A stretch of DNA of 64,000 nt from Cymbomonas tetramitiformis (lineage: Eukaryota; Chlorophyta; Pyramimonadophyceae; Pyramimonadales; Pyramimonadaceae). The notes beneath the pieces were generated by a model. The model was given only the letters and a program-made list of their open reading frames with translations. It made no database searches and was not told the origin of the DNA. The stretch covers positions 1 through 64,000 of the forward strand of contig LGRX02034699.1 of NCBI GenBank assembly GCA_001247695.2, given 5' to 3'. Numbering within the stretch: the first letter of the stretch is position 1; every line of letters begins with the position of its first letter. Position numbers and translations under genes: made by a program. Below, in pieces: positions 1 through 64,000 of this stretch.

Positions 1-1233
1 GGTGTAGAGTTGTAGACAAGGTCGGGTTGGTGGGCGTTCGGCTCACGCACGTCATGCGCGGGCGCACCCTCTAGTGTACCCGCGCCAGCATTGCACGCAT
101 GGGATCACACCCAGCCTGTGTACGCGGCTCGTGGGAGGGGCGGATGATGTGAGGTCATGGGAGGGAGAGTCATTTGTCGTGTGGCCGTCGTCAGTTGGAG
201 GGGGGTGTAGAGTTGTAGACAAGGTCGGGTTGGTGGGCGTTCGGCTCACGCACGTCATGCGCGGCGCACCCTCTAGTTTACCCGCGCCAGCTCTGCACGC
301 ATGGGATCACACCCAGCCTGTGTACGCAGCTCGTGGGAGGGGCGGATGATGCGAGGTCATGGGAGGGAGAGTCGTTTGTCGTGTGGCCGTCGTCAGTTGG
401 AGGGGGTGTAGAGTTGTAGACAAGGTCGGGTTGGTGGGCGTTCGGCTCACGCACGTCATGCGCGGGCGCACCCTCTATAGTTTACCCGCGCCAGCATTGC
501 ACTTATGGGATCACACCCAGCCTGTGTACGCAGCTCGTGGGAGGGGCGGATGATGTGAGGTCATGGGAGGGAGAGTCGTTTGTCGTGTGGCCGTCGTCAG
601 TTGGAGAGGGGTGTAGAGTTGTAGACAAGGTCGGGTTGGTGGGCGTTCGGCTCACGCACGTCATGTGCAGGCGCACCCTCTAGTTTACCCGCGCCAGCAT
701 TGCACTTATGGGATCACACCCAGCCTGTGTACGCAGCTCGTGGGAGGGTGAGGTCATGGGAGGGAGAGGCGTTTGTCGTGTGGCTGTCGTCAGTTGGAGG
801 GGGGTGTAGAGTTGTAGACAAGGTCGGGTTGGTGGGCGTTCGGCTCACACACGTCATGCGCAGGCGCACCCTCTAGTTTACCCGCGCCAGCTCTGCACTT
901 ATGGGATCACACCCAGCCTGTGTACGCAGCTCGTGGGAGGGGCGGATGATGTGAGGTCATGGGAGGGAGAGTCGTTTGTCGTGTGGCCGTCGTCAGTTGG
1001 AGGGGGTGTAGAGTTGTAGACAAGGTCGGGTTGGTGGGCGTTCGGCTCACACACGTCATGCGCAGGCGCACCCTCTAGTTTACCCGCGCCAGCTCTGCAC
1101 TTATGGGATCACACCCAGCCTGTGTACGCAGCTCGTGGGAGGGGCGGATGATGTGAGGTCATGGGAGGGAGAGTCGTTTGTCGTGTGGCCGTCGTCAGTT
1201 GGAGGGGGGTGTAGAGTTGTAGACAAGGTCGGT
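1..1233. repeat. ~203-bp satellite-like tandem array
   Basis: A GC-rich unit of about 193-205 bp begins GGTGTAGAGTTGTAGAC at 1, 204, 405, 610, 803, 1005 and 1209, giving six full units and the start of a seventh. The array runs off the left edge of the window, so its full size is unknown. The unit starting at 610 is about 10 bp short because it lacks GGCGGATGAT. Units differ by single substitutions. Short ORFs across the array repeat with the unit and I do not regard them as genes. Confidence 0.95.
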
Positions 1234-1339
1234 GTAAGGCCGATGGTGCCATGGTATCCCCTCAACAGGGTTGTCGACTTGAGCCAAGCGTGCGCGTGTT
1301 TACCACTGGCATGTCTCTTGGCTCGTCGTGCAATGGTGT

Positions 1340-1443
1340 ATGGTCGGGTCAGACAAGGTCGGGTTGGTGGGCGTCCGGCTCACGCACGTCATGCGCAGGC
1401 GCACCCTCTAGTTTACCCTCGCCAGCTCTGCACGCACGGGATA
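1340..1443. repeat. Detached partial unit of the ~203-bp repeat
   Basis: After unrelated sequence from about 1,234, the segment AGACAAGGTCGGGTTGGTGG through the region near 1,440 matches the first half of the 203-bp unit. The array was therefore broken by insertion or rearrangement at its right edge. Confidence 0.8.
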
Positions 1444-1511
1444 GGTTTGACCACAGCGTTTTCCACGGTGACTTTACGGTGGAGTCTTGGACGTGGGAGC
1501 AGCTTATTGAG

Positions 1512-1718
1512 ATGAATCTTAAAATCGTGCCCGCTGTCCGGGTGAAACGAAACTACGAGGTTGGGTGGATGGACGAGGCCGGCGTAGAGCGCACCTGGAC
1601 CCTGGCAGCGTGCCGTGGTAATTTCGGCGCAGACCGGATTCCAGCGTTGCGCACTCGTAATTTCAGGACGGCGGCACCCGACGGCAGCACCCGCATGGGA
1701 GGACAACAAGCGCCGTAG
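1512..1718 (+). other. Unassigned exon-like open frame
   Basis: An open frame follows the last repeat unit, with MNLKIVPAVRVKRNYEVGW near its start. It has balanced amino-acid use until about 1,620 and then an Arg/Pro-rich tail that looks non-coding. GT dinucleotides near 1,616 could be a splice donor. I recognise no family. It could be a 5' exon of the transposase-like gene at 2.36 kb, but nothing proves the link. Confidence 0.25.
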
Positions 1719-1809
1719 AAACAAGAGCAAGTTTGGAAAGACGCCATATATCAGTTTGTTTATTTGTGATGTACGCTGACGCGACATTGGGTTTTTGTTT
1801 GTTTTGATG

Positions 1810-2108
1810 TGTAGCACACCGCGATGTGCCTTCCATGCGATATGGAGTTGGCAGCCTGCTAGGTTTACTCCTGGCGGAAACAATAACGTTAATAACAATT
1901 TCATTTCAGGTTGGTTTGATCTGTAGTACACCGGGAGGTGCCTTCCATGCGATATGGAGTTGGCAGCCTGCTGGGTTTACTCCTGGCGGAAACAAGTACG
2001 TTAATAACAATTTCATTTCAAATTGTTTTGATCTGTAGTGCACCGGGAGGTGCCGTCCATGCGATATGGAGTTGGCAACCTGCTAGGTTTACTCCTGGCG
2101 GAATCAAC
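1810..2108. repeat. 112-bp tandem repeat, 2.7 copies
   Basis: Units start at 1,810, 1,922 and 2,034 with TGTAG(C/T)(A/G)CACCG and share CATGCGATATGGAGTTGGCA. The third is truncated near 2,108. The units include an AT-rich TTAATAACAATTTCATTTCA segment. No coding function is apparent. Confidence 0.93.
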
Positions 2109-2916
2109 AACCATTCGGTTTAGCAGTGTGAATAGCAAGTACAAAACCCGAACTCGATCCTTTTCTGATACGAATGTACCCAGGTGATGCAAGGAGATGC
2201 AAGGAGATGCCAGGGCGGAAGAAGCACGCTTACTTCCATTTCACAACCTGCTGTTCCTTGCGAAATGATCGTCGCATATGTGCTGCGCCTTCTGATGACA
2301 ATTGCAGTGATCAATAAACCTGCTGATGGCACGCCGAACATGCACAAGTTGTCTATAAGAAATGCATCTAAATCGTCCCGGAATTGGGTATAACTGTGGC
2401 ATGTGCGCAGGACAGAAGGACTGGTTTAACTGGGCATCGGTGTCGTTCACGGAGGACGAGGTGGAACAAATGGTGCAGCGATCCGCAAGCACCCGCGCCA
2501 GCATACCACGCACAATGCGCACACAACTGAAACTCGTAGAAGCATGTCGAGGCCCTCCCTCGGCCGCCGAAAAGAACCTTCTGGGAATAATCGATGCATG
2601 GCTTAGGGACCATGGGGGATGCATGGACACGAGGTATCGTGTGACTTCCCTACCATGTACAGGACCTACCCTACACGATATTGAACCATCCGTGTTCACA
2701 AGCATGACTTTCCCGGACAGCGGCATGCACGGTGTACATGGAGTCCCTTCCGAGGTGAAGATTCAACTCGACGAGGGTGTGGTGCAAGGTGACCCCGTGT
2801 CTACACGGGACTATCTTGACTCAGATGAGGAGGATGACGATGTGCAGAAATTGCTTGCTGCAGCGGCGGATGCCCCTGAGCCGGAGGCGGATGTCACGAA
2901 AAGCACAATTCTGCAG

Positions 2917-3115
2917 GTATTTGCCACGTCACCCATCGATATGCCACCCATCGGGGAATGCCTGGAAATCTGCTAGCGCTCTCTTGTTTCCTTTGCGCGG
3001 GTTGGTATCTTTGTTTGTCATGGATTGCCACATTTCTAGCAGACTCTCTCCAAAATACTGACGGTCTGGCTTGCTGGCTGGGTTTACTTGCCATTGGATG
3101 TAGATATTTAGCCAG
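2917..3115 (+). other. Predicted phase-0 intron
   Basis: The donor CTGCAG|GTATTT and acceptor AGCCAG|CACAAC flank stop-containing sequence. Removing it joins the frame of exon 1 to the frame of exon 2 with no lost base. Confidence 0.6.
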
Positions 3116-3990
3116 CACAACTGCGAGGAAGAAGATCTGTGGAACGAGGCCGGCTCGAACCTGGAGGAATTCCTGCCTACGAAATCGGACGTGAACGACG
3201 TCGTACCTGACCAGGAGGAGTGGAACACAGATGTGGCGCCAGGCGACCCGTTACTCGTGGGGGATACCGACGCCGACCACTTGACGGTGGGCGAGGCGGT
3301 TTGCTACTTCATGGAGCTGCGAAGGGCGCAACATTGGTCGAGGCCTGCATTCGACAAGTTTTTGAAGGTTTTGATCATGCTCATGGGGGGGCCTGGAAAG
3401 TGCAATCTTCCGTCAAGTCTATATAGAATGAGGAAGTTTCTGAAGACCGGGTCACACATGGACCACGCCGTGCATGTATGCGTGAATTGGCGCCGACATT
3501 ACCCCCTCGCGACGACCGAAGCTCATGGGACAAGAACCAGACCTGTGACACCATACGGGAAACCAACTCCGACGGTGCGCCGGTGCGCATGTGTAAGGAG
3601 AAACGGTTCGAGGTCATACGTACTAGCGATGGTCGAGATGAGCTCCGTCCACGGGATTGGTTTTATTACTTCGCGCCGCAATGTACTATAGAACGTTGGA
3701 TGCGTAACCCGGAGTTCTGCAAGCAACGGGCCCGGCGGGATGCTCGAACAGGACTTGACTTCTGGACGGCAGCGCTGGCCGAACGTATCGATCAGGCCGT
3801 CGGAGGTGCCTTGCTTTCGCCGTCAGCGAGTACACCTGTAGAGCCGCCTCCAGAGGGGGGTGATCCTGGTGTGGAATACGCGGAGCACCGCTCGATGATA
3901 CTCTCTCCCGGCGCGGATGATGCCCAGCTGTGGAACTCGGACATCGGGTGCGATGGCGACGCCATATCCCTCGATTTCCCAACTTTCGTT

Positions 3991-4080
3991 GTATTTGTGG
4001 CAGCACGGATGCTGCGACCCGAATGGATGTGTTTATTCTTTTTCTGGATATAGTATAACAACTGCTTTCTTTGTGACCAG
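3991..4080 (+). other. Predicted phase-0 intron
   Basis: The donor TTCGTT|GTATTT and acceptor TGACCAG|GTCATA bracket 90 bp containing a TAG. Splicing extends the frame for 68 more codons, to a TAA at 4,285-4,287. Confidence 0.55.
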
Positions 4081-4469
4081 GTCATATTCCTGGTCGTTGC
4101 GTACAGAGAGATCCAGGACGAGTACCGTACAAAGCAAGGGGTAACAGTGGTAAACAAGAAGGATTGTGTAGAGCTCATCGTACCATGTGCCGCCATCCTC
4201 TCCAAGGCCATGTTTCAAGATCTCCCTGGCAGTACACACTACCACGTCATGCACCTATTTCATCAAGTACGCACGGGCTTTTACTAATGAGACCACCCGA
4301 TTCACTTTACCAAGCGCGGCACGCGTGTCGTGCATCGGCTTCCAGCATCGCCTGGCCCAGCTAGATAGCATTGATTGGCTGAACCATGGCTGAACTGCTG
4401 AACAATAGCCTAATACTTGTATGCGGCGTGGACCTGTGTAGGACTTTCTCATACTGTATTTATGGACCA

Positions 4470-5010
4470 ATGGCTTCCCTAAACATCTAGCCAATTGTAA
4501 TACACTGTGCCTAGGGTTTCCCCAACATTGGACCAATAAAATAGCAGCATATTAGGTTTCCCTACACATCTAGCCAATAGAAAAGCATAGTGCCTACGGT
4601 TTCCTAAACAATGGACCAATAACATAGCAACATATTAGGTTTTCCTAAACATCTAGCCAATAGCAAAGCACAGTGCATAGGGTTTCCTAAACATTGGGCC
4701 AATAACATAGCTGCATATTAGGTTTCCCTACACATCTAGCCAATAGCAAAGCACAGTGCATAGGGTTTCCTAAACATTGGACCAATAACATAGCTGCATA
4801 TTAGGTTTTCGTGAACTTCTAGCCAATAGCAAAGCACAATACCTAGGGTTTCCTAAACATCGGGCCAATAAAATAGCAGCATATTAGGTTTTCCTAAACA
4901 TCGGGCCAATAAAATAGCAACATATTAGGTTTTCCTAAACATCTAGCCAATAGCAAAGCACGATGCCTAGGGTTTCCTAAACATTGGACCAATAACATAG
5001 CTGCGTATTT
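4470..5010. repeat. ~83-bp AT-rich tandem repeat with paired CCAAT motifs
   Basis: About six units of 81-84 bp contain CTAGCCAATAG followed, about 40 bp later, by GGACCAATAA or GGGCCAATAA, and ATTAGGTTTTCCTAAACAT. One extra half unit lies near 4,860-4,920. Each unit therefore carries two CCAAT pentamers on the plus strand at near-regular spacing. No gene is visible across it. Confidence 0.9.
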
Positions 5011-5165
5011 AAATGTGTCATCGGTTTATATTGTGTCATGTTCCTAACTTTTGAATTATACCAAGTTTATATATACTCTCGTCCAATCACTAATTACCCA
5101 ACTTTAGGAGAACCCAATGTTAACATACAGTACGAGTTTATACTTAAGTATGTGTTCATATGGCA

Positions 5166-5232
5166 TGTTTAGGAGATTTTTAGGAGATTTTTAGGAGATT
5201 CTTAGGAATATTTAGGAATACTTAGGAGATTA
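5166..5232. repeat. Short TTTAGGAGA-type repeat
   Basis: Tandem copies of an 11-bp TTTTAGGAGAT-like unit, changing to TTTAGGAATA, lie directly beside the truncated end of the minus-strand gypsy fragment. The repeat may mark the break point. Confidence 0.75.
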
Positions 5233-5236
5233 GTTG

Positions 5237-7253
5237 TTAGAGTGTACGTGTAAGAGCATATGCAACCTTATTCTTCTCGCCTGCAATGTGCCCAATCCGA
5301 AAGTTGTACTCGGAGAGCTCATCCAACCACCTCGCCTGTTTGGGGCTTATTGTGGATTTGGACTGGAAATAAACCAGTGGCTGATGATCTGAGCGAACGA
5401 TAGTCTCTGGAGCTCCCATCAAGATGTGGCGAAAGAACCGGAAGCCCTCCACAATGGCAAATAAATAGCTCAATCTCAGGAATAGGTCAGCGTCTCTGTG
5501 TGTCAGAAAGTGTTACGCTGTGATGATAGCCACACGGCCTCATACCTTTGCCTTGATCCTGAAGGACTACTTGGCCAACGTGTGTGCCTGATCCATCGAC
5601 CTCCATAATGGATGGCAGTTTCTGATATGGAAGCTGTAGTACTGGAGCATTGCAGATAGCACTTTTGAGATTGTCGAATGCCTGCTGCTGCTCAGATTCC
5701 CAGACAAATTCTGCATTATCCTTCAGAAGACGATTGCGTGGCTCGGCAATCTTGGAGAATTTTAGAATAAATCTCCTAAACTGGCCGACCATGCCCAAGA
5801 ATGACCGAAGTGAAGACTTGCCATCTTTAGCCATGCGGCGTAGAGGCTGTTTACCAACGGTTGGGCCATAGGATACTGGAGGCTGAATAGCCATGACTGC
5901 ACGGATTCTGTCTTCGACGATTGATAGGCCTGTCTCTGAGATGTGGTGTCCGATAAAGTCGATACTTCTGACGAACAACTCAACCTTCGAAGGCCTGATG
6001 TAGAACTGATGCTCTCTGCAGCGCTGTAGGAACTGGCGAACTTGCTTCACGTGTGTGTCAAAATCTGGATTGTGCACTATGGTGTCATCCATGAAGATGA
6101 CTAAGAACTGATCAATGAAGTCAAAGAATGCTCGGTTTCCAACACGCAGAGCGGTCGCAGGAGCGTTAGTTAACCCAAAGGGCATCACTGTCCATTCGTA
6201 TGAACCATATCTAGTTCGTATTGCTGTCTTATGGATGTCGTCTGGATGAATGGGGATCTGATGGAAAAACTGGCTGAAATCGAATCTGCTGAACCAGCGT
6301 GCCCCCTTAAGCTGTTCAAGAAGGGTATCATGAGGTGGCAATGGATACGTGTCCTTTATGGTGATGTTATTAAGGGCACGATAATCACAGCACATCCTCC
6401 ACTTCCCCCCTGGCTTAGGAGCGAAAATGATTGGGCACCCATATGGTGATGATGATGGACGAAGGATACCCAACTCGACATATTTAATGATTTGCCGTTT
6501 GAGCTCCTCCATCATAGGCACTGGGATAGTTCGTACTGGCTGTGATGGTGGCTTATGCCCAGGTTCAATGTTGATGCGATGATATCCACCTTCAAACCGT
6601 TCTGGCCTATGGCCAGCTGGAAGATCCTCCTGGAAAATATCTGAAAAGTCTTCTCTGACGCGACCACGTTCTGCTGTGACCTCTGGGTCTTCCATGGTAG
6701 TGTCTGAGTCAGTTGCTGTCATGACCACTTCACCATCAACCTCTGAGAAAAAAAAAAGATAAGCTACGGCTTCTTCAGCCGACCCACTGGATCGTATACG
6801 TCGCAGGTGCTTCCTCATCGTGGTGGCACTGACCAGTTCCATTTCAGGAAGGCCATCTGATTTCTGAGTATCTTCAACTCTGGAAAGAACTGTGCGAACA
6901 CTGGAACCTGAAGAGTGTGTCTTGGTGATCGTCATGTTCTTGGACTGAAAGTCAATATGTGGATTCCTCCTCTCCAACCAATCCTGTCCCAGGATGACTG
7001 TGAAGGGTGTCATATCAATAACATATAGGTCCACTGAATCCTTATACTTACCCAGCGTAAATGTAGCATTGGGAAGATAGGATGTACAGGGTAATTGGCT
7101 TCCTCCAGCCAACCCCACTGAGAATGATGATGCTTCTGATGGTGATATACCCAGCTGAGTAGCAAATTGTCTGTCGATGAATGACGATGTGGCTCCAGGA
7201 TCTATCAAAATATGAGTACTCTGTCCAAATACTTTCCCCTTGTACAACAACAA
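5237..7253 (-). pseudogene. Pol of the minus-strand gypsy relic (protease, RT, RNase H)
   Basis: The protease motif reads LIDPGATSSFID, so the usual D[ST]G is DPG. The RT has KPGGKWRMCCDYRALNN, then FSRFDFSQFFHQIPI and MPFGLTNAP, with a catalytic box FMDD in place of the usual Y[LIV]DD. RNase H begins MEVDGSG, breaks at 5,487, and resumes in another frame (5,473-5,237) with VRSDHQPLVYF and a final YALTRTL where DALSR is usual. A frame change near 7,253 separates it from the preceding Gag-side frame. There is no integrase. Confidence 0.85.
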
Positions 7254-7339
7254 CTTCTTCTACGATTTCAGCTGTGCTGTCTGTGATTGCATCTGTGCGA
7301 TGTGAACGGAGGGAGTGTCCATCTGCTGGAACTGTAATG

Positions 7340-8766
7340 TCAAACTGGAAAGGACTTCTTCTGTGATACTCTCAACCCGGCCACTTGCTTCAGTGGCATG
7401 TTCAGGCTGATCGATCCCCGGGGTGCTCTCATCACTGGTACCTGTGCAGTACCCGGAGAGTTTCCCTGAGGAGCTGGAGTTGATGCTGGAGCTGGAGCTG
7501 CAACTGCTGCATTGATGCTCTGCTGATTCTGAAGCTCCTTAACCAGGGTGTTGACTGTTTTTAGGAGCTTGTTAGACTCACTTTTCCCACCCTGATTATT
7601 CTGTTGCTGCTGTCCTCCTTTCTGATTCCAATAAGGATTCTGAGCTGGAGGATTGCCTTTTATGGGTTTCCCATCTGCTGTCTTTGTGGAAAAGCAATCC
7701 TTTTTTATGTGACCTGAACGACCACAACGTTCACAAGACTGGGAAGAAGAAGAAGATGATGCTGATCCCTTTCCTTTTCCTTTTCCCTTGCCTTTTCCTT
7801 TGCCTTTCCCTTTATTTTTCTGGGAATTCTGATTGGCCTGATTCTGACTGCCACGGTCATACGGCTTGTTGCCACGACCTTTATCCTTTTCCTTTTTGGC
7901 TGGACCTCCTGACTGTTCCTTTTGACCCCTATAGTGTAGGGTCTCTGCTTGCTTCGAATGAACCACATAGTTCAAATCGAGCAATACCTGTGTGGTTTGT
8001 GCCCACGACAGGTTATTCCTTTCCTTTTCTGTAAGGAATCTGAGATGGAACTGTTTTCTGAGATCTGATTCCATATTGCTGACAAACCGATCCTTTATCA
8101 GGACATCCTCCAAATCAACTGATGCTAACGAAGCCAGTGATTTAAATGTACGTGAGAATGTTTGGTTACCCTGCTGCAGTGCCATCAAATGTTTTTTGGC
8201 AACTGACTACTTATGGGGTTCCCGAACTGCCTGAGGAATGTGGTCCTGATTTCTTCATACGTGGCATCAGGTGTCTTTGCCACGACCTGAAAGAAATGTC
8301 TGTCGTTATTATGGAGGAAGGTAAGAAAAACTGTAATGAGATCCTTGTCTGCTGCTCCTGGATAGGTGAACTGGAAATATCTATCCACTGTCTCTATCCA
8401 TACCTCTGCATCCTGTCCGACCCTGTATTCCTTTGGTGGATTCATTTTCACCTTAGGAATGAGTGCTGCTGGAACTGGTGCTGAGTGTATCTGACCATCA
8501 TCTGGGTCTGTGAAGATAGGCGGTGCATGATCTTCTGTATACTCATCTTCTGGCTCCTGAGGCTCTGTTTCTGGATCTCTATATCGACTCATATCTGGTT
8601 TCATTCTACTGATGGCATCAAAGTACCCTACGTCATCATATCGGGTCTGTGTATCAGCATAACCAGTCAACCATTTTGGTACTTTAAATCTGCTGTAAGC
8701 ATCATATGAACCCATGATGTCAAAGAACCAATTGGCTGGGTCTGCATCTATTGCTGGAACAATCAT
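7340..8766 (-). pseudogene. Gag of the minus-strand gypsy relic (frameshifted)
   Basis: The first part (8,766-8,185) starts at an ATG and carries a retrotransposon Gag capsid-like region that includes AEVWIETVDRYFQFTYPGAA. It breaks at an A6 run near 8,190, and the second part (8,188-7,340) continues with KSLASLASVDLEDVLI. Next come a Lys/Gly-rich low-complexity stretch (positions 7,760-7,820 code GKGKGKG repeats) and a CCHC knuckle, CERCGRSGHIKKDC. A Gln/Asn-rich and Ala/Pro-rich tail follows. One lost or gained A in the homopolymer explains the two frames. Confidence 0.85.
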
Positions 8767-10900
8767 CTATAAAACAAACACCATACCAACAAAAACCTTC
8801 AAAATTGGATGTGTGTGTGTGATATATATATATATATATAATTGTACATGTATCATGTTTGTACATTATATAATGAGGTGAAGTATGTATACATGAGTCC
8901 ACCATCTTCCCCCCTCAAGGAAGTGTGATAATCATAGGCAGTTGTCAAGTGCCTATATACCTCATTAGGTAGCATGCAATCCTTATAGGAAGCAGCCATA
9001 CAGTTCTTGGGATGTTGCCCTACAGTTCTTGGGTTGTAGCCCGAAATATTAGTCATGATTGTGCTGATTTCAGCATGACTATAATGCCAAATACAGTGTG
9101 TTTCACTATTATTTTGTGGCATTTCAGGCTGTGTGGGTTACAGTGACCCTAATCGCATGTAGTGACTTTAGGGTGTTATAATGTATCAGTAACACTTGTA
9201 CATATCAAAAATGAGTAGTATGCATTTTTTCTTTGAAGGAAAGAAGCAAAACTGCACTCAGTATGTCACTGTTTATTATGTGAACTCTGAGGTGTATGTT
9301 ACACCCCTAGGTGTTACACACAAGATTTTTAGGGTGCTACATGAGATGTGAAATGTGGCATTATTTTTCCTGGGTACCTTAATAGGTATAAAATGGGATT
9401 CCGCGAAAAAATTGGACTCAAATTTTATTTTTGAAATCTTCCGCACAGCATTTTTACCCATTTTTGCCATTTTGGGCATATATATACATATAAGTCCCAG
9501 TGTATACTGTGATGTATACACCTTTCACAACTCTGTAAGATGTCTCACTTTCCCACATGAAATCGAAATTGATATATTTCATGGTGTTTCTGTGAAGATA
9601 TGTGCATGGTCATTATTTGGGGTTTTACTGATTGAAACCCATGACCTAAATATATAGACGTATCAATAATGACTTGCAGACACTTAAGTGATAATTTGTC
9701 AGATGGTTTATTACTTACTTAGGACTGTCAACTCCTTAGATAACCTTCAGCTAGTAGCTTCAGGCGAGACTTACTCCTCGGTTCGGTCGCCTGTCCTTGG
9801 CTGTTGATCGCGTTGCCTACCCACGAATGGATCTGCTGGAGGTCTGCTTTTTATCTTTGGATCTATGACAGTACTCTGGATGGTAGTGCCATCCAGATAC
9901 TAAGTATTCAGAGCAATGCTCATAGTAATCTCTATCAGCTATTTGTCAGATATCAAAGTGAATTCTGAATATACTGATTGAGACATGCATCGAAGTGTGA
10001 TCAATTTTCTGATTCAACTATCAAAATGCATAAGTGGAAGATGGTGTTGCTCCAGCGATATATGAGAGTGCATGGACAGTGCTCAACAGTGACCAGCTGT
10101 TTTCATGAGCACTGTATATTGCCTTCGGGTCTGGAGATATCTCCATCCAGCCCTACAGCATGTGGTTTGATCCTGCTCCCATATCTATCGCCATCACTGA
10201 CATTCCACACGCACATGTGTTTGTGGAATGGTATCTATGCATTATACATAAGATATTGGTATTATACATTGATCATGTACACTTGCTGACTTAGTGTAAT
10301 GTCAATATATCCATAACATGTACTGACATAAATATTAGTGTAAGTACTATGATAAGTACTGTTATATATAGTTTTATGACGATGTGCATCTGATGGGATG
10401 GTATATAACTATATATTGTATGTGTACTTGCTGATTGAGTACACTGAAGTAAATTGATATAAGTTAATCATACAGGTTTGTCTGTATACCACTGGACAGC
10501 ATATCACAAGTATGATGTATATCAATATTTTTAGTATACTGCTGTAATCCTGTACATCTCATCCTGATAAATGATGAGTTGAATGGTAAATTTCACAAGT
10601 AGCTCCGATGAGTATCCAACTTGATTAACAGGAGAACAGATGTCCAATCCCAAATCCTTCGTCATGGAACAACGGTACTAATTCCTGTCTTAACAATCAA
10701 GGCTGGCATCTTATACTACTTGGGTTTTGAATGTAGCACTGGACTTGCAAGTTCTAGCAATATGTCACAGTAAATAAGTATGTATAACAGTATGCACAGC
10801 CGCTATCGTGATCAGGCTGTATGCGTGCATGTCAAGCAATAATGCATGGATGTATATATACCAAGCACAGTAGTAGCAAAGTATGTATGCATGTATGCAT
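8767..10900. other. AT-rich gene-free stretch
   Basis: No convincing exon, RNA gene or element end was found. It contains a (TA)n microsatellite at about 8,821-8,841. The motif TACAGTTCTTGGG is repeated near 9,000 and 9,021. Several short TA/TG-rich palindromic words lie around 10,300-10,560. If the minus-strand gypsy relic had a 5' LTR it should lie here, but I could not identify one. Confidence 0.5.
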
Positions 10901-11059
10901 GTATACTGGATTTATACATGTGTATCTCTAGCTTGATCACATGTATATCCCGTGCACACAATCACAGTATGCCATGCGATAGTGATCTGTGATAATAATG
11001 ATAAGTGTGATAATAATGACCATTCATTCACAATCACAGCATTTATGTGTATGGTGATG

Positions 11060-11152
11060 ACGATATCGCACACTCTATCTCTGCACAGCATGTGTGTGTG
11101 TAACGATGATGATGTCGCACACAGTATCTCTGCGCAGCATGTATATGTATAG
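11060..11152. repeat. Two-copy ~47-bp repeat
   Basis: Two adjacent copies share TCGCACAC(T/A)(C/G)TATCTCTGC(A/G)CAGCATGT, starting near 11,068 and 11,115. They are separated by a TG-rich run. Confidence 0.65.
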
Positions 11153-11294
11153 TTGGGCCTTATTTTATTATGCGTCGATCTGTCGCTGTATGCGCCCACT
11201 TGGTGCGATATGGTACGAACATCGAGATTTTACACACTATGTATGCGCGTGATACGAATTGTGTATGTCGCATGTCAATCTGCATACTGATGCA

Positions 11295-11402
11295 TGCGTC
11301 GCACGGTACGAACTATGATCATCGCACATCTGCGTCGCACGGTATGAATTATGATCATCGCACATCTGCGTCGCACGGTACGAATTATGATCATCGCACA
11401 TC
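11295..11402. repeat. 36-bp tandem repeat, three copies
   Basis: The unit TGCGTCGCACGGTACGAATT plus ATGATCATCGCACATC occurs three times in tandem. A further related piece, GGTCGCGCGGTACGAATTGC, follows at about 11,419. A separate 30-bp duplication (GCTGTTGATGAGATTATGTG) lies at 11,453-11,510. Confidence 0.9.
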
Positions 11403-11519
11403 ATTATGTATACTGTACGGGTCGCGCGGTACGAATTGCGAATGTCGCTGTCGCTGTTGATGAGATTATGTGCATCTCTGACGCTGTTGATGAGATTATG
11501 TGCACTGACGCTCATTTTT

Positions 11520-12280
11520 CAAGTACGCGCTTAATTCTCGCGCATCGTACCATAATAACCTGCGATCATTGACAGCATACATACATCGTGCGCACACCTC
11601 GTCGCAGTATATGTTGAATGCGATTATGTCGCGCCGATTGTTTTATGCACAACTCCGCTGATCGCTGCTGATTACTGACGATGTATTGAAGCGAAAGCTG
11701 TCGCGTATGTGCAGATATTCGACGGTATATGCGAACTCAGTCGCGCTGCATACAAATCAATATGTATATATGTGCGCCAAGTCTGCTGCACACTCGTTCT
11801 CGTTCGTCGCCTGAGCGGAAGGATACCACTGTCACGGTTCGCTATGCGAACAGTATGTGTGACGCTGCTGTTATTGAACGGTAGCAGCAAAACGCATTAT
11901 TCTGGTGGGTGTATGAGTGCAGCAGTCTGTTGACCAGAAGTGTCTGCTTGAGCCCAATGCTCCTCATATCTCTAATGCTCTCATGCATCTCATGCGTTAC
12001 CACCATCGGGTTGTGAACCCGAGAGCACTAGGTGAACTTCCCGCATCGGCTGGTCGATAAGTATAGCCATTGATGCTCGCATGCTGTTCAGTGCATGCTT
12101 GGAGCGAAGACGCGTCTTATCAGGACACTTTGGTTCTTCAAGAACTTGTCTTGCTTCGCCATCTCGATGCCATGTACTTGGCCTCTCGATGACAGATGTC
12201 ACTCACCTTAGGTGGATGACAGACATTATGACTGTACATGTCATAGTCGACCGTACTGACAATACTTGACGACTTATGTC
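11520..12280. other. Gene-free stretch
   Basis: No reading frame with recognisable composition was found, and no repeat structure beyond short CGC-rich words. I see nothing supportable here. Confidence 0.4.
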
Positions 12281-12284
12281 ATTA

Positions 12285-12335
12285 TGACACATGACATGGC
12301 ATGACATGTATGGCATGTATGACACATATGACATC
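12285..12335. repeat. Short ATGACA-type repeat
   Basis: Irregular repeats of GACATG(G/T)(C/A)ATGA and ATGACACAT. Confidence 0.7.
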
Positions 12336-12459
12336 GGTCATATCCCTGACACGTTTTCTTCTGCTTCCCTTCCATATATTTAGCATAATTATTACAACGA
12401 ACTTCACCGGCCGTGCTGCCGGAGATCGTGGGTGCGGCGTGCCCGAGGCCATGAGTGAT

Positions 12460-12597
12460 TATATTCGATGACCGCTCGATGATCCTCGATGACCGCTCGG
12501 TAGGGTTCGATAACCTCTCGATAATATTCGATGATCGCTCGATAATATTCGATGACCACCCGATGATATTCGATGACCACTCGATGCCATTCTGCTG
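12460..12597. repeat. ~25-bp TTCGATGACC tandem repeat
   Basis: About six degenerate units of ATATTCGATGACC(G/A)C(T/C)CGATG lie in tandem. The minus-strand open frames across them are repeat translations, not genes. Confidence 0.88.
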
Positions 12598-12599
12598 CA

Positions 12600-12880
12600 T
12601 GTGACACACCGGCAACTTAATCTGTCACCTGTCACTTCCTATAGTAGGCTGGGTGACCGTCACCAGTAGACGGGAAACACCCGTTAGGTATTTATGAAAT
12701 TATCTCTACTTTTATCAATTACACTTTATCGTTCTGATCCTGTACCCTCAACTCAGGGTTTATATCAACTAGCTAGATATATTACAGCTAACCTATATAT
12801 CTAACAGGTTTGGCCCCACTTACGCTTTATTTAGCCACCGCGACACTGCCAACATGATTGGCTAAACCCAGAAGCTTGGG
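12600..12880 (+). mobile_element. LTR-and-leader-like relic related to the gag-only element at 44.6 kb
   Basis: TGTGACACACC at 12,600 begins a block that ends CTATATATCTAACA at 12,806. It is followed by GGTTTGGCCCCACTTACGC and CATGATTGGCTAAAC. The gag-only element has TGTGACACACGC inside its LTR and GGTCGTGGCCCCATCCACGC then CATGATTGGCTAAACG just after it. The matching order suggests a diverged relative. No gag follows. Confidence 0.4.
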
Positions 12881-12938
12881 ATGGAGTGAGGCGCTCCACA
12901 AATAACAAATAGGTGATGCTCGACTGCGCTGTCTCTGC

Positions 12939-13183
12939 CGTCCCCGACAAGAGTACTAATCTCGCTCAACGGTGCTCGACTTCCGTGCGTTGTCCCTGTC
13001 GTCCCCGATCAGAGTACGAATCTCGCCCAACGGCGCTCGACTTCCGCAGGTGCCCTCGCCGTCCCCGACCAGAGTACTAATCTCGCCCAACGGTGCTTGA
13101 AACTCAGAAACGATTAAATGCCCCGTCCCTGGCGTCCCCGACCAGAGTACCAATCTCGCCCAACGGTGCTCGACTTCCGTGTG
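12939..13183. repeat. ~61-bp tandem repeat, four copies
   Basis: Units begin GTCCCCGA(C/T)(C/A)AGAGTAC at 12,939, 13,001, 13,061 and 13,133. They share AATCTCGCCCAACGG and GCTCGACTTCCG. The third unit is 72 bp because of an 11-bp insertion. Confidence 0.92.
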
Positions 13184-13199
13184 ATACGACATCGATGTG

Positions 13200-13740
13200 T
13201 GTACGACGCACGCGGCGCACACATCACGCGATAGGAGTAAAGAACGCGTGGTGTGTGCGTAATATGTGCGTAATATGTGCGTGTTTTCGGGCTTGTGAAG
13301 CGTGTCGCACACATCGCGCCAAAAGCAAAAATCGTGATGTGTGCAAGACGTGTCAAACAAATTGCTCCAAAACTTCACGCACACAAGAGAAAAACATACG
13401 TAATGTGTGCGTAAAGCATCTCCGGCTTTTAGGGATGTGTGAGTGATGCATCATGCTCACGTCAGAATTGGTCACCTCTTTTACCAAAAATATTTCATTG
13501 AAAAATCGACCGTTGTGTGTTCGTGATGTATCAAGCAAAATATATCGAGAGATAGAGAAAATCGGCCCCCAAAACGAAAAAAACCCAAAATCTTCCAGGA
13601 GAATGGGCAGGTTCGCACTAAAGCCCCCCCAACAACAAAATTGCGAAATTTCTTTTCCTTGTAAGATATCACCATTTCGCGTGCAAAGATTTGTTCGAAA
13701 CGAACCCCAAAAAAACATTTTCAGACCCGAAGAGAAACGA
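13200..13740. other. Gene-free stretch with short repeats
   Basis: It holds GTGCGTAATAT repeats near 13,255-13,280 and an AT-rich segment of open but compositionally random frames. I see no gene. Confidence 0.4.
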
Positions 13741-13743
13741 TAA

Positions 13744-13927
13744 GGGCTGATCCATTAATTGTCGCAAGGGGGGTTACTAGGATTTTCGTTTTTTGTCCGT
13801 CGGTGGGGGTGGGGTCGAGGGGTGTCTGCCACTGGGGAGAGGTGTTTTTGTCCGCTGGGGGGGAGGGGGATCAAGGGGCATGTCCTAATAACCCCCGCCC
13901 CCCTTGCGACAATAAATGGAACAGCCC
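13744..13927. mobile_element. 184-bp MITE, PIF/Harbinger (Tourist)-like
   Basis: The two ends are inverted repeats, starting GGGCTGATCCATTAATTGTC on the left and (reverse complement) GGGCTGTTCCATTTATTGTC on the right, with 28 of the first 30 bases identical. The similarity continues through GCAAGGGGGG. The element is flanked by TAA on both sides (13,741-13,743 and 13,928-13,930). A 3-bp TWA target duplication with TIRs starting GGG is characteristic of the PIF/Harbinger superfamily. The internal sequence is G-rich on the plus strand and non-coding. Confidence 0.85.
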
Positions 13928-14064
13928 TAACATGACTGCCATTGTTTTGTATTTTCGATCTGCGATCGGAACTCACCACTGCGCTGGCGCTGTCGCTGTC
14001 GCGACAGCGACATCGCATCGGGGGGCTGCCGCAGTCCGACTCCGACTCCGTGATACTGCACTGT

Positions 14065-14305
14065 CGATCGCCGACTTTCCTTCCGTCATCAGTGATGACC
14101 GCCATTCAGGAGGCGGATCGTCTGATCTCACTCCCCGGATCGGAGAAATGAAGGATCGCGTAGTGGCTATTCACCTCCAGCTTCGAAGTCCAAGTGTCGC
14201 ATGGTGTTGCTCTTAAGTCGGAAATTAGTGAAAAGGCTTCACTTTTCCTACCTGCTGACGACTGCTGCGACTTTCTTCTCCGTTTCCTAACACAAGTTTT
14301 TCTTC
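14065..14305. repeat. ~240-bp dispersed repeat, copy 1
   Basis: This segment matches 52,130-52,369 in the same orientation with only scattered substitutions, from GATCGCCGACTTTCCTTCCG to the T-rich end. It directly precedes the ATG of the ORF1-like gene, so it may be that element's 5' untranslated region. Confidence 0.9.
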
Positions 14306-14344
14306 TTACAATCACGAGTTTCGCAGCAATTGCTTCTACTAACA

Positions 14345-15370
14345 ATGTGCGGAGGGCGACCCGCTCCTCTGACTCGCAGCGCCCGGTCTCGTCAGGCTGA
14401 CGAGAATTCCGTACCGAATGAGTCGCCCGTGCAAACTGCAGCGACTTCCTCTCCGCGGTTCTCCCCTCCGCGTGAGGAGCCCGCAATCTTTCGCTCTCTC
14501 GGTCTTCACGAATCCGAAGACGGTGACGAGGTGGTTCGTTGACGCGGGTGAAAGGTCGTGGTCGCGGGAAAATGTTGATACGTATACGCCGGAGTCGCCG
14601 ACGTTGCTGCAAGAACTGTCGTTTGGTAATCAGGCAGCTCCTGTGCGCACTGACTCACCTCCTCCGACGAGGAACGTTTTGCATAGAACGTCCTTGGCAG
14701 GAGATATTGCGGGGAATGCCAGCCTCTCTCTCCGTCCGCAGGCGTCCCGCGATGAACTCCACTAGGAGACGGGAGAGAGGGAGACTATTCCCGATATGGT
14801 CGGTGGCGGCCTGTTTTAACGGACTGAACTTTTGGAGTTTGCCGTGCTCGGAACTCCTGATGAACGCCACAATCTTCAAGTCCGAACACCTGCGAAGAAT
14901 CTGTGCCAAGGTCCCCGGCCTGGACGTTACGAACAACCAGTCCAGAGCCACAATGGTGAAGAACTTGGAGCGTTTCCGCGAGGTGTTCGAGAAGTCCCAG
15001 ACGGCCCCGGCGGGGGGCAATGAGCCGGCGTCGCGGCCCCGCGTGCTAATCTGAGCGCGGGGGGGCCGGTCCCCCCGCCAATGGGGGACGTCCCGACTGA
15101 CTTGGCGTCCCGGGATCGGCGGGGCAGCAAACTCCCCCCGTTGTCCATTCTACGGACGGCACGGGTCCCCGGCGTGCCCTTTCCCCGTTGCACGTTCGGC
15201 CGGGAGCCTCACAGACCCCGACGTACCCGCCGGGTTTCGGCCCATACGTGGACCCGAACGGGGTACCGAGCCCGGCGCAAGGCCTTTTCTCCGGACTGAA
15301 TCCTCCCGCAAGCCAAGTCCAAGAACCTCGTCAACCGGCCCAGGTAGCTAGCCCGAATACTCCCGTTTGA
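14345..15370 (+). pseudogene. Degenerate ORF1/Gag-like retroelement gene, unassigned
   Basis: The first ATG after the dispersed repeat (14,345) opens a Ser/Pro/Arg-rich frame that breaks near 14,540. It continues in a second frame (DTYTPESPTLLQELSFGN) to a stop near 14,765. A third frame carries KSEHLRRICAKVPGLDV and ATMVKNLERFREVFEKS, a helical segment that resembles a SAP-like or Gag N-terminal motif. A Pro-rich tail (GFGPYVDPNGVPSPAQGLF) ends at a TGA at about 15,370. At least three frame changes separate recognisable pieces. I cannot assign a family. The shared 5' repeat suggests a retroelement whose other copy collapsed to the 52.1-kb fragment. Confidence 0.35.
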
Positions 15371-15386
15371 CCTCTTCTTTCCTTTA

Positions 15387-16473
15387 TGGCTACTGCCCGG
15401 AAGTCCTTGTGGTAGGACCAGAAACGCGCGTAGTCCTATGGCAAGGACCACCGTTTCACGATTTTTTTGGGCCGGCAGATGGCCTCTAGAGGTCGTATCC
15501 CATGAGCTCATGACTATTTAACACCTATATATTGGTTGGGTGGGCGTGGTTAAGTCAGATATTGCTATACTGTATATATCGCGTTTGAATGCAGCAAAGT
15601 TAGGCACCCGATGAACATCTTGGCTGCTTATTTTCACATATTCAAAAATGTGCTTAAAATGGTACCCTTCCATCATGATTTTTTACCAATAGCATTTGGA
15701 CTAAGAGCCACATGGGCCGCATTCTTATCGCAACTATAACTCCATACTAATGATAATTTGGCCTTGATACGAGGTGGAATTAGTATATATGATACTCTCA
15801 AAATGGCTTCAGCGTTACCCTACACCCGGGAAGACATTTTTGATCCAAGCGGTAGAAAATGTTTTTTGTGCTCTTGCATAATATGAATAACCTGGTAATA
15901 GGTGATATGTGTTATCCGGAATGGGCCCAAATGATATCATCTTTTACTTAACCTATAAATTGATTTTTCAAAAGCTCAATGTTGAGCATATGAAACATAT
16001 CATGATAGGTATGCACAATTTTAGATGGGCAACCCTGACTTTTTAGGAGTGGAAAATGCAATTTTCCTAGGAAAGCCTTACTCGTGCATCCGCGTGAGCG
16101 TTGAGGTGTTGTGCGCATGCCCCCATAATCCACATGATGGCATTAAACTTTTATTTCGGTCATAAACGTGCACGATATAACTTCCTAGTACCATCAGATT
16201 TGATCTAAAAGGTTACACATGCCTCGGACACGGTGGTCCTTGTGGTCGGACCACCGTGTTTTTGACGATTTTAGCAAAAATACCCTCCTACATGCACACG
16301 ATTAAAAGTGTCCAAATAGACGCGACGACACCTACCCTATCATTTAGGAAATTGATTTGACACATAAATAACATATGCAAACAGTAGGTTGACCACTTTG
16401 AGTATACCATGGGTTCATAATACGCATTGTACGGTGGTCCTTGTGGTAGGACTATGAAGTTGGGTAGTAGCCA
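15387..16473. mobile_element. 1,087-bp non-coding TIR element, 4-bp TSD (copy 1 of a family)
   Basis: It starts TGGCTACTGCCCGG and ends with the near reverse complement TGGGTAGTAGCCA. It is flanked by TTTA on both sides (15,383-15,386 and 16,474-16,477). The first 10 terminal bases are those of the element at 42,229-43,297. Inside lie repeats of GGTGGTCCTTGTGGT(A/C)GGAC in both orientations: near 15,403, 15,432 and 16,431, and a perfect 11-bp-arm palindrome at 16,229-16,258. There is no transposase ORF, so it is non-autonomous. The superfamily is undetermined. Confidence 0.75.
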
Positions 16474-17095
16474 TTTAGAAATTGCGTACCGACTGCCTCT
16501 CAAATTCTCTTCGGTTAGTCTGCTAGGGCCTGTTTCTTCCCGGCAGTTTGAAAATTTAATCAGCCGTACAACCCGTTTCACTAATTAGGAATTCCTCCCC
16601 CTCCTTTCAGAATAGGTCAGTTCCCGTCCTAGTCTCAAATAGTAATTAGTTAGGGCCCCTTTCAGAAATTCTAGGAGCACCGTACTCGTGCGTGTAGGCG
16701 CTACCTTGGTTGTGAATTTATTGTTTCTTGTTAATTTTAATGCTTGCTGTATGTGGCCTGCTGAATTTAAGTGTTTGACTTATTTGGAAAGTTTTAATTA
16801 AAATGCTGCTTGTGTCCCGTGGGGACAACACGAATTGGCGATATCCTCACACTGTGTGAGGCTCTTCTTGGAAGAGTGTTACCCCGTGGGGGCTTTTTGT
16901 TGCTTGAAATCCTCAGACTGTGAGGTGTTTCCTCTTGGAGGGACTGTTTACCCCGTGGGGGCTGGTTTTTGTGAACAACGAGTTTCCAAAATTTGGTCGG
17001 ATGTAAGCTCCTGGTATGCAGGCTTTCCTGACACACAATGGGGTGGGATTACAGGCCCGGGTGGACAATGATGATGTGGTGCTCACAAGGACACT
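16474..17095. other. Gene-free stretch with a GTTACCCCGTGGGGGC-type repeat
   Basis: TACCCCGTGGGGGCT occurs at about 16,879 and 16,950, with a shorter CCCGTGGGGAC near 16,817. They are spaced about 65-70 bp apart with CCTCA(C/G)ACTGTG between them. The DNA up to 16,780 is AT-rich with no gene seen. Confidence 0.5.
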
Positions 17096-17113
17096 GCTAC
17101 GGTAGCCCCAACG

Positions 17114-17372
17114 GTGGAGGATGATTGTGCAATTTGCTTGTCTAGCCTGCTAGGAGAGAGCATGCCATGTGTTGCCACTGCATGTAACCATCATTATCAT
17201 GTAGCTTGCTTTGATGGCTTGGACGAGGAATATCATTTGTCCAGCCTAGTTCAGGGTGCAGCAACCCATGCTGTATTCACCATGAATTACAGGAAACTGG
17301 CGAGATATCCATTGTGTAGATCCTTTCTGGTGGTGTATGAACTCCCGTATGGGGAGGATAGATTCACATATT
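17114..17372 (+). pseudogene. RING-finger-like gene fragment interrupted by a retrotransposon
   Basis: The frame opens MEDDCAICLSSLLGE and carries TACNHHYHVACFDGL, the CxxC...CxHxxHxxC spacing of a RING-H2-type zinc finger (ubiquitin ligase class). The expected last CPxC pair reads YPLC, so one zinc ligand is missing, and no Cys stands close enough to replace it obviously. The chromovirus inserted at 17,373. After removing it and one ATATT copy, the frame ends one codon later (TGG TAG at 31,127). The insertion therefore hit the last two codons and probably replaced only the tail and 3' UTR. Upstream exons are not identified, so this may be the last exon of a larger gene. Confidence 0.5.
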
Positions 17373-18041
17373 TGTGCCCGGAGGCACAGCGTGAGCCGAT
17401 ATGCCTATGCGTCTATATGTGTGTCATCAGGGGTAATCTGGGATTGGCATGATGACAGTGAAATTGGGCTTGAAATCACGATGAGAATGAATACCAGATG
17501 TCCGGGGTATGACACTATGACACTATGACACTATGACAGTATGACACTATGACACTATAGTAGTATGACAGTACTGTGGGGGGTGTCATCGTGGCACTCA
17601 GTCAGACCCTCGAAGAATGGTCAGATTCGCATCGGGGTTGAAAAGACAATGAAATCGAATATCAGATGTCAAGGCTATGACATTATGACAGTATGACGCT
17701 ATGACAGTACAGTAGTATGACAGTACTGTGGGGCAGTCATCGTGTCAGTCTGTCGACATAGCATCTGAATCGAGAATGACGAATCGGAATTAGAAATGAG
17801 ATCGGATCGGGAATTGAACGTTGAGCCGAAGTGTGACATCGGCTCTCGAGTGGTTGACCCTGCAACCTGAGTGACGAGTGAATAAGTGGAGCAAGTGTTG
17901 AGCCTTCAGAACTCGGAACCGAATTATCGTTTGTACCTCAATCTGGCCCTGATCCAGTATATTATAAAATCCGAATTGTGTACCTTTGCACGTTCAATCA
18001 AAAACATATTTCCGAGCATCTGTCGTAGTGCCCCTGGCACA
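17373..18041 (+). repeat. 5' LTR of the chromovirus
   Basis: 669 bp, TG...CA, with terminal short inverted repeats (TGTGCC...GGCACA). It contains two blocks of a 10-bp TATGACACTA/TATGACAGTA repeat (about 17,508-17,572 and 17,676-17,727). These differ in copy number from the 3' LTR. Confidence 0.95.
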
Positions 18042-18058
18042 ATTGGTATCAATAAGCG
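18042..18058 (+). other. Primer-binding site
   Basis: ATTGGTATCAATAAGCG lies directly after the 5' LTR. TGGTATCA matches the complement of the tRNA-iMet 3' end, the usual gypsy primer, although the following bases diverge. Confidence 0.7.
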
Positions 18059-18828
18059 TTACCTGAACACCTCCGCGCGTTCAGCCACGGCCACACTGTA
18101 ACTTCCGTTATACTGAGGGGGGAGAGCCGTACTTTTGGGAAACTCTGCGCAATTTTTTCGTCAGAAATACTATTTTTTTTCAAAGAAGGAACCCGTATTC
18201 TGCTTCCAAAAGTTACCAAATATCAGCATAACGTCTCCTTAACACTGGGGGCCCAACCAGGCTCTCGTTGGCCAAGATTGGTTTTCCGATCTTAAGTTCC
18301 AAGTCTTCCCCAGGCTACAACAAACAACCGTCACAGAGCACCCTAAAGGGTTTCCCCGGTTTATAGTAGCCAGAAAAACCTCATAGCCCACCTCCCAGAG
18401 CCCTAAAAAGGCGAAAAACAGCCCAAAACAGCCCAAAATAGCCGTTTTAGCCAGTTTCCAGCCTACCCCAAAACCTCTCCCAGTAGCCCCCACCACCAAA
18501 AACCCCTTCCTTAGACCCCATAGAACAGCCTAGAAACCCCTGATACCGCCCTCACGGCCATCAGCAGCGGGGAAAGCTCCTCCAAACAGCGCTTTCAGCA
18601 GCTTCTGGACGTTTCTGGCAGTTCTTCAGCACCTTCTGGTATCCTCCAGCAGTACCCTGACTGGAGCATTTTGGGACCTACGGAGCATAAATATCGTCTG
18701 GGATCTTACTGAACCTCTGTATTGGACCTGACACCCTTCCTTTCGTTGCTGCTTGACTCTTGCTCGCGCGCCTAGGCACTCAAAAATCGTGTCGCGGAGC
18801 CCTGGCCAAATTTTGAGTTCGCTGGTGT
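18059..18828 (+). other. Long leader of the chromovirus
   Basis: About 770 bp lie between the PBS and the first ORF, without a convincing gene. It holds a Gly/Ala-poor, CCC/AAAA-rich stretch around 18,300-18,540. It probably contains untranslated leader and packaging sequence (inference). Confidence 0.5.
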
Positions 18829-19134
18829 ATGGCAGTGCCCCCAGACCCAGACAAATACAGAAGAGCGTGGACGAAGAGGAGAACAGCGACTGAACGCCTG
18901 GACAGAGTCACGCTGGCGATCCCACCAGCACACTACGACTACGCGTGGCACCACCAGGGAAACTACTTCTTCCTCTACCCTGCTGACCAAGATTTAACAA
19001 TCTACCCCGCGCTCCCTGGTGCGTTTCCGATAGCTGTAATCGACGGCGTTCCCCCATCTCCACCCGGAAGCCCCGCTCCTTCTCCTCCTCCTTCGCCCCC
19101 AGAGAGTGACATCGACGAGGACGAGTCTGACTAA
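18829..19134 (+). CDS. Small upstream ORF of the chromovirus (101 aa), unknown
   Basis: An ATG at 18,829 opens a 101-codon frame ending TGA-CTAA just before Gag. The N terminus is basic (KYRRAWTKRRTATERLDR). The middle is aromatic-rich (HYDYAWHHQGNYFFLYPADQ). The C terminus is a Pro/Ser run followed by an acidic tail. I recognise no family. Its place between PBS and Gag, and its clean composition, suggest a real accessory protein or a translation-control uORF rather than chance. Confidence 0.5.
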   Translation: MAVPPDPDKYRRAWTKRRTATERLDRVTLAIPPAHYDYAWHHQGNYFFLYPADQDLTIYPALPGAFPIAVIDGVPPSPPGSPAPSPPPSPPESDIDEDESD

Positions 19135-19221
19135 ATAAAAAGGCGCGAGCACTCACTACTTTTGCTCACTTGTGGCTATTGCCACACCCAGTCTGTGAAC
19201 TCAACCAGCTCAGCAGTCAGA

Positions 19222-19674
19222 ATGTCACAGCAGACATCAGAATCCTTTCCCAGCATGGGTGTCAGCGCAGAGCCGTTACACCACCCACTGTTCTCCCCCA
19301 TCACCTTCCCATCTCCCACCGCATACGCTTCCGCTCACCCCCTTCCACATCCAGGCACCACCATGCCCTACACTGCGGTGCCCCGCCCATATACCATGCC
19401 GGATGGCACCCCCGCACAGGCTGTATGGAACGGCGTCAATTGGGTACTGCCCCAATCAGCGGCCCTCGCTGGGGGAGTGTCACCAGTGCCGTTCACACTG
19501 GGAACCCACCACCCCATGGGCTCATATCCCACACCATTCCAACAACAGCTGCAGCAACAGCAGCAGTGGCTCGCGTACCAGCAGCAACAACAGCAGTGGC
19601 TTCAGCAGCAGCCACTGGAACCGATGCAGCAGCAGTTACAGCAGCAGCAGTTCCAGCAACAGCAGTTACAGCAG

Positions 19675-19705
<31 letters not shown>

Positions 19706-22644
19706 CGCAGCCGCAACAACAGCCACAGCAGCCCCATCAGCTGGTACCAGCTACCTCCGCGCTTCATGACTCTGGTGCGGATCTCTCATCGCTGCAGCAC
19801 TTCATCAGTATCGGCGCCGCAGCCCTGCCAGACCCTCTGCAGGTACCCCTTGACAGCGGAGCTCAGCAGAGCGTCTCGGGCGGGGCCCAGCTCTTGGTAC
19901 GCCACCTCCCCGCGGTGGCAGCAGCCTCAGAGACCCGCCGGCGTCGACGTTCCCGAAGGGTATCCTCGGGCCCCGCGACGCACGGCAGGCACATTCCAGG
20001 TCTGAGCCATGCACCTGATCACTCCGACCCCGAGTCCGGTACGGACGTCAGCCGCACCAGCACGGGGACCAGAGGCAGCCGAAGCACGCAGGCACGGGCT
20101 GAGCGCAGGCGGAGGGCCGCCCACAGGTCCGGTTCTGACTCGGACGCGAGCAGCCGGAGCGAGCACATTCGCAGGGAAGTCCTGGCGGCAGTACAGGCCC
20201 TGGACATTTCCGCGGTGCTCTCGAGAGGACTCGCCCTGCCTGGCGCGACGACTTCTGCAGGAGCCTCCCCTCCAGGCGACCCTCAGAGCAGCGCACAGGG
20301 GGCCCTGACGGCGGACCATCCACTCGAGGCGGACGCCGCTGACAGCGTAACCCCCCCAGTGTCTCAGATTGTCGCTGAAACCGCTCCCGCCGAACCTCCC
20401 ACTCAGGGTCGGCCAAACCCCCTCAACATGATGGTGGCTCGCCGGCGGCAGTCGATGGAGACGGTAGTGCACGGCGGTGGCAATCCTGACTCGGAGCTCA
20501 GAGACCCCAGCTCAAGCGACTCACCTCCAGGCCCCCCCAGTGATCCACCTCGAGACCCCCTTGACGACCCCGCGCAAGGACCAGAGCCCTCCTACCCTCA
20601 GTACCCAGAGGTTCGGGCTCTCTTCGTCACCCATGACGGTGGGTCATTGTGGGTACACCAGTCAGCGGGGGTGCGAGGCGCGGCAACCGTCTCCCTGCCA
20701 TGGGATGAACGCCGCCGAGCTGGGGTGCAGGGCGACGCCATCATGTTCAGGATCATGCACCTGCTGGGAGCGCCGCTGACTGCATATGCGCGCATGGGAG
20801 GCCGCCTACACCATGCACCCCTACCACTTACCAACCCTCGTGTGGAGCCCTGGGTCCTCATGGTCGACCGCGAGGTCATGGATATGGCAATGGGGGACCC
20901 AGCCGCAGCCAATGTGCGGTCTACGAGCATGGGGCAGCCAGTGTGGGAGTGGATCCCTGCCACTGCGCGGGAGTCGGAGATGCAGAACTTCGACCAGGAC
21001 GGGCTCGCCGCGTGGTCGGAAGTCAGCAACTCCGATTGGTACCGAAGCATGAGCGTGGTGGCCGCACAACCATCCACTCCCCTGCCCTTCCATACACCTC
21101 TTCCACTCCCCGCTCCACCATCAGCCCCTGCATTACCGCCCACTTCGACTGCAGTCCCCACAAATCCCGCGCCTGCGCTCCTGCCCGCGCATGCCCCGGG
21201 ACCACCACCTCCAGCCCGTTTCCCTCACTCCGCCGCCGCAAACCCCGTTCACTCTGCCGCTGCCGCAAACCCCGTTCACTCTGCCGCTGCTGCGAACCCC
21301 GTACTCTCTCCCAGCGCCACCCCCTTTGTACCAGGCATCGTCCGACTGCCGCAGGGCACTAATCTGCGAGCATCCTCGGACGAGGTCCGCCTGGAGCACA
21401 AGACCAAGGAGATGGTGCTGAAGCTGATCAAGAGTGTGACCAGATTCCCTCGCTCCGCGTCCGACACAAAATCGGCCGACAAGGATGGCCTCCTGACGCA
21501 GTTGGAGCACTACTCCAACATGGTGCGGAAGATATTCCAAGAGGCCATCGTGATCGAGGCGCTGACCACTCCCAGCTGTACGCCATCTGTATCGACGTAC
21601 CAGGCGAGCGTGTCGAGCCTCCTTTGGAGCTTTAAGGAGCACACTCTTCAGGACCAGCAGAAGAAGTTCTTGGAGCGTGCGGCGGGGACCTTCGGGTCTG
21701 ACCAGGCTTGGCACCGGCGCTACGTGGAGCTGGACGTGTTCTTCAGCGATCTGGCGGTGTGCTCCCTAACACAGGCCTACCTGGAGAATGCACACGGAGA
21801 GGCCATTGCACTGAGGCAGGCGACGAACGAGACCGCGGCGGAGTATTTTTCGCGGTTGGAGACCCGCATGGCCTCCGTCAACTTCCTGGCTGGCAGAGTC
21901 CCCAATTGCGTGGAGATGTCCAACCTGTCCATGCTCTCCACGTACCGCCGAGGGTTGAGGTATGCACCCAAGGTGATGCGGCGACTGAGAGCCATCCACC
22001 TGGATGTCTCCAAGCCAGAGGAGTGGGAGAGGAAGGCCGTCGATGACGATATCCCAGGCACCCACAACGCCCTGTTGAAGATACGGGAAGTTGCTGAGGA
22101 GGTGGAGAATGACATTGACACGGAGGCGGCGCAGAGGCGCACTCAAGATCGCCCTCCCCGCACCGTCTCCTTCGCCAACCCCTCACCTCGCACCCCCTTC
22201 TTCAGGCGTCCTCCTTCCTCGAACCGTCCAGCACTCGCCATGCTGGAGAATGGGCCCACCACCACCGCTGCCGCGGCAGTTACCCCATTGCCACCACCAC
22301 CTGGCCTCCCCCGCCCTGACGCTCCGAAGGTCCGCCGGTGTTTCGCCTGCGGCTCCGCGGAGCACATCGTCCGTAACTGCACGGATGAGACCAAGCTCAA
22401 GGAGTGGAGGGCCAATGCACCTGCTCGATTGGCAAATTCTCCTGGGTTCGTGGCCGCCGTCGTCTGGGCCATCGAGCAGCAGGAGGACATCTCCTCGGTG
22501 GATGGCGTCCCAGAGGAGTTCTCCGAGGAGGTCCTGGCACTTGCTACCTGTGAGGACGAGCAGAGCTATCAGACCCTGGCGGCCCTCGCTGGTATCGAGC
22601 TTGTGGAGGGTGACGGTCTTCCCCCGGTTGAGGACGATGAATGA
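19222..22644 (+). CDS. Gag polyprotein of the chromovirus
   Basis: The first ATG in frame is at 19,222, giving 1,140 residues, which is long for a gypsy Gag. An N-terminal Pro/His-rich part leads to a Gln-rich tract (19,543-19,735, mostly CAG/CAA). Ser/Arg-rich and Pro-rich linkers follow. From about 21,370 there is a helical capsid-like region (LEHKTKEMVLKLIKSVTRF, then ANETAAEYFSRLETRMASVN and YRRGLRYAPKVMRRLRA), typical of retrotransposon Gag. A CCHC knuckle CFACGSAEHIVRNC lies at 22,339-22,380. The protein should bind element RNA and form the virus-like particle. The TGA stop (22,642-22,644) is followed by CTG, and Pol continues in the same frame, so Gag-Pol is probably made by readthrough. 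Confidence 0.9.
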
Positions 22645-25600
22645 CTGGCCGGCGACCAGTCCCCGACCCTGCCCTCCGGGGAAGTGAGGTCACACCCTGA
22701 TGATCAGACCCTCTCCGCCCTGGAGAAGCGGTCAGAACCAGTGGAACCCCGACGCGCACGAGGACGCAGAGACCCTTGGGGCCATCGACCTCACCCCCAG
22801 AACGTGGCCTTCACCTCTGGAACCCGCTTGCGACGCACCTACCGCTCAGCTGGTGCCCCATCGCTGCCGAGGGATGACCTGACCAGCCACCCCCTTGCAG
22901 AAAGCGCCTCTTTCGACGAGCCGTCACTACCTCTTGATGACGGCCCTGCTTACACACAGGCAAGGATCGAGGGTCGGAGGGGGCGGCGAGTTCCCCGGCA
23001 CAGACCCCCCATTATGGGCAGCAACCGTGGAGAGCCCCGCGATCTTCGCCCCCAACCACGTGTTGTCCTACCATTACCCAACTATCAGTCCAACCTTGCG
23101 GATCCGCGGAAGAGGCTGACTGCGTGGCACTGGAAGAGAGATCTGTATTCTCTCCCCCTTGAAGTCGCCATGCAAAAGGTTCGCAGAGCTCTGCGCAAAT
23201 CCCCGGAGGCTGCCAAAGACCTGGTGGATAAGATGTGGGAGCGCACCCGTAGCCGCATACGCTCTGGGAGCCGATCGCCGAAGGAGCACGTGAACCGCGC
23301 CAACCAGCTGGCGGAGAGGGTACGCATTGCTCGTGAGCCTCAAGATCGCAGGGAGGGCCATCAGCGCATAGCACTGTGGCACCTCCTCTCACACGACGGT
23401 CACCAGCAGGTCCTCGAGTCCCCTAGCACCAGCTCCTCCGACCTCTACGCGGCTTGGAGAGAGCTGTCGCCCGCCGAGCAGCTGGAGGCGATCGCCACTT
23501 CGAGCCCAGACTCCTTCCCCGGTAGCAGGTTGTGGGAAAAGGAGGGTGCACGAAGAGCAGCAACGAGATCCTCGACCTCTCTCTGCACCCTGGACACTGA
23601 AGTGGGCACGATACCCGGGACAGCGGGAGACGTGGGCTTACCTGGCGCCTGGTGCAGCCTACACGCAGTACACCAGTACAAGATGAGGAAGCTGGGTCCC
23701 AGCCCCTTGGGAGCATTCCCTCCATCATCCTCACTGGTCGAGCCCACGACAGAGACGACATCCTCGCACCATGACAACGCGCCGGCTACCCCGGGAGGAA
23801 ACCTTGAAGGTTCATCCGACTGCGTAGTGGCAGAGGAAACCTCTACATCCAGCTCGCTTTGCTTCACCCAACAGATGACCACCGTCAGAACGCACGAAGC
23901 AGATGAAGCGCCGCCCCGCCTCGACAGCCACCCCATCGCTGAAGACCCCGAGGTTATGGGAGAGGAGCCCTCAGTTGATTCGCTCTGCTACACCCAGCAG
24001 ATGGCAGCAGCTGGGACCCCTGAGGCGAGAACTGATCATCAGAGCTCCCACCAACTCGCCCACAACTTCCCCACTAGCAGCCCTCAGCATGACGAGGATC
24101 CCCTCACCCATAGCAGTCTCACCAACAGTGTCGCTACCCATGTGAGCCCCACAGCAAGCGGCATTACCCACGTGAGCCCCACAGTAAGCGGCACTACTCA
24201 TGTAAGCCCTACCACCAGCGGCACCACCCATGTGAGCCCTACCACCAGCGACACCACCCATGTGAGCCCTACCACCAGCGACACCACTCATGTCAGCCCC
24301 ACCTCGAGCGAAAGCACCTCAGCGGGTACCCTGTTGACGGCGAGTGTGGACAACCTCGTCAGCCACCCGACTGAAGATGTTGACTTGCTGGATGAGGAGT
24401 TCTACGCCGCGTGTAGGCAGACGTTGGAGGAATGCCGCGAGGCCTCGGACAACCTCCTCCCCAACCTTAAGTGCAAAAGCATACGCACGGATGGGGGAGT
24501 TCAGTGGAAGACCGACATTGAGGGTACCCTCGCAGCGGCACATGACGAAGAAGGACCGCTGCTGCTGGTGTTCTATGCAACCCTCAGAGGGCATACGGTC
24601 AAGGTGCTGATCGACTCGGGGGCCTCTGACAACTTCATCTCGGAGCAGAGCGCCAAGCGATGTGGCCTCACGACACGAGCTGGCTCCGAGATGCGTGTCA
24701 CCTTGGCGGATGGATCTGTGAAGATCACTGGCGCCACTGCGTACGCCAAGTTTAACACGCACACCACCACGGGCACCTATACAGAGAACGCCCTTGCCCT
24801 TCGAATCCTACCACTGGGTATACAGGTGGATGTTATTCTTGGCGGAAGGTGGTTGCGCAGTCACTCTCCTGTTACTCTGGGCTATGAAGGGAATGGTTCC
24901 GTCTCCTTCCTCAGGAAGTCCCGCAGTGGTAAGATTGGAGATAGCGTCACCATCACAGGCTGTTCTCCTGGGAAAGCATCTGGAGACAAGTCTCCGAAGG
25001 GCACGGCCTGTGCGGGATTGGTGGATGAGGTGTTCCTGACCCCCGCCCAGTTGAAGAAGTACCCGGTGTACGCGGAGACGCAGAAGCTGCGCGGCAATGA
25101 CGACCCGGGGATACAACCCGCCTGGCTCATGATGGCCGAGAAGTCCCCCGATGATACTACTTCTGCCTTTGCAGCCACGGCTATCGACTCTGAGAACGCC
25201 GAACCCGCTACGGATACTGAAGACGCAGAAGTGGGCCCTGAGTGGACCCTCAAGTTTCAGGACTTCTGGGGCGAGGAGTACAAGAAGGAGATGACGACTG
25301 CTCTACCGAACATTGATGGACTCAGACATGACCCCCAAGATGAGGCCAACATCAACCTGGACCCTGAGCTGAGCAAGAAGGGGCCGCCCTGCCAGCGCAT
25401 CTACAAGAAGTCTGCAGAGGAACTCCGCCAACTTCGAGAACGCGTCGAGACCTTGATGTCCAAGGGCTACATCCGACCCTCGTCCAGTCCTTATGCAGCT
25501 CCCTGCCTGATGGTCCCCAAACCAGGGAACCCCAAGGAGCTGCGACTGGTGATCGACTACCGGCTTCTCAACCGCCAGACGGTTAAGGACAAGTACCCTC

Positions 25601-28284
25601 TCCCAGACATCCAGATGATGTTCGACGAGATGCAGGGTGCGAAGTTCGACGCGGTGGATGGTTTCTGGCAAGTTCCGATGGCTCCAGGGGATGTCGAGAA
25701 GACCGCCTTCACCACCCAGATGGGGTCATATGAGTGGTTGGTCATGCCGCAGGGGCTGCAGAATTCGCCGTCTCAGTACCAGCGACGGATGCAGCGGGCT
25801 TTGGGCCATCTCCCATTTGTCCGAATCTTCATCGATGACGTGGTCGTCTTCAGTAACACCGCTGCAGAGCACTACGAGCACGTCAAGCAGTTGCTCCTGA
25901 CGTGCAGGGAGAAGGGTGTCTTCCTCAAGAGATCCAAGTGCCAACTGTTGAAGAAATCCTTGCGGTTCCTTGGTCACTGCATCTCCGCGGATGGCTGCAG
26001 ACCCCAACACGACAAGGTGGCTGCAGTGAGGGACTGGCCCGAGCTGGAGACGGTTACCCACGTCAGGCAGTTCTTGGGTCTGGCGGGGTATTACCGCAGA
26101 TTCATTCACTGTTTCTCCGAGATCGCCCAGCCCCTCACCCGGTTGACCAAGTCGGACGTACCTTGGGAATGGGGCCCCATGCAGCAGTGGGCCTTCGAGG
26201 AGCTGAAGAAGGCCCTCACATCGGCACCAGTGCTCGCCTTGCCCAACATTAAGGGCGCCGCAGACGGCACAGCACCTTTCGTGGTGCAGACGGATGCCAG
26301 CGGCATCGCCCTTGGGGGAGTACTGATGCAAGACAATGGAGATGGTCTTGGGCTGCGCGTGATAGCATACGAGAGCCGCCAATTCTCGGCCGCCGAACAG
26401 AATTACCACACCGGCGAGCGTGAACTAGGTGCCCTGCATCATTGTACCACCGTCACCTGGCGGCATTACCTCATCTTCACCAACTTCCGCATCCAGGGTG
26501 ATCACCGCCCCCTTGAATGGCTGATGGAACCTGGCAGAGAGCTCAGCCGCAGACAGGCACGCTGGTACATGGATCTGGTGGAGGTGGGAGTCCCGCGAAT
26601 GGAGTACATCAAGGGGGCGCTACTGCTGGTACCAGACGCCCTGTCCAGAAGACCCGACTTCAAGGACAAGGACGTTCGCGAAGGGTTGAAGGAAGCAGGA
26701 GTGATCGACCCCACCTCAGACCTGCCGAAAGACCCTCTGGCAACGCTGGAGTCCGAATGCTTCTCCAGCTCACCACCCGCGGCTCATCCCCACTGGGCCC
26801 AGACGGTTGATTGTTGGCTCTCAGCAGTGGAAACCCTCTCCGTGGCAGAGCAGGCCATGAGAATGGGGGAGACCATCGCTCTCGTTAATCCGAAGCTCTA
26901 TAAGGGAATGAAGGAGGATCACCTTGACTTCGACATGCCTGACTGGCCTGAAGCTGATAGCGCGAAGCCGACAGAAGCTCCACATGGACCCCCTGACCGA
27001 GCTCCACCTCAGATAAGGATAACGAAGAGTATGTCACGCGCTGGGAAAGCCTCTACGACCCCAGCGCCCCCACAGTTGGTGTCACCGAAGACGCGAACGC
27101 CTACATCACGAGCTGACGCATCGGCGGCGCCCACTGAGAAGGTGCCAGCGAGCTCACCACCCCCGCAGAAGGCGCCCCAGCAGTCAGCTCCATCCCCGGT
27201 CCTTTACCCACAGAAACGACAGGCTTCCCTCCCAGAGGACTCGCAGAATTGGCGTGTCCGAGCAGAGTACTCCTCGAAGTACGCCGAGAAGTTTGGACCC
27301 TTCGATGTGGACGCCTGTTGTGACTTTGGCGGCCGCAACAGACAGGCGGATAGATTCTGGACAGACTGCCTTTCAGAGAAATGGAGGGGCCTTCGGATTT
27401 GGTGTAACCCTCCATATAACTCCAAACACGTTACTGTCGAGGCGATTCTGAACAAGTACATCACAGAATGGAAGGCGGACCCAGAAAACACCTCAGCAGT
27501 CTTCGTCCTACCAGATCACCAGTCCAAGCTCCCCGCGTGGCGCAAACTATTCAGAAAGGCCAATATGCAGATCGTGGAGGTCGTCCCTACTCACGATGAT
27601 AAGGGCGAACCTAATCAGTTCTTCGAGAACCCAGATGGGAAGGCCTTCGACCTTCGCTGGCCTGTTCTGATAGTGCACGCCCCCCCCGCCAAACCACAGC
27701 CAGCACGCGTGAGACATCCGCGAACGGCTCCCGCTGTGATAAGGACGGGTGAGGCAGCAGCCTTCAGGGACACAATCTCCCAGCAGTCGGACTCGAAGTT
27801 CCTGCGTGCGTTGAAAGCGGAGTACACCCGAGAGGGATCACTCCGTTCGCTGCGAGAGAAGGTGAAGGCGGCGCCACACCAATGCCTACAGGACTTCAGG
27901 CTGGTGGGTGAGGTAGTTTGGAGAACCGCAGCAGGGAGATATCAGTTGGTGCTGGGGGAGGATTCTCCACTTCGGGAGGTAGTGATTCGTCATGCTCACG
28001 AGTCATTGTCCTCAGGTCACACTGGGCGAGACAAGACTCTGGAAAGAGTGCTGCGACGCTTTTATTGGCGTGGTGCTGCAGAGGATGTGGGCACCTGGGT
28101 TGCATCCTGCGCGGTGTGCCAATCAGTGAGACCGCGGGGAACTTACCCGGATGGGTTGCTAAACCCTCACAGCATCCCGAACAGATCATGGCAAGATGTC
28201 GCGGTGGACTTCGTCACCGGCCTGCCAGTATCAGAAAGGGGTAATGACGCTTTCGTGGCGACGTGGCCTTCACGTGCAAGCTGA
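22645..28284 (+). CDS. Pol: protease, RT, RNase H, inserted NPPY methyltransferase-like domain, integrase N part
   Basis: It is in frame with Gag after the TGA. A ~600-residue Ser/Thr/Pro-rich linker includes a THVSPT repeat (24,136-24,300). Numbering from 22,684, the protease DSGASDNFIS lies near residue 642. RT holds LRLVIDYRLLNRQ, MPQGLQNSPSQYQ and the catalytic FIDD near 1,048. RNase H has QTDASGIALGG near 1,200. Next comes an extra domain, about 1,520-1,670, with FDVDACCDFGGRNRQADRF and WCNPPYNSKH (NPPY near 1,574), then VFVLPDHQSKLPAWRKLF. This pattern matches phage/Dam-type N6-adenine methyltransferases. Integrase follows with HAHESLSSGH...CAVC (HHCC) near 1,769 and the first catalytic Asp in VAVDFVTGLP. 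The frame is lost near 28,265 by one missing base, inside the integrase core. Confidence 0.92.
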   Translation: MAGDQSPTLPSGEVRSHPDDQTLSALEKRSEPVEPRRARGRRDPWGHRPHPQNVAFTSGTRLRRTYRSAGAPSLPRDDLTSHPLAESASFDEPSLPLDDGPAYTQARIEGRRGRRVPRHRPPIMGSNRGEPRDLRPQPRVVLPLPNYQSNLADPRKRLTAWHWKRDLYSLPLEVAMQKVRRALRKSPEAAKDLVDKMWERTRSRIRSGSRSPKEHVNRANQLAERVRIAREPQDRREGHQRIALWHLLSHDGHQQVLESPSTSSSDLYAAWRELSPAEQLEAIATSSPDSFPGSRLWEKEGARRAATRSSTSLCTLDTEVGTIPGTAGDVGLPGAWCSLHAVHQYKMRKLGPSPLGAFPPSSSLVEPTTETTSSHHDNAPATPGGNLEGSSDCVVAEETSTSSSLCFTQQMTTVRTHEADEAPPRLDSHPIAEDPEVMGEEPSVDSLCYTQQMAAAGTPEARTDHQSSHQLAHNFPTSSPQHDEDPLTHSSLTNSVATHVSPTASGITHVSPTVSGTTHVSPTTSGTTHVSPTTSDTTHVSPTTSDTTHVSPTSSESTSAGTLLTASVDNLVSHPTEDVDLLDEEFYAACRQTLEECREASDNLLPNLKCKSIRTDGGVQWKTDIEGTLAAAHDEEGPLLLVFYATLRGHTVKVLIDSGASDNFISEQSAKRCGLTTRAGSEMRVTLADGSVKITGATAYAKFNTHTTTGTYTENALALRILPLGIQVDVILGGRWLRSHSPVTLGYEGNGSVSFLRKSRSGKIGDSVTITGCSPGKASGDKSPKGTACAGLVDEVFLTPAQLKKYPVYAETQKLRGNDDPGIQPAWLMMAEKSPDDTTSAFAATAIDSENAEPATDTEDAEVGPEWTLKFQDFWGEEYKKEMTTALPNIDGLRHDPQDEANINLDPELSKKGPPCQRIYKKSAEELRQLRERVETLMSKGYIRPSSSPYAAPCLMVPKPGNPKELRLVIDYRLLNRQTVKDKYPLPDIQMMFDEMQGAKFDAVDGFWQVPMAPGDVEKTAFTTQMGSYEWLVMPQGLQNSPSQYQRRMQRALGHLPFVRIFIDDVVVFSNTAAEHYEHVKQLLLTCREKGVFLKRSKCQLLKKSLRFLGHCISADGCRPQHDKVAAVRDWPELETVTHVRQFLGLAGYYRRFIHCFSEIAQPLTRLTKSDVPWEWGPMQQWAFEELKKALTSAPVLALPNIKGAADGTAPFVVQTDASGIALGGVLMQDNGDGLGLRVIAYESRQFSAAEQNYHTGERELGALHHCTTVTWRHYLIFTNFRIQGDHRPLEWLMEPGRELSRRQARWYMDLVEVGVPRMEYIKGALLLVPDALSRRPDFKDKDVREGLKEAGVIDPTSDLPKDPLATLESECFSSSPPAAHPHWAQTVDCWLSAVETLSVAEQAMRMGETIALVNPKLYKGMKEDHLDFDMPDWPEADSAKPTEAPHGPPDRAPPQIRITKSMSRAGKASTTPAPPQLVSPKTRTPTSRADASAAPTEKVPASSPPPQKAPQQSAPSPVLYPQKRQASLPEDSQNWRVRAEYSSKYAEKFGPFDVDACCDFGGRNRQADRFWTDCLSEKWRGLRIWCNPPYNSKHVTVEAILNKYITEWKADPENTSAVFVLPDHQSKLPAWRKLFRKANMQIVEVVPTHDDKGEPNQFFENPDGKAFDLRWPVLIVHAPPAKPQPARVRHPRTAPAVIRTGEAAAFRDTISQQSDSKFLRALKAEYTREGSLRSLREKVKAAPHQCLQDFRLVGEVVWRTAAGRYQLVLGEDSPLREVVIRHAHESLSSGHTGRDKTLERVLRRFYWRGAAEDVGTWVASCAVCQSVRPRGTYPDGLLNPHSIPNRSWQDVAVDFVTGLPVSERGNDAFVATWPSRAS
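27262..27700 (+). other. Adenine-methyltransferase-like domain inside Pol
   Basis: The region between RNase H and integrase contains FDVDACCDFGGRNRQADRF (SAM-binding-side motif), then the class-defining NPPY at about 27,406-27,417, then a hydrophobic strand SAVFVLPD and a WRKLF helix. The order and spacing follow phage Dam-type enzymes, in which the D-rich strand precedes NPPY by about 35 residues. All key residues seem present, so activity is plausible. The target base is inferred only from NPPY. Confidence 0.75.
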
Positions 28285-30254
28285 CGAAGATGGTCCACGT
28301 TATACCGATGAACTTCGGCGACAGCTCTGCAGCTGTGGTGGCCAGAATCTACTTTGACTCGGTGTGGCGCTTGCATGGCACACCTATGAAATTTGTCTCT
28401 GACCGTGACCCGCGGTTTCAAGATGCTTTCTGGCAGGAACTCATGAGACTGATGGGTGTGAAAGTGGCTCGCACCACGCCGTACAACCCTCGGTCTGACG
28501 GCCAAGCGGAACACAGCAACAGAGTTATTGAGGATATGCTCAGGTCCTTCGTGGACGCCAATGTGGAGGACTGGGACTTGTTCACCACTAACGTGGAGTT
28601 CGCGATCAATGACTCCAGAAGTGGATCTACTGGCTTCACGCCATTTGAGCTAGTGTTTGGGTTCTCGCCGCTGTCGCAGTTGGACCTTTTCCTGGAGGCC
28701 GCGCAGTCCACCGCTGGACGACGAACAGGGGGAGTAGGCACCGCACACGAGGTGGCCGCGAAATTTTCGTCGCAGCTGCGGGACGCCAGGCAGCGGTTGG
28801 AGCTGGCTCAACAGCGACAGCGCGAGCAGTTTGATCGCAGACACGGACAGCGGGAGTATGCTGTTGGAGATCTGGTCTGAATAGAAGCGAAACACCTTAC
28901 AGAGAAGGTGATGGATCGCTCCATCTGCAGGAAGTTGACCAAGCGCTGGCATGGACCGGTCCCTGTGACCGAACGCTTCTTCAGTGATGTGCAGATGACC
29001 ATGCCAGAGGCTGACAGGGGAGCTCCAGTAGCCTACCGTCTACGCCTCCCTCCACACTGGCGGATACACGACGTGTTCGCTCAACACCGCCTCAAACCGT
29101 ACACCAGCGGTCAAGATGCTTTCGCCGCACGAGATCGCCTAGCAGTACCGGAAGAGGTGGTAGTGGACGGTCAGAAGGAAGCACACGTTGAGCGTATTCT
29201 TGCACGTCGGGTGCGGTCTGTTCGAGGAAAAGAGGTGGAAGAGTGGAAGGTTCGCTGGACTGGCTACTCCAAAGCGCACGACCAATGGAGGACGCGTGAC
29301 AAACTCGAACGCGGAGGTCCACTTCAACAGCTTCGTGAATTCGAGCAAGCGAGACTGCACATGGAAGCACAAGTTCGCGACGAAGCCACTCGGCGACGCG
29401 AGCAACGTGGCCGTCACTCTGCTCAAGCTGGAATGACACTGGCTCACCTCATCACTAACCCCTGCGATGAACTGGACCAGCTCGAACAGATGGAACATGA
29501 TATCCCTCTGCCGTGGGAACGTCAAGAGCGTACGGAAGATGGGTCGTTGGCACTGGTGACAGAGCTGCTGGCAATACAGACGGAAGTAACCCGCATGCCC
29601 AGAATTCTTGTACTTTTCAGCGGCACTGGCTCAGTAGAGAGAGAATTCCTGAATTGCTTCCCCTCCGCTTCAGTGGTGACCCTCGACTCCGAACACATCT
29701 GGCATCCCACTCATGTGCATGACATCCTACAGTGGGACTACAAACAATACCCGCCTGGATTCTTCGATGTCGTTTGGGCAAGTCCCCCCTGTAGGCAGTA
29801 CAGCCAAGCGCGCACCACTGGAGGACCCCCTGATCTTCCCCAGGCTGACAAAATCGTACGGCGAGCATTGCAGATCATTGACTACTTGGAGCCAAAACAT
29901 TGGTTCATGGAGAACCCCAGAGGTCGCTTCCCCAACGCGCTGCGGCTTCGCCCCATGATGCGTCAACTTCCTCCCCCGCTGGTGTGTACCTACTGCATGT
30001 ACGGCACGCAGTACATGAAGCCCACCTGCATATGGACGAACTCAGCACCACCCACGCCCCTGCTACGCTGTACTGCTTCGACACCGTGTGCGTGCAGATG
30101 GGCAACCGGTGCTCATCCAGAGACTGCTCAGCTGGGACCTCATCCGCAGCAGACTGGAGCGGGCCAATCCGCGAGCGTATATCCCGTGCCAGCGCCCCTG
30201 CTGCGACAACTTTTCCGACATTTACGCCTCCGCAAGACTGAAGACCCGCTTTAG
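28263..30254 (+). CDS. Pol C part: integrase core, chromodomain, C5-methyltransferase-like domain (one nonsense codon)
   Basis: It continues Pol in the next frame. The integrase core gives FVSDRDPRFQ (second Asp) and NPRSDGQAEHSNRVIEDML (Glu). A TGA at 28,878-28,880 replaces the Trp expected in GDLVW, a position usual in gypsy integrase tails. The frame then continues with the GPY-like region. The chromodomain spans about 29,152-29,346 (HVERILARRVRS, EWKVRWTGYSKAHDQW). From 29,600 a methyltransferase-like domain reads ILVLFSGTGSVEREF (SAM motif I), an LD acidic end of strand 2, DVVWASPPCRQYSQA (motif IV with the catalytic-type Cys), and HWFMENPRG (motif VI). YCMYGTQYMKPTCIWTN follows. These are C5-cytosine methyltransferase hallmarks. 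The single frameshift and stop make this copy inactive. Confidence 0.88.
29597..30100 (+). other. C5-cytosine-methyltransferase-like domain downstream of the chromodomain
   Basis: Motif I (LFSGTGSVEREF), motif IV (SPPCRQYSQA) and motif VI (MENPRG) occur in the canonical order within about 110 residues, and all three key elements are intact. The tail after about 30,100 becomes low in similarity and Pro/Arg-rich, so a target-recognition region is either short or degraded. Confidence 0.75.
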
Positions 30255-30427
30255 ATTCCAAGCGGCACCCTCCTTCGTGAAAGTGGTGCCCTGGTAGCGG
30301 CAGGCAAGTTGTGCTCGAAGAGGAACCAGAGAACCTAAGAACTGGAAACAGAAAGGAACCAGAAAACCTAAGAACTGGAACTTAGATGGGTACCTTAGCG
30401 GAGTGATCCCAGGAGGTAGACCACTCC

Positions 30428-30443
30428 TAAGGGGGGGGAGAGT
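30428..30443 (+). other. Polypurine tract
   Basis: AAGGGGGGGGAGAG followed by TT lies directly before the 3' LTR start at 30,444. This is the priming site for plus-strand synthesis. Confidence 0.85.
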
Positions 30444-31121
30444 TGTGCCCGGAGGCACAGCGTGAGCCGATATGCCTATGCGTCTATATGTGTGTCATCG
30501 GGGGTAATCTGGGATTGGCACGATGACAGTGAAATTGGGCTTGAAATCACGATGAGAATGAATACCAGATGTCCGGGGTATGACACTATGACACTATGAC
30601 ACTATGACAGTATGACACTATAGTAGTATGACAGTACTGTGGGGGGTGTCATCGTGGCACTCAGTCAGACCCTCGAAGAATGGTCAGATTCGCATCGGGG
30701 TTGAAAAGACAATGAAATCGAATATCAGATGTCGGGACAGTATGACAGTATGACACTATGACAGTATGACAGTATGACAGTACAGTAGTATGACAGTACT
30801 GTGGGGCAGTCATCGTGTCAGTCTGTCGACATAACATCTGAATCGAGAATGACGAATCGGAATTAGAAATGAGATCGGATCGGGAATTGAACGTTGAGCC
30901 GAAGTGTGACATCGGCTCTCGAGTGGTTGACCCTGCAACCTGAGTGACGAGTGAATAAGTGGAGCACTTGAGAAGTGTTTAGCCTTCAGAACTCGGAACC
31001 GAATTATCGTTTGTACCTCAATCTGGCCCTGATCCAGTATATTATAAAATCCGAATTGTATACCTTTGCACGTTCAATCAAAAACATATTTCCGAGCATC
31101 TGTCGTAGTGCCCCTGGCACA
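30444..31121 (+). repeat. 3' LTR of the chromovirus
   Basis: 678 bp, nearly identical to the 5' LTR except for copy-number changes in the TATGACA(C/G)TA blocks, a short change near 30,970 (GCACTTGAGAAGTG) and a few substitutions. Confidence 0.95.
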
Positions 31122-31189
31122 ATATTTGTGGTAGACATAGGGGTATAATTATGATGAGGAGAAGTTTGCATGATTGTTGTAGTTTCCTA

Positions 31190-31510
31190 TTTGTTGCATG
31201 GTATCAGAATACTTTAGCAATGATTGTTGTGATTATGATGAAATAGTTGCTGTGATTATGATAAAAGTAATTGCTGTAATTATGATGAAATAATTGCCGT
31301 GATTATGGAAAAATAATTACGGCGATGATGACAAAATAATTGCTGCGACTGTGGTGAAATGATTACTGAAATATGACGAAAATAACTGTTGTAACTATCA
31401 TGATAGAATTGCTATGATTATGATGAAATAGTTGCTGTGATTACGATGAAATAATTGCTGTAATTATGATGAAAAATAATTGCTGTGATTGTGATGTAGT
31501 AATGCGATTA
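31190..31510. repeat. ~27-bp GATTATGATGAAATAATTGC tandem repeat
   Basis: About eleven degenerate units of TTGCTGTGATTATGATGAAA(A)TAA lie between the chromovirus and the DIRS-like element. Confidence 0.9.
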
Positions 31511-31728
31511 GAAAAAATAATTAAGGTGACCCGATTGATGAAAGGTTACATGCTTATGACAGGCTGAAATTAAACAATATTGATTAGGGAGGGTGTTGTG
31601 ATTTTGACTCAGATTGTGGCTCCGTATGATTATTACATTATTATTACGTGCATTATCAGAGTGGGGGCGAGAAGATGTTACTGCTGTAACACATTATTAT
31701 CCATGTTTGTATCAAGACAAATAACGTT

Positions 31729-32406
31729 ATGTCAGTGTTTCTTCAACCTCAAGTAAAATGTGAGATGGATGGTGGTATGAGGGGGCAGGCTCCCTTGGGA
31801 TTGGCATCGACGGGAATGCCGGGATTCGACATTGAGGCATACGTGGACTCGGTACGGTTCCAGAAATCCATGCAAGAGGAGACCAAGGGGGTCTCCAACT
31901 GGTTGAAAGCTCACCGATTGAGCAGCGAGCTGTTGGAGTGGTGCCTGACCCCGGGGAAGGCGGTGCCGGAGATACCGAAGCTGATGCGGAAGGTGGCAGC
32001 TGCTTTTGGCCTGCCGGGAACCAGTTCTAGGGAGCCGGAGACTCCTCAGTCCTTGTATTCCCTTGCCACTCGCATTGAGAGGGAGCTGGCAGGCGGTACT
32101 AGGGATGCGTCCTTGCCGGACAACCACATTGCCCTGTTTGCACATCAACAAATCAGAGCTACGGTTCCAGAGTGCGAGAAGGATGATGCGCACGAGTCAG
32201 AACTGCAGATGTTCATCAAGACTCAATCCAAGAAGGCCTACTCGTTATCGGGAGCCACTAGGCAAATTACGACCAAACCTGGAGCTCCTGCAGACTGCAA
32301 TGCCAAGTGCCCGAAGTGCCAGGGGTCACATATGCTGCGGGACTGTAAGTCTCCTTATGCGTTGAACACGGATGGATCCATCAATGTGACTGTACAAACG
32401 GAATAA
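31729..32406 (+). pseudogene. Gag-like protein of the DIRS element
   Basis: The 225-codon frame starts with ATG. A helical middle (FQKSMQEETKGVSNWLKAHR) is followed by a knuckle CPKCQGSHMLRDC, spaced C-x2-C-x3-H-x4-C, one residue shorter than the usual CCHC. It ends with TAA at 32,406. The position ahead of RNase H and RT supports a nucleocapsid role (inference). It is intact as an ORF even though the element is not. Confidence 0.65.
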
Positions 32407-32619
32407 GCATGCCAAGGTGAATAACCAAAACCAGTTGGCTCAGTTGCCACCACCCCCTCAGAGGGAGCCTGCCTGAAGTCGTCGAGGTTACCAGAATTCT
32501 GGGCTGTATAATTATGCAAATATTGTAGCATTAATTTGAGAGCGGGCCAGGATGCCTGTCTTACCATGTACCAACAGATTCCGGGTTGTACTATTAAGTA
32601 GAAATGCATGGTTTCATGT

Positions 32620-33020
32620 GGACTGAATTTACTTGATATGTTGATTTTGCATTCTGTTATTTTGCTCTACGCTAGATTTCAAAAATTTCAATTTTGGCTG
32701 ATTTTGCTCTACGTTAGATTTCAGATTTCAGTCTTCGGGATGCTTGATTTCGGATTTGGATTTGTTTTTTAGGCTCTACGTCAGATTTCCAAAATTTCAA
32801 CTTTGGCTGAGTTTGCTCTACGTCAGTTTCAGATTTCAGTTCTTGGAATGCTGATTTCAGATTTACAAACCAATTTCAGCATTTTAACATCGTCACTTCG
32901 CTCAGCGTTAGTTTCAGATTTCAATTTTGATTAATTTGATATATGGTGGATTTCAGATTTCAATTTTGGAATGCTGGATTTCAGAATGGCAATTGTTATT
33001 AGCTTCTGCCGATGGGCAGT
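32620..33020. repeat. Degenerate TTTGCTCTACGTCAGATTTC repeat
   Basis: Irregular units of GCTCTACG(T/C)(T/C)AGATTTCAGATTTCA recur about every 60-70 bp between the Gag-like and RNase H-like frames. Confidence 0.75.
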
Positions 33021-33312
33021 TCGACTAAGTGTTTTGGTTTAGGGATGCATATCTCAAATTGGAGTGATTCGCTATTTGCAGGCAATTAATGCCCATTAAC
33101 CTGCCTGCACCTGGTGACCGTCCGCCATAGAAGCCTCCCTTTTAACATGGGGATGCTGGACGGTTAGAATACTGACCGCAACGGGTGGGTTACTCTACAC
33201 GAGTAACACACCGGAAGCGACCAGGCTCGAAAATCGTACATCCCTTTCCACAATATTGGGACCCGGTAGAGACCGGGGTGCGATTTTCGAGGAGCAATTC
33301 TTCTAAAAAAGA

Positions 33313-34026
33313 GTGCTCTGGTGCGATTTTGTTGTCTCGAACAGGGACACGAGCCGCACTCAATCAATCCCACTGGAGGGATTGTTTTTCTTCGATGGTG
33401 CATGCCGCTTCAACGCGTCGCCGGATTTGAGGCAAGCCTCGTTCGGGGTGGCATTCTGCTCAGAACAAGGTCAACCGTGGACTCGGGACTACGGGCGCCT
33501 TGGATCCAAGACAAACAACTATGCAGAATTTGTGGGAGCTGTGATTGCAATCCAGAGAGCGATAGAATGGAACATGACCACAGCAACAATTATTGGGGAC
33601 TCGGAGCTAGTGGTGTCGGCCTTTTCGGGCTCCCGTAACGTTATCGCAAAAGACTTGGGGAAACTACTTATCATTGGGAAGGCGCACATGGCCTTACGCC
33701 CGGATTGTGTTTTCAATTTCAAACATGTGGCACAGGACCATAATAAACTGGCTGACAGCCTAGCCAACTTCGCGCTGGATTCTGGCCTGCCGGCAACTAC
33801 AAGTGTGAGAGACCCGCTCGCGTTTATTACCGTGGCGGTTGAAGGCTTTGACAGTGCTCGGGAGGTTATGGAGAGGCGGCAGTCTTTGGCGCCACGTGAG
33901 ACCCAGGGGCAAGATAGACTGGCCCCTTCAGTGATGGATGCCCTGAGTGGGAGTTTGGTCCCGGACCCCCTTTCCGCCCCAACTAGCAAGGGACCCGGGG
34001 GAGTTCCGGGTGGGAACTATCCATGA
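33313..34026 (+). pseudogene. RNase H-like ORF upstream of the RT
   Basis: The ORF contains LFFFDGACRFNAS (first Asp), TNNYAEFVGAVIAIQRAIEW (Glu), TIIGDSELVVSAF (Asp) and HVAQDHNKLADSLANFALD (last Asp), all four RNase H catalytic positions in the order of RNase HI of the compact, archaeal-like type. After about residue 165 the sequence becomes Pro/Ser-rich linker. It lies before the RT, whereas DIRS elements normally carry RNase H only after RT. It could be a captured domain or part of one long polyprotein with a frame break near 34,030. The start at 33,313 is not an ATG-supported certainty. Confidence 0.75.
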
Positions 34027-34113
34027 GTGTACTCAGGTTTGGGCACAGTGGCAACAGCATCGGAGATGGGATCGTAAGTCAAAAAATGGGCAAAGAATGG
34101 TGGAGTCTCCATC

Positions 34114-35046
34114 TTGGATTTCTTCCAGCATTTTTCAGGCAGCTATGAAGGGGCTCGTTTTGACTCACAGACGCCCCCGAGAATGCATTTCGAAAATCAT
34201 GCAATGCCAGATCATCTAATCCCCTGGATCTCTGAAAAAATACGGGATGAGCTCAAATGGGGAGCAATAAGAATTTGGAGCAAGGAGGGGCAGTGCTCTC
34301 CCCCGCATCTGGTTATGCCTGTGGGGGTGGAGCCAGCCAAACCAAGAAAGATCAATGATGCAAGATTCCTTAACCTTTGGTGTACGGATATACCGTCCAC
34401 TTACGAGTCGGTGACGATGCTTCCACAAATCTTGGAGAAGGGTGACCCGGCATTTATTATGGACCAAGCGTACGGATTCTTCCATGTGAGGCTTACAGAG
34501 GAATCGCAACAGTACATGGGTTACCTATGGGAGGGCTTATATTACGTTTATACAGTTCTCAATTTTGGATGGAAGCTAGCACCGGTCATTTATAGCGCCT
34601 TTGCGGGGGAGTTCGCGGGATTCATCCGGCGGCTGTGGATCCCTTATTTATACTATATCGATGATAATGCCGGTGGGCCGGGCCCAGTGGGAGCCTCGGC
34701 TCTTACGAAACAAAATAGGACCGCAATCTCGGCGTTCGTCGTCTCGTCATGCATGACTGCGGCGGGATATTGTATTCATCTCGAGAAGACGGAGTTTGTT
34801 CCGTCCATGTCCATCACCTGGCTTGGTATTGGTGTTGACCTTGCAAAGCAGGAATTTTTCATCCCGCAGAAAAAATGGGGAAAGTTCTTGAGCCTGGCAA
34901 CGGACCTGCGAGCTTCGTCAAAAATTTCGGCCAGGGACCTTGAGAGGGTGGCGGGGAAGCTAATTTCTATGTCAATTGCAGCCCCAGGCATCCTTATTGC
35001 ATGCAGAAAGCTGTATGATTTTCTGGCAAAAGGCACGATTTTGTAG
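34114..35046 (+). pseudogene. DIRS-type reverse transcriptase
   Basis: The ORF contains KPRKINDARFLNLWC, AFIMDQAYGFFHVRL, LNFGWKLAPVIYSAF and the catalytic YYIDDNAGG. This is the DIRS/Ngaro-type RT signature rather than gypsy. The C-terminal thumb is followed by LERVAGKLISMSIAAPG. The TAG at 35,046 ends the frame, while the neighbouring frame (34,976 onward) continues the protein, so a one-base break lies near 35,000-35,045. Confidence 0.82.
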
Positions 35047-35715
35047 GAAAAGTTTTGACCTGGACAGTAAGCAGATGAGAAATTTCAAACTTTACTTGAG
35101 CCAACTCTTCCAGCCGTCGTTGATTAAAATGTCCGCATTCAGAAAGCAGGTCCACTGCTCGATACTTATGGATACAACAAACGAGGGTTTTACGAAAGTC
35201 ATGGCAGCATCAATCGGAGCGGGGGAATTTCAGGATGAGATTTCGTGTTATCGTGACTTGAGAATCTGCTCGTCGGTAGACCAATCAATCTTGATTTCAG
35301 AACCCATGTTCGAAATCCCAGTGAATCTGGTCCTGCAACGCTGGGACATAATCTTGGATGAAAATATCTGGGATTCGTTGAGGGTCCTCTCGTCTAACCT
35401 GGGTACCAAGGCATGCAAAGACCTGGCAAAACGGCTCTATAGATTTGTCGCGGATAACAACTTGGAGCTGAAGCTGGTTTCCTTTGCAAGGGGACCGGAT
35501 GGGGCGATTGTAGTTCCTGATGAGGAGTCTCATTATTTACTGATGCCACGGTTCTCTCCTCTATTGAACATGATGTTTGGAAAGCACAACATTGACTGCT
35601 TCGCGACAGCGGCTAACGTTCGGGGATGCCCCAAAATGCGATTTTGCTCAAGACTGCCGGAGAAAGAAGCTTGTGGCACTAATGTCTTTGCCTACTATCC
35701 GTTGGCGGGATTAAA
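34976..35715 (+). pseudogene. DIRS RNase H tail and start of the NPPF domain
   Basis: The frame holds VHCSILMDTTNEGF where RNase H begins, a stretch LSSNLGTKACKDLAKRLYRF, and HNIDCFATAANVRGC with KEACGTNVFAYYPL. These are positions typical of the DIRS region between RNase H and the methyltransferase domain. It is cut at 35,715 by the minus-strand LINE insertion. The true continuation is at 37,273. Confidence 0.7.
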
Positions 35716-35949
35716 TAATAATAATAGTATACGTTGTAACATTTACGCTGAGAATAATGACAATGTCATAAGTCCGCTGTAATCCTGCAAGCAGGCAACT
35801 GAAGAACAGAGGGAGCTGGAGTCATCCTCATAGCGCGCCCCGAAAGGCTCATCTAGGTCGTGTCAACCTAGGAAACCGCGGCAAGACAAAACTACGCAGA
35901 GCGCTAAAGGGTCGTGCCGGCGGAGAAGCAGCAAAGGAGGTGGAGGTGG

Positions 35950-36115
35950 AGCAGTGCATCCATAATGGAAATTAAAGGGGGGAGGTGAGGCGGGGAGGGG
36001 TGGTGGTGGGGGTGCGGAAGGCGGGGTGGAGGGAGCGTGTGGGGGTGGAGGGGCGATCTATGGTAGGAAGGGGCGGGGAGGGGGGACCCCTCCTACCAAT
36101 AAAAGAAAGGGGGGG
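35950..36115 (+). other. G-rich tract in the LINE 3' region
   Basis: About 165 bp are dominated by GGGG runs on the plus strand (GGGGAGGGGTGGTGGTGGGG and similar), with more than four G-tracts at short spacing. The matching 3' region of the plus-strand LINE (51,000-51,110) is C-rich, as expected for the opposite orientation. Confidence 0.7.
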
Positions 36116-36203
36116 TGCTTATCAATTATTCATCTGAGTGAAGAGAGGGGGGAAGAGGTGAGAAATCATTCAAGAAGTTAAAAAGATAGACATGTTTGCT
36201 CTT

Positions 36204-37218
36204 TCAACAGCTTCTTCTTCTGTGATACCGGTAATACGCTCGGCTAAGAAGAGTACTTCTGAGAGGGTCATGGTTCGCGACTCTAGCATTGCCATTTAGG
36301 AAGGGGTCTCGTCTGACGCGGGTGTGATATCTGCACAGCCTGGAAAGTTTCTTTAGGAGAGGCTTCAGTCTTCTCTGGTGAACCCCTATGGTGCCAAGAA
36401 CCTGTCCAAAATGCTTCGGACGATATCCCATCAATGCGAGTTCCTTGGGCCATGTAACAGTCCCTACAAATGGTTTGTTGTCCCTGTTCGTGTAGGACGT
36501 GTCATAGTGTCCTCCGTAGTATTCTGTTGGGTGGGCACTCTGACGAGTCTCCTGCGGGAGGGGCCACGGGCAAAGGCTGTCGGGGATAACAGACTTCCTT
36601 TCACTCAGGACTTCCTGCCAAATTTCGGAGTCAACACCTGTGCAATTCAGTCTTCTTTCGGCGATCTTCTTTTCGGGAAGGACATTGATGTACCATCTCG
36701 CAATCTTCCTCTGAGTCCCACTCCAGTCATGGGCAGGAAAGTCTTGGCTCGGAGGGCTGTCAATGGCAATAATACAGACATCTGAGAAGTCATCTTTGTA
36801 ACATCCTCCGCCCGGAAGAACATATGGGTCATCTCTCGTCCAGTAGCCGTGTGGGATGAAAGGAATGGTGTTATGAGGAAATCTGAAGACCATTTTAAAT
36901 TCTTTAGCAATCCACTTTTCTTGATTTTTTGGAGAGAGTGGGAGGATTCAGATGCCTCGGAATCCTGGAACAGTGTTTGCTGCACGGTGGCCGAGTTCCA
37001 GGGTAGCCATGGCCGCTAAATTTCGAAAATCTTTCCTTTCCATCAAACGGGGGGTTCCCATAAACATTCCTACCCATATTAGTGATAGGGTCGACGTAGG
37101 CATCATATGCAAGTCCATCAAAACCGATCCTGCCATTTGCACAAAAGGGCCGAAGGGCGGCTTTCATCTGATCTGAAGGAATACATCTTCTCGAATGAAT
37201 CCTAGGGTGTGAGCTCAA
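36204..37218 (-). pseudogene. Methyltransferase-like C-terminal domain of the minus-strand LINE copy
   Basis: Two overlapping frames read SRRCIPSDQMKAALRPFC, GFDGLAYDAYVDP and NVYGNPPFDGKERF, then (36,893 down) FRFPHNTIPFIPHGYW and DVCIIAIDS. They align part by part with the plus-strand LINE at 49,440-51,000. A frame change after NPPFDG and a TGA where the other copy has Trp (GIWILPLSP) break it. NPPF and its surroundings are conserved despite divergence elsewhere. Confidence 0.78.
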
Positions 37219-37262
37219 CGGGTTGCAAAACAGTTCACATCCATTCTCGTTTAGTCCACGGT

Positions 37263-37555
37263 CGGGATTAAACTGTTATGCTAACCCGCCTTTTGCTTTA
37301 ATGGGGCCGTTCCTAATGTATTTAAAAGAAGAGAAAGCTTCAGCCTCAGTGGTTGCCCCGCAATGGGATGGTTTCTCCCCGGATGGATTCTGGTGGACTG
37401 TGTATAATAAACTGTGCAAACAAAAGTTCAGAATCGCTGAAGCAGGGGAAGTCTGTTTCCAACAGCTTAGAAGTGAAAAATGGGTAGAGGCAGGCCCGCT
37501 CCCGTGGGCGGTCTGGATTTTTAGATTCGATTTCTCTCAAGAGTATTTCGTATAG
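37263..37555 (+). pseudogene. NPPF domain of the DIRS element, continuation
   Basis: The region reads LNCYANPPFALMGPFLMYLKE, then ASASVVAPQWDGFSPDGFWW. The NPPF motif, the VAP strand and a PxW segment are the known C-terminal methyltransferase-like block of DIRS polyproteins. It ends at TAG 37,555. Confidence 0.78.
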
Positions 37556-37691
37556 CCAGGAACAAAAATCATGTAATTTATTTAAAAGCCTTCCGGCGGA
37601 AACCGCTTGTCTTGCAAAAAAAGAAAATGTTGTGGTCACCGGTAACCTTCGGGGGGCAATGTGAGGTTGATAGGGTATTGGCAGGAGCCTG

Positions 37692-38379
37692 TTGAGAAAA
37701 GCCCCGAACTGGGACGCCATACAACTAAGAACAAAGGAGCTTCAGGAAGCAAGAACCCGAGATGTGTACCAATCGGCCAAGCTCCGGAATTTGCGGGCCC
37801 TGGGGGAATTCTGGGCTTGCATGACCCCACCAGAATCACTGGATTCGTGTACGGCACAGCACATCTTATGGTATCGTGTTTACTTAGAACAGTTCGGAAA
37901 AAACTAACGTGCATCCGGCCACGTGTCCCCAAGAGGGGGTGTGGCTGCCTTGTCAGACAAGCCGCAAGTTCGGTTGATTCCCTCGGCAGACTTTCTAGTG
38001 CCTTACAGGATTTCGGAAGGTGTGGGTCGGACAACCCGTGCACCGGGGTAGAGTGATGAAGGTCTATGAAACCATGCATGACCAGAAACGAACAACTGCA
38101 GGCAAGAATTACCCCAAATCAAGCGACACCACTATTCAGTTGTACGATCGACCAACTAATGATTTTTATGAACGCGGAGGCAACTGGATTTGCCTCGGCT
38201 CGGGATTACTTCTGTTTATTACTCTTAGGACTAAGGCAATGGTCTTGATGGACCTATACGCTCTGAAGAGACCGGCCGAGCTAGGCGCTACAAGGGTGGA
38301 AGGAATCATAAGGGAAGGAAGGATAATAAGGGTGGAAGGAAGCATGGTTACACAAAAATTGGTAATCTTTGGAGCTTGA
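37692..38379 (+). pseudogene. Tyrosine recombinase, N part (DIRS)
   Basis: Three frames carry pieces in order: ALGEFWACMTPPESLDSCTA (core-binding helical region), ASARDYFCLLLLGL, and RTKAMVLMDLYALKRPAELG, the box with the first catalytic Arg. At least two frame breaks and a stop at 37,905 are present. The LINE insertion at about 38,380 separates it from the C part. Confidence 0.65.
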
Positions 38380-41300
38380 AATTCCCAATCAAGTATGGGG
38401 AAAAAGATGTCCTGAAATACCTCAAAATACACTTTCACTTGGGAAATACTGAAGTCTTAAAACTCGAAGGACCCAAGGAGCATGAAGAAGGGCACATATG
38501 GGACATCTGCATAGCTGTAGGATCTCTGTACGATAGCTGTAGTTCCCGTGAAGAAGATACGGACCACACTTGGGACTTCATCCATGAATCAGCAAACAAA
38601 GCGGCGTGTGCTGCATTTGGAACGAGGGGAAAAAAGATGCACAAAAGGCCGGTCCCATCAGCCACATCAAACTATCTATACAAATGGCTTCAGTCATTGA
38701 GAAAAGCACACCGAATGCTGGGAACGGTAGAAAAGGAAAAGGACCTGGAAGCAACAGAATGCCTCATCAGCTCCATACCTTGCGACAGTCTTCGTAGGAA
38801 GCCACAGGAAACGGCCGAGGCATGGAGTAACAGACTTGAGGCGAACCTGCCAACAGTTACAAAAGCATTCCAAGAGAGCAGACTCAAGGACATAAGATAC
38901 TGGAAGCTCCGGGAGAAGGAAGAGATGCAATATTTGTTTGCAAAGAAGGTTTCAACCTTCTTGGACAGAGCCTTAGGAAACAAGAAAGGGACGGAAAAGG
39001 GTGCAGCACCAGAATATGATGACAAAGGTGAGGTACCGCCCACAGCAAATGAAAGAAAGCAAGCCATCTTAAAAGAATATAAAGAAAACAAACTCTTCTC
39101 CACAAAACCCGAAGCACCCAAGCACCTACCGCCATGGTTGAAATCGATCTTAAAGAACAGCCCCAGACTACCCCAGCATGTCATTGAGCAGCTAGCAGAA
39201 CCTATACTTATGAAGGAGCTGGAGGCAGTCTATGGATCATGTGGAGTATCCACAGCCCCAGGCCCATCGGGAATGCATTATGCACAATGGATACAGGGAC
39301 CCCAAAACCTCCAGGAACTCATACTTGAAATGTTTAACAACATCTTGAGAACAGGCTCCTTTCCAAAAATAGCAAAAGCAGGCTTCATTCAGCCAATCCC
39401 CAAAGATCCAAACAAACCATGCACGTCAGATAATTCCAGACCACTCACCATGCTGGAAACAGGCATGAAGTTGTTCAATTCCATCATTGCAAACAGAATA
39501 AAGAAGGCCTTATCCAAACATCCAGTCCGTTTCCCAATTCAAGATGCCTTTCTACCCAATAAAAACATTGAAGATTCGTTGCAAGTCCTAAATGAAGTTA
39601 TTTCCGATGCTAACAGATTCGACAAAGAACTGCATGTTGTCTACCTGGACCTTAAACAAGCCTTTGACCGAGCAGAATTTTGGATGAGCAAGCTAGTAGC
39701 ACTGGAGAAAATAGGACTGCCCGAAAACATCATTACAATCATCTCGGACATCACATCCGAAGCATCCCGATCAGTCCTCACATCTGAAGGCATGGCAGAT
39801 GAATGGATGCTCGAATGCGGGGTGCCCCAAGGAGAAGTCCTAAGTCCCCTCAGGTTTGTGGCAATTATGGACATACTAGCCATCTGGCTGGCCGAAAGGG
39901 CAAACGGGAAGAACCCCATGAAACAGACCTACGGGTATGCCCTAGAGAAACCGAGAGATGCCACCAGAAACCCGGGAGCAACATCACCCCAGAAGAACAG
40001 GAAATGGCTGAATATGAATTCACCGCCCAACATCTTTGCCAGATTTTTCTGTGATGATATCATCTTGATAGGGAAATCAAGAGAGGAAGTACAAGACATG
40101 CTCGGGGTGATCAATGAGTTCATGAGGTTCATAGGGATTCCCATTAATGCTAAAAAATCGAAATACTCCCACAGGAAACCCATAAGACAGAGGGGTAAAG
40201 CATATGAAAGGCATACCGAATTGGAAAAGAAACTCATGTCCGGAGGTATGCTGAAAATCGAAGAGGGAGAGGAAGGGCCCACCATATGGTCCGAATGGCT
40301 TCCACCCAAGACCCCTACATATCTCGAATATAGCAACAGAACTGAAGCAAACCGATATCTAGGGGTTTGGTTTGCGCTAGATGGCGGATGGGAACACCAA
40401 AAGCAGATACTTATGGATAAGCTCACCCAAAGCTTACTGTCAGTTCAAACACAAACCTTACACTTGAACCAGCTCCGCTACATAATCAATGCGGTTGTTA
40501 TACCAAGAATGGCATATCCTTTGAAAGTTACATCGATTATCTGCACGGAAACAACTAATGTAGCAAAAGAAATTGATGGCACAATAGCAAACTTCGTCCT
40601 GAGATATTTAAATTGTCCCATAGACACAAACCATCAATTAGTTTGGACACCGGCCGCACTAGGAGGACTGGGGATTGACAGCGTAACAGACATTGCCCAT
40701 GCTACATGCATCTCGGAAACATTATGCAATGCAACAGAATACGAATATTGGAGTGACCAGATCATACACGGACTACACGGCACACCAAATGCACACCTGT
40801 ACAGAGACAACAGCAGCACATGGAGCAGAATGGCAAGTTATGTCATGGAGAGAGAAGCAAGGGAGCTCAAAATTCAGGGTTCTTCTTTATCCCACCACCT
40901 CCCTTTCAAAAAAGCCACAGACAAAAGTGGGAACTGGTTCAAAAGGGTGAGCTACATACTGTCAAAATATGGCTACTCTATTGACACAACGCATTCCACT
41001 CTTCAGGATTACGAGGAACTACAGACCTTCCTTTACTCGTCACTCCCGAAACCTGTGTATGAGAAGATAAGTATGTTAGTGGCAACACGGAATCTTAGAT
41101 ACATGGGTTCCTTTCTTCAGCCATGTGGAGGGCTTATGCTTAGTTGGGAAGAACTACGGGTAAAGCATAGCCTGCAAGGAACAGAACCCCCATCATGGTT
41201 TTCAGCCCTTCAGACAGAAGTTATCTGTGATGAGTCAGGAGCAGAGCTGCGGAAGGTTAAATCCAAATACAGAGACACACCACAAGCCCCGGAGGAGGGT

Positions 41301-41468
41301 ATGATGTGCTGGAAAGGGACAGGAATGGGCCAGGAAGGGATAGAGCTAGTCAAAGTCCAGAGACATGACACCGGCTTAGGTACTTTACAATTGGAACAGT
41401 ACACCAAGGACCAAGAAGGGATATACAGACCGGACAAAACAGGACTGAAGACTTTACTAGTTAATTAA
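38376..41468 (+). pseudogene. LINE reverse transcriptase
   Basis: An N-terminal linker includes DFIHESANKAACAAFG, typical of the segment after the endonuclease. RT follows: STAPGPSGMHYAQW, AGFIQPIPKDPNKP, HVVYLDLKQAFDRAEF (first Asp box), CGVPQGEVLSPLRFVAIMD and the catalytic FFCDDIILIG near residue 557. A long thumb/connector domain (LGVWFALDGGWEHQK, TPAALGGLGIDS) continues to a TAA at 41,466. RNase H resumes in the same frame 27 codons later, so that TAA is the only stop between the two domains. It may be a mutation. Confidence 0.85.
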
Positions 41469-41495
41469 TATCAGATACTGCAGGATGGTACAACT

Positions 41496-42228
41496 TTGAT
41501 GCCGGTGGACCAAAACATTTTGAGAATGAATGCCAACAGTACAGCAAGGATCAACACAGGAGAAGGTTCGGGAGCCGAGATATACTTAGCATATGTTGAA
41601 AATAGGCTCAAAGACCTTTTCAGAGCAAGGTGCAACAACTCATGTGCAGCGGATAACAGTGAATTTAGCTGCCCGAGTGCATCAGAAGATGAGGAACAGG
41701 GCACGGTGCATGACAGCGCAGATCATAGGGTTAGCTTTGATTTTGCAAGTGACGGATCGCTCTACAAAAGCTCATCTTTTGCAAGTTGCGGAGCAGCATA
41801 CATGAGATTTGAGGAGGGAGACTCAACACCAATCATGAGCAAACATAACATACCAAGGGAGACGCCTATTACCTCACCTACAGCAGGAATCATAGATAAC
41901 ATCCATAAACCTAGCTCCACCACCGCAGAAATTTTGGGTCTCAGAAAGCTACTTCAAGATCGGAAGCATGAAATTCTGAACACCTTGGTTCCCCTTACCC
42001 ATGTAATTGACTCTATGGCAACTATCAATGCTGTAAACCGTGACCCTGGAACCCTAAATGTCAGGGACCTTATGCAAGAGCCAAACAGAAGGGACTTGGT
42101 AGCCATTAGACTGATTTTGGAAGAATTAGGATTTTACAACACAACAGGACAAGCGAAACTCCTGATTAAATGGATCAGAGGGCACAATAACGATAGGCTC
42201 CATGACAAAGTAGATAGAACGGCCAAAA
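41496..42228 (+). pseudogene. LINE RNase H domain
   Basis: In frame with the RT, it has FDFASDGSLYKSSSFASCG (Asp), TTAEILGLRKLLQ (Glu), THVIDSMATINAVNRD (Asp) and IRGHNNDRLHDKVDRTAK (His/Asp). It runs into the TIR element at 42,229. Joining to 43,302 gives TAKRAAFRYSGRQL with no frame loss. Confidence 0.78.
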
Positions 42229-43297
42229 TGGCTACTGCCCGGAGCTTCAGTACTGTTACAAGTACCGTAGTAAAATAGACGTAGCCGGCATTAAACTTGG
42301 TCATATAGGTCAAACCACATCTCAGAAAATTCATTTATGACCCTTTTGAATTTCTGAAAACGTGTATACATGCCACCATCAAGTTTAAGGTGGTGTATTT
42401 TGAGCGCGCTTTCGATGGGTAAAATGCCTGAAAATAATTTATTTTGCTCAGTACTGTTACAAGTACTGAACACTATAACCCTTGAGAGACCCTCATGCGA
42501 GGCCTTGGAGGTCAAACCAACCATCATGTTTCGATATTGGAAGGTATTGAAGATATCTAGCGAGTCACTTGCGTGATTGATATGAATTTGGGCCCGCGCG
42601 GTGATGGAATATGACCCACACCCGCCAGAAATCCGAAATTCGCTTTTTTCAAGGACGAAAATTATTGAATTGGCTCCGCGCGAACGTGTGACATAAGAAC
42701 ATAAGTCACAGTATGGCGGTCGTAAAGGCTTCTAAAATTCGATATACATGTATAGATGACAAATTTACTTGCTCATGGCCTTTCCATATGCATAGCATGC
42801 ATTAAATGCGTCATTCCTATCGCCAAGCGTGGTTGTTGGCGGCCCCTCAAACATATCATTTTCCGCACACCCAAACCCAAACCCAAATGTTTGTCACTCT
42901 TGTGGAACCAATCACTCTATGCCAACGGGACCTATGACCCACACATGATATGATATGATGTCTGCCTTCAATTTGAATGCTTTTCCACTTGATTCGGCGG
43001 TGTGGTGTGCTTGAAAAAATTATTGAAAGAGGCATGTCATTTTCGACATATTTGTCAAGCAGGTAATCCGGAAAATCACTGCCCATTGTGTTATATACGT
43101 CCAGTGAGAAGCCTCCAAGTGGAATATCGACCAATGGAGCATATGGCAAGTTAGTTTAGGTCATAAATGTGCCAAGATATGGATGGTAGCCCAACCGAAC
43201 CAACGGAGATGCCTGAAAAAATTCGCGGGGACTCAGTACTTGTAATAGTACTGAACACGATTTCAGTACTATTACAAGTACTGCCGGGCAGTAGCCA
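42229..43297. mobile_element. 1,069-bp non-coding TIR element, 4-bp TSD (copy 2 of a family)
   Basis: The left end TGGCTACTGCCCGG and right end CCGGGCAGTAGCCA are perfect inverted repeats of 14 bp. AAAA flanks both ends (42,225-42,228 and 43,298-43,301). The ends equal those of the element at 15,387. Subterminal copies of the near-palindrome CAGTACTGTTACAAGTACTG lie at 42,248, 42,449, 43,233 (reverse) and 43,264. No transposase is encoded. Its removal restores the LINE frame. Confidence 0.85.
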
Positions 43298-43762
43298 AAA
43301 AGAGCGGCATTTAGATACAGCGGAAGACAGCTTAGATTCGATGAAGATGGAGATTTAGATTTTTCCCTCCTCTTTCATGAACAATCCATAACAGGAGGCA
43401 TCAGGAACCATATTAGGAGGCTCCAAAGATTGAGCCATCACAAAAAATGGAAAGACATGAATGGACAAGGCAGAGCGCTCAGACTATTGGAGGAAAATCA
43501 CGTGAAACCAATCAAGGATATATAAAAAATTGCATCTAAGTACTTCACGGCCTATAGGCGCAGAGAACTTACAGGCCTACAAGCATCCCCTCATAGAGCA
43601 CACAGGATGGGAATGGGAGAAAGCCCGACCTGCCAGAAGTGTGGCACAACAACACTGTGCACCTATAAACATATCCAACTGAACTGCCCAGGAGAAAGAA
43701 ATGAACTACATCAGCTAAGAGAAAACCAACAGGAGGAAATAAAAGAGACTACAGTAGACACT
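43298..43762 (+). pseudogene. LINE zinc-ribbon-like C-terminal part
   Basis: After the TIR element the frame continues FHEQSITGGIRNHIRRLQRL and then CQKCGTTTLCTYKHIQLNC (43,636-43,695), the CxxC...H...C cluster common near LINE C termini. One TAA interrupts it at about 43,520. Confidence 0.65.
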
Positions 43763-44285
43763 CAGTATTAAGGAATTCACCGTTAAGGAATCAGCCAGCG
43801 TTTTGGGGGGGGGTCACGATTTTAGTGATTTGGCTGGCTGGACCCAAAAAAATAAGGAAGAGGTCCAAAATAAGGAAGGCGCTCGCTGGCTGGCATGCTT
43901 TCGGCAATCTTAACATAAGGAATTGACGCTGGCATAACTTGACGCGGTGCACATGGCTTTAGGCTAATTATTGCACATGGCATTACTGTAGGCAATTATT
44001 GGTGTTATGGTGTGTACACCATAATATCTGTCTGTCTGTCTTCATGTCTGTGTGCAGCTCTCTAAGCTGTTGCCTACTCGCTGGGTCCATTTTATCACTT
44101 CGAAAAATCAGCACACAGTTTTCTCGAAAATTTCAGTTTGTAAGGCTGACGTGAGGAAAATAACGAATGGTGCTGGCTGGCTCATGAATCGCGTTCCTTC
44201 TAATGAACAATTCATTAGCACGCTGGCGCCCGGGGGGTCACGATTTTAGTGATTTGGCTGGCTGGAGCCAGATCTCTGTTTCATT
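43763..44285. mobile_element. ~0.5-kb insertion in the LINE, type uncertain
   Basis: The LINE frame is interrupted between QQEEIKETTVDTQ and IKKATAGDPRLIIEG. Both edges start CAGTA when read inward (CAGTATTAAGG left, CAGTAAACACTC on the reverse strand at right). Inside, GGGGGGTCACGATTTTAGTG plus ATTTGGCTGGCTGGA is directly repeated at about 43,806 and 44,231. TIR similarity is weak and no clean TSD was found, so a pogo/mariner-like origin is only a suggestion. Confidence 0.45.
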
Positions 44286-44612
44286 AAATATGAGTGTTTA
44301 CTGTATCAAAAAAGCCACTGCAGGAGACCCGAGACTGATAATAGAAGGCAGAAACACAAGGGGTGGCACCACCAGAGCCGCTGAAATTTTCCCCCTAGCA
44401 GAAATAGACAAGGACCTAACAGCCTCCAGACCGCTTGCTGCCCTTCCAGAGGCTAGCATGTACAGACTATCAAATACCAGGAAAGGTACTGTAGCAGTAG
44501 CCGCTGCACCCATCGGCATAAACAACGATGGGTGTCACAACTTCCAAGACCTACAATACATCAAAAAGAAAGAATTCTGGAAGTTAGTTGAGTGGCATAG
44601 GCTGACAACTGA
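44286..44612 (+). pseudogene. LINE segment before the methyltransferase-like domain
   Basis: The frame holds IKKATAGDPRLIIEGRNT and AAAPIGINNDGCHNFQDL and is cut after RLTTD by the LTR element. The continuation at 49,235 reads PQTSISNYTQRANDIHSA in the same frame once one ACTGA copy is removed. Confidence 0.7.
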
Positions 44613-44863
44613 TGCTGAAATCTGTATAGGCAGCCCTGACTGGGAGTCCCGGTCAGGCCCCTATGACAGACTCCTAGGACCAACACTGGACTGCTGACTG
44701 ATCTATAGGTTCGTGCTGTGACACACGCTGTGTCACAGGTAGGCTAGACTCCGAAACCGTCCGAGACCGTTCCGGGTATATCTAGCTTAGGGTTTATTTA
44801 TCTTAGAGTTTATCCACACAGTTCGGGAGTTTCTGATATCTAGTGAACTAGGATATTCCAGTA
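44613..44863 (+). repeat. 5' LTR of the gag-only element
   Basis: 251 bp, matching the 3' LTR. It contains a TGTGACACACGCTGTGTCACA palindrome (21 bp, arms TGTGACACA) near 44,718. Confidence 0.9.
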
Positions 44864-45016
44864 GGTCGTGGCCCCATCCACGCTTTTATTCCACTTGCTG
44901 ATTTGGCCATGATTGGCTAAACGGCCGTTTGGAGAGGTGGTGCGCGCATGCGCGTTTGGGTGCGACTAGGAATTATGGTATGAATTGTTTGCGGTAAGCA
45001 ACTGTGAGTGGCGGCC

Positions 45017-47584
45017 ATGGGGACCGCGCCTCGTTACGGACTAGTCTTAGCAAAGTTCGGATCCAGTTTTGCACCAGCACTGGCCCTGCTGGTTACTGTT
45101 TTCTGGGCTGGTGTTCGCGACACCTTCGACTTCGACGACATCTTCGAGTGCCCCTCGCCGCTCCGCTCTCTCAGCTTCTCTCCGCTGCTGACCATTACCA
45201 TTTTTCCGCTACCACACCCGACCGCACGACTGCGTACCACCTCCCCTCTGGCTTTTCAGAGAATGGGTATGTTAACCCGAGCGAAGAAGTCCCTGGACAG
45301 GGACAGTGACATCGACGCCTCGCTGAGGCTATTAGACGGAGTTCGGAACAGTCCGACGGTGCGTACGCCAACTGTTCCGAACCCCGCTCCGAATTCAAAC
45401 GAAGATGCAGACGTGGCGACCAGGAAGTACTTGCAGGAGCAGAGCAAGCTGGTTGACGACGTCTACAAAACGCGGCTGCACCGCCAATGGGCCAAGGGTA
45501 TCCGTGAGGATGTCCTTGGTGACAAAAAGCACCATTTCCGCGGTACGGACGACGCTGGCCTCCTCTCCGAGCTGGTGGTGCAGCTGCGTACGGAGTTTCA
45601 TTCGGCTGGGCTGGAGCTGGCATCCTTTGACCTCGACGACCCTCTGGCTCGTGTGGTGACCAAGGTCAACGGCTTGCTCTACGACGTTCTGGCTCTGGTT
45701 GTCGAGAAACACAGCAACGCCTACGTCTGGCTCACTGGCACCGACGCCTCGTCTGACCGTGATGGACGGCGAGCTCTTGTGGACATCATCAAGGGCTGTG
45801 TACCGGTGGCGCTACGTGAGTCGCACCAGGAGGAGCACGCCGCGTTGCGTTATCCCGCAGACACTGACCCGCAGCCCATCTTGGCTCGGGAACAGCGTCT
45901 GGTGCGGGATAACAAAGCTACGGACTGGACACCCACCGAGGAGACCAGGAAGCTCTCCCTCTACAACCGGCTGGACCCGGTGTTTTACACCGCGGTCAAG
46001 GTGCGGTACCCTCTCGCGGCCGATCTCGCGCATGTCTCCTTGGCGTCTCTCCGCTCCCTTGTGGTGGAGATCTATCAGGCTTGGGCGCAGACGGGGGCGG
46101 GGAAGGCAGTCTCGGGCAAGAGCGGCATCTCCGCGCAGCTCTCCAGCACCGAGTACGGTGCCCTCCTCAACAGGATCAACGAGCTTCAAGACTTGCTACG
46201 ACAGCAACGCGGGACGGGCGCACCGCCGGCGCAGCAGCAGCGGCAGCAGCCGCAGCGTCAGCAGCGGCAGCAGCAGCAACGCGGTACGCAGCGGGGATTC
46301 CGTGTCGGCACGCACCCACTGCCTGCAGTCGGTTTCGACCGTGACGACCAGAAGGCGAAGCCCTTCTGCGGGAGGTGCAAGAAGGCGGGAAAAGGTGAGC
46401 AGTACCACTTCTACCGCGACTGTCCGTTGGGCGGGCGTCAGCATCCCCCGCACTCGGCCGCGGCATTCTGCATTCCCATCGACGAGGAGGACGCGGAGGG
46501 GGTGCGTGCATTGGCCATGTGTGCCCTGTTCCAGCAGGCGGCGGATGATGGGGCCGAGGCTTTTGCCACTGCGGCATCTACGTACGGGCCGCCTGCGGTA
46601 CTCTGTGCGGGTGCGGTGGGCGGGATCGACGTGTCCGCCTACGGCTTCACGGTAGAGCCGCAGCAGCCTGCTGACGAGCCCGCGGGTGACGACATTCATC
46701 AGCGGCTGGACGATCTCGCCGCGGAGGTCCATGCCGCGGCAAACTGCAAGGTGCACTACACCCACGCATCCTTCCCACCACCGGCGGTTCTCGAGCCGCA
46801 TGCATCGGCTCTGGTGTGCGGCCCCGCGGCAGCGGGGAACATGCCGGAGGAGCAGGTTCCGGCAGGTGGTGCGGCGGCATCGGCATCCGCCGTGCCGGCC
46901 CCTGCTATACCTGTCTCGCAGGAGGAGGATGTGAAGCCCGTGCCGCTTCAATCGGCGCGGGTGACTGCCACGACGGACGGTGAGTTCCCTGGGTTCGTTC
47001 AGACTGTCAACCACGCAGCCACCGCGCCGGTTGACCTCACCGGCTACGACACCGACGACTACGAGGACTTTGCCGACGGCAGCTTCCGGCTGAAGCCGCG
47101 GGGTTCGCCTCCGTCGGCCAATCATGCTTCCGGGCCGCCCGTGGACGAGCAGAAGGCCTACGGTTGTGGGAAGCCGCCCTGGGGCTTTCCTGCCACGGTT
47201 GGGCCGTGGGGCATTCCTTTCCTCCTTTCCCTCGTTCTTTGCATCTCGATCATGGGGGTGGCAGCCGTGCCCGATGCTCAGTCGGCTGCGGGATTGCCTT
47301 CGCCTGGTGGTGATCTCGATTGGGAGACTCCGTCAATTTTCTCCACGAATGAATTTGTTGAATCCGTGATCCCGGCTCAGGGTTTCTTTGTGGCTGACAA
47401 TGTGCCACCGCTTGAGCCGCCTGAGCCCCCTGACATCTTTCAGGATCTTGCTCAGGCAGATTTGAGCTTCGACATGGCCTTCTTCTACGGTGTAGCTCTA
47501 CATGAGAGAGGTCCTTTCGGGAACCCTCCCTTCGGGTCGGACTTGATTGAGACCACGGCTGGCTACTTTGGTGCCGTCGATTGA
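45017..47584 (+). CDS. Gag-like protein of the gag-only element (855 aa)
   Basis: The first ATG in frame is at 45,017. A hydrophobic segment near the N terminus (FAPALALLVTVFWAG) precedes a coiled, charged capsid-like region (LDDPLARVVTKVNGLLYDVL, then RYPLAADLAHVSLASLRSLV). A Gln/Arg tract lies at 46,200-46,285. The zinc motif reads CGRCKKAGKGEQYHFYRDC, that is C-x2-C-x9-H-x4-C, with a longer loop than the standard knuckle. A long Ala/Pro-rich part leads to a second hydrophobic segment (PFLLSLVLCISIMGVAAV) about 100 residues before the end. The ORF is open throughout 2.57 kb, which suggests selection or recent insertion. The family looks copia-like by leader and knuckle position, but no pol remains to test it. 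Confidence 0.8.
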   Translation: MGTAPRYGLVLAKFGSSFAPALALLVTVFWAGVRDTFDFDDIFECPSPLRSLSFSPLLTITIFPLPHPTARLRTTSPLAFQRMGMLTRAKKSLDRDSDIDASLRLLDGVRNSPTVRTPTVPNPAPNSNEDADVATRKYLQEQSKLVDDVYKTRLHRQWAKGIREDVLGDKKHHFRGTDDAGLLSELVVQLRTEFHSAGLELASFDLDDPLARVVTKVNGLLYDVLALVVEKHSNAYVWLTGTDASSDRDGRRALVDIIKGCVPVALRESHQEEHAALRYPADTDPQPILAREQRLVRDNKATDWTPTEETRKLSLYNRLDPVFYTAVKVRYPLAADLAHVSLASLRSLVVEIYQAWAQTGAGKAVSGKSGISAQLSSTEYGALLNRINELQDLLRQQRGTGAPPAQQQRQQPQRQQRQQQQRGTQRGFRVGTHPLPAVGFDRDDQKAKPFCGRCKKAGKGEQYHFYRDCPLGGRQHPPHSAAAFCIPIDEEDAEGVRALAMCALFQQAADDGAEAFATAASTYGPPAVLCAGAVGGIDVSAYGFTVEPQQPADEPAGDDIHQRLDDLAAEVHAAANCKVHYTHASFPPPAVLEPHASALVCGPAAAGNMPEEQVPAGGAAASASAVPAPAIPVSQEEDVKPVPLQSARVTATTDGEFPGFVQTVNHAATAPVDLTGYDTDDYEDFADGSFRLKPRGSPPSANHASGPPVDEQKAYGCGKPPWGFPATVGPWGIPFLLSLVLCISIMGVAAVPDAQSAAGLPSPGGDLDWETPSIFSTNEFVESVIPAQGFFVADNVPPLEPPEPPDIFQDLAQADLSFDMAFFYGVALHERGPFGNPPFGSDLIETTAGYFGAVD

Positions 47585-47903
47585 CTTCCTGTTCACTCTG
47601 GATGCACACCAACATGGTGGTGTGCGGAACTCCGGTGACTTCAACAACTTTTATGGTTTATGCTTTTGCTTTTGACATCTACGAGTTACATTCTGGCTTG
47701 CTAGCTCGGTGCCTTTCATTTGTTTAGCGGGTGCACAATGCCCGTAGGTTTCTGCACCTGTGCTAGCTAGAGGGTTTCCAATTTGTGTTTCAGAATTGCA
47801 CAGTTGGATTAGCAGTTAGGTCTGTCAACCTGGCTCCTGCCCTAACTTATCTTACATTATCTGACTCTCCTAGACAGTCACCACCCACAGTGCTGGGGTG
47901 GTG
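47585..47903 (+). other. 3' untranslated interior and PPT of the gag-only element
   Basis: No coding sequence. The purine-rich GCTGGGGTGGTG lies just before the 3' LTR and is the likely polypurine tract. Confidence 0.6.
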
Positions 47904-48075
47904 TGCTGAAATCTGTATAGGCAGCCCTGACTGGGAGTCCCGGTCAGGCCCCTATGACAGACTCCTAGGACCAACACTGGACTGCTGACTGATCTATAGG
48001 TTCGTGCTGTGACACACGCTGTGTCACAGGTAGGCTAGACTCCGAAACCGTCCGAGACCGTTCCGGGTATATCTA

Positions 48076-49148
48076 GTGTCTATTGCCAGATCGGTGGGTT
48101 TACCCACCGTAACACGCTGTTACGGTGGGTAAACCAACCCTACGCGTTTGGCGCGTAACGGGGTCGTTACGCGGTTCCGCAAGAAATGTGACATTATAGT
48201 GACCAACTAGACACCTAAAACTGATACTAAAAGTACTCGGGGGTCAATAGACTTGGCGGCAGACGCTGTTAAACATGCCTCCTATTGCGCTCAACTTGAG
48301 AAAACTTGAGAAAATAATAGGGTGTGAGTTATGCATTCCCGCTGGTGCGTGTGGGCGGGAATGGACTGTCCAAGAGTTTGGCGGGCAATGTCCCAACCCC
48401 CTTGACTATAAATTGAAGGCTCGAGTGACCACATGTGACCCGGACAAAGCACCTGGCAAGCGATTCGAAGTGACGTTCGAATATGCCGGAGACAAACACG
48501 CGAAGTCCCTCGTCTTCATCACCGCGTATTTTTTTACACTTGGTGGGTGAATACATGACAATGCACATGCTTAAACACAATGGATTGCCTTGTTGAGATG
48601 AAAAACGTTTGGTATACTGATATATTTTAATGTACAAACTTTTGCAGGTGCTTGAGCTGTACCCATTGACGTGAACTTATTTCCCCCACGAAACCGTATG
48701 AAAATAACGGATTTTAGCCAATTTTAGGGCTTAATGAACCCCGACACCCCCATGGTAACGTAGCATGCCTACGATATGCACATGCCTCCCCAAGTGATGT
48801 ACATCAAAACTTAACATTGCCAACTATCATATATGAAGTGCCAACCCTAAGATCGCATACTACCGCCTCCCTCCGTACGGCACGGATCTACCAATATTTG
48901 TGACACTTGTAAACCCACCGTAAGCAAATTTCCCAACCCACCATAATATTTGGCAACTTCATGCGCCTCTTACATATCGAAAACACCTTAGAATGGTGCA
49001 AATTATGTTTTCCATGTTCGAAGGGACTCTTAATGAGTGCCATGAAACATAGGTTTGAGACAATATACGCCGTTACATAGAAGCTTTGGGTTGTTTAAAA
49101 TCGTCATTACGGTGGGTTAACCCACCGTACCCATTTGGCAATAGACAC
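48076..49148. mobile_element. 1,073-bp DNA transposon with TA target duplication
   Basis: The ends are GTGTCTATTGCCA and its reverse complement TGGCAATAGACAC. TA flanks both sides (48,074-48,075 and 49,149-49,150), and excision restores the LTR exactly. Just inside each TIR is the palindrome GGTGGGTT(T/A)ACCCACC with CGTAA, and the left side also has a second copy facing inward. TA duplication fits Tc1/mariner-like or other TA-specific elements; the TIR start is not the usual CA. Confidence 0.88.
48275..48550 (+). CDS. 91-aa ORF inside the TA element, unknown
   Basis: The ATG-started frame includes SNALNLRKLEKI-like basic start, CELCIPAGACG, and DYKLKARVTTCDPDKAPGKR then FEVTFEYAGDKHAKSLVF, with strand-like alternation and four cysteines in the first half. 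I recognise no family. It ends at a TGA after a Gly. The sequence TTGGTGGGTGA near the end could be a splice donor, so it may be the first exon of a longer gene. The rest of the element has no matching exon that I can see. Confidence 0.45.
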   Translation: MPPIALNLRKLEKIIGCELCIPAGACGREWTVQEFGGQCPNPLDYKLKARVTTCDPDKAPGKRFEVTFEYAGDKHAKSLVFITAYFFTLGG

Positions 49149-49234
49149 TAGCTTAGGGTTTATTTATCTTAGAGTTTATCCACACAGTTCGGGAGTTTCT
49201 GATATCTAGTGAACTAGGATATTCCAGTAACTGA

Positions 49235-51223
49235 TACACCCCAGACATCGATCAGTAATTACACACAACGGGCCAATGATATCCACTCAGCGCTTATAGC
49301 ATGTAATACTGAGTCGGGCGACCCGAAGAATTGTTATGCAATAAGAAGAGATTTATTAGACATCATCATAGATGAGAGAGGCTTAGGAAAGGACGGATGT
49401 GAGCTTTTCTGTAACCTTGTAAATTCACACCCAGGAATCAAATCAAGGAGGTGCATTCCCACGGCAGCAATGAAAGAGGCGCTGAGACCCTTTTGCCACA
49501 AAGGAAAAATAGGATGGGATGGACTTGCAAGAGATGCATATATCAACAGTGTCACTGGAAAAGGGAAAAAGGTCTATGGAAACCCACCATTTGATGGTGG
49601 GGTCCTAAGGGAAGCATCTGCTGTTATGCAGACATTGTCCCGTGGCTTAGAGGCGGCCAGGACTTCAGAGGGATTCGAGGGAATCTGGATCCTGCCATTA
49701 TCTCCAAAGAACCTCAAAAAGTGGACAGGAAAAGGTTTTAACCCCTAAACTGCTACGTGATGAGCTAGCTCATCAAACACTCAAAACTTATTTTCTCGGC
49801 GACAAATAACCCAAATTCACTTTTGAAGACAGTTTTGGAAAGCTCTTGTCGAGCCGCATGCAGCCATGCACTTGGGAGCAACCATGTTGTGACGATGTTC
49901 TTACCATTTACCGACACGCACTCGATTTTAGCTTGACCATAATGAGTTACATCTAGGGCACATATGCCATAGTGTTACAAACCCCTGATAGTATACGTAG
50001 CCCTAACCGCATGTTGAGCACTCGGTAAGATTATACCCGGAGGTCTAGGGTCAATATTAGGGCTTAAATTGTTAACGATGTGCACATCCATCAACATTTC
50101 CAGTTTACAATCACGTCGTCGGCATCAGATGTCATGCATTTTCAACGTTTGCATGCGATTCGCCTTTAGAAGACCTTTCCGACACCAATTTCAAAAGTTG
50201 AGGCAGGACACTTACGCCGAAGATATTGTAAATAAACCCAAAATTTCAAAACCCCAAAATTCCTTCCGCAGTTTAGGGGTTAAGTTAATCTTCAAATACC
50301 CAAGGGGGACCATACCGTTCATCCCACATGATTACTGGTCAGGTAAAGGACCCTACACAATGCCAGGGGAGGGATGTTACAAAGATAAGTACTCAGATGT
50401 AGTCATAATGTCCATGGATAGTGAGAGCATGGGATGCCCCGTCAGTAAGAAACTTGACAATGATAAACTGCAATACAAGCTGCTTCAATGGTTCATAAAT
50501 GTAGTCCCGCATAAAAAGATTACCCCCAAACTGCTCAAAGAAACAGGCCTGCACCCGGATATGATTGAGCAAGCCCTTAATGAGAGAGACTGTTCGTTGC
50601 CACCCCGGTTATGCCCGTGGGTTGGGGGCAGGAATAATGTGGAGCAACGAGACCAGTACCCTGGAGCACACTTGGATGGCGAGCACAGGAATGCAGGAGG
50701 AACCCCCTTCCTTAATGCGGTGGAGTGGCCGGAGGAACTTGCTATCATGGGATACTTACCAGAAGGCTTTGGCAAGGTGCTGAAAGGGATCGGGGTTCCA
50801 CATCGTGGGGTGAAGACACTCTTGAAAAAAATGCCCAGGATGTGTAGGCGTCATGCAAGGGAAAGATGCATATTACATGAAACGGGAGTCCCACCTGAGA
50901 GTGGCACCATAGAGGAAGCGCCCAGCATTCAGGAACTTTGCACGAAAAATAGGAAAGAAAATGAGGTTGTAAAGGCCGCAAGGGAAGTGCTAGGCAACTA
51001 TGTGAACCCCCACCCAGCCACCCTCCCCTCAGCCCCCATGGGGTTGGGGCCCCGTAGGGCCCCGGCCCTGCGGGGGCACCACCGGCCCAGGGGCCGGAGC
51101 ACCCCTGGGCTTTTTTCTCACTTCATCACCACCACCGCCCACTCCGCCTCCATCACCATCGTGCATCAGCTCCACGACCTGCTGATGTTTTTTCCGACGC
51201 TGGTGGCAGACACGCTTAATTAG
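49235..51223 (+). pseudogene. LINE C-terminal methyltransferase-like domain (split by a MITE)
   Basis: Part 1 (49,235-49,741) reads SRRCIPTAAMKEALRPFC, KIGWDGLARDAYINS, KVYGNPPFDGG and EGIWILPLSPKNLKKW. Part 2 (from 50,284) continues LIFKYPRGTIPFIPHDYW and SDVVIMSMDS. NPPF preceded by a DGLAxDAY stretch and followed by an ILPLSP strand fits the Dam-type adenine methyltransferase fold. A long tail (PWVGGRNN..., GFGKVLKGIGVPHRGVKTLL) follows. After about 51,000 the frame enters a C-rich segment and may no longer be real coding sequence. The frame across the MITE is restored when it and one TTAA are removed. Confidence 0.75.
49742..50279. mobile_element. 538-bp piggyBac-like MITE
   Basis: It starts CCCCTAAACTGC and ends with the exact reverse complement GCAGTTTAGGGG. 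TTAA flanks both ends (49,738-49,741 and 50,280-50,283). TTAA duplication with CCC-starting TIRs is the piggyBac signature. The interior is non-coding. Confidence 0.88.
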
Positions 51224-51339
51224 TGCCTTGTCACCCATGCTTCCATGCTCTGTGGAATGCTTCCTACCTTTGCAGACTGTCATGTATGAGGGGAACAAAC
51301 TCGAGTAGATCGTTCCGAAGGCATTGCCTTACTCATCGA

Positions 51340-51371
51340 CGTAAATGTTTTATTACTATTATTATTATTAT
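51340..51371 (+). repeat. ATT-repeat tail of the LINE
   Basis: CGTAAATGTTTTATTACTAT then ATT repeats. The same 3' end occurs at 52,783-52,812 and, reversed, at 35,716-35,748. Confidence 0.85.
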
Positions 51372-51376
51372 TCATA

Positions 51377-51829
51377 AGATTCCCATATAACTCTGGTTTT
51401 CTCTTCAACTACCAGTGGGGGAAAACACTCCGTTCGGGCGATGAACACGTGTTTGGAATTAAGAGACTTTCCGATAAATAAAAATGCCCCATCTCAGCGT
51501 TGGAAGACTACCTTCTAGTGATGAAAAAATTGGGTCTAAACCTGGCGCAAGGATTCCTGTTCAGACCGGTCAGATCGGGCAAAGTGGAAAATAGTCCAAT
51601 TTCCCGAAAACAAATGAATTCAGACCTCAAGTACTGGTTGCAGAAGGCAGGACTGTTCAACGGGGAAACATTCTTCAGTATTCGGACGGTAGGAGCAATC
51701 GAGCTTTTCCTTGAGGGAGCTGACCTGCAACAAGTTATGGGACAAACATATTGGAAGACGGAAAGGATTGCTAGACATTATATGAAAGTGTGGCAAGTCT
51801 TGGGAATGTCATCCTCAAGAAGGATATAG
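51377..51829 (+). pseudogene. Tyrosine recombinase, C part (DIRS)
   Basis: The region reads YQWGKTLRSGDEHVFGIKRL, a TAA, then CPISALEDYLLVMKK and GFLFRPVR. It continues TFFSIRTVGAIELFLEGADL (the HxxR box, with Phe in place of His) and YWKTERIARHYMKVWQVL, whose Tyr is the nucleophile position. It corresponds to the C-terminal half of a phage-integrase-type recombinase. Confidence 0.75.
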
Positions 51830-52021
51830 AAAGTCTCAACAAAAGAATACCTGGAATTGAATGCGGCACAATCATTCGTGCGAGTATTTGTATAAGGAAT
51901 TTGATTATTAATGGTTATTGGCTCGAGTTTGAGAGTTGGGGTGGAAAGGCGGCAAGAGGCGGGGGTTGTGAGTGTTGGCGGAGAGGCGACGCTGGAGTGA
52001 TGCCTTGTTGCTTCACCTTAC

Positions 52022-52906
52022 TTTCCGCTCTTTTTCTCGCCATTCCTACCCAACGGGAGCGGATCGGACAAGGCGACTGGGCGGTCATCCTATTTACGGG
52101 GAATCCGCAGGATCAACATTATCACTGTTGATCGCCGACTTTCCTTCCGTCATCAGTAATGACCGTCATTCAGGAGGCGGATCGTCTCATCTCACTCCCC
52201 GGATCGGAGAAATGAAGGATCGCGTAGTGGCTGTTCACCTCCAGCTTCGGAGTCCAAGTGTCGCATGGTGTTGCTCTTAAGTCGGAAATGAGTGAAAATA
52301 TTTCACTTTTCCTACCTGCTGACGATTGCAGCGACTTTCTTCTTCGTTTCCTAACGCAATTTTTCTTCCCTGCCCGCTCACCCTTGAAAAATGGGTTCTC
52401 CAACTCAGGCTCCGATCTGACGCTGGAGTGCTGCCTTGTTGCTTCGCCTTACTTTCCGCCGTCCCCCTCCCCTCCCCCTCCACCCCCTCTCCCCCGCCCA
52501 CCTTGACCCCCTTCCTCAACGTCTCCAAATACCCCCTTAATTCTTCGACTTCCCTCCCCACCGCTCAGATTCAGCCACCCCTCCACTCACCCGGCCATGG
52601 TTGCTTCTCCATCCTCTAGAGTTTTTTTGCCTAGCACTTAGCTTTTTCTCTAGATGTCACCCTGCTGAAAAGTGGGTTGAGCCCCTTTGTGGGCGCGCTA
52701 TACCAGAGGGAGTAGCCCCTGGTGTTTTCACTAGCCTGCTTTGCAGGGATACCGCACTCTCAGGACTTTGTCCCCTTTGCTAGCGTAAATGTTTTATTAT
52801 TATTATTATTATTTCCGCTCTTTTTCTCGCCATTCCTACCCAACGGGAGCGGATCGGACAAGGCGACTGGGCGGTCATCCTATTTACGGGGAATCCGCCG
52901 GATCAA
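52022..52906. mobile_element. 695-bp ATT-tailed insertion between 95-bp direct repeats
   Basis: TTTCCGCTCTTTTTCTCGCC and the following 75 bp occur at 52,022-52,116 and 52,812-52,906 with one mismatch. Between them lie copy 2 of the dispersed repeat and then C-rich sequence. The segment ends in GCGTAAATGTTTTATTATTA and ATT repeats immediately before the second direct repeat. The tail is that of the LINE. The insert thus looks like an internally deleted or chimeric LINE/SINE-like copy with an exceptionally long TSD. Confidence 0.6.
52130..52369. repeat. ~240-bp dispersed repeat, copy 2
   Basis: Same orientation and about 90 percent or better identity by eye with 14,065-14,305. Confidence 0.9.
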
Positions 52907-53373
52907 TAGTATCACTATCACTGTAAGTCTGTACACGTTTCAATCAAGGGGCACATAATATAAACAGTTTATATTATATGGACTATGCCCCTTGGTTCCA
53001 ATCACCCACACCTCGACCTGTTCAAGACGAGAGAGAGAAAGAGAAATCTCTCCTCCCCCACCCCCCGCCCGCCCGCCCGGCCGGGAAGTACTTGTCGAGA
53101 ATCATTCAGAATCGCGATCGGCCGCGCTGCCGTGCGACCGAGGCTCGTAACCACCTGACGCTTCCCTCTCGTCTCTTACGTTATCGTTATTAGGTGGAGC
53201 CTCTCGCGTCGGGAGCGAGAGAGGAGCAATTCCTAATAGTAAATAGATGCTAGATTCTTGTATTCCGCAACTCATTATTGCACCATAACATGGCATCCTC
53301 ACGTGAAGGGTATATCAAAGCGAGCCTGCACTTACAACCCGAGGTGTAATGTCAACATCCAATAGACGCAGAG
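52907..53373. other. Gene-free stretch
   Basis: A palindromic segment AATATAAACAGTTTATATTA lies near 52,957. A GAGA-rich and CCCGCCCGCCCG run lies at 53,025-53,090. I see no gene. It could hold the promoter of the 53.37-kb gene, but no TATA or initiator can be singled out. Confidence 0.4.
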
Positions 53374-54261
53374 ATGGGACTACAAGATCTTCTTTGTGTG
53401 AAAGCGAATAACGAGCATACGCCTCCTTACCGAAAGTATACAAATGGGCATAAAAAAAGCGATGGCGAGGTTTTTTGTAGACTGTGCGTTCAGGCGCGAC
53501 AGCAAGATTCCGATTCCCCTGACTTGAAAGCGCTTTCGGCTAATATTAGGAGCAACTACCCGCAACTTTCTTTCCACTACCTTTCGGCCACATCGCTGGA
53601 TTGCAAAAAGCTAGATCTCACGAGGACCGGAGCTGCTCCTGTATGCAGACATCCCAAGGTGAAACAGGCGCTGCTCACCCTGTGTCCAATCATCGCTGAG
53701 GAAGCAGATAACCACTTCGCGACCGATGGCAAGGCGAAAGAAATGAAAGATGTTCACAAAGACCACAAAGATGAACTAATGAGATGCATCCTGAGTTTTA
53801 CACCCACCATAGGTGCGTTACAGCAAAATGTATTTTCTTGTTCCCTTCGCGTGGGTAGAAGTTTGCGCCTTCTTACTTGTAACGGGGTGGGCTTGCGGAA
53901 CGTACCTCGAGCTTACACCTTAGGAGCTCTCCATTCGAGCTGGCATGTGTAAAGCAGGAGACATCATAAAAGCAAGAAGATCTTATATGTGCCGACTACA
54001 AAGTCAACTGTTATATTGCACTCAAAAGCTCAGGCTTATCTTTGCTGATAGTGTATAGTCTGTGTCCACCACATTGCAGACGATTTGAACGATGCCGCTA
54101 CTGGCGGCACGGTCGGACATGCTGATCCAGGTGAGACAATTCTGCAAAGTCTGCTGGCACCATCTCTAACAGTCACGCCCGGTTCCCTGTCCGTACCCGG
54201 AATACACTCCCTTGTCCCCCAAGCTGACCTTGCTCAAACATCTCCCAGCTCCGAAATATAG
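53374..54261 (+). CDS. Hypothetical gene, two predicted exons
   Basis: Exon 1 starts at an ATG (53,374) and codes 146 residues, with CRLCVQARQQDSDSPDLKAL, FHYLSATSLDCKKLDLTRTG and KEMKDVHKDHKDELMRCILS. A GT-AG intron (53,813-54,079, ATAG|GTGCGT to TTGCAG|ACGA) in phase 1 joins a second open segment (DLNDAATGGTVGHADPGE) that stops with TAG at 54,259-54,261. An alternative donor GATCCAG|GTGAGA at 54,131 would instead lead to further exons. The spaced Cys/His of exon 1 hint at a zinc-binding or BED-like start, but I recognise no family. Confidence 0.45.
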
Positions 54262-54708
54262 CGCACCGGCATCTACACATCGCATATATCCACAGAAGTG
54301 CAGTTTTCCGTATCATCCCGTCTCTCATGCTTCTGACTCGAGAGCCCAAAATTCACTATCGACTAAGTTGTTAGTGTCTAACAAGGCAGTGCTGGCTTCA
54401 GTTTGTTGTCTCCCCCCCCTCTCTTCCCGCCTACCCCTCACAGTCGGGGTCCCTCGACCTGCGGTAGGCTCATGCGACAAACTTGAAGCCTCCAAAGTTC
54501 CGATGTTCCTGTTGTCATCATCCTGCAGCCGAAAGCATGATATGGAGTGAGTATCACGTGAGGGGCGTTCGGCACCCTGAGGGCGACGTCGTTGCGGGGC
54601 AGGCTGTTCCAGTGGTGCTGAGCGTCCTGGAGCAGAAGTAACTTCAGTTGTGCATACCCAGGTTGATATTTAGTCCCCCGAGCTGTTGTCACTCGATACA
54701 TAACTCCT

Positions 54709-54994
54709 GTAGGTCTTGCCGGACAGCGCAGGAGGTGCTTGTAGGTCTCGCCGGACAGCGCAGGAGTTGCTTGTAGGTCTCGCCAGACAGCGCAGGAGTT
54801 GCTTGTAGGTCTCGCTGACAGCGCAGGAGTTGCTTGTAGGTCTCGCCGGACAGCGCAGGAGGTGCTAGTAGGTCTCGCCGGACAGCGCAGGAGGTGCTTG
54901 TAGGTCTCGCCGGACAGCGCAGGAAGTGCTTGTAGGTCTCGCCGGACAGCGCAGGAGGTGCTTGTAGGTCTCGCCGGACAGCGCAGGAGGTGTC
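54709..54994. repeat. 32-bp minisatellite, nine copies
   Basis: GTAGGTCTCGCCGGACAGCG plus CAGGAGGTGCTT repeats at 54,709, 54,741, 54,773, 54,805, 54,836, 54,868, 54,900, 54,932 and 54,964. One unit is 31 bp. The minus-strand frames across it code LRCPARPTS-type repeats and are not considered genes. Confidence 0.95.
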
Positions 54995-55324
54995 TCTCAA
55001 GTGCGCTTGCTCCCAACACAATAGTCCGCCGCGCTGTTTTAAGGATGCCTTGGCTTAGAACAGCAGCAGAGTGTCCAGGTCCTCAGCACGACAGTCTTCT
55101 TGTGGTCAATCTTTGCGTACGATACTATGGAACTCGGATCCTCAAGAGCGACCCCGCATATGTTTCCGAAGGTTCCTTTCCGCTCGATAGTGTCAACTCG
55201 GCTGCTTCACAGCGAGATCGAGTAGTCGAGTCTCTGCTTCTACCCGCTGAAAGATGCTTTGATGGTCATGCAGCACTGTTCTGAAGGCACAGGAATATGA
55301 AGTGCGCTCTCGGCTATCGTGCAG

Positions 55325-56251
55325 GTCTCTCCCACGCACACACTTTCCAGCCAACAACCCGGAGAACAACTTGCAGGCACTTCTCCAGAACGTGAAGGCG
55401 AGGTTCGAGAACACGTTTTGGTCACATTTCGGCCACCCGACAGCGAACCGCATGGCAATCTTATAGATCCAAGCGAGCAAGAAGGAAGCCAAACTGCAAA
55501 CGTTGGCAATTTGCAAGGGCAAGCAGAGAATGCAGGGGTTGCAGAGGTCATAGGGAAGTTGTGGATTTCAGGTACATGTGACGACCCTCAAAAGAGGCAA
55601 TTTGAAGCAGAGGAGGAATCCAATTGGATAGAATTCTTAAACGCCAAACCTGAGATTTTGCCGTTCGGCTATGTGTGGACTATCAAAATTAGCAGGAAGT
55701 TTTTCAGAGGGGAAGAGGCGCTCTTTAACTTTGCTCAGGCGGCCATGGCGCACCTCTGGGCGAAGTACGCATTGCCAGGCCTTGCCACGCCGATCTCGGT
55801 TCATCGGGGCTCCGTCATCATAAAGCTCTGGTCCAGTGCTTCCACATACCATCGTGTGCGCGGATTGATATATAACCCAGACCCACTGTTTGTGGAAGTG
55901 GACGGGGCCTCATACCCAGTACTGGGCTGCACCTTGCTGAGCACGCATGCTGCACTTCTCCGGCTGGATATGCCGGCAGTCAGCTGGGACTGCGTGAGGA
56001 AATTGGAGGGAAAGTTTGGCGATCTTGCTAAAGTCCTTTACGCGCGAGGTGAAATAAAGCCTTCTGGCTCAGCTACCTCAGTCACAACGATAGCACGAAG
56101 ATGGAGCAGACAGTGGCTTCATGATAGCTACATATCAGGTAGAGCGCCTCAACCCCAAGCACCTGCCGCGGTAAGGAGAGTGACCACGTGGATGTTATCA
56201 TCAAGATGGGAAGTAGCAGGCCATCTAGCAGCCTCCAGACGTACGCAGTGA
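55325..56251 (+). CDS. Hypothetical ORF/exon (about 308 aa)
   Basis: A single long open frame without a good ATG start begins after an acceptor-like TATCGTGCAG at 55,324. It contains FLNAKPEILPFGYVWTIKIS, EEALFNFAQAAMAHLWAKYA and SVHRGSVIIKLWSSASTYHR, then YPVLGCTLLSTHAALLRLDM, a globular-looking, Trp-rich composition. The last part after CATATCAG|GTAGAG (near 56,140) is Arg/Pro-rich and may be intron. I recognise no family. It may be an internal exon of the gene starting at 53,374 or of the TIR/LRR gene. Confidence 0.4.
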   Translation, partial: VSPTHTLSSQQPGEQLAGTSPEREGEVREHVLVTFRPPDSEPHGNLIDPSEQEGSQTANVGNLQGQAENAGVAEVIGKLWISGTCDDPQKRQFEAEEESNWIEFLNAKPEILPFGYVWTIKISRKFFRGEEALFNFAQAAMAHLWAKYALPGLATPISVHRGSVIIKLWSSASTYHRVRGLIYNPDPLFVEVDGASYPVLGCTLLSTHAALLRLDMPAVSWDCVRKLEGKFGDLAKVLYARGEIKPSGSATSVTTIARRWSRQWLHDSYISGRAPQPQAPAAVRRVTTWMLSSRWEVAGHLAASRRTQ

Positions 56252-57842
56252 GCACTTGAGTTCACTCAGTTGGCCGTCTTAGAGAGATCTCTATATTAAG
56301 CCGATTGAGCCACTTCTGATTCCGTGTAAAAGAGGGGCAGGCGATCTCTATGGAGGGGGCACATGCTCGCTGTCGCGGGGACGCGTGTTCGCTTATGAGG
56401 GACGGGTTCTCATTGGTGCAGGGGCACAAGGTCAGCGACACACGTGGCATTACGCATGCCTTCCCAAAGTCCATATCTCTGTACACTGTTACAACACCGA
56501 ATCTGTCGAAATGTGTTAGGAGGCGGTGAGATGGCACGGCACGGGTATTGATATGTTCCGCGCCTTGTATCAGGCGCCACTGAAGAGGTGCAGAAGTCCA
56601 CTGGCAGCTTCGCAGATTTTCTCAGAAAGGGTATGCCCTCAAGGTATGCACGCTGTCACGACTTAGTCCACCTGCAAGTCATCTGACGATTGAAGCAGAA
56701 AAAGCATCACCAATATTGCTTGATCGAGTTAGCAGCCCAGAGCGCCTGCATCTCAGGTCCCAACAGGGTGACAATGAGATGGACTGCACCTGATTTCAGT
56801 TTGATCTAAGTCCCTACGGCGATGTCCAAACTCGTTAGATGAACATGCGCGGAAATCAGTGCTGCTGCAACGTACAATGACGGCAAAAGTAGATTGCTCA
56901 GTCCTCTCGTGGTGCAGCTCTTTCCTTCATGCCCACCGGCCCCAAGGCAACCTGAGGTCACCCGCAATCACCTGCCGACATGTCTCTGCGGGCTGACGTC
57001 CTTTTCACGGATTCGCACCCTGCAGACTGCATGCGGCGGATGCTGGCGTCGCATTTCCGCCCCTCGAGGCCGCCGCACTGGCAAGCGAGAGCGTCTCCGA
57101 CCATCCCAGTCCAGATGCCATTTCAGGCAGAGGAGGCTCTGACCCCGATAAGGTTTGTTCGCCTGCCTGGTGGGCTCACCCTATGGGTATAGTCTATGAC
57201 TTGCCTGAAGGACATCGGTGCCTATCTTCGAGGGAGAAGGCTGAGGTTTCCCCCGGGAAGCGCGGCGGTGCTTCTGAAACACAGCCGCGTGAATGGGTGT
57301 GACCGGCCATCAGGAGCAGGAAGCGCTGCTGTGCGGCATCATCAGCCGCCTGCAGGATGACCTCGAGGCGTGCCGCCACGAGCTGGAAAACACCAGGCAG
57401 AGAGCTATCATCGCCGCTCCCGCAGCTTCCGCGGAAACCACGAGCGTGGCGCACGGTACAGGTGTGCTGCCTGTCTCACGCTTGCCGCGCGGCGCACCGG
57501 ACCATAGCTTGCCAGGAATGCGCGAAGCGTGCGTCTCAGTCTCAGTCTCAGTCTCAATCATCTGCTCCAGAGGTTTGCACGATGCCTGTTGAGGATCGCC
57601 ATGTTTTGGGGTGCATCGGATTGAAACTCCAGAACGCTGCACACGATCGGGGGAGCGCCTGAGGTTTTTGCAATTTGGTTCTGATTTGTGTGGGTTGTAG
57701 TGTCGACTTTGTGTTGAATTTGCACTGTTGTCGTAGCTCTGGAAATGTGGATGCGACCAATATACTCTAACAAAGTATGTAGACCATATATGACCTATAC
57801 TGCCAAGTAGGTGTCTGAGCACTTCGGTGCAATTTCCATGCA
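56252..57842 (+). other. Region with weak exon-like frames between hypothetical ORF and TIR/LRR gene
   Basis: Two short frames have protein-like composition: 56,980-57,192 (SLRADVLFTDSHPADCMRRM, then PIRFVRLPGGLTLWV) and about 57,293-57,440 (HQEQEALLCGIISRLQDDLE, helical and coiled-coil-like). Neither can be joined with certainty. A CAGTCT microsatellite (CTCAGTCTCAGTCTCAGTCT) lies at 57,535. Confidence 0.3.
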
Positions 57843-60800
57843 GGAAGCGATTCTGACTCTCCAGAAAGCTACGCCGAGCTCTACGATGACAAGGGTAATG
57901 TTGAAGCAACCTCCGAACCCGTGGATGCAGCAAGCGACAGGTCTGCTGCGGATGATGTCGTTGTCGTCACCGCCGAAAGTGGATGGGAGGTTGCCTGCCG
58001 TATAGCTCATCATCTGGCGGCACACTCCGTTGCGGCGACCCCCCTGTGCGCGGCAAATGGCACGCCGCCCAACATAGTCCGACGCGCTGTCGCTGCCGCC
58101 AAGCGCGCGGCGGTGGTGGTCTTGAGTGAAGGCGCCTTAAAGGACGAAGGCTGCGTGCTCGCGCTGCGGGCGGTGGATGAGGCCCAGCAGGACGTCATCC
58201 TGCTGCACGACGTGGAATCTGCGCCACGGTTCCCAACCTATGAGCAGATGCCACGTCACAGCGATGGTAAGACTGTCACGGCGTTTGACTCAAAGGCAAT
58301 CGTCTATCTTCAGATGTATGAGGCGAAGTGTTTCGCGATGGTGCTGCGGCGGTTAGAGGCCCTGCAGCAGTCTCGCGGTCGGGATGAGGACAGACCCCTT
58401 GCCTTTGGGCACGGCGCGGCCCCAGGGGTAGCAGCTGACCCCAAAGCGGACCCCATTCCGCCACACCTTCACGTACTGGGCAAGTCCTTCCGGCTGTTCC
58501 TGAGCCACCGGCAGCGCACCGGGGCTGGCGCCGTCCACCGGATTCACGCCGCTCTCAAAGCAGATTTTCGCATCTTCTTGGATGTGGAGTCGGGCGAACT
58601 GGAGCTCCCCAACCTTGCGACAGTGGTGCGGCGCTCGCATACCTTTCTGGCGCATCTGTCCAAAGGCTTCTTCGGCTCACAGTACTGCGTGCTGGAGCTG
58701 GCGGTCGCGGTGGTGCACGGGCTGAGACTCGTGTTTTCCAGGGACTATGCCTATCACGATAGCCTGGGCCATAAGAAAGCCGCCCCCACCCTGCGCGCCG
58801 TGGTAGAGGCGTTCCAAGGGGATCCCACGGTGTTCAAGGGGCTTGGATTTGAGGAGGTGCATGCGCTGGTGGACGCATCTGTGAGCGCCCATTGGCCGGG
58901 ATGTGTGGTGTACCATCCAGAGCTGTTTGAGGAGTACCTGCGGGCTGTGCGGCTTCACCTTGGGGATTCCGATCGTGTGCTCGGGTACCTGAATCAATCC
59001 TCGGACGCGATCGAGTTGAGAGACGCGACGGGAGCGGTGCTGCATGCCCCCGAGCTGATGGAGCACAGCCTGCGGCGCGGCACCGGAGATGCTTCCGCCC
59101 TGGGTCAGGTGCGTACCATGGCCGTCAAGTCGGCGGCTGCCGTGAAGGCAGACCTACTGGGGGACTTTTGCAGCGCCCTGCCGAAGCTCACGGCGCTGCA
59201 CCTGGAGCGGATGGAGCTGCAGGACAGTGGGGCATGTGCCCTGGCGGATGCGATGGCTGGTATGCCGCAGTTGCAGACGTTGGTCCTCGCCGAAAACGGT
59301 GTCTCTGACCAGGGCGCCGCGGCGCTGGCGGCCGCGCTCACGGCACACTTGAGCTTGCGCGAGCTCGATCTGCAAGGCAACGACATCGGGCCGGAAGGGA
59401 CGGCGGCGCTGGCGGAGGCGCTCGGCGCAGATCGTTTGGCAGGGCACTGCTTGCACAACCGCTCCCTGCAAACGCTAGTCCTCGACGGCAACGAGGTGCT
59501 AGGGCGAGGAGACTCCTATGCAGACGAGGATCTGGGCGGCTTGAGTCGCCTCATGAGGTGTCTGATGAATACAAGGTCCCTCACCTCGCTGTCGTTGCGC
59601 AATACCCATCTCGGGTCGGCTGCGGTGGCCGAGCTGTCCAACTGGCTTCCATACACCACCGCGCTAAAATGCCTTGATATCTGCCACAATCACATTTTAG
59701 GGGATGCGGCGAAAGTGCTTGCGGACACCGTGGTCATGCTGCCGCACCTCGTCTCCTTCTGCGGCATTCCTGTGCATGCAGGGAAGGTGAGCGCCCTGAG
59801 CCTGCGTGGACAGGGCATCGGCATGCCCGGCACTTGGGTGCTTAATCAGCTGCTTGCTGGCCGCGCAGCATGGCACGATTTGCACACCCTGAACCTCTGC
59901 CACAACCAAATCGGCTGGAACGGGTTGACTGGCGACGCGGCGCCGCTGCACTGCATGCTTGACGCTCTGCAAAACATCCGAATCCTCACCGAGTTGGACT
60001 TAAGCTGCAACGCGATTCGCCAGCAGGGTGCTTGTATGGTGGCCGAGGCGATCCCTGGCATGAGGGCGCTCAGAACCCTCAATCTGCTTCACAACCCCAT
60101 GACCTCAAACGGCGTCCAAGCCGTCATCTCTGCCTTCGAAGAGAGTCCCTCGCTGGAGAGCTTATGTGGCTTGAAGTCGGGTGTCAGCACGGTACATCCG
60201 ACGGAAGAGGATGCAGCCTTCCAGATTTGGGAATGTGACGATGCGATTCTGCTCGCAGCGGATCTCGAGAAGAGAGCCATCACCTCGTCCCTTCGCGTGA
60301 TCAACCTGGCAAGGCACCGTATTGGGAATGTCGGGGCGGCGGCGCTGGCAGCAGCCCTGACTCCACGACTTGCAGATGAGCAGCGCCACAGCATCTTCCT
60401 CCGTGCACTGGACCTCTCTGGAAATTCGATCTGTTGTGAGGGGGCCAAGGCGCTGGCCACAGCGCTAACCCCGAACAACGTTAGGCCATTCAACCAGTCA
60501 CTGCAGATCCTCAACCTGCTCAGCAACGATTTGGATCATGAGGGTCGGGCCGCCATCATCGGGGCCCTCGTGCAGAGCCATACCTTGGTTTCGGTATGCG
60601 GCATACCGCCGCATGCCACGGACCTGGACCTCTCCCGGAACACTCCCGATCTGACCTCTGGCGATGCAAAGCTGCTTGCCGAGGAGCTGCGCTACAACAG
60701 CACACTTCAAAGCATCGACCTTTCTGGCAACCCTGGGGTCATCAACGGCATCGAATGTGAAGGCGCCAAGGCTCTGGCAGCCGCTTTTACGACAGATGCC

Positions 60801-62075
60801 ACCCGTCCTCCTCTCACGAACACTGCAATCACCACCCTGGATGTCCGATTCAACTCATTGGGTGAAGAAGGGGCCATCAAACTCTCATTCGCAGTGTCTA
60901 GGGAACCAAATCGTTGGGTTCTATTCAATGCCATCCCGCTTGGCGCACTGCGGCGTGGCATACTCACTGAGCTGAACCTTGCAGAGGTAGGGATTGGGCT
61001 GGAAGGGGCGATGGTTCTCGCCCGATTTATCAGAACGTCCTCGGTCCCATTGAATAGCCTCACCCTCACTGCTGGTGCAGACCTGCCAATCGGGGCGATG
61101 GGGAGAGACGAGCTGACAGACATCCATCTCAGGGGGAAGGGCCTTGGACCCGAGGACGCCATAGTTCTGGCAGCGGCCTTGGAGACAAATGAGTCATTGG
61201 AAGTGCTCGATGTGTTTGGCAATCATCTACAAAGTGGTGGCGCGAAAGCGCTCGCAGACGCTGCTTTGTTGCGAACAAAACGCGTCAAGTTGTGCGGCGA
61301 TCTTCTGGAAATCTCGTCGCTGGATCTGTCGCGGCAAGATTTGCGTGCTGAGCAGGCTATTCTCATAGCGCATGATCTGAAATACAATCACTTGCTTACT
61401 GCGCTGGACATGTCGCAGAATCAGTTGTGTGGCAGCTTCATGGGAATAGCTTTCTCAGCTTTCGATGCGAGTGGAGTTAAGGCTTTGGCCGATGTGCTCT
61501 GTGCCAACACAGCACTGAAGACATTGAAGTTGGACCACAACACACTTGCAGGCAGAGGTGATGCAATACTTGCCGAAGAGCGAGAGGGACCATTAAAAGC
61601 TCTTGGACGTGCCCTCCGTGGCGCTTCAGGGCTTACTTCCTTATCTCTGCGTGGTAATGGTATTGGGGCGCGTGGTGTGGCCGCATTAGCTGATGGTATC
61701 GCACAAAACAATTGTCTTCAGACCCTCGATCTCGCTGAGAATCTAATTGAGGAAAAGGACGTAAAGCAGCCTACTGTTAAAAATATGCTCTCGATCAATG
61801 AGACGTTAGAAACCATTATGATATCCCCAGATTTGGCAATCCCAGTCAAAGCCCTGAAGGAGCGAAAGATAACGCAGAGTGACCTGCAGCAGAAGTATCG
61901 CAAGTTCAGTGCCGCAGAATGTTTTATCGTGAATTTTGTCAGCGGAGCAATTGTTAAAGCAATTATTAAATCGGACTTTGACTCTGACTCTGAGGCTCTC
62001 GGGATCAAGCGGGATTGTGCGTATCAAGTGGGACCCACCCCAAACACTCAGAAGCGTCAGCGGCAGCACGAGTAG
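57843..62075 (+). CDS. Large TIR-TIR-LRR (ribonuclease-inhibitor-type) protein
   Basis: The frame stays open upstream of the nominal GTG at 57,921 to an acceptor-like TTTCCATGCAG at 57,832-57,842, so the first codons come from an unseen 5' exon. Numbering from 57,921, residues 13-97 (DVVVVTAESGWEVACRIAHH, AVVVLSEGALKDEGC) resemble a degenerate TIR fold. Residues 188-265 are a clearer TIR domain (FRLFLSHRQRTGAGAVHRIH, FRIFLDVESGELELP, FFGSQYCVLELAVAV). From about 415 to 1,330 many LRRs of 28-30 residues follow the LxxLxLxxNxIgxeGaxaLa pattern of NLRC/ribonuclease-inhibitor types. They are punctuated by V(S/K)(F/V/L)CG segments that reset the repeat. No P-loop NTPase is visible between TIR and LRR. 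A sensor or scaffold role in innate-type signalling is an inference from domains. Confidence 0.85.
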   Translation, partial: GSDSDSPESYAELYDDKGNVEATSEPVDAASDRSAADDVVVVTAESGWEVACRIAHHLAAHSVAATPLCAANGTPPNIVRRAVAAAKRAAVVVLSEGALKDEGCVLALRAVDEAQQDVILLHDVESAPRFPTYEQMPRHSDGKTVTAFDSKAIVYLQMYEAKCFAMVLRRLEALQQSRGRDEDRPLAFGHGAAPGVAADPKADPIPPHLHVLGKSFRLFLSHRQRTGAGAVHRIHAALKADFRIFLDVESGELELPNLATVVRRSHTFLAHLSKGFFGSQYCVLELAVAVVHGLRLVFSRDYAYHDSLGHKKAAPTLRAVVEAFQGDPTVFKGLGFEEVHALVDASVSAHWPGCVVYHPELFEEYLRAVRLHLGDSDRVLGYLNQSSDAIELRDATGAVLHAPELMEHSLRRGTGDASALGQVRTMAVKSAAAVKADLLGDFCSALPKLTALHLERMELQDSGACALADAMAGMPQLQTLVLAENGVSDQGAAALAAALTAHLSLRELDLQGNDIGPEGTAALAEALGADRLAGHCLHNRSLQTLVLDGNEVLGRGDSYADEDLGGLSRLMRCLMNTRSLTSLSLRNTHLGSAAVAELSNWLPYTTALKCLDICHNHILGDAAKVLADTVVMLPHLVSFCGIPVHAGKVSALSLRGQGIGMPGTWVLNQLLAGRAAWHDLHTLNLCHNQIGWNGLTGDAAPLHCMLDALQNIRILTELDLSCNAIRQQGACMVAEAIPGMRALRTLNLLHNPMTSNGVQAVISAFEESPSLESLCGLKSGVSTVHPTEEDAAFQIWECDDAILLAADLEKRAITSSLRVINLARHRIGNVGAAALAAALTPRLADEQRHSIFLRALDLSGNSICCEGAKALATALTPNNVRPFNQSLQILNLLSNDLDHEGRAAIIGALVQSHTLVSVCGIPPHATDLDLSRNTPDLTSGDAKLLAEELRYNSTLQSIDLSGNPGVINGIECEGAKALAAAFTTDATRPPLTNTAITTLDVRFNSLGEEGAIKLSFAVSREPNRWVLFNAIPLGALRRGILTELNLAEVGIGLEGAMVLARFIRTSSVPLNSLTLTAGADLPIGAMGRDELTDIHLRGKGLGPEDAIVLAAALETNESLEVLDVFGNHLQSGGAKALADAALLRTKRVKLCGDLLEISSLDLSRQDLRAEQAILIAHDLKYNHLLTALDMSQNQLCGSFMGIAFSAFDASGVKALADVLCANTALKTLKLDHNTLAGRGDAILAEEREGPLKALGRALRGASGLTSLSLRGNGIGARGVAALADGIAQNNCLQTLDLAENLIEEKDVKQPTVKNMLSINETLETIMISPDLAIPVKALKERKITQSDLQQKYRKFSAAECFIVNFVSGAIVKAIIKSDFDSDSEALGIKRDCAYQVGPTPNTQKRQRQHE

Positions 62076-62585
62076 CCACGTGTATTTTCTTTATATTGCC
62101 ATATTTGGTCAAACTGTACACACAACTTATGACGATAGGCTTTAACGAGGCAACCACTTTTTTATCATAGAAATTTCAAGATGTGCAGGAAAGAGCATGG
62201 AGACTGCAGTGTATCAACGACCTTTGTATAGGTAGAGCACACACATGCTATGCAGCATACCTGACATTAACACTACAAAACGTGCCTTCTAGGAATCCAA
62301 TATACACATCGATCCCCCTCATGGACACTTTCCAGAAGAACGAGGCATATTTATATCACATACCATCCAGTCGGTATAGTCGGACATCAGTTAAAAGAGA
62401 GCACGAACCCCTCAAGGTGCACAGAGTATCTTGAGCAGCTCGTATTCATGTGTGAACCAGTTAGTCCTTTGGTCTAAGCCCGACGCTGTCAAATTGGCTT
62501 CCTCATGTGTTGAGGAACTTCCACCAGTATTCTCTTGTTCAACGCTCTGCCACATCCATCCACCCCCATCCGACATCATCTTTGC
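62076..62585. other. 3' flank of the TIR/LRR gene, no gene seen
   Basis: AT-rich sequence follows the TAG at 62,073-62,075. No clear polyadenylation signal or second gene was identified. Confidence 0.4.
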
Positions 62586-62587
62586 GG

Positions 62588-62650
62588 TACCACACACGCA
62601 CACACACACACACACGGCACACGACACACGACACACGACAGGCACACGTG
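62588..62650. repeat. CA-rich microsatellite
   Basis: CACACACGCACACACACACA grading into repeated ACACACG/ACGACACACG units. Confidence 0.95.
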
Positions 62651-63600
62651 AGATGGCTCGAGTGGCGGAGGTGAGCCGGCTTCAGAGACACAGCAGCAGT
62701 GCTCCAGTAGGGCAGTCGCAGAGGGGCTCAGGTGGCCCAGTGAGGCTCTGCTCCTCGCGCAGCTCGGGGGGCAGGGACGAACCGGCTTCAGGCACAAGGC
62801 AGCAGTGCGCCGGCGGTGCGGATGCAGAGGGGCTCGGGTGGCTCAGCCACAGAATCGGCACAATTTCGATCACAGGATTTCGATCGTTAGATTGTGCTGA
62901 CTCTGTGGGAAGGCTGGGGTCTTTGAGTAGTGCAGAATGCCATATTTAAGGCGGAGACCATTTTCACGGCTTGTCCCACTGAAAACCGAGAGGAAGAGTG
63001 GCACACCACCGGCGCTCTCGCGCCATCCACGATCTAATGAAGCATGTCGGATTTCTCCCTGAAGTCTGAACAGTTCCCGACGAATCGAAATCGCTCGCGA
63101 ATAACACAAACCGTTCGATCATCGCCACAGACTCAGTGAACAATAAATCGCAGCAGCCTGTATTGACCCATATATGGCACGACTCACGCGTATATAAGAA
63201 TGTGAGGAACCCAAGGTCGGCACATATATTCTCAGCACAATTTTCACATCTAAGCACATAATCCCCATGTACAAGTACCGTAACATGTTTTAAAAGGTTT
63301 CGGTCCGATATTCTTATATTAGAATATTCGTATATACGAGTGACGGTACTGTATGTATGATATATTTCGGGACTTCTATAAAAAATCGTCGGGGCTCCAA
63401 AGCCCAATTAATCGGGGATTTTCGGGGGCTCGCGAGCGGCGTTTTGGGGGTGCTAGTGGAGAGCAATGCATAATCGGGGAACCGGCGTCGAATACGCCGC
63501 AGGTGCGGTTGCTGGGGAAGAATGCAGGGGTCGGGAGAAAAAGGTGGGGGTTAGTGGGAGAAGAAGATGGGGCGAGAAAAGGGGGAGTTGTAATGTTTTT
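62651..63600. other. Gene-free stretch
   Basis: Mixed composition. A duplicated AG(G/A)CAGCAGTG(C/T)(G/T)CC-type segment with GCAGAGGGGCTC(A/G)GG(T)GG lies at about 62,690-62,740 and 62,800-62,845. I see no supportable gene. Confidence 0.4.
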
Positions 63601-63607
63601 TAAAAGA

Positions 63608-63677
63608 ATATTATTATTAATATTATGAATATCATTAATATTATTAATATTATTAATATTATTAATATTATTAATAT
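63608..63677. repeat. ATTAATATT microsatellite
   Basis: Repeats of ATTAATATT (9 bp) over about 70 bp. Confidence 0.95.
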
Positions 63678-63685
63678 GGGATAAG

Positions 63686-63918
63686 TCTAGATTGTGTGTA
63701 GACATTTCATTATAATCCAGATTGGGTGTAGGCACTTCATTTTAATCTAGATTGGGTGTAGGCACTTCATCTAATCTAGATTGGGTGTAGGCACTTCATT
63801 CTTAATCTAGATTGGGTGTAGGCACTTCATTTTAATGCAGATTGGGTGTAGGCACTTCATTTTGGTCTAGATTGGGTGTAGACATTTCATTTTAATGTGC
63901 CATTGGGTGTAGACACAG
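63686..63918. repeat. 30-bp tandem repeat, about eight copies
   Basis: Units of TCTAGATTGGGTGTAGGCAC followed by TTCATTTTAA, with small indels at the unit joints (CATCTAA, CATTCTTAA). The last unit is degenerate (GTGCCATTGGGTGTAGACAC). Confidence 0.93.
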
Positions 63919-64000
63919 GTATAAGGGGGTACGGGTCGCAATTTCTTTTGTTATTTGTTGCAACAAAACAAAACATTATTTCACGAATTCAACCGGTAGA

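Follow-up and report, generated by a model that had tools for sequence, protein, structure and literature searches.

Can a single LTR retrotransposon carry enzymes that modify both adenine and cytosine and, if so, what would it use them for? The question is raised by an element in a stretch of 64,000 nucleotides from the green alga Cymbomonas tetramitiformis (contig LGRX02034699.1, positions 1 to 64,000; hereafter, the window), which an earlier note had described as a chromovirus with two different DNA methyltransferase domains. Our preferred reading, to which we give roughly an even chance (about 0.5), is that the element belongs to a family of C. tetramitiformis, or of a very close relative, in which two methyltransferases occupy fixed places in Pol, and that it marks its own cDNA and/or its integration site.

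The features of the element are collected in the table below. Its borders (17373-31121) are exact, with a 5-bp ATATT duplication flanking both ends, and the two LTRs differ by 10 mismatches and 4 gap events over 661 aligned bases; the direct LTRs, polypurine tract and target-site duplication that had been noticed earlier are thus borne out. The primer binding site is presumably of the initiator tRNA-Met type. The order of protease, reverse transcriptase (RT), RNase H and integrase is that of Ty3/gypsy elements in Pfam searches, with the integrase core of this copy under the Pfam cut-off, and a chromodomain (30.9 bits; cut-off 25.1) sits behind the integrase, as in chromoviruses. As judged from its sequence, the element is a Ty3/gypsy chromovirus, assigned by its direct LTRs, domain order and chromodomain, and the direct LTRs and integrase domains rule out a DIRS identity.

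Features of the element in the window, with the evidence for each
Feature	Position	Strand	Evidence
Target-site duplication ATATT, left	17368..17372	.	LTR/flank comparison
5′ LTR, 669 bp, TGTGCC...GGCACA	17373..18041	+	LTR alignment
Putative primer binding site TGGTATCA	18044..18051	+	Sequence; 5′ LTR ends two bases upstream
gag-like ORF, 1169 aa, Gln-rich, ending in a TGA in frame with pol	19135..22644	+	ORF translation
Aspartyl protease PF13650	24577..24846	+	Pfam
Reverse transcriptase PF00078	25513..25977	+	Pfam, E 1.6e-27
RNase H PF17917 (pol residues 1209-1312)	26269..26580	+	Pfam, E 6.2e-27
Dam-type N6-adenine methyltransferase domain (FDVDACCD...WCNPPY)	27238..27702	+	PF05869, phrog_111, model m788601650aef, structural alignment to N6-adenine methyltransferases
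Integrase zinc-binding domain PF17921 (pol residues 1774-1831)	27964..28137	+	Pfam
Integrase core PF00665, next frame, ending at the in-frame TGA 28878-28880	28248..28880	+	Pfam, 21.9 bits, below cut-off 32.6
SH3-like domain PF24626, preceding the chromodomain	29022-29102	+	Pfam
Chromodomain PF00385 (residues 102-156 of last ORF)	29184..29348	+	Pfam, E 2.6e-7
Compact cytosine-C5 methyltransferase domain (LFSGTGSVE, ASPPC, MENPRG, KPTCIWT, YPVPAPLL)	29592..30239	+	PF00145, phrog_757, model ma286052f9c43, fold match
Polypurine tract, G-rich, just before 3′ LTR	30429..30442	+	Sequence
3′ LTR, 678 bp	30444..31121	+	LTR alignment
Target-site duplication ATATT, right	31122..31126	.	LTR/flank comparison

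This copy is broken at the integrase core by a frame break near 28.26 kb and a stop at TGA 28878-28880, and both the frameshift at 28,265 and the stop at 28,878 reported before are present in the window DNA. The core of the relative P0069 likewise falls under the Pfam cut-off (28.4 against 32.6 bits), and the integrase zinc domain is far over its cut-off in both P0069 and the window copy. Additionally, an in-frame TGA (22642-22644) that is absent from the earlier note divides gag from pol, and the gag-like ORF holds a weak zinc knuckle (22336-22383; 17.2 bits, under the cut-off of 20.8).

The NPPY motif with an upstream FDVDACCD strand, claimed to lie between RNase H and integrase, is indeed found there, in a region that matches the PF05869 Dam profile over its cut-off (E 3.9e-8; 33.6 against 28.1 bits). 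Alignment and predicted structure place the NPPY catalytic motif in a Rossmann-like amino-methyltransferase fold, and the domain is predicted, on this basis, to methylate DNA at N6 of adenine. It is not the phage equivalog, because NCBIfam TIGR01712 scores only 21.5 against a threshold of 97.05. With Foldseek alone, just one PDB entry matches the model at E ≤ 0.001 (8.8e-4), and the matches ranked below it are methyltransferases of diverse kinds.

The second domain, for which LFSGTGSVEREF, SPPC and MENPRG had been reported after the chromodomain, passes the PF00145 cut-off (E 5.2e-6; 26.6 against 22 bits), with a match that covers only profile positions 41-112 of 324, and matches phrog_757 at E 1.5e-17. 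Its model (pLDDT 90.2) has a fold matching C5 methyltransferases, within which sit the PC and EN motifs that hold the catalytic Cys and Glu. The location first given for it, 29,597-30,100, holds, but its extent does not, as the model and the structural alignment reach about 30,239. The domain has some 215 aa against the 324 positions of the PF00145 profile, with the structural alignment extending to model residues 222-227, and scores 15.9 against a threshold of 100.65 with NCBIfam TIGR00675. Little space is left in it for target recognition by a separate domain, and the GNSV motif that is usual in C5 methyltransferases is missing; consequently, its specificity, and even DNA as its substrate, are uncertain. 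By fold, DNMT3A is the best match; by sequence, the PDB gave no DNMT3 chain at E ≤ 1 and three DNMT1-named chains at E 0.64-0.66.

At E ≤ 1e-3, 61 database proteins match the C5 region and 16 match the Dam region and, therefore, neither region is there by chance. All relatives with an organism name among the protein database matches come from C. tetramitiformis. NPPY and a downstream SPPC with ENP are held within one protein by seven of the 16 Dam-query proteins, so that both domains persist in other members of the family, while SPPC is absent from eight, most of which stop early. Among the C5-query proteins, SPxC and ENP each occur in 58 of 61 (patterns counted anywhere in the protein). The layout with Dam upstream and C5 downstream of the integrase recurs in proteins from several contigs and is present in the metagenomic proteins P0064 and P0070 (94% and 60% identity). 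In several Cymbomonas gene models (P0009, P0012, P0065 and P0066, among others), the reading frame changes after 'YCMY' and the C5 end is lost. The gene model P0076 looks chimeric on reading its sequence. A plasmid search with P0069 gave six records and, among the five listed, RT/integrase or cytosine-methylase parts match.

The profile searches and structure predictions proposed in the earlier note were passed by both domains (PF05869 for Dam, PF00145 for C5), with predicted folds that fit. Since the evidence supports both domains, the type and place assigned to each and their occurrence elsewhere in the family, neither block falls outside methyltransferase folds and the domains are not missing from all other copies, the two outcomes that had been named as contrary to the claim.

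Two Dam-bearing relatives, P0079 and P0080, have a tail past the chromodomain without SPPC or ENP. By position and look, this tail resembles a degenerate C5 domain, but the relation is not significant: the single sequence scores 13.3 where 50 shuffles reach up to 23.4, and a two-row profile scores 23.6 where the highest of 60 column shuffles is 23.0.

Single Dam and C5 proteins found no relative in IMG/VR. With alignments as queries, at least 483 C5 relatives were obtained among at least 600 matched stretches, and no Dam relative among 122. Together with phrog_757, the IMG/VR relatives identify the C5 domain, at the level of sequence, as being of the compact virus type. The window's own Dam domain had no match in phages, and that of P0070 matched phage Dam genes weakly (E 2e-4 to 1e-2 among the 25 of 35 records listed). 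In the C5 tree, which includes no DNMT1 or DNMT3 row and whose deepest fork is weak, a branch at 99/96 unites 17 rows, 15 called retro plus P0022 and P0023. One of the 15, P0026, in which Pfam finds nothing, owes its retro label to a visual reading of its N-terminal region; the 14 other retro rows stand at 94/94. In the Dam tree (22 rows, in which long branches meet), retroelement Dams stand apart from three phage Dams at 100/99 on long branches. They include that of P0082, a Cymbomonas protein with RT, weak RNase H and Dam that is DIRS-type by layout only, with no recombinase seen. Descent from a DIRS Dam is unsupported, as gypsyA forms one side at just 54/45.

What might the two enzymes do? 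With Dam placed between RNase H and integrase, and the virus-type C5 domain following the chromodomain where the integrase part reaches its C-terminus, both would travel with the integration complex. Once RNase H has done its work, Dam could mark adenines of the fresh double-stranded cDNA, while C5, tied to integrase and chromodomain, could mark cytosines on the element ends, at the chromatin site chosen for insertion, or on both. Such marks might make the new copy resemble host or modified DNA and, thus, escape nucleases or the detection of unmarked DNA; alternatively, they might set its chromatin state. Marking of cDNA, evasion of silencing or targeting of marked chromatin, as originally proposed, may be among their roles. 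More doubtful, although worth stating, is a complex that writes on two bases, N6-methyladenine on cDNA and 5-methylcytosine on the ends or target site, in which fusion of a virus-type C5 to integrase and chromodomain would unite reading and writing of marks in one mobile protein.

The enzymes may have other roles. One or both could act on RNA, with the Dam-type domain methylating internal or cap-next adenosines of the element transcript and steering its translation, packaging or stability. RNA could be the substrate of this domain because the top structural match of its model is an mRNA-cap enzyme, but structural Z scores that differ by 1-2 cannot tell substrates apart, its sequence matches DNA methyltransferase families (PF05869, DNA N-6-adenine-methyltransferase; phrog_111) and no RNA-specific sign was seen in the C5 domain, so that we regard this as rather unlikely. 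A tested retroelement enzyme, SymbioLINE-Dnmt, gave no de novo DNA methylation in yeast (PMC5890265), which indicates that DNA is not necessarily the substrate of a methylase carried by a retroelement. It is quite unlikely that the domains are passengers, chance acquisitions retained for a structural or nucleic-acid-binding role after loss of catalysis. The tails of P0079 and P0080 would agree with such a loss, but their relation to C5 is not significant; moreover, the catalytic columns of both enzymes are invariant in all chosen alignment rows, the motif counts among C5-query proteins are high, and both domains are conserved where adjoining linkers are not (a protein-level comparison, not dN/dS).

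That the C5 domain methylates integrated copies and limits the damage to the host seems distinctly improbable, even though it adjoins the chromodomain and slower retrotransposition to the host's benefit has been named as a possibility for retrotransposon DNMTs (PMC5890265). Such self-silencing leaves the adenine enzyme unexplained, and such elements may have a very high copy number: Cymbomonas scaffolds with >10,000x coverage match a chromodomain, RNase H and cytosine DNA methyltransferase (PMC5741210, whose available text does not state that one scaffold has all three) and may belong to the same family. Finally, a chimera of an LTR element and phage-like methylase genes, arising through assembly or gene models, is scarcely credible. 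Some gene models do look chimeric, such as P0076, but this explanation is already contradicted by the recurrence of the layout across contigs, metagenomic proteins included, and by the raw window DNA, where the reading frames of both domains are open and the flanking LTRs are clean and bordered by a target duplication.

Methyltransferases carried by retrotransposons form a small class, and what role they play is an open question (PMC5890265). If both marks were placed on new cDNA or fresh insertions, transposons would write their own chromatin, and an element with two base-modifying enzymes, one of them behind integrase and chromodomain, offers a direct test of this idea, for which the many family proteins in databases provide natural comparisons. 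The compact virus-type C5 also suggests that genes have moved from DNA viruses to retrotransposons, in a direction that we infer; numerous endogenous viral elements have been reported in Cymbomonas (PMC10675990).

The pairing of Dam and C5 in one element appears to be undescribed: no such description was found in the parts of the literature available to our search, in agreement with the earlier note, and the available text of the Ginger and TnpB/Fanzor papers describes no retrotransposon Dam. Each enzyme type is already known singly in jumping genes, and it is their pairing that appears new. For instance, KnitGypsy-Dnmt3 of Klebsormidium nitens is also an LTR Gypsy element, and its Pol ORF includes a cytosine-C5 methyltransferase reported to be under purifying selection, but this element has one enzyme, of Dnmt3 type, where the window element has two, the cytosine one being of a compact viral family; no mention of Dam was found in the available text (PMC5890265). 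DIRS elements share the PF05869 domain in pol beside RT and RNase H, but use a tyrosine recombinase and lack an aspartic protease and DDE integrase (PMC3783388), whereas the window element combines direct LTRs, a protease and a DDE integrase with a chromodomain and a second methylase. Chlamyvir-type chromoviruses are likewise Ty3/Gypsy elements with a chromodomain-containing pol, from the same alga, and the main text on them, as available, has no occurrence of methyltransferase or methylation (PMC10675990). The phage C5 methylases of phrog_757 have the same ASPxC, ENPRG and YCxYG...KPTDxW signature and partial PF00145 match, as in gp60 of Haloferax tailed virus 1 (218 aa, 32.8% identical) and gp128 of Bacillus phage BM15 (222 aa, 29.5% identical). 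These phage enzymes stand alone, whereas the C5 domain of the window element is fused behind an integrase and a chromodomain.

Both an adenine-type (Dam) and a cytosine-type (C5) methyltransferase domain are carried by a single Ty3/gypsy chromovirus-type element, the former within the pol ORF and the latter in the last ORF. The earlier note had claimed such a retrotransposon, and this is borne out by its exact borders, its LTRs and the ATATT that flanks the pair on either side. The LTRs differ by 10 mismatches in 661 aligned bases and four gap events; TGGTATCA comes after the 5′ LTR, and upstream of the 3′ LTR lies a tract rich in G. The gag-like and pol ORFs share one frame and are separated by a TGA (context TGA CTG), which reflects either stop-codon readthrough to produce Gag-Pol or a mutation of the window copy. 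This copy is broken twice, by a loss of frame near 28.26 kb and by a further TGA, in agreement with the frameshift (near 28,265) and stop (28,878) previously proposed.

Features of the element and of its surroundings in the window
Feature	Position	Remarks
Whole LTR element	17373-31121	exact borders
5′ LTR	17373-18041	669 bp, TGTGCC start, GGCACA end
gag-like ORF	19135-22644	zinc knuckle, weak at 17.2 bits (cut-off 20.8)
TGA between gag-like and pol ORFs	22642-22644	
pol ORF	22645-28284	protease, RT, RNase H, Dam domain, integrase zinc domain
Dam domain	27238-27702	
Integrase-core frame	28248-28880	
TGA	28878-28880	
Last ORF	28881-30254	SH3-like domain, chromodomain, C5 methylase
C5 domain	29592-30239	
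3′ LTR	30444-31121	678 bp, TGTGCC start, GGCACA end
Disrupted Ty3/gypsy-like element	5487-8766	minus strand; protease, RT, partial RNase H
Second retroelement	31690-37557	gag-like, RNase H, RT frames; adjoins the element's right end
Dam-like fragment	near 37265-37366	ANPPF
Long ORF	57819-62075	many leucine-rich repeats, weak TIR-like domain, 23.5 bits (cut-off 28)

The two domains also occur together in other family copies, which upholds that part of the earlier interpretation; the roles put forward there, in marking the element's own cDNA, avoiding silencing or targeting marked chromatin, stay proposals. PF05869 was found in 15 of the 16 proteins matched by the Dam query, and seven of the 16 (P0064, P0065, P0066, P0067, P0069, P0070 and P0074) hold CNPPY with SPPC and ENP downstream in the same protein, while P0072, which lacks CNPPY, aligns to 67% of the query and carries the C5 motifs. 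For instance, the single protein P0069 combines RT, RNase H, Dam, integrase, SH3, chromodomain and C5, with the integrase core (28.4 vs 32.6 bits), SH3 (29.7 vs 30), chromodomain (20.9 vs 25.1) and C5 (20.1 vs 22) slightly under the Pfam cut-offs. P0064 is uninterrupted from Dam through C5 and, thus, copies open across this region do exist. SPPC is absent from eight of the 16 matches, most of which stop short of its position. Among the C5-query matches, SPxC and ENP were each present in 58 of 61 (anywhere in the protein) and a Pfam chromodomain in 16. In the public gene models P0009, P0012, P0014, P0065 and P0066, the frame changes directly after YCMY and the C5 end is lost; this resembles an intron predicted in error, given that the unspliced frame is conserved in relatives.

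By sequence, the C5 domain belongs to a compact, virus-type class of methylases. With tblastn it matched 12 phage records (28-34% identity), at least 483 IMG/VR stretches code for relatives, and four translated phage proteins all contain ENPR and KPTD motifs, three of them also YCxYG or YCSYG; against PDB sequences no match fell below E 0.64. As a control, in Bacillus phage BM15 a compact C5 methylase (33.8 bits against PF00145) lies between two others (167 and 205 bits, from pieces cut at locus ends), which shows that compact and usual C5 methylases differ in kind. In the C5 tree, the retroelement rows together with P0022 and P0023 share one side of a 99/96 branch with no phage row. Any transfer would presumably have run from DNA viruses into retrotransposons.

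The Dam tree places the Dams of Gypsy elements and of P0082 (a Cymbomonas protein termed DIRS-type by layout alone) apart from three phage Dams (100/99), on long branches. In P0079 Dam lies between RNase H and integrase, as in the window element, and P0078 and P0080, judged by reading their sequences, seem to share this arrangement. P0081 (metagenome, 2058 aa) is a different Gypsy polyprotein, with Dam upstream of RT and a PHD finger before integrase, and is a separate placement beside another chromatin-reading domain; consequently, Gypsy elements seem to have acquired Dam more than once.

Gypsy Pol products accompany cDNA, and chromodomains are able to direct integration toward marked chromatin. 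Dam, produced next to RNase H and integrase, would be the first to meet the cDNA, and C5, terminal to integrase-SH3-chromodomain, would be kept at cDNA ends and target chromatin. Both activities are predicted, and the purpose we favour for the marks would be protection against nucleases or against a system that detects unmarked DNA. Alternatively, the enzymes might mark RNA, or the element might silence itself.

The methylase domains might also be inert passengers, and it is here that their conservation may be considered. Ten in-frame window pieces were each aligned separately, as protein, to nine relatives. Against P0069, identity was 79% for RT, 83% for RNase H, 55% for Dam (over 99%), 63% for the integrase zinc part, 74% for SH3-chromo and 68% for C5 (over 98%). 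Of the linkers, chromo-C5 reached 37% (over 83%), and RH-Dam was alignable along only 43% of its length. P0067 behaved similarly, at 58% for Dam, 62% (over 66%) for C5 and 37% (over 49%) for the RH-Dam linker, as did P0070 for the portion it covers (chromo-C5 linker 34%, C5 72%); P0074 and P0075 gave 45-48% for Dam and 28-29% for the RH-Dam linker. As linkers diverged while domains held, purifying selection on the protein is implied, by a measure that differs from dN/dS. Catalytic columns were invariant among the chosen rows (49/49 for C5, 15/15 for Dam). In P0079 and P0080 (the latter from a separate search), identity of Dam drops to 33-38% (over about 60%), and nothing aligns to the C5 domain; at its position after the chromodomain, both run on into a common tail that lacks SPPC and ENP and may be a dead C5 domain, at a likeness not significant against shuffles.

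Cymbomonas tetramitiformis (Chlorophyta, Pyramimonadophyceae) is the named organism among both the C5-query (9/61, identity up to 97%) and Dam-query matches (9/16, up to 93%), the remainder being metagenome or EukProt entries; therefore, the window is most likely DNA of C. tetramitiformis itself or of a very close relative. The assembly GC of 51.4% (PMC10675990, as excerpted) falls inside the 40-64% of the window's 2-kb stretches. Elsewhere in the window, the second retroelement is probably a decayed DIRS-type element, and the Dam-like fragment matches the P0082 Dam (47.5% over 40 columns, E 2e-4). The minus-strand Ty3/gypsy-like element gave no tblastn match to Dam or C5, and the long ORF is a possible NLR-like host gene.

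Among the open-licence matches listed, no description of both enzymes in one element was found in titles, abstract openings or passages; the portions available of PMC2836005 and PMC3627910 describe no comparable element, and the excerpts of PMC10675990 report chromoviruses in Cymbomonas without mention of a methyltransferase. Accessory domains are treated in PMC6338049 (in part). From the available passages, the known systems are KnitGypsy-Dnmt3, SymbioDIRS-Dnmt3 and SymbioLINE-Dnmt, with Dam in DIRS elements (PMC5890265; also PMC3783388), and DNMT3 within LTR Copia and DIRS elements (PMC12344493).
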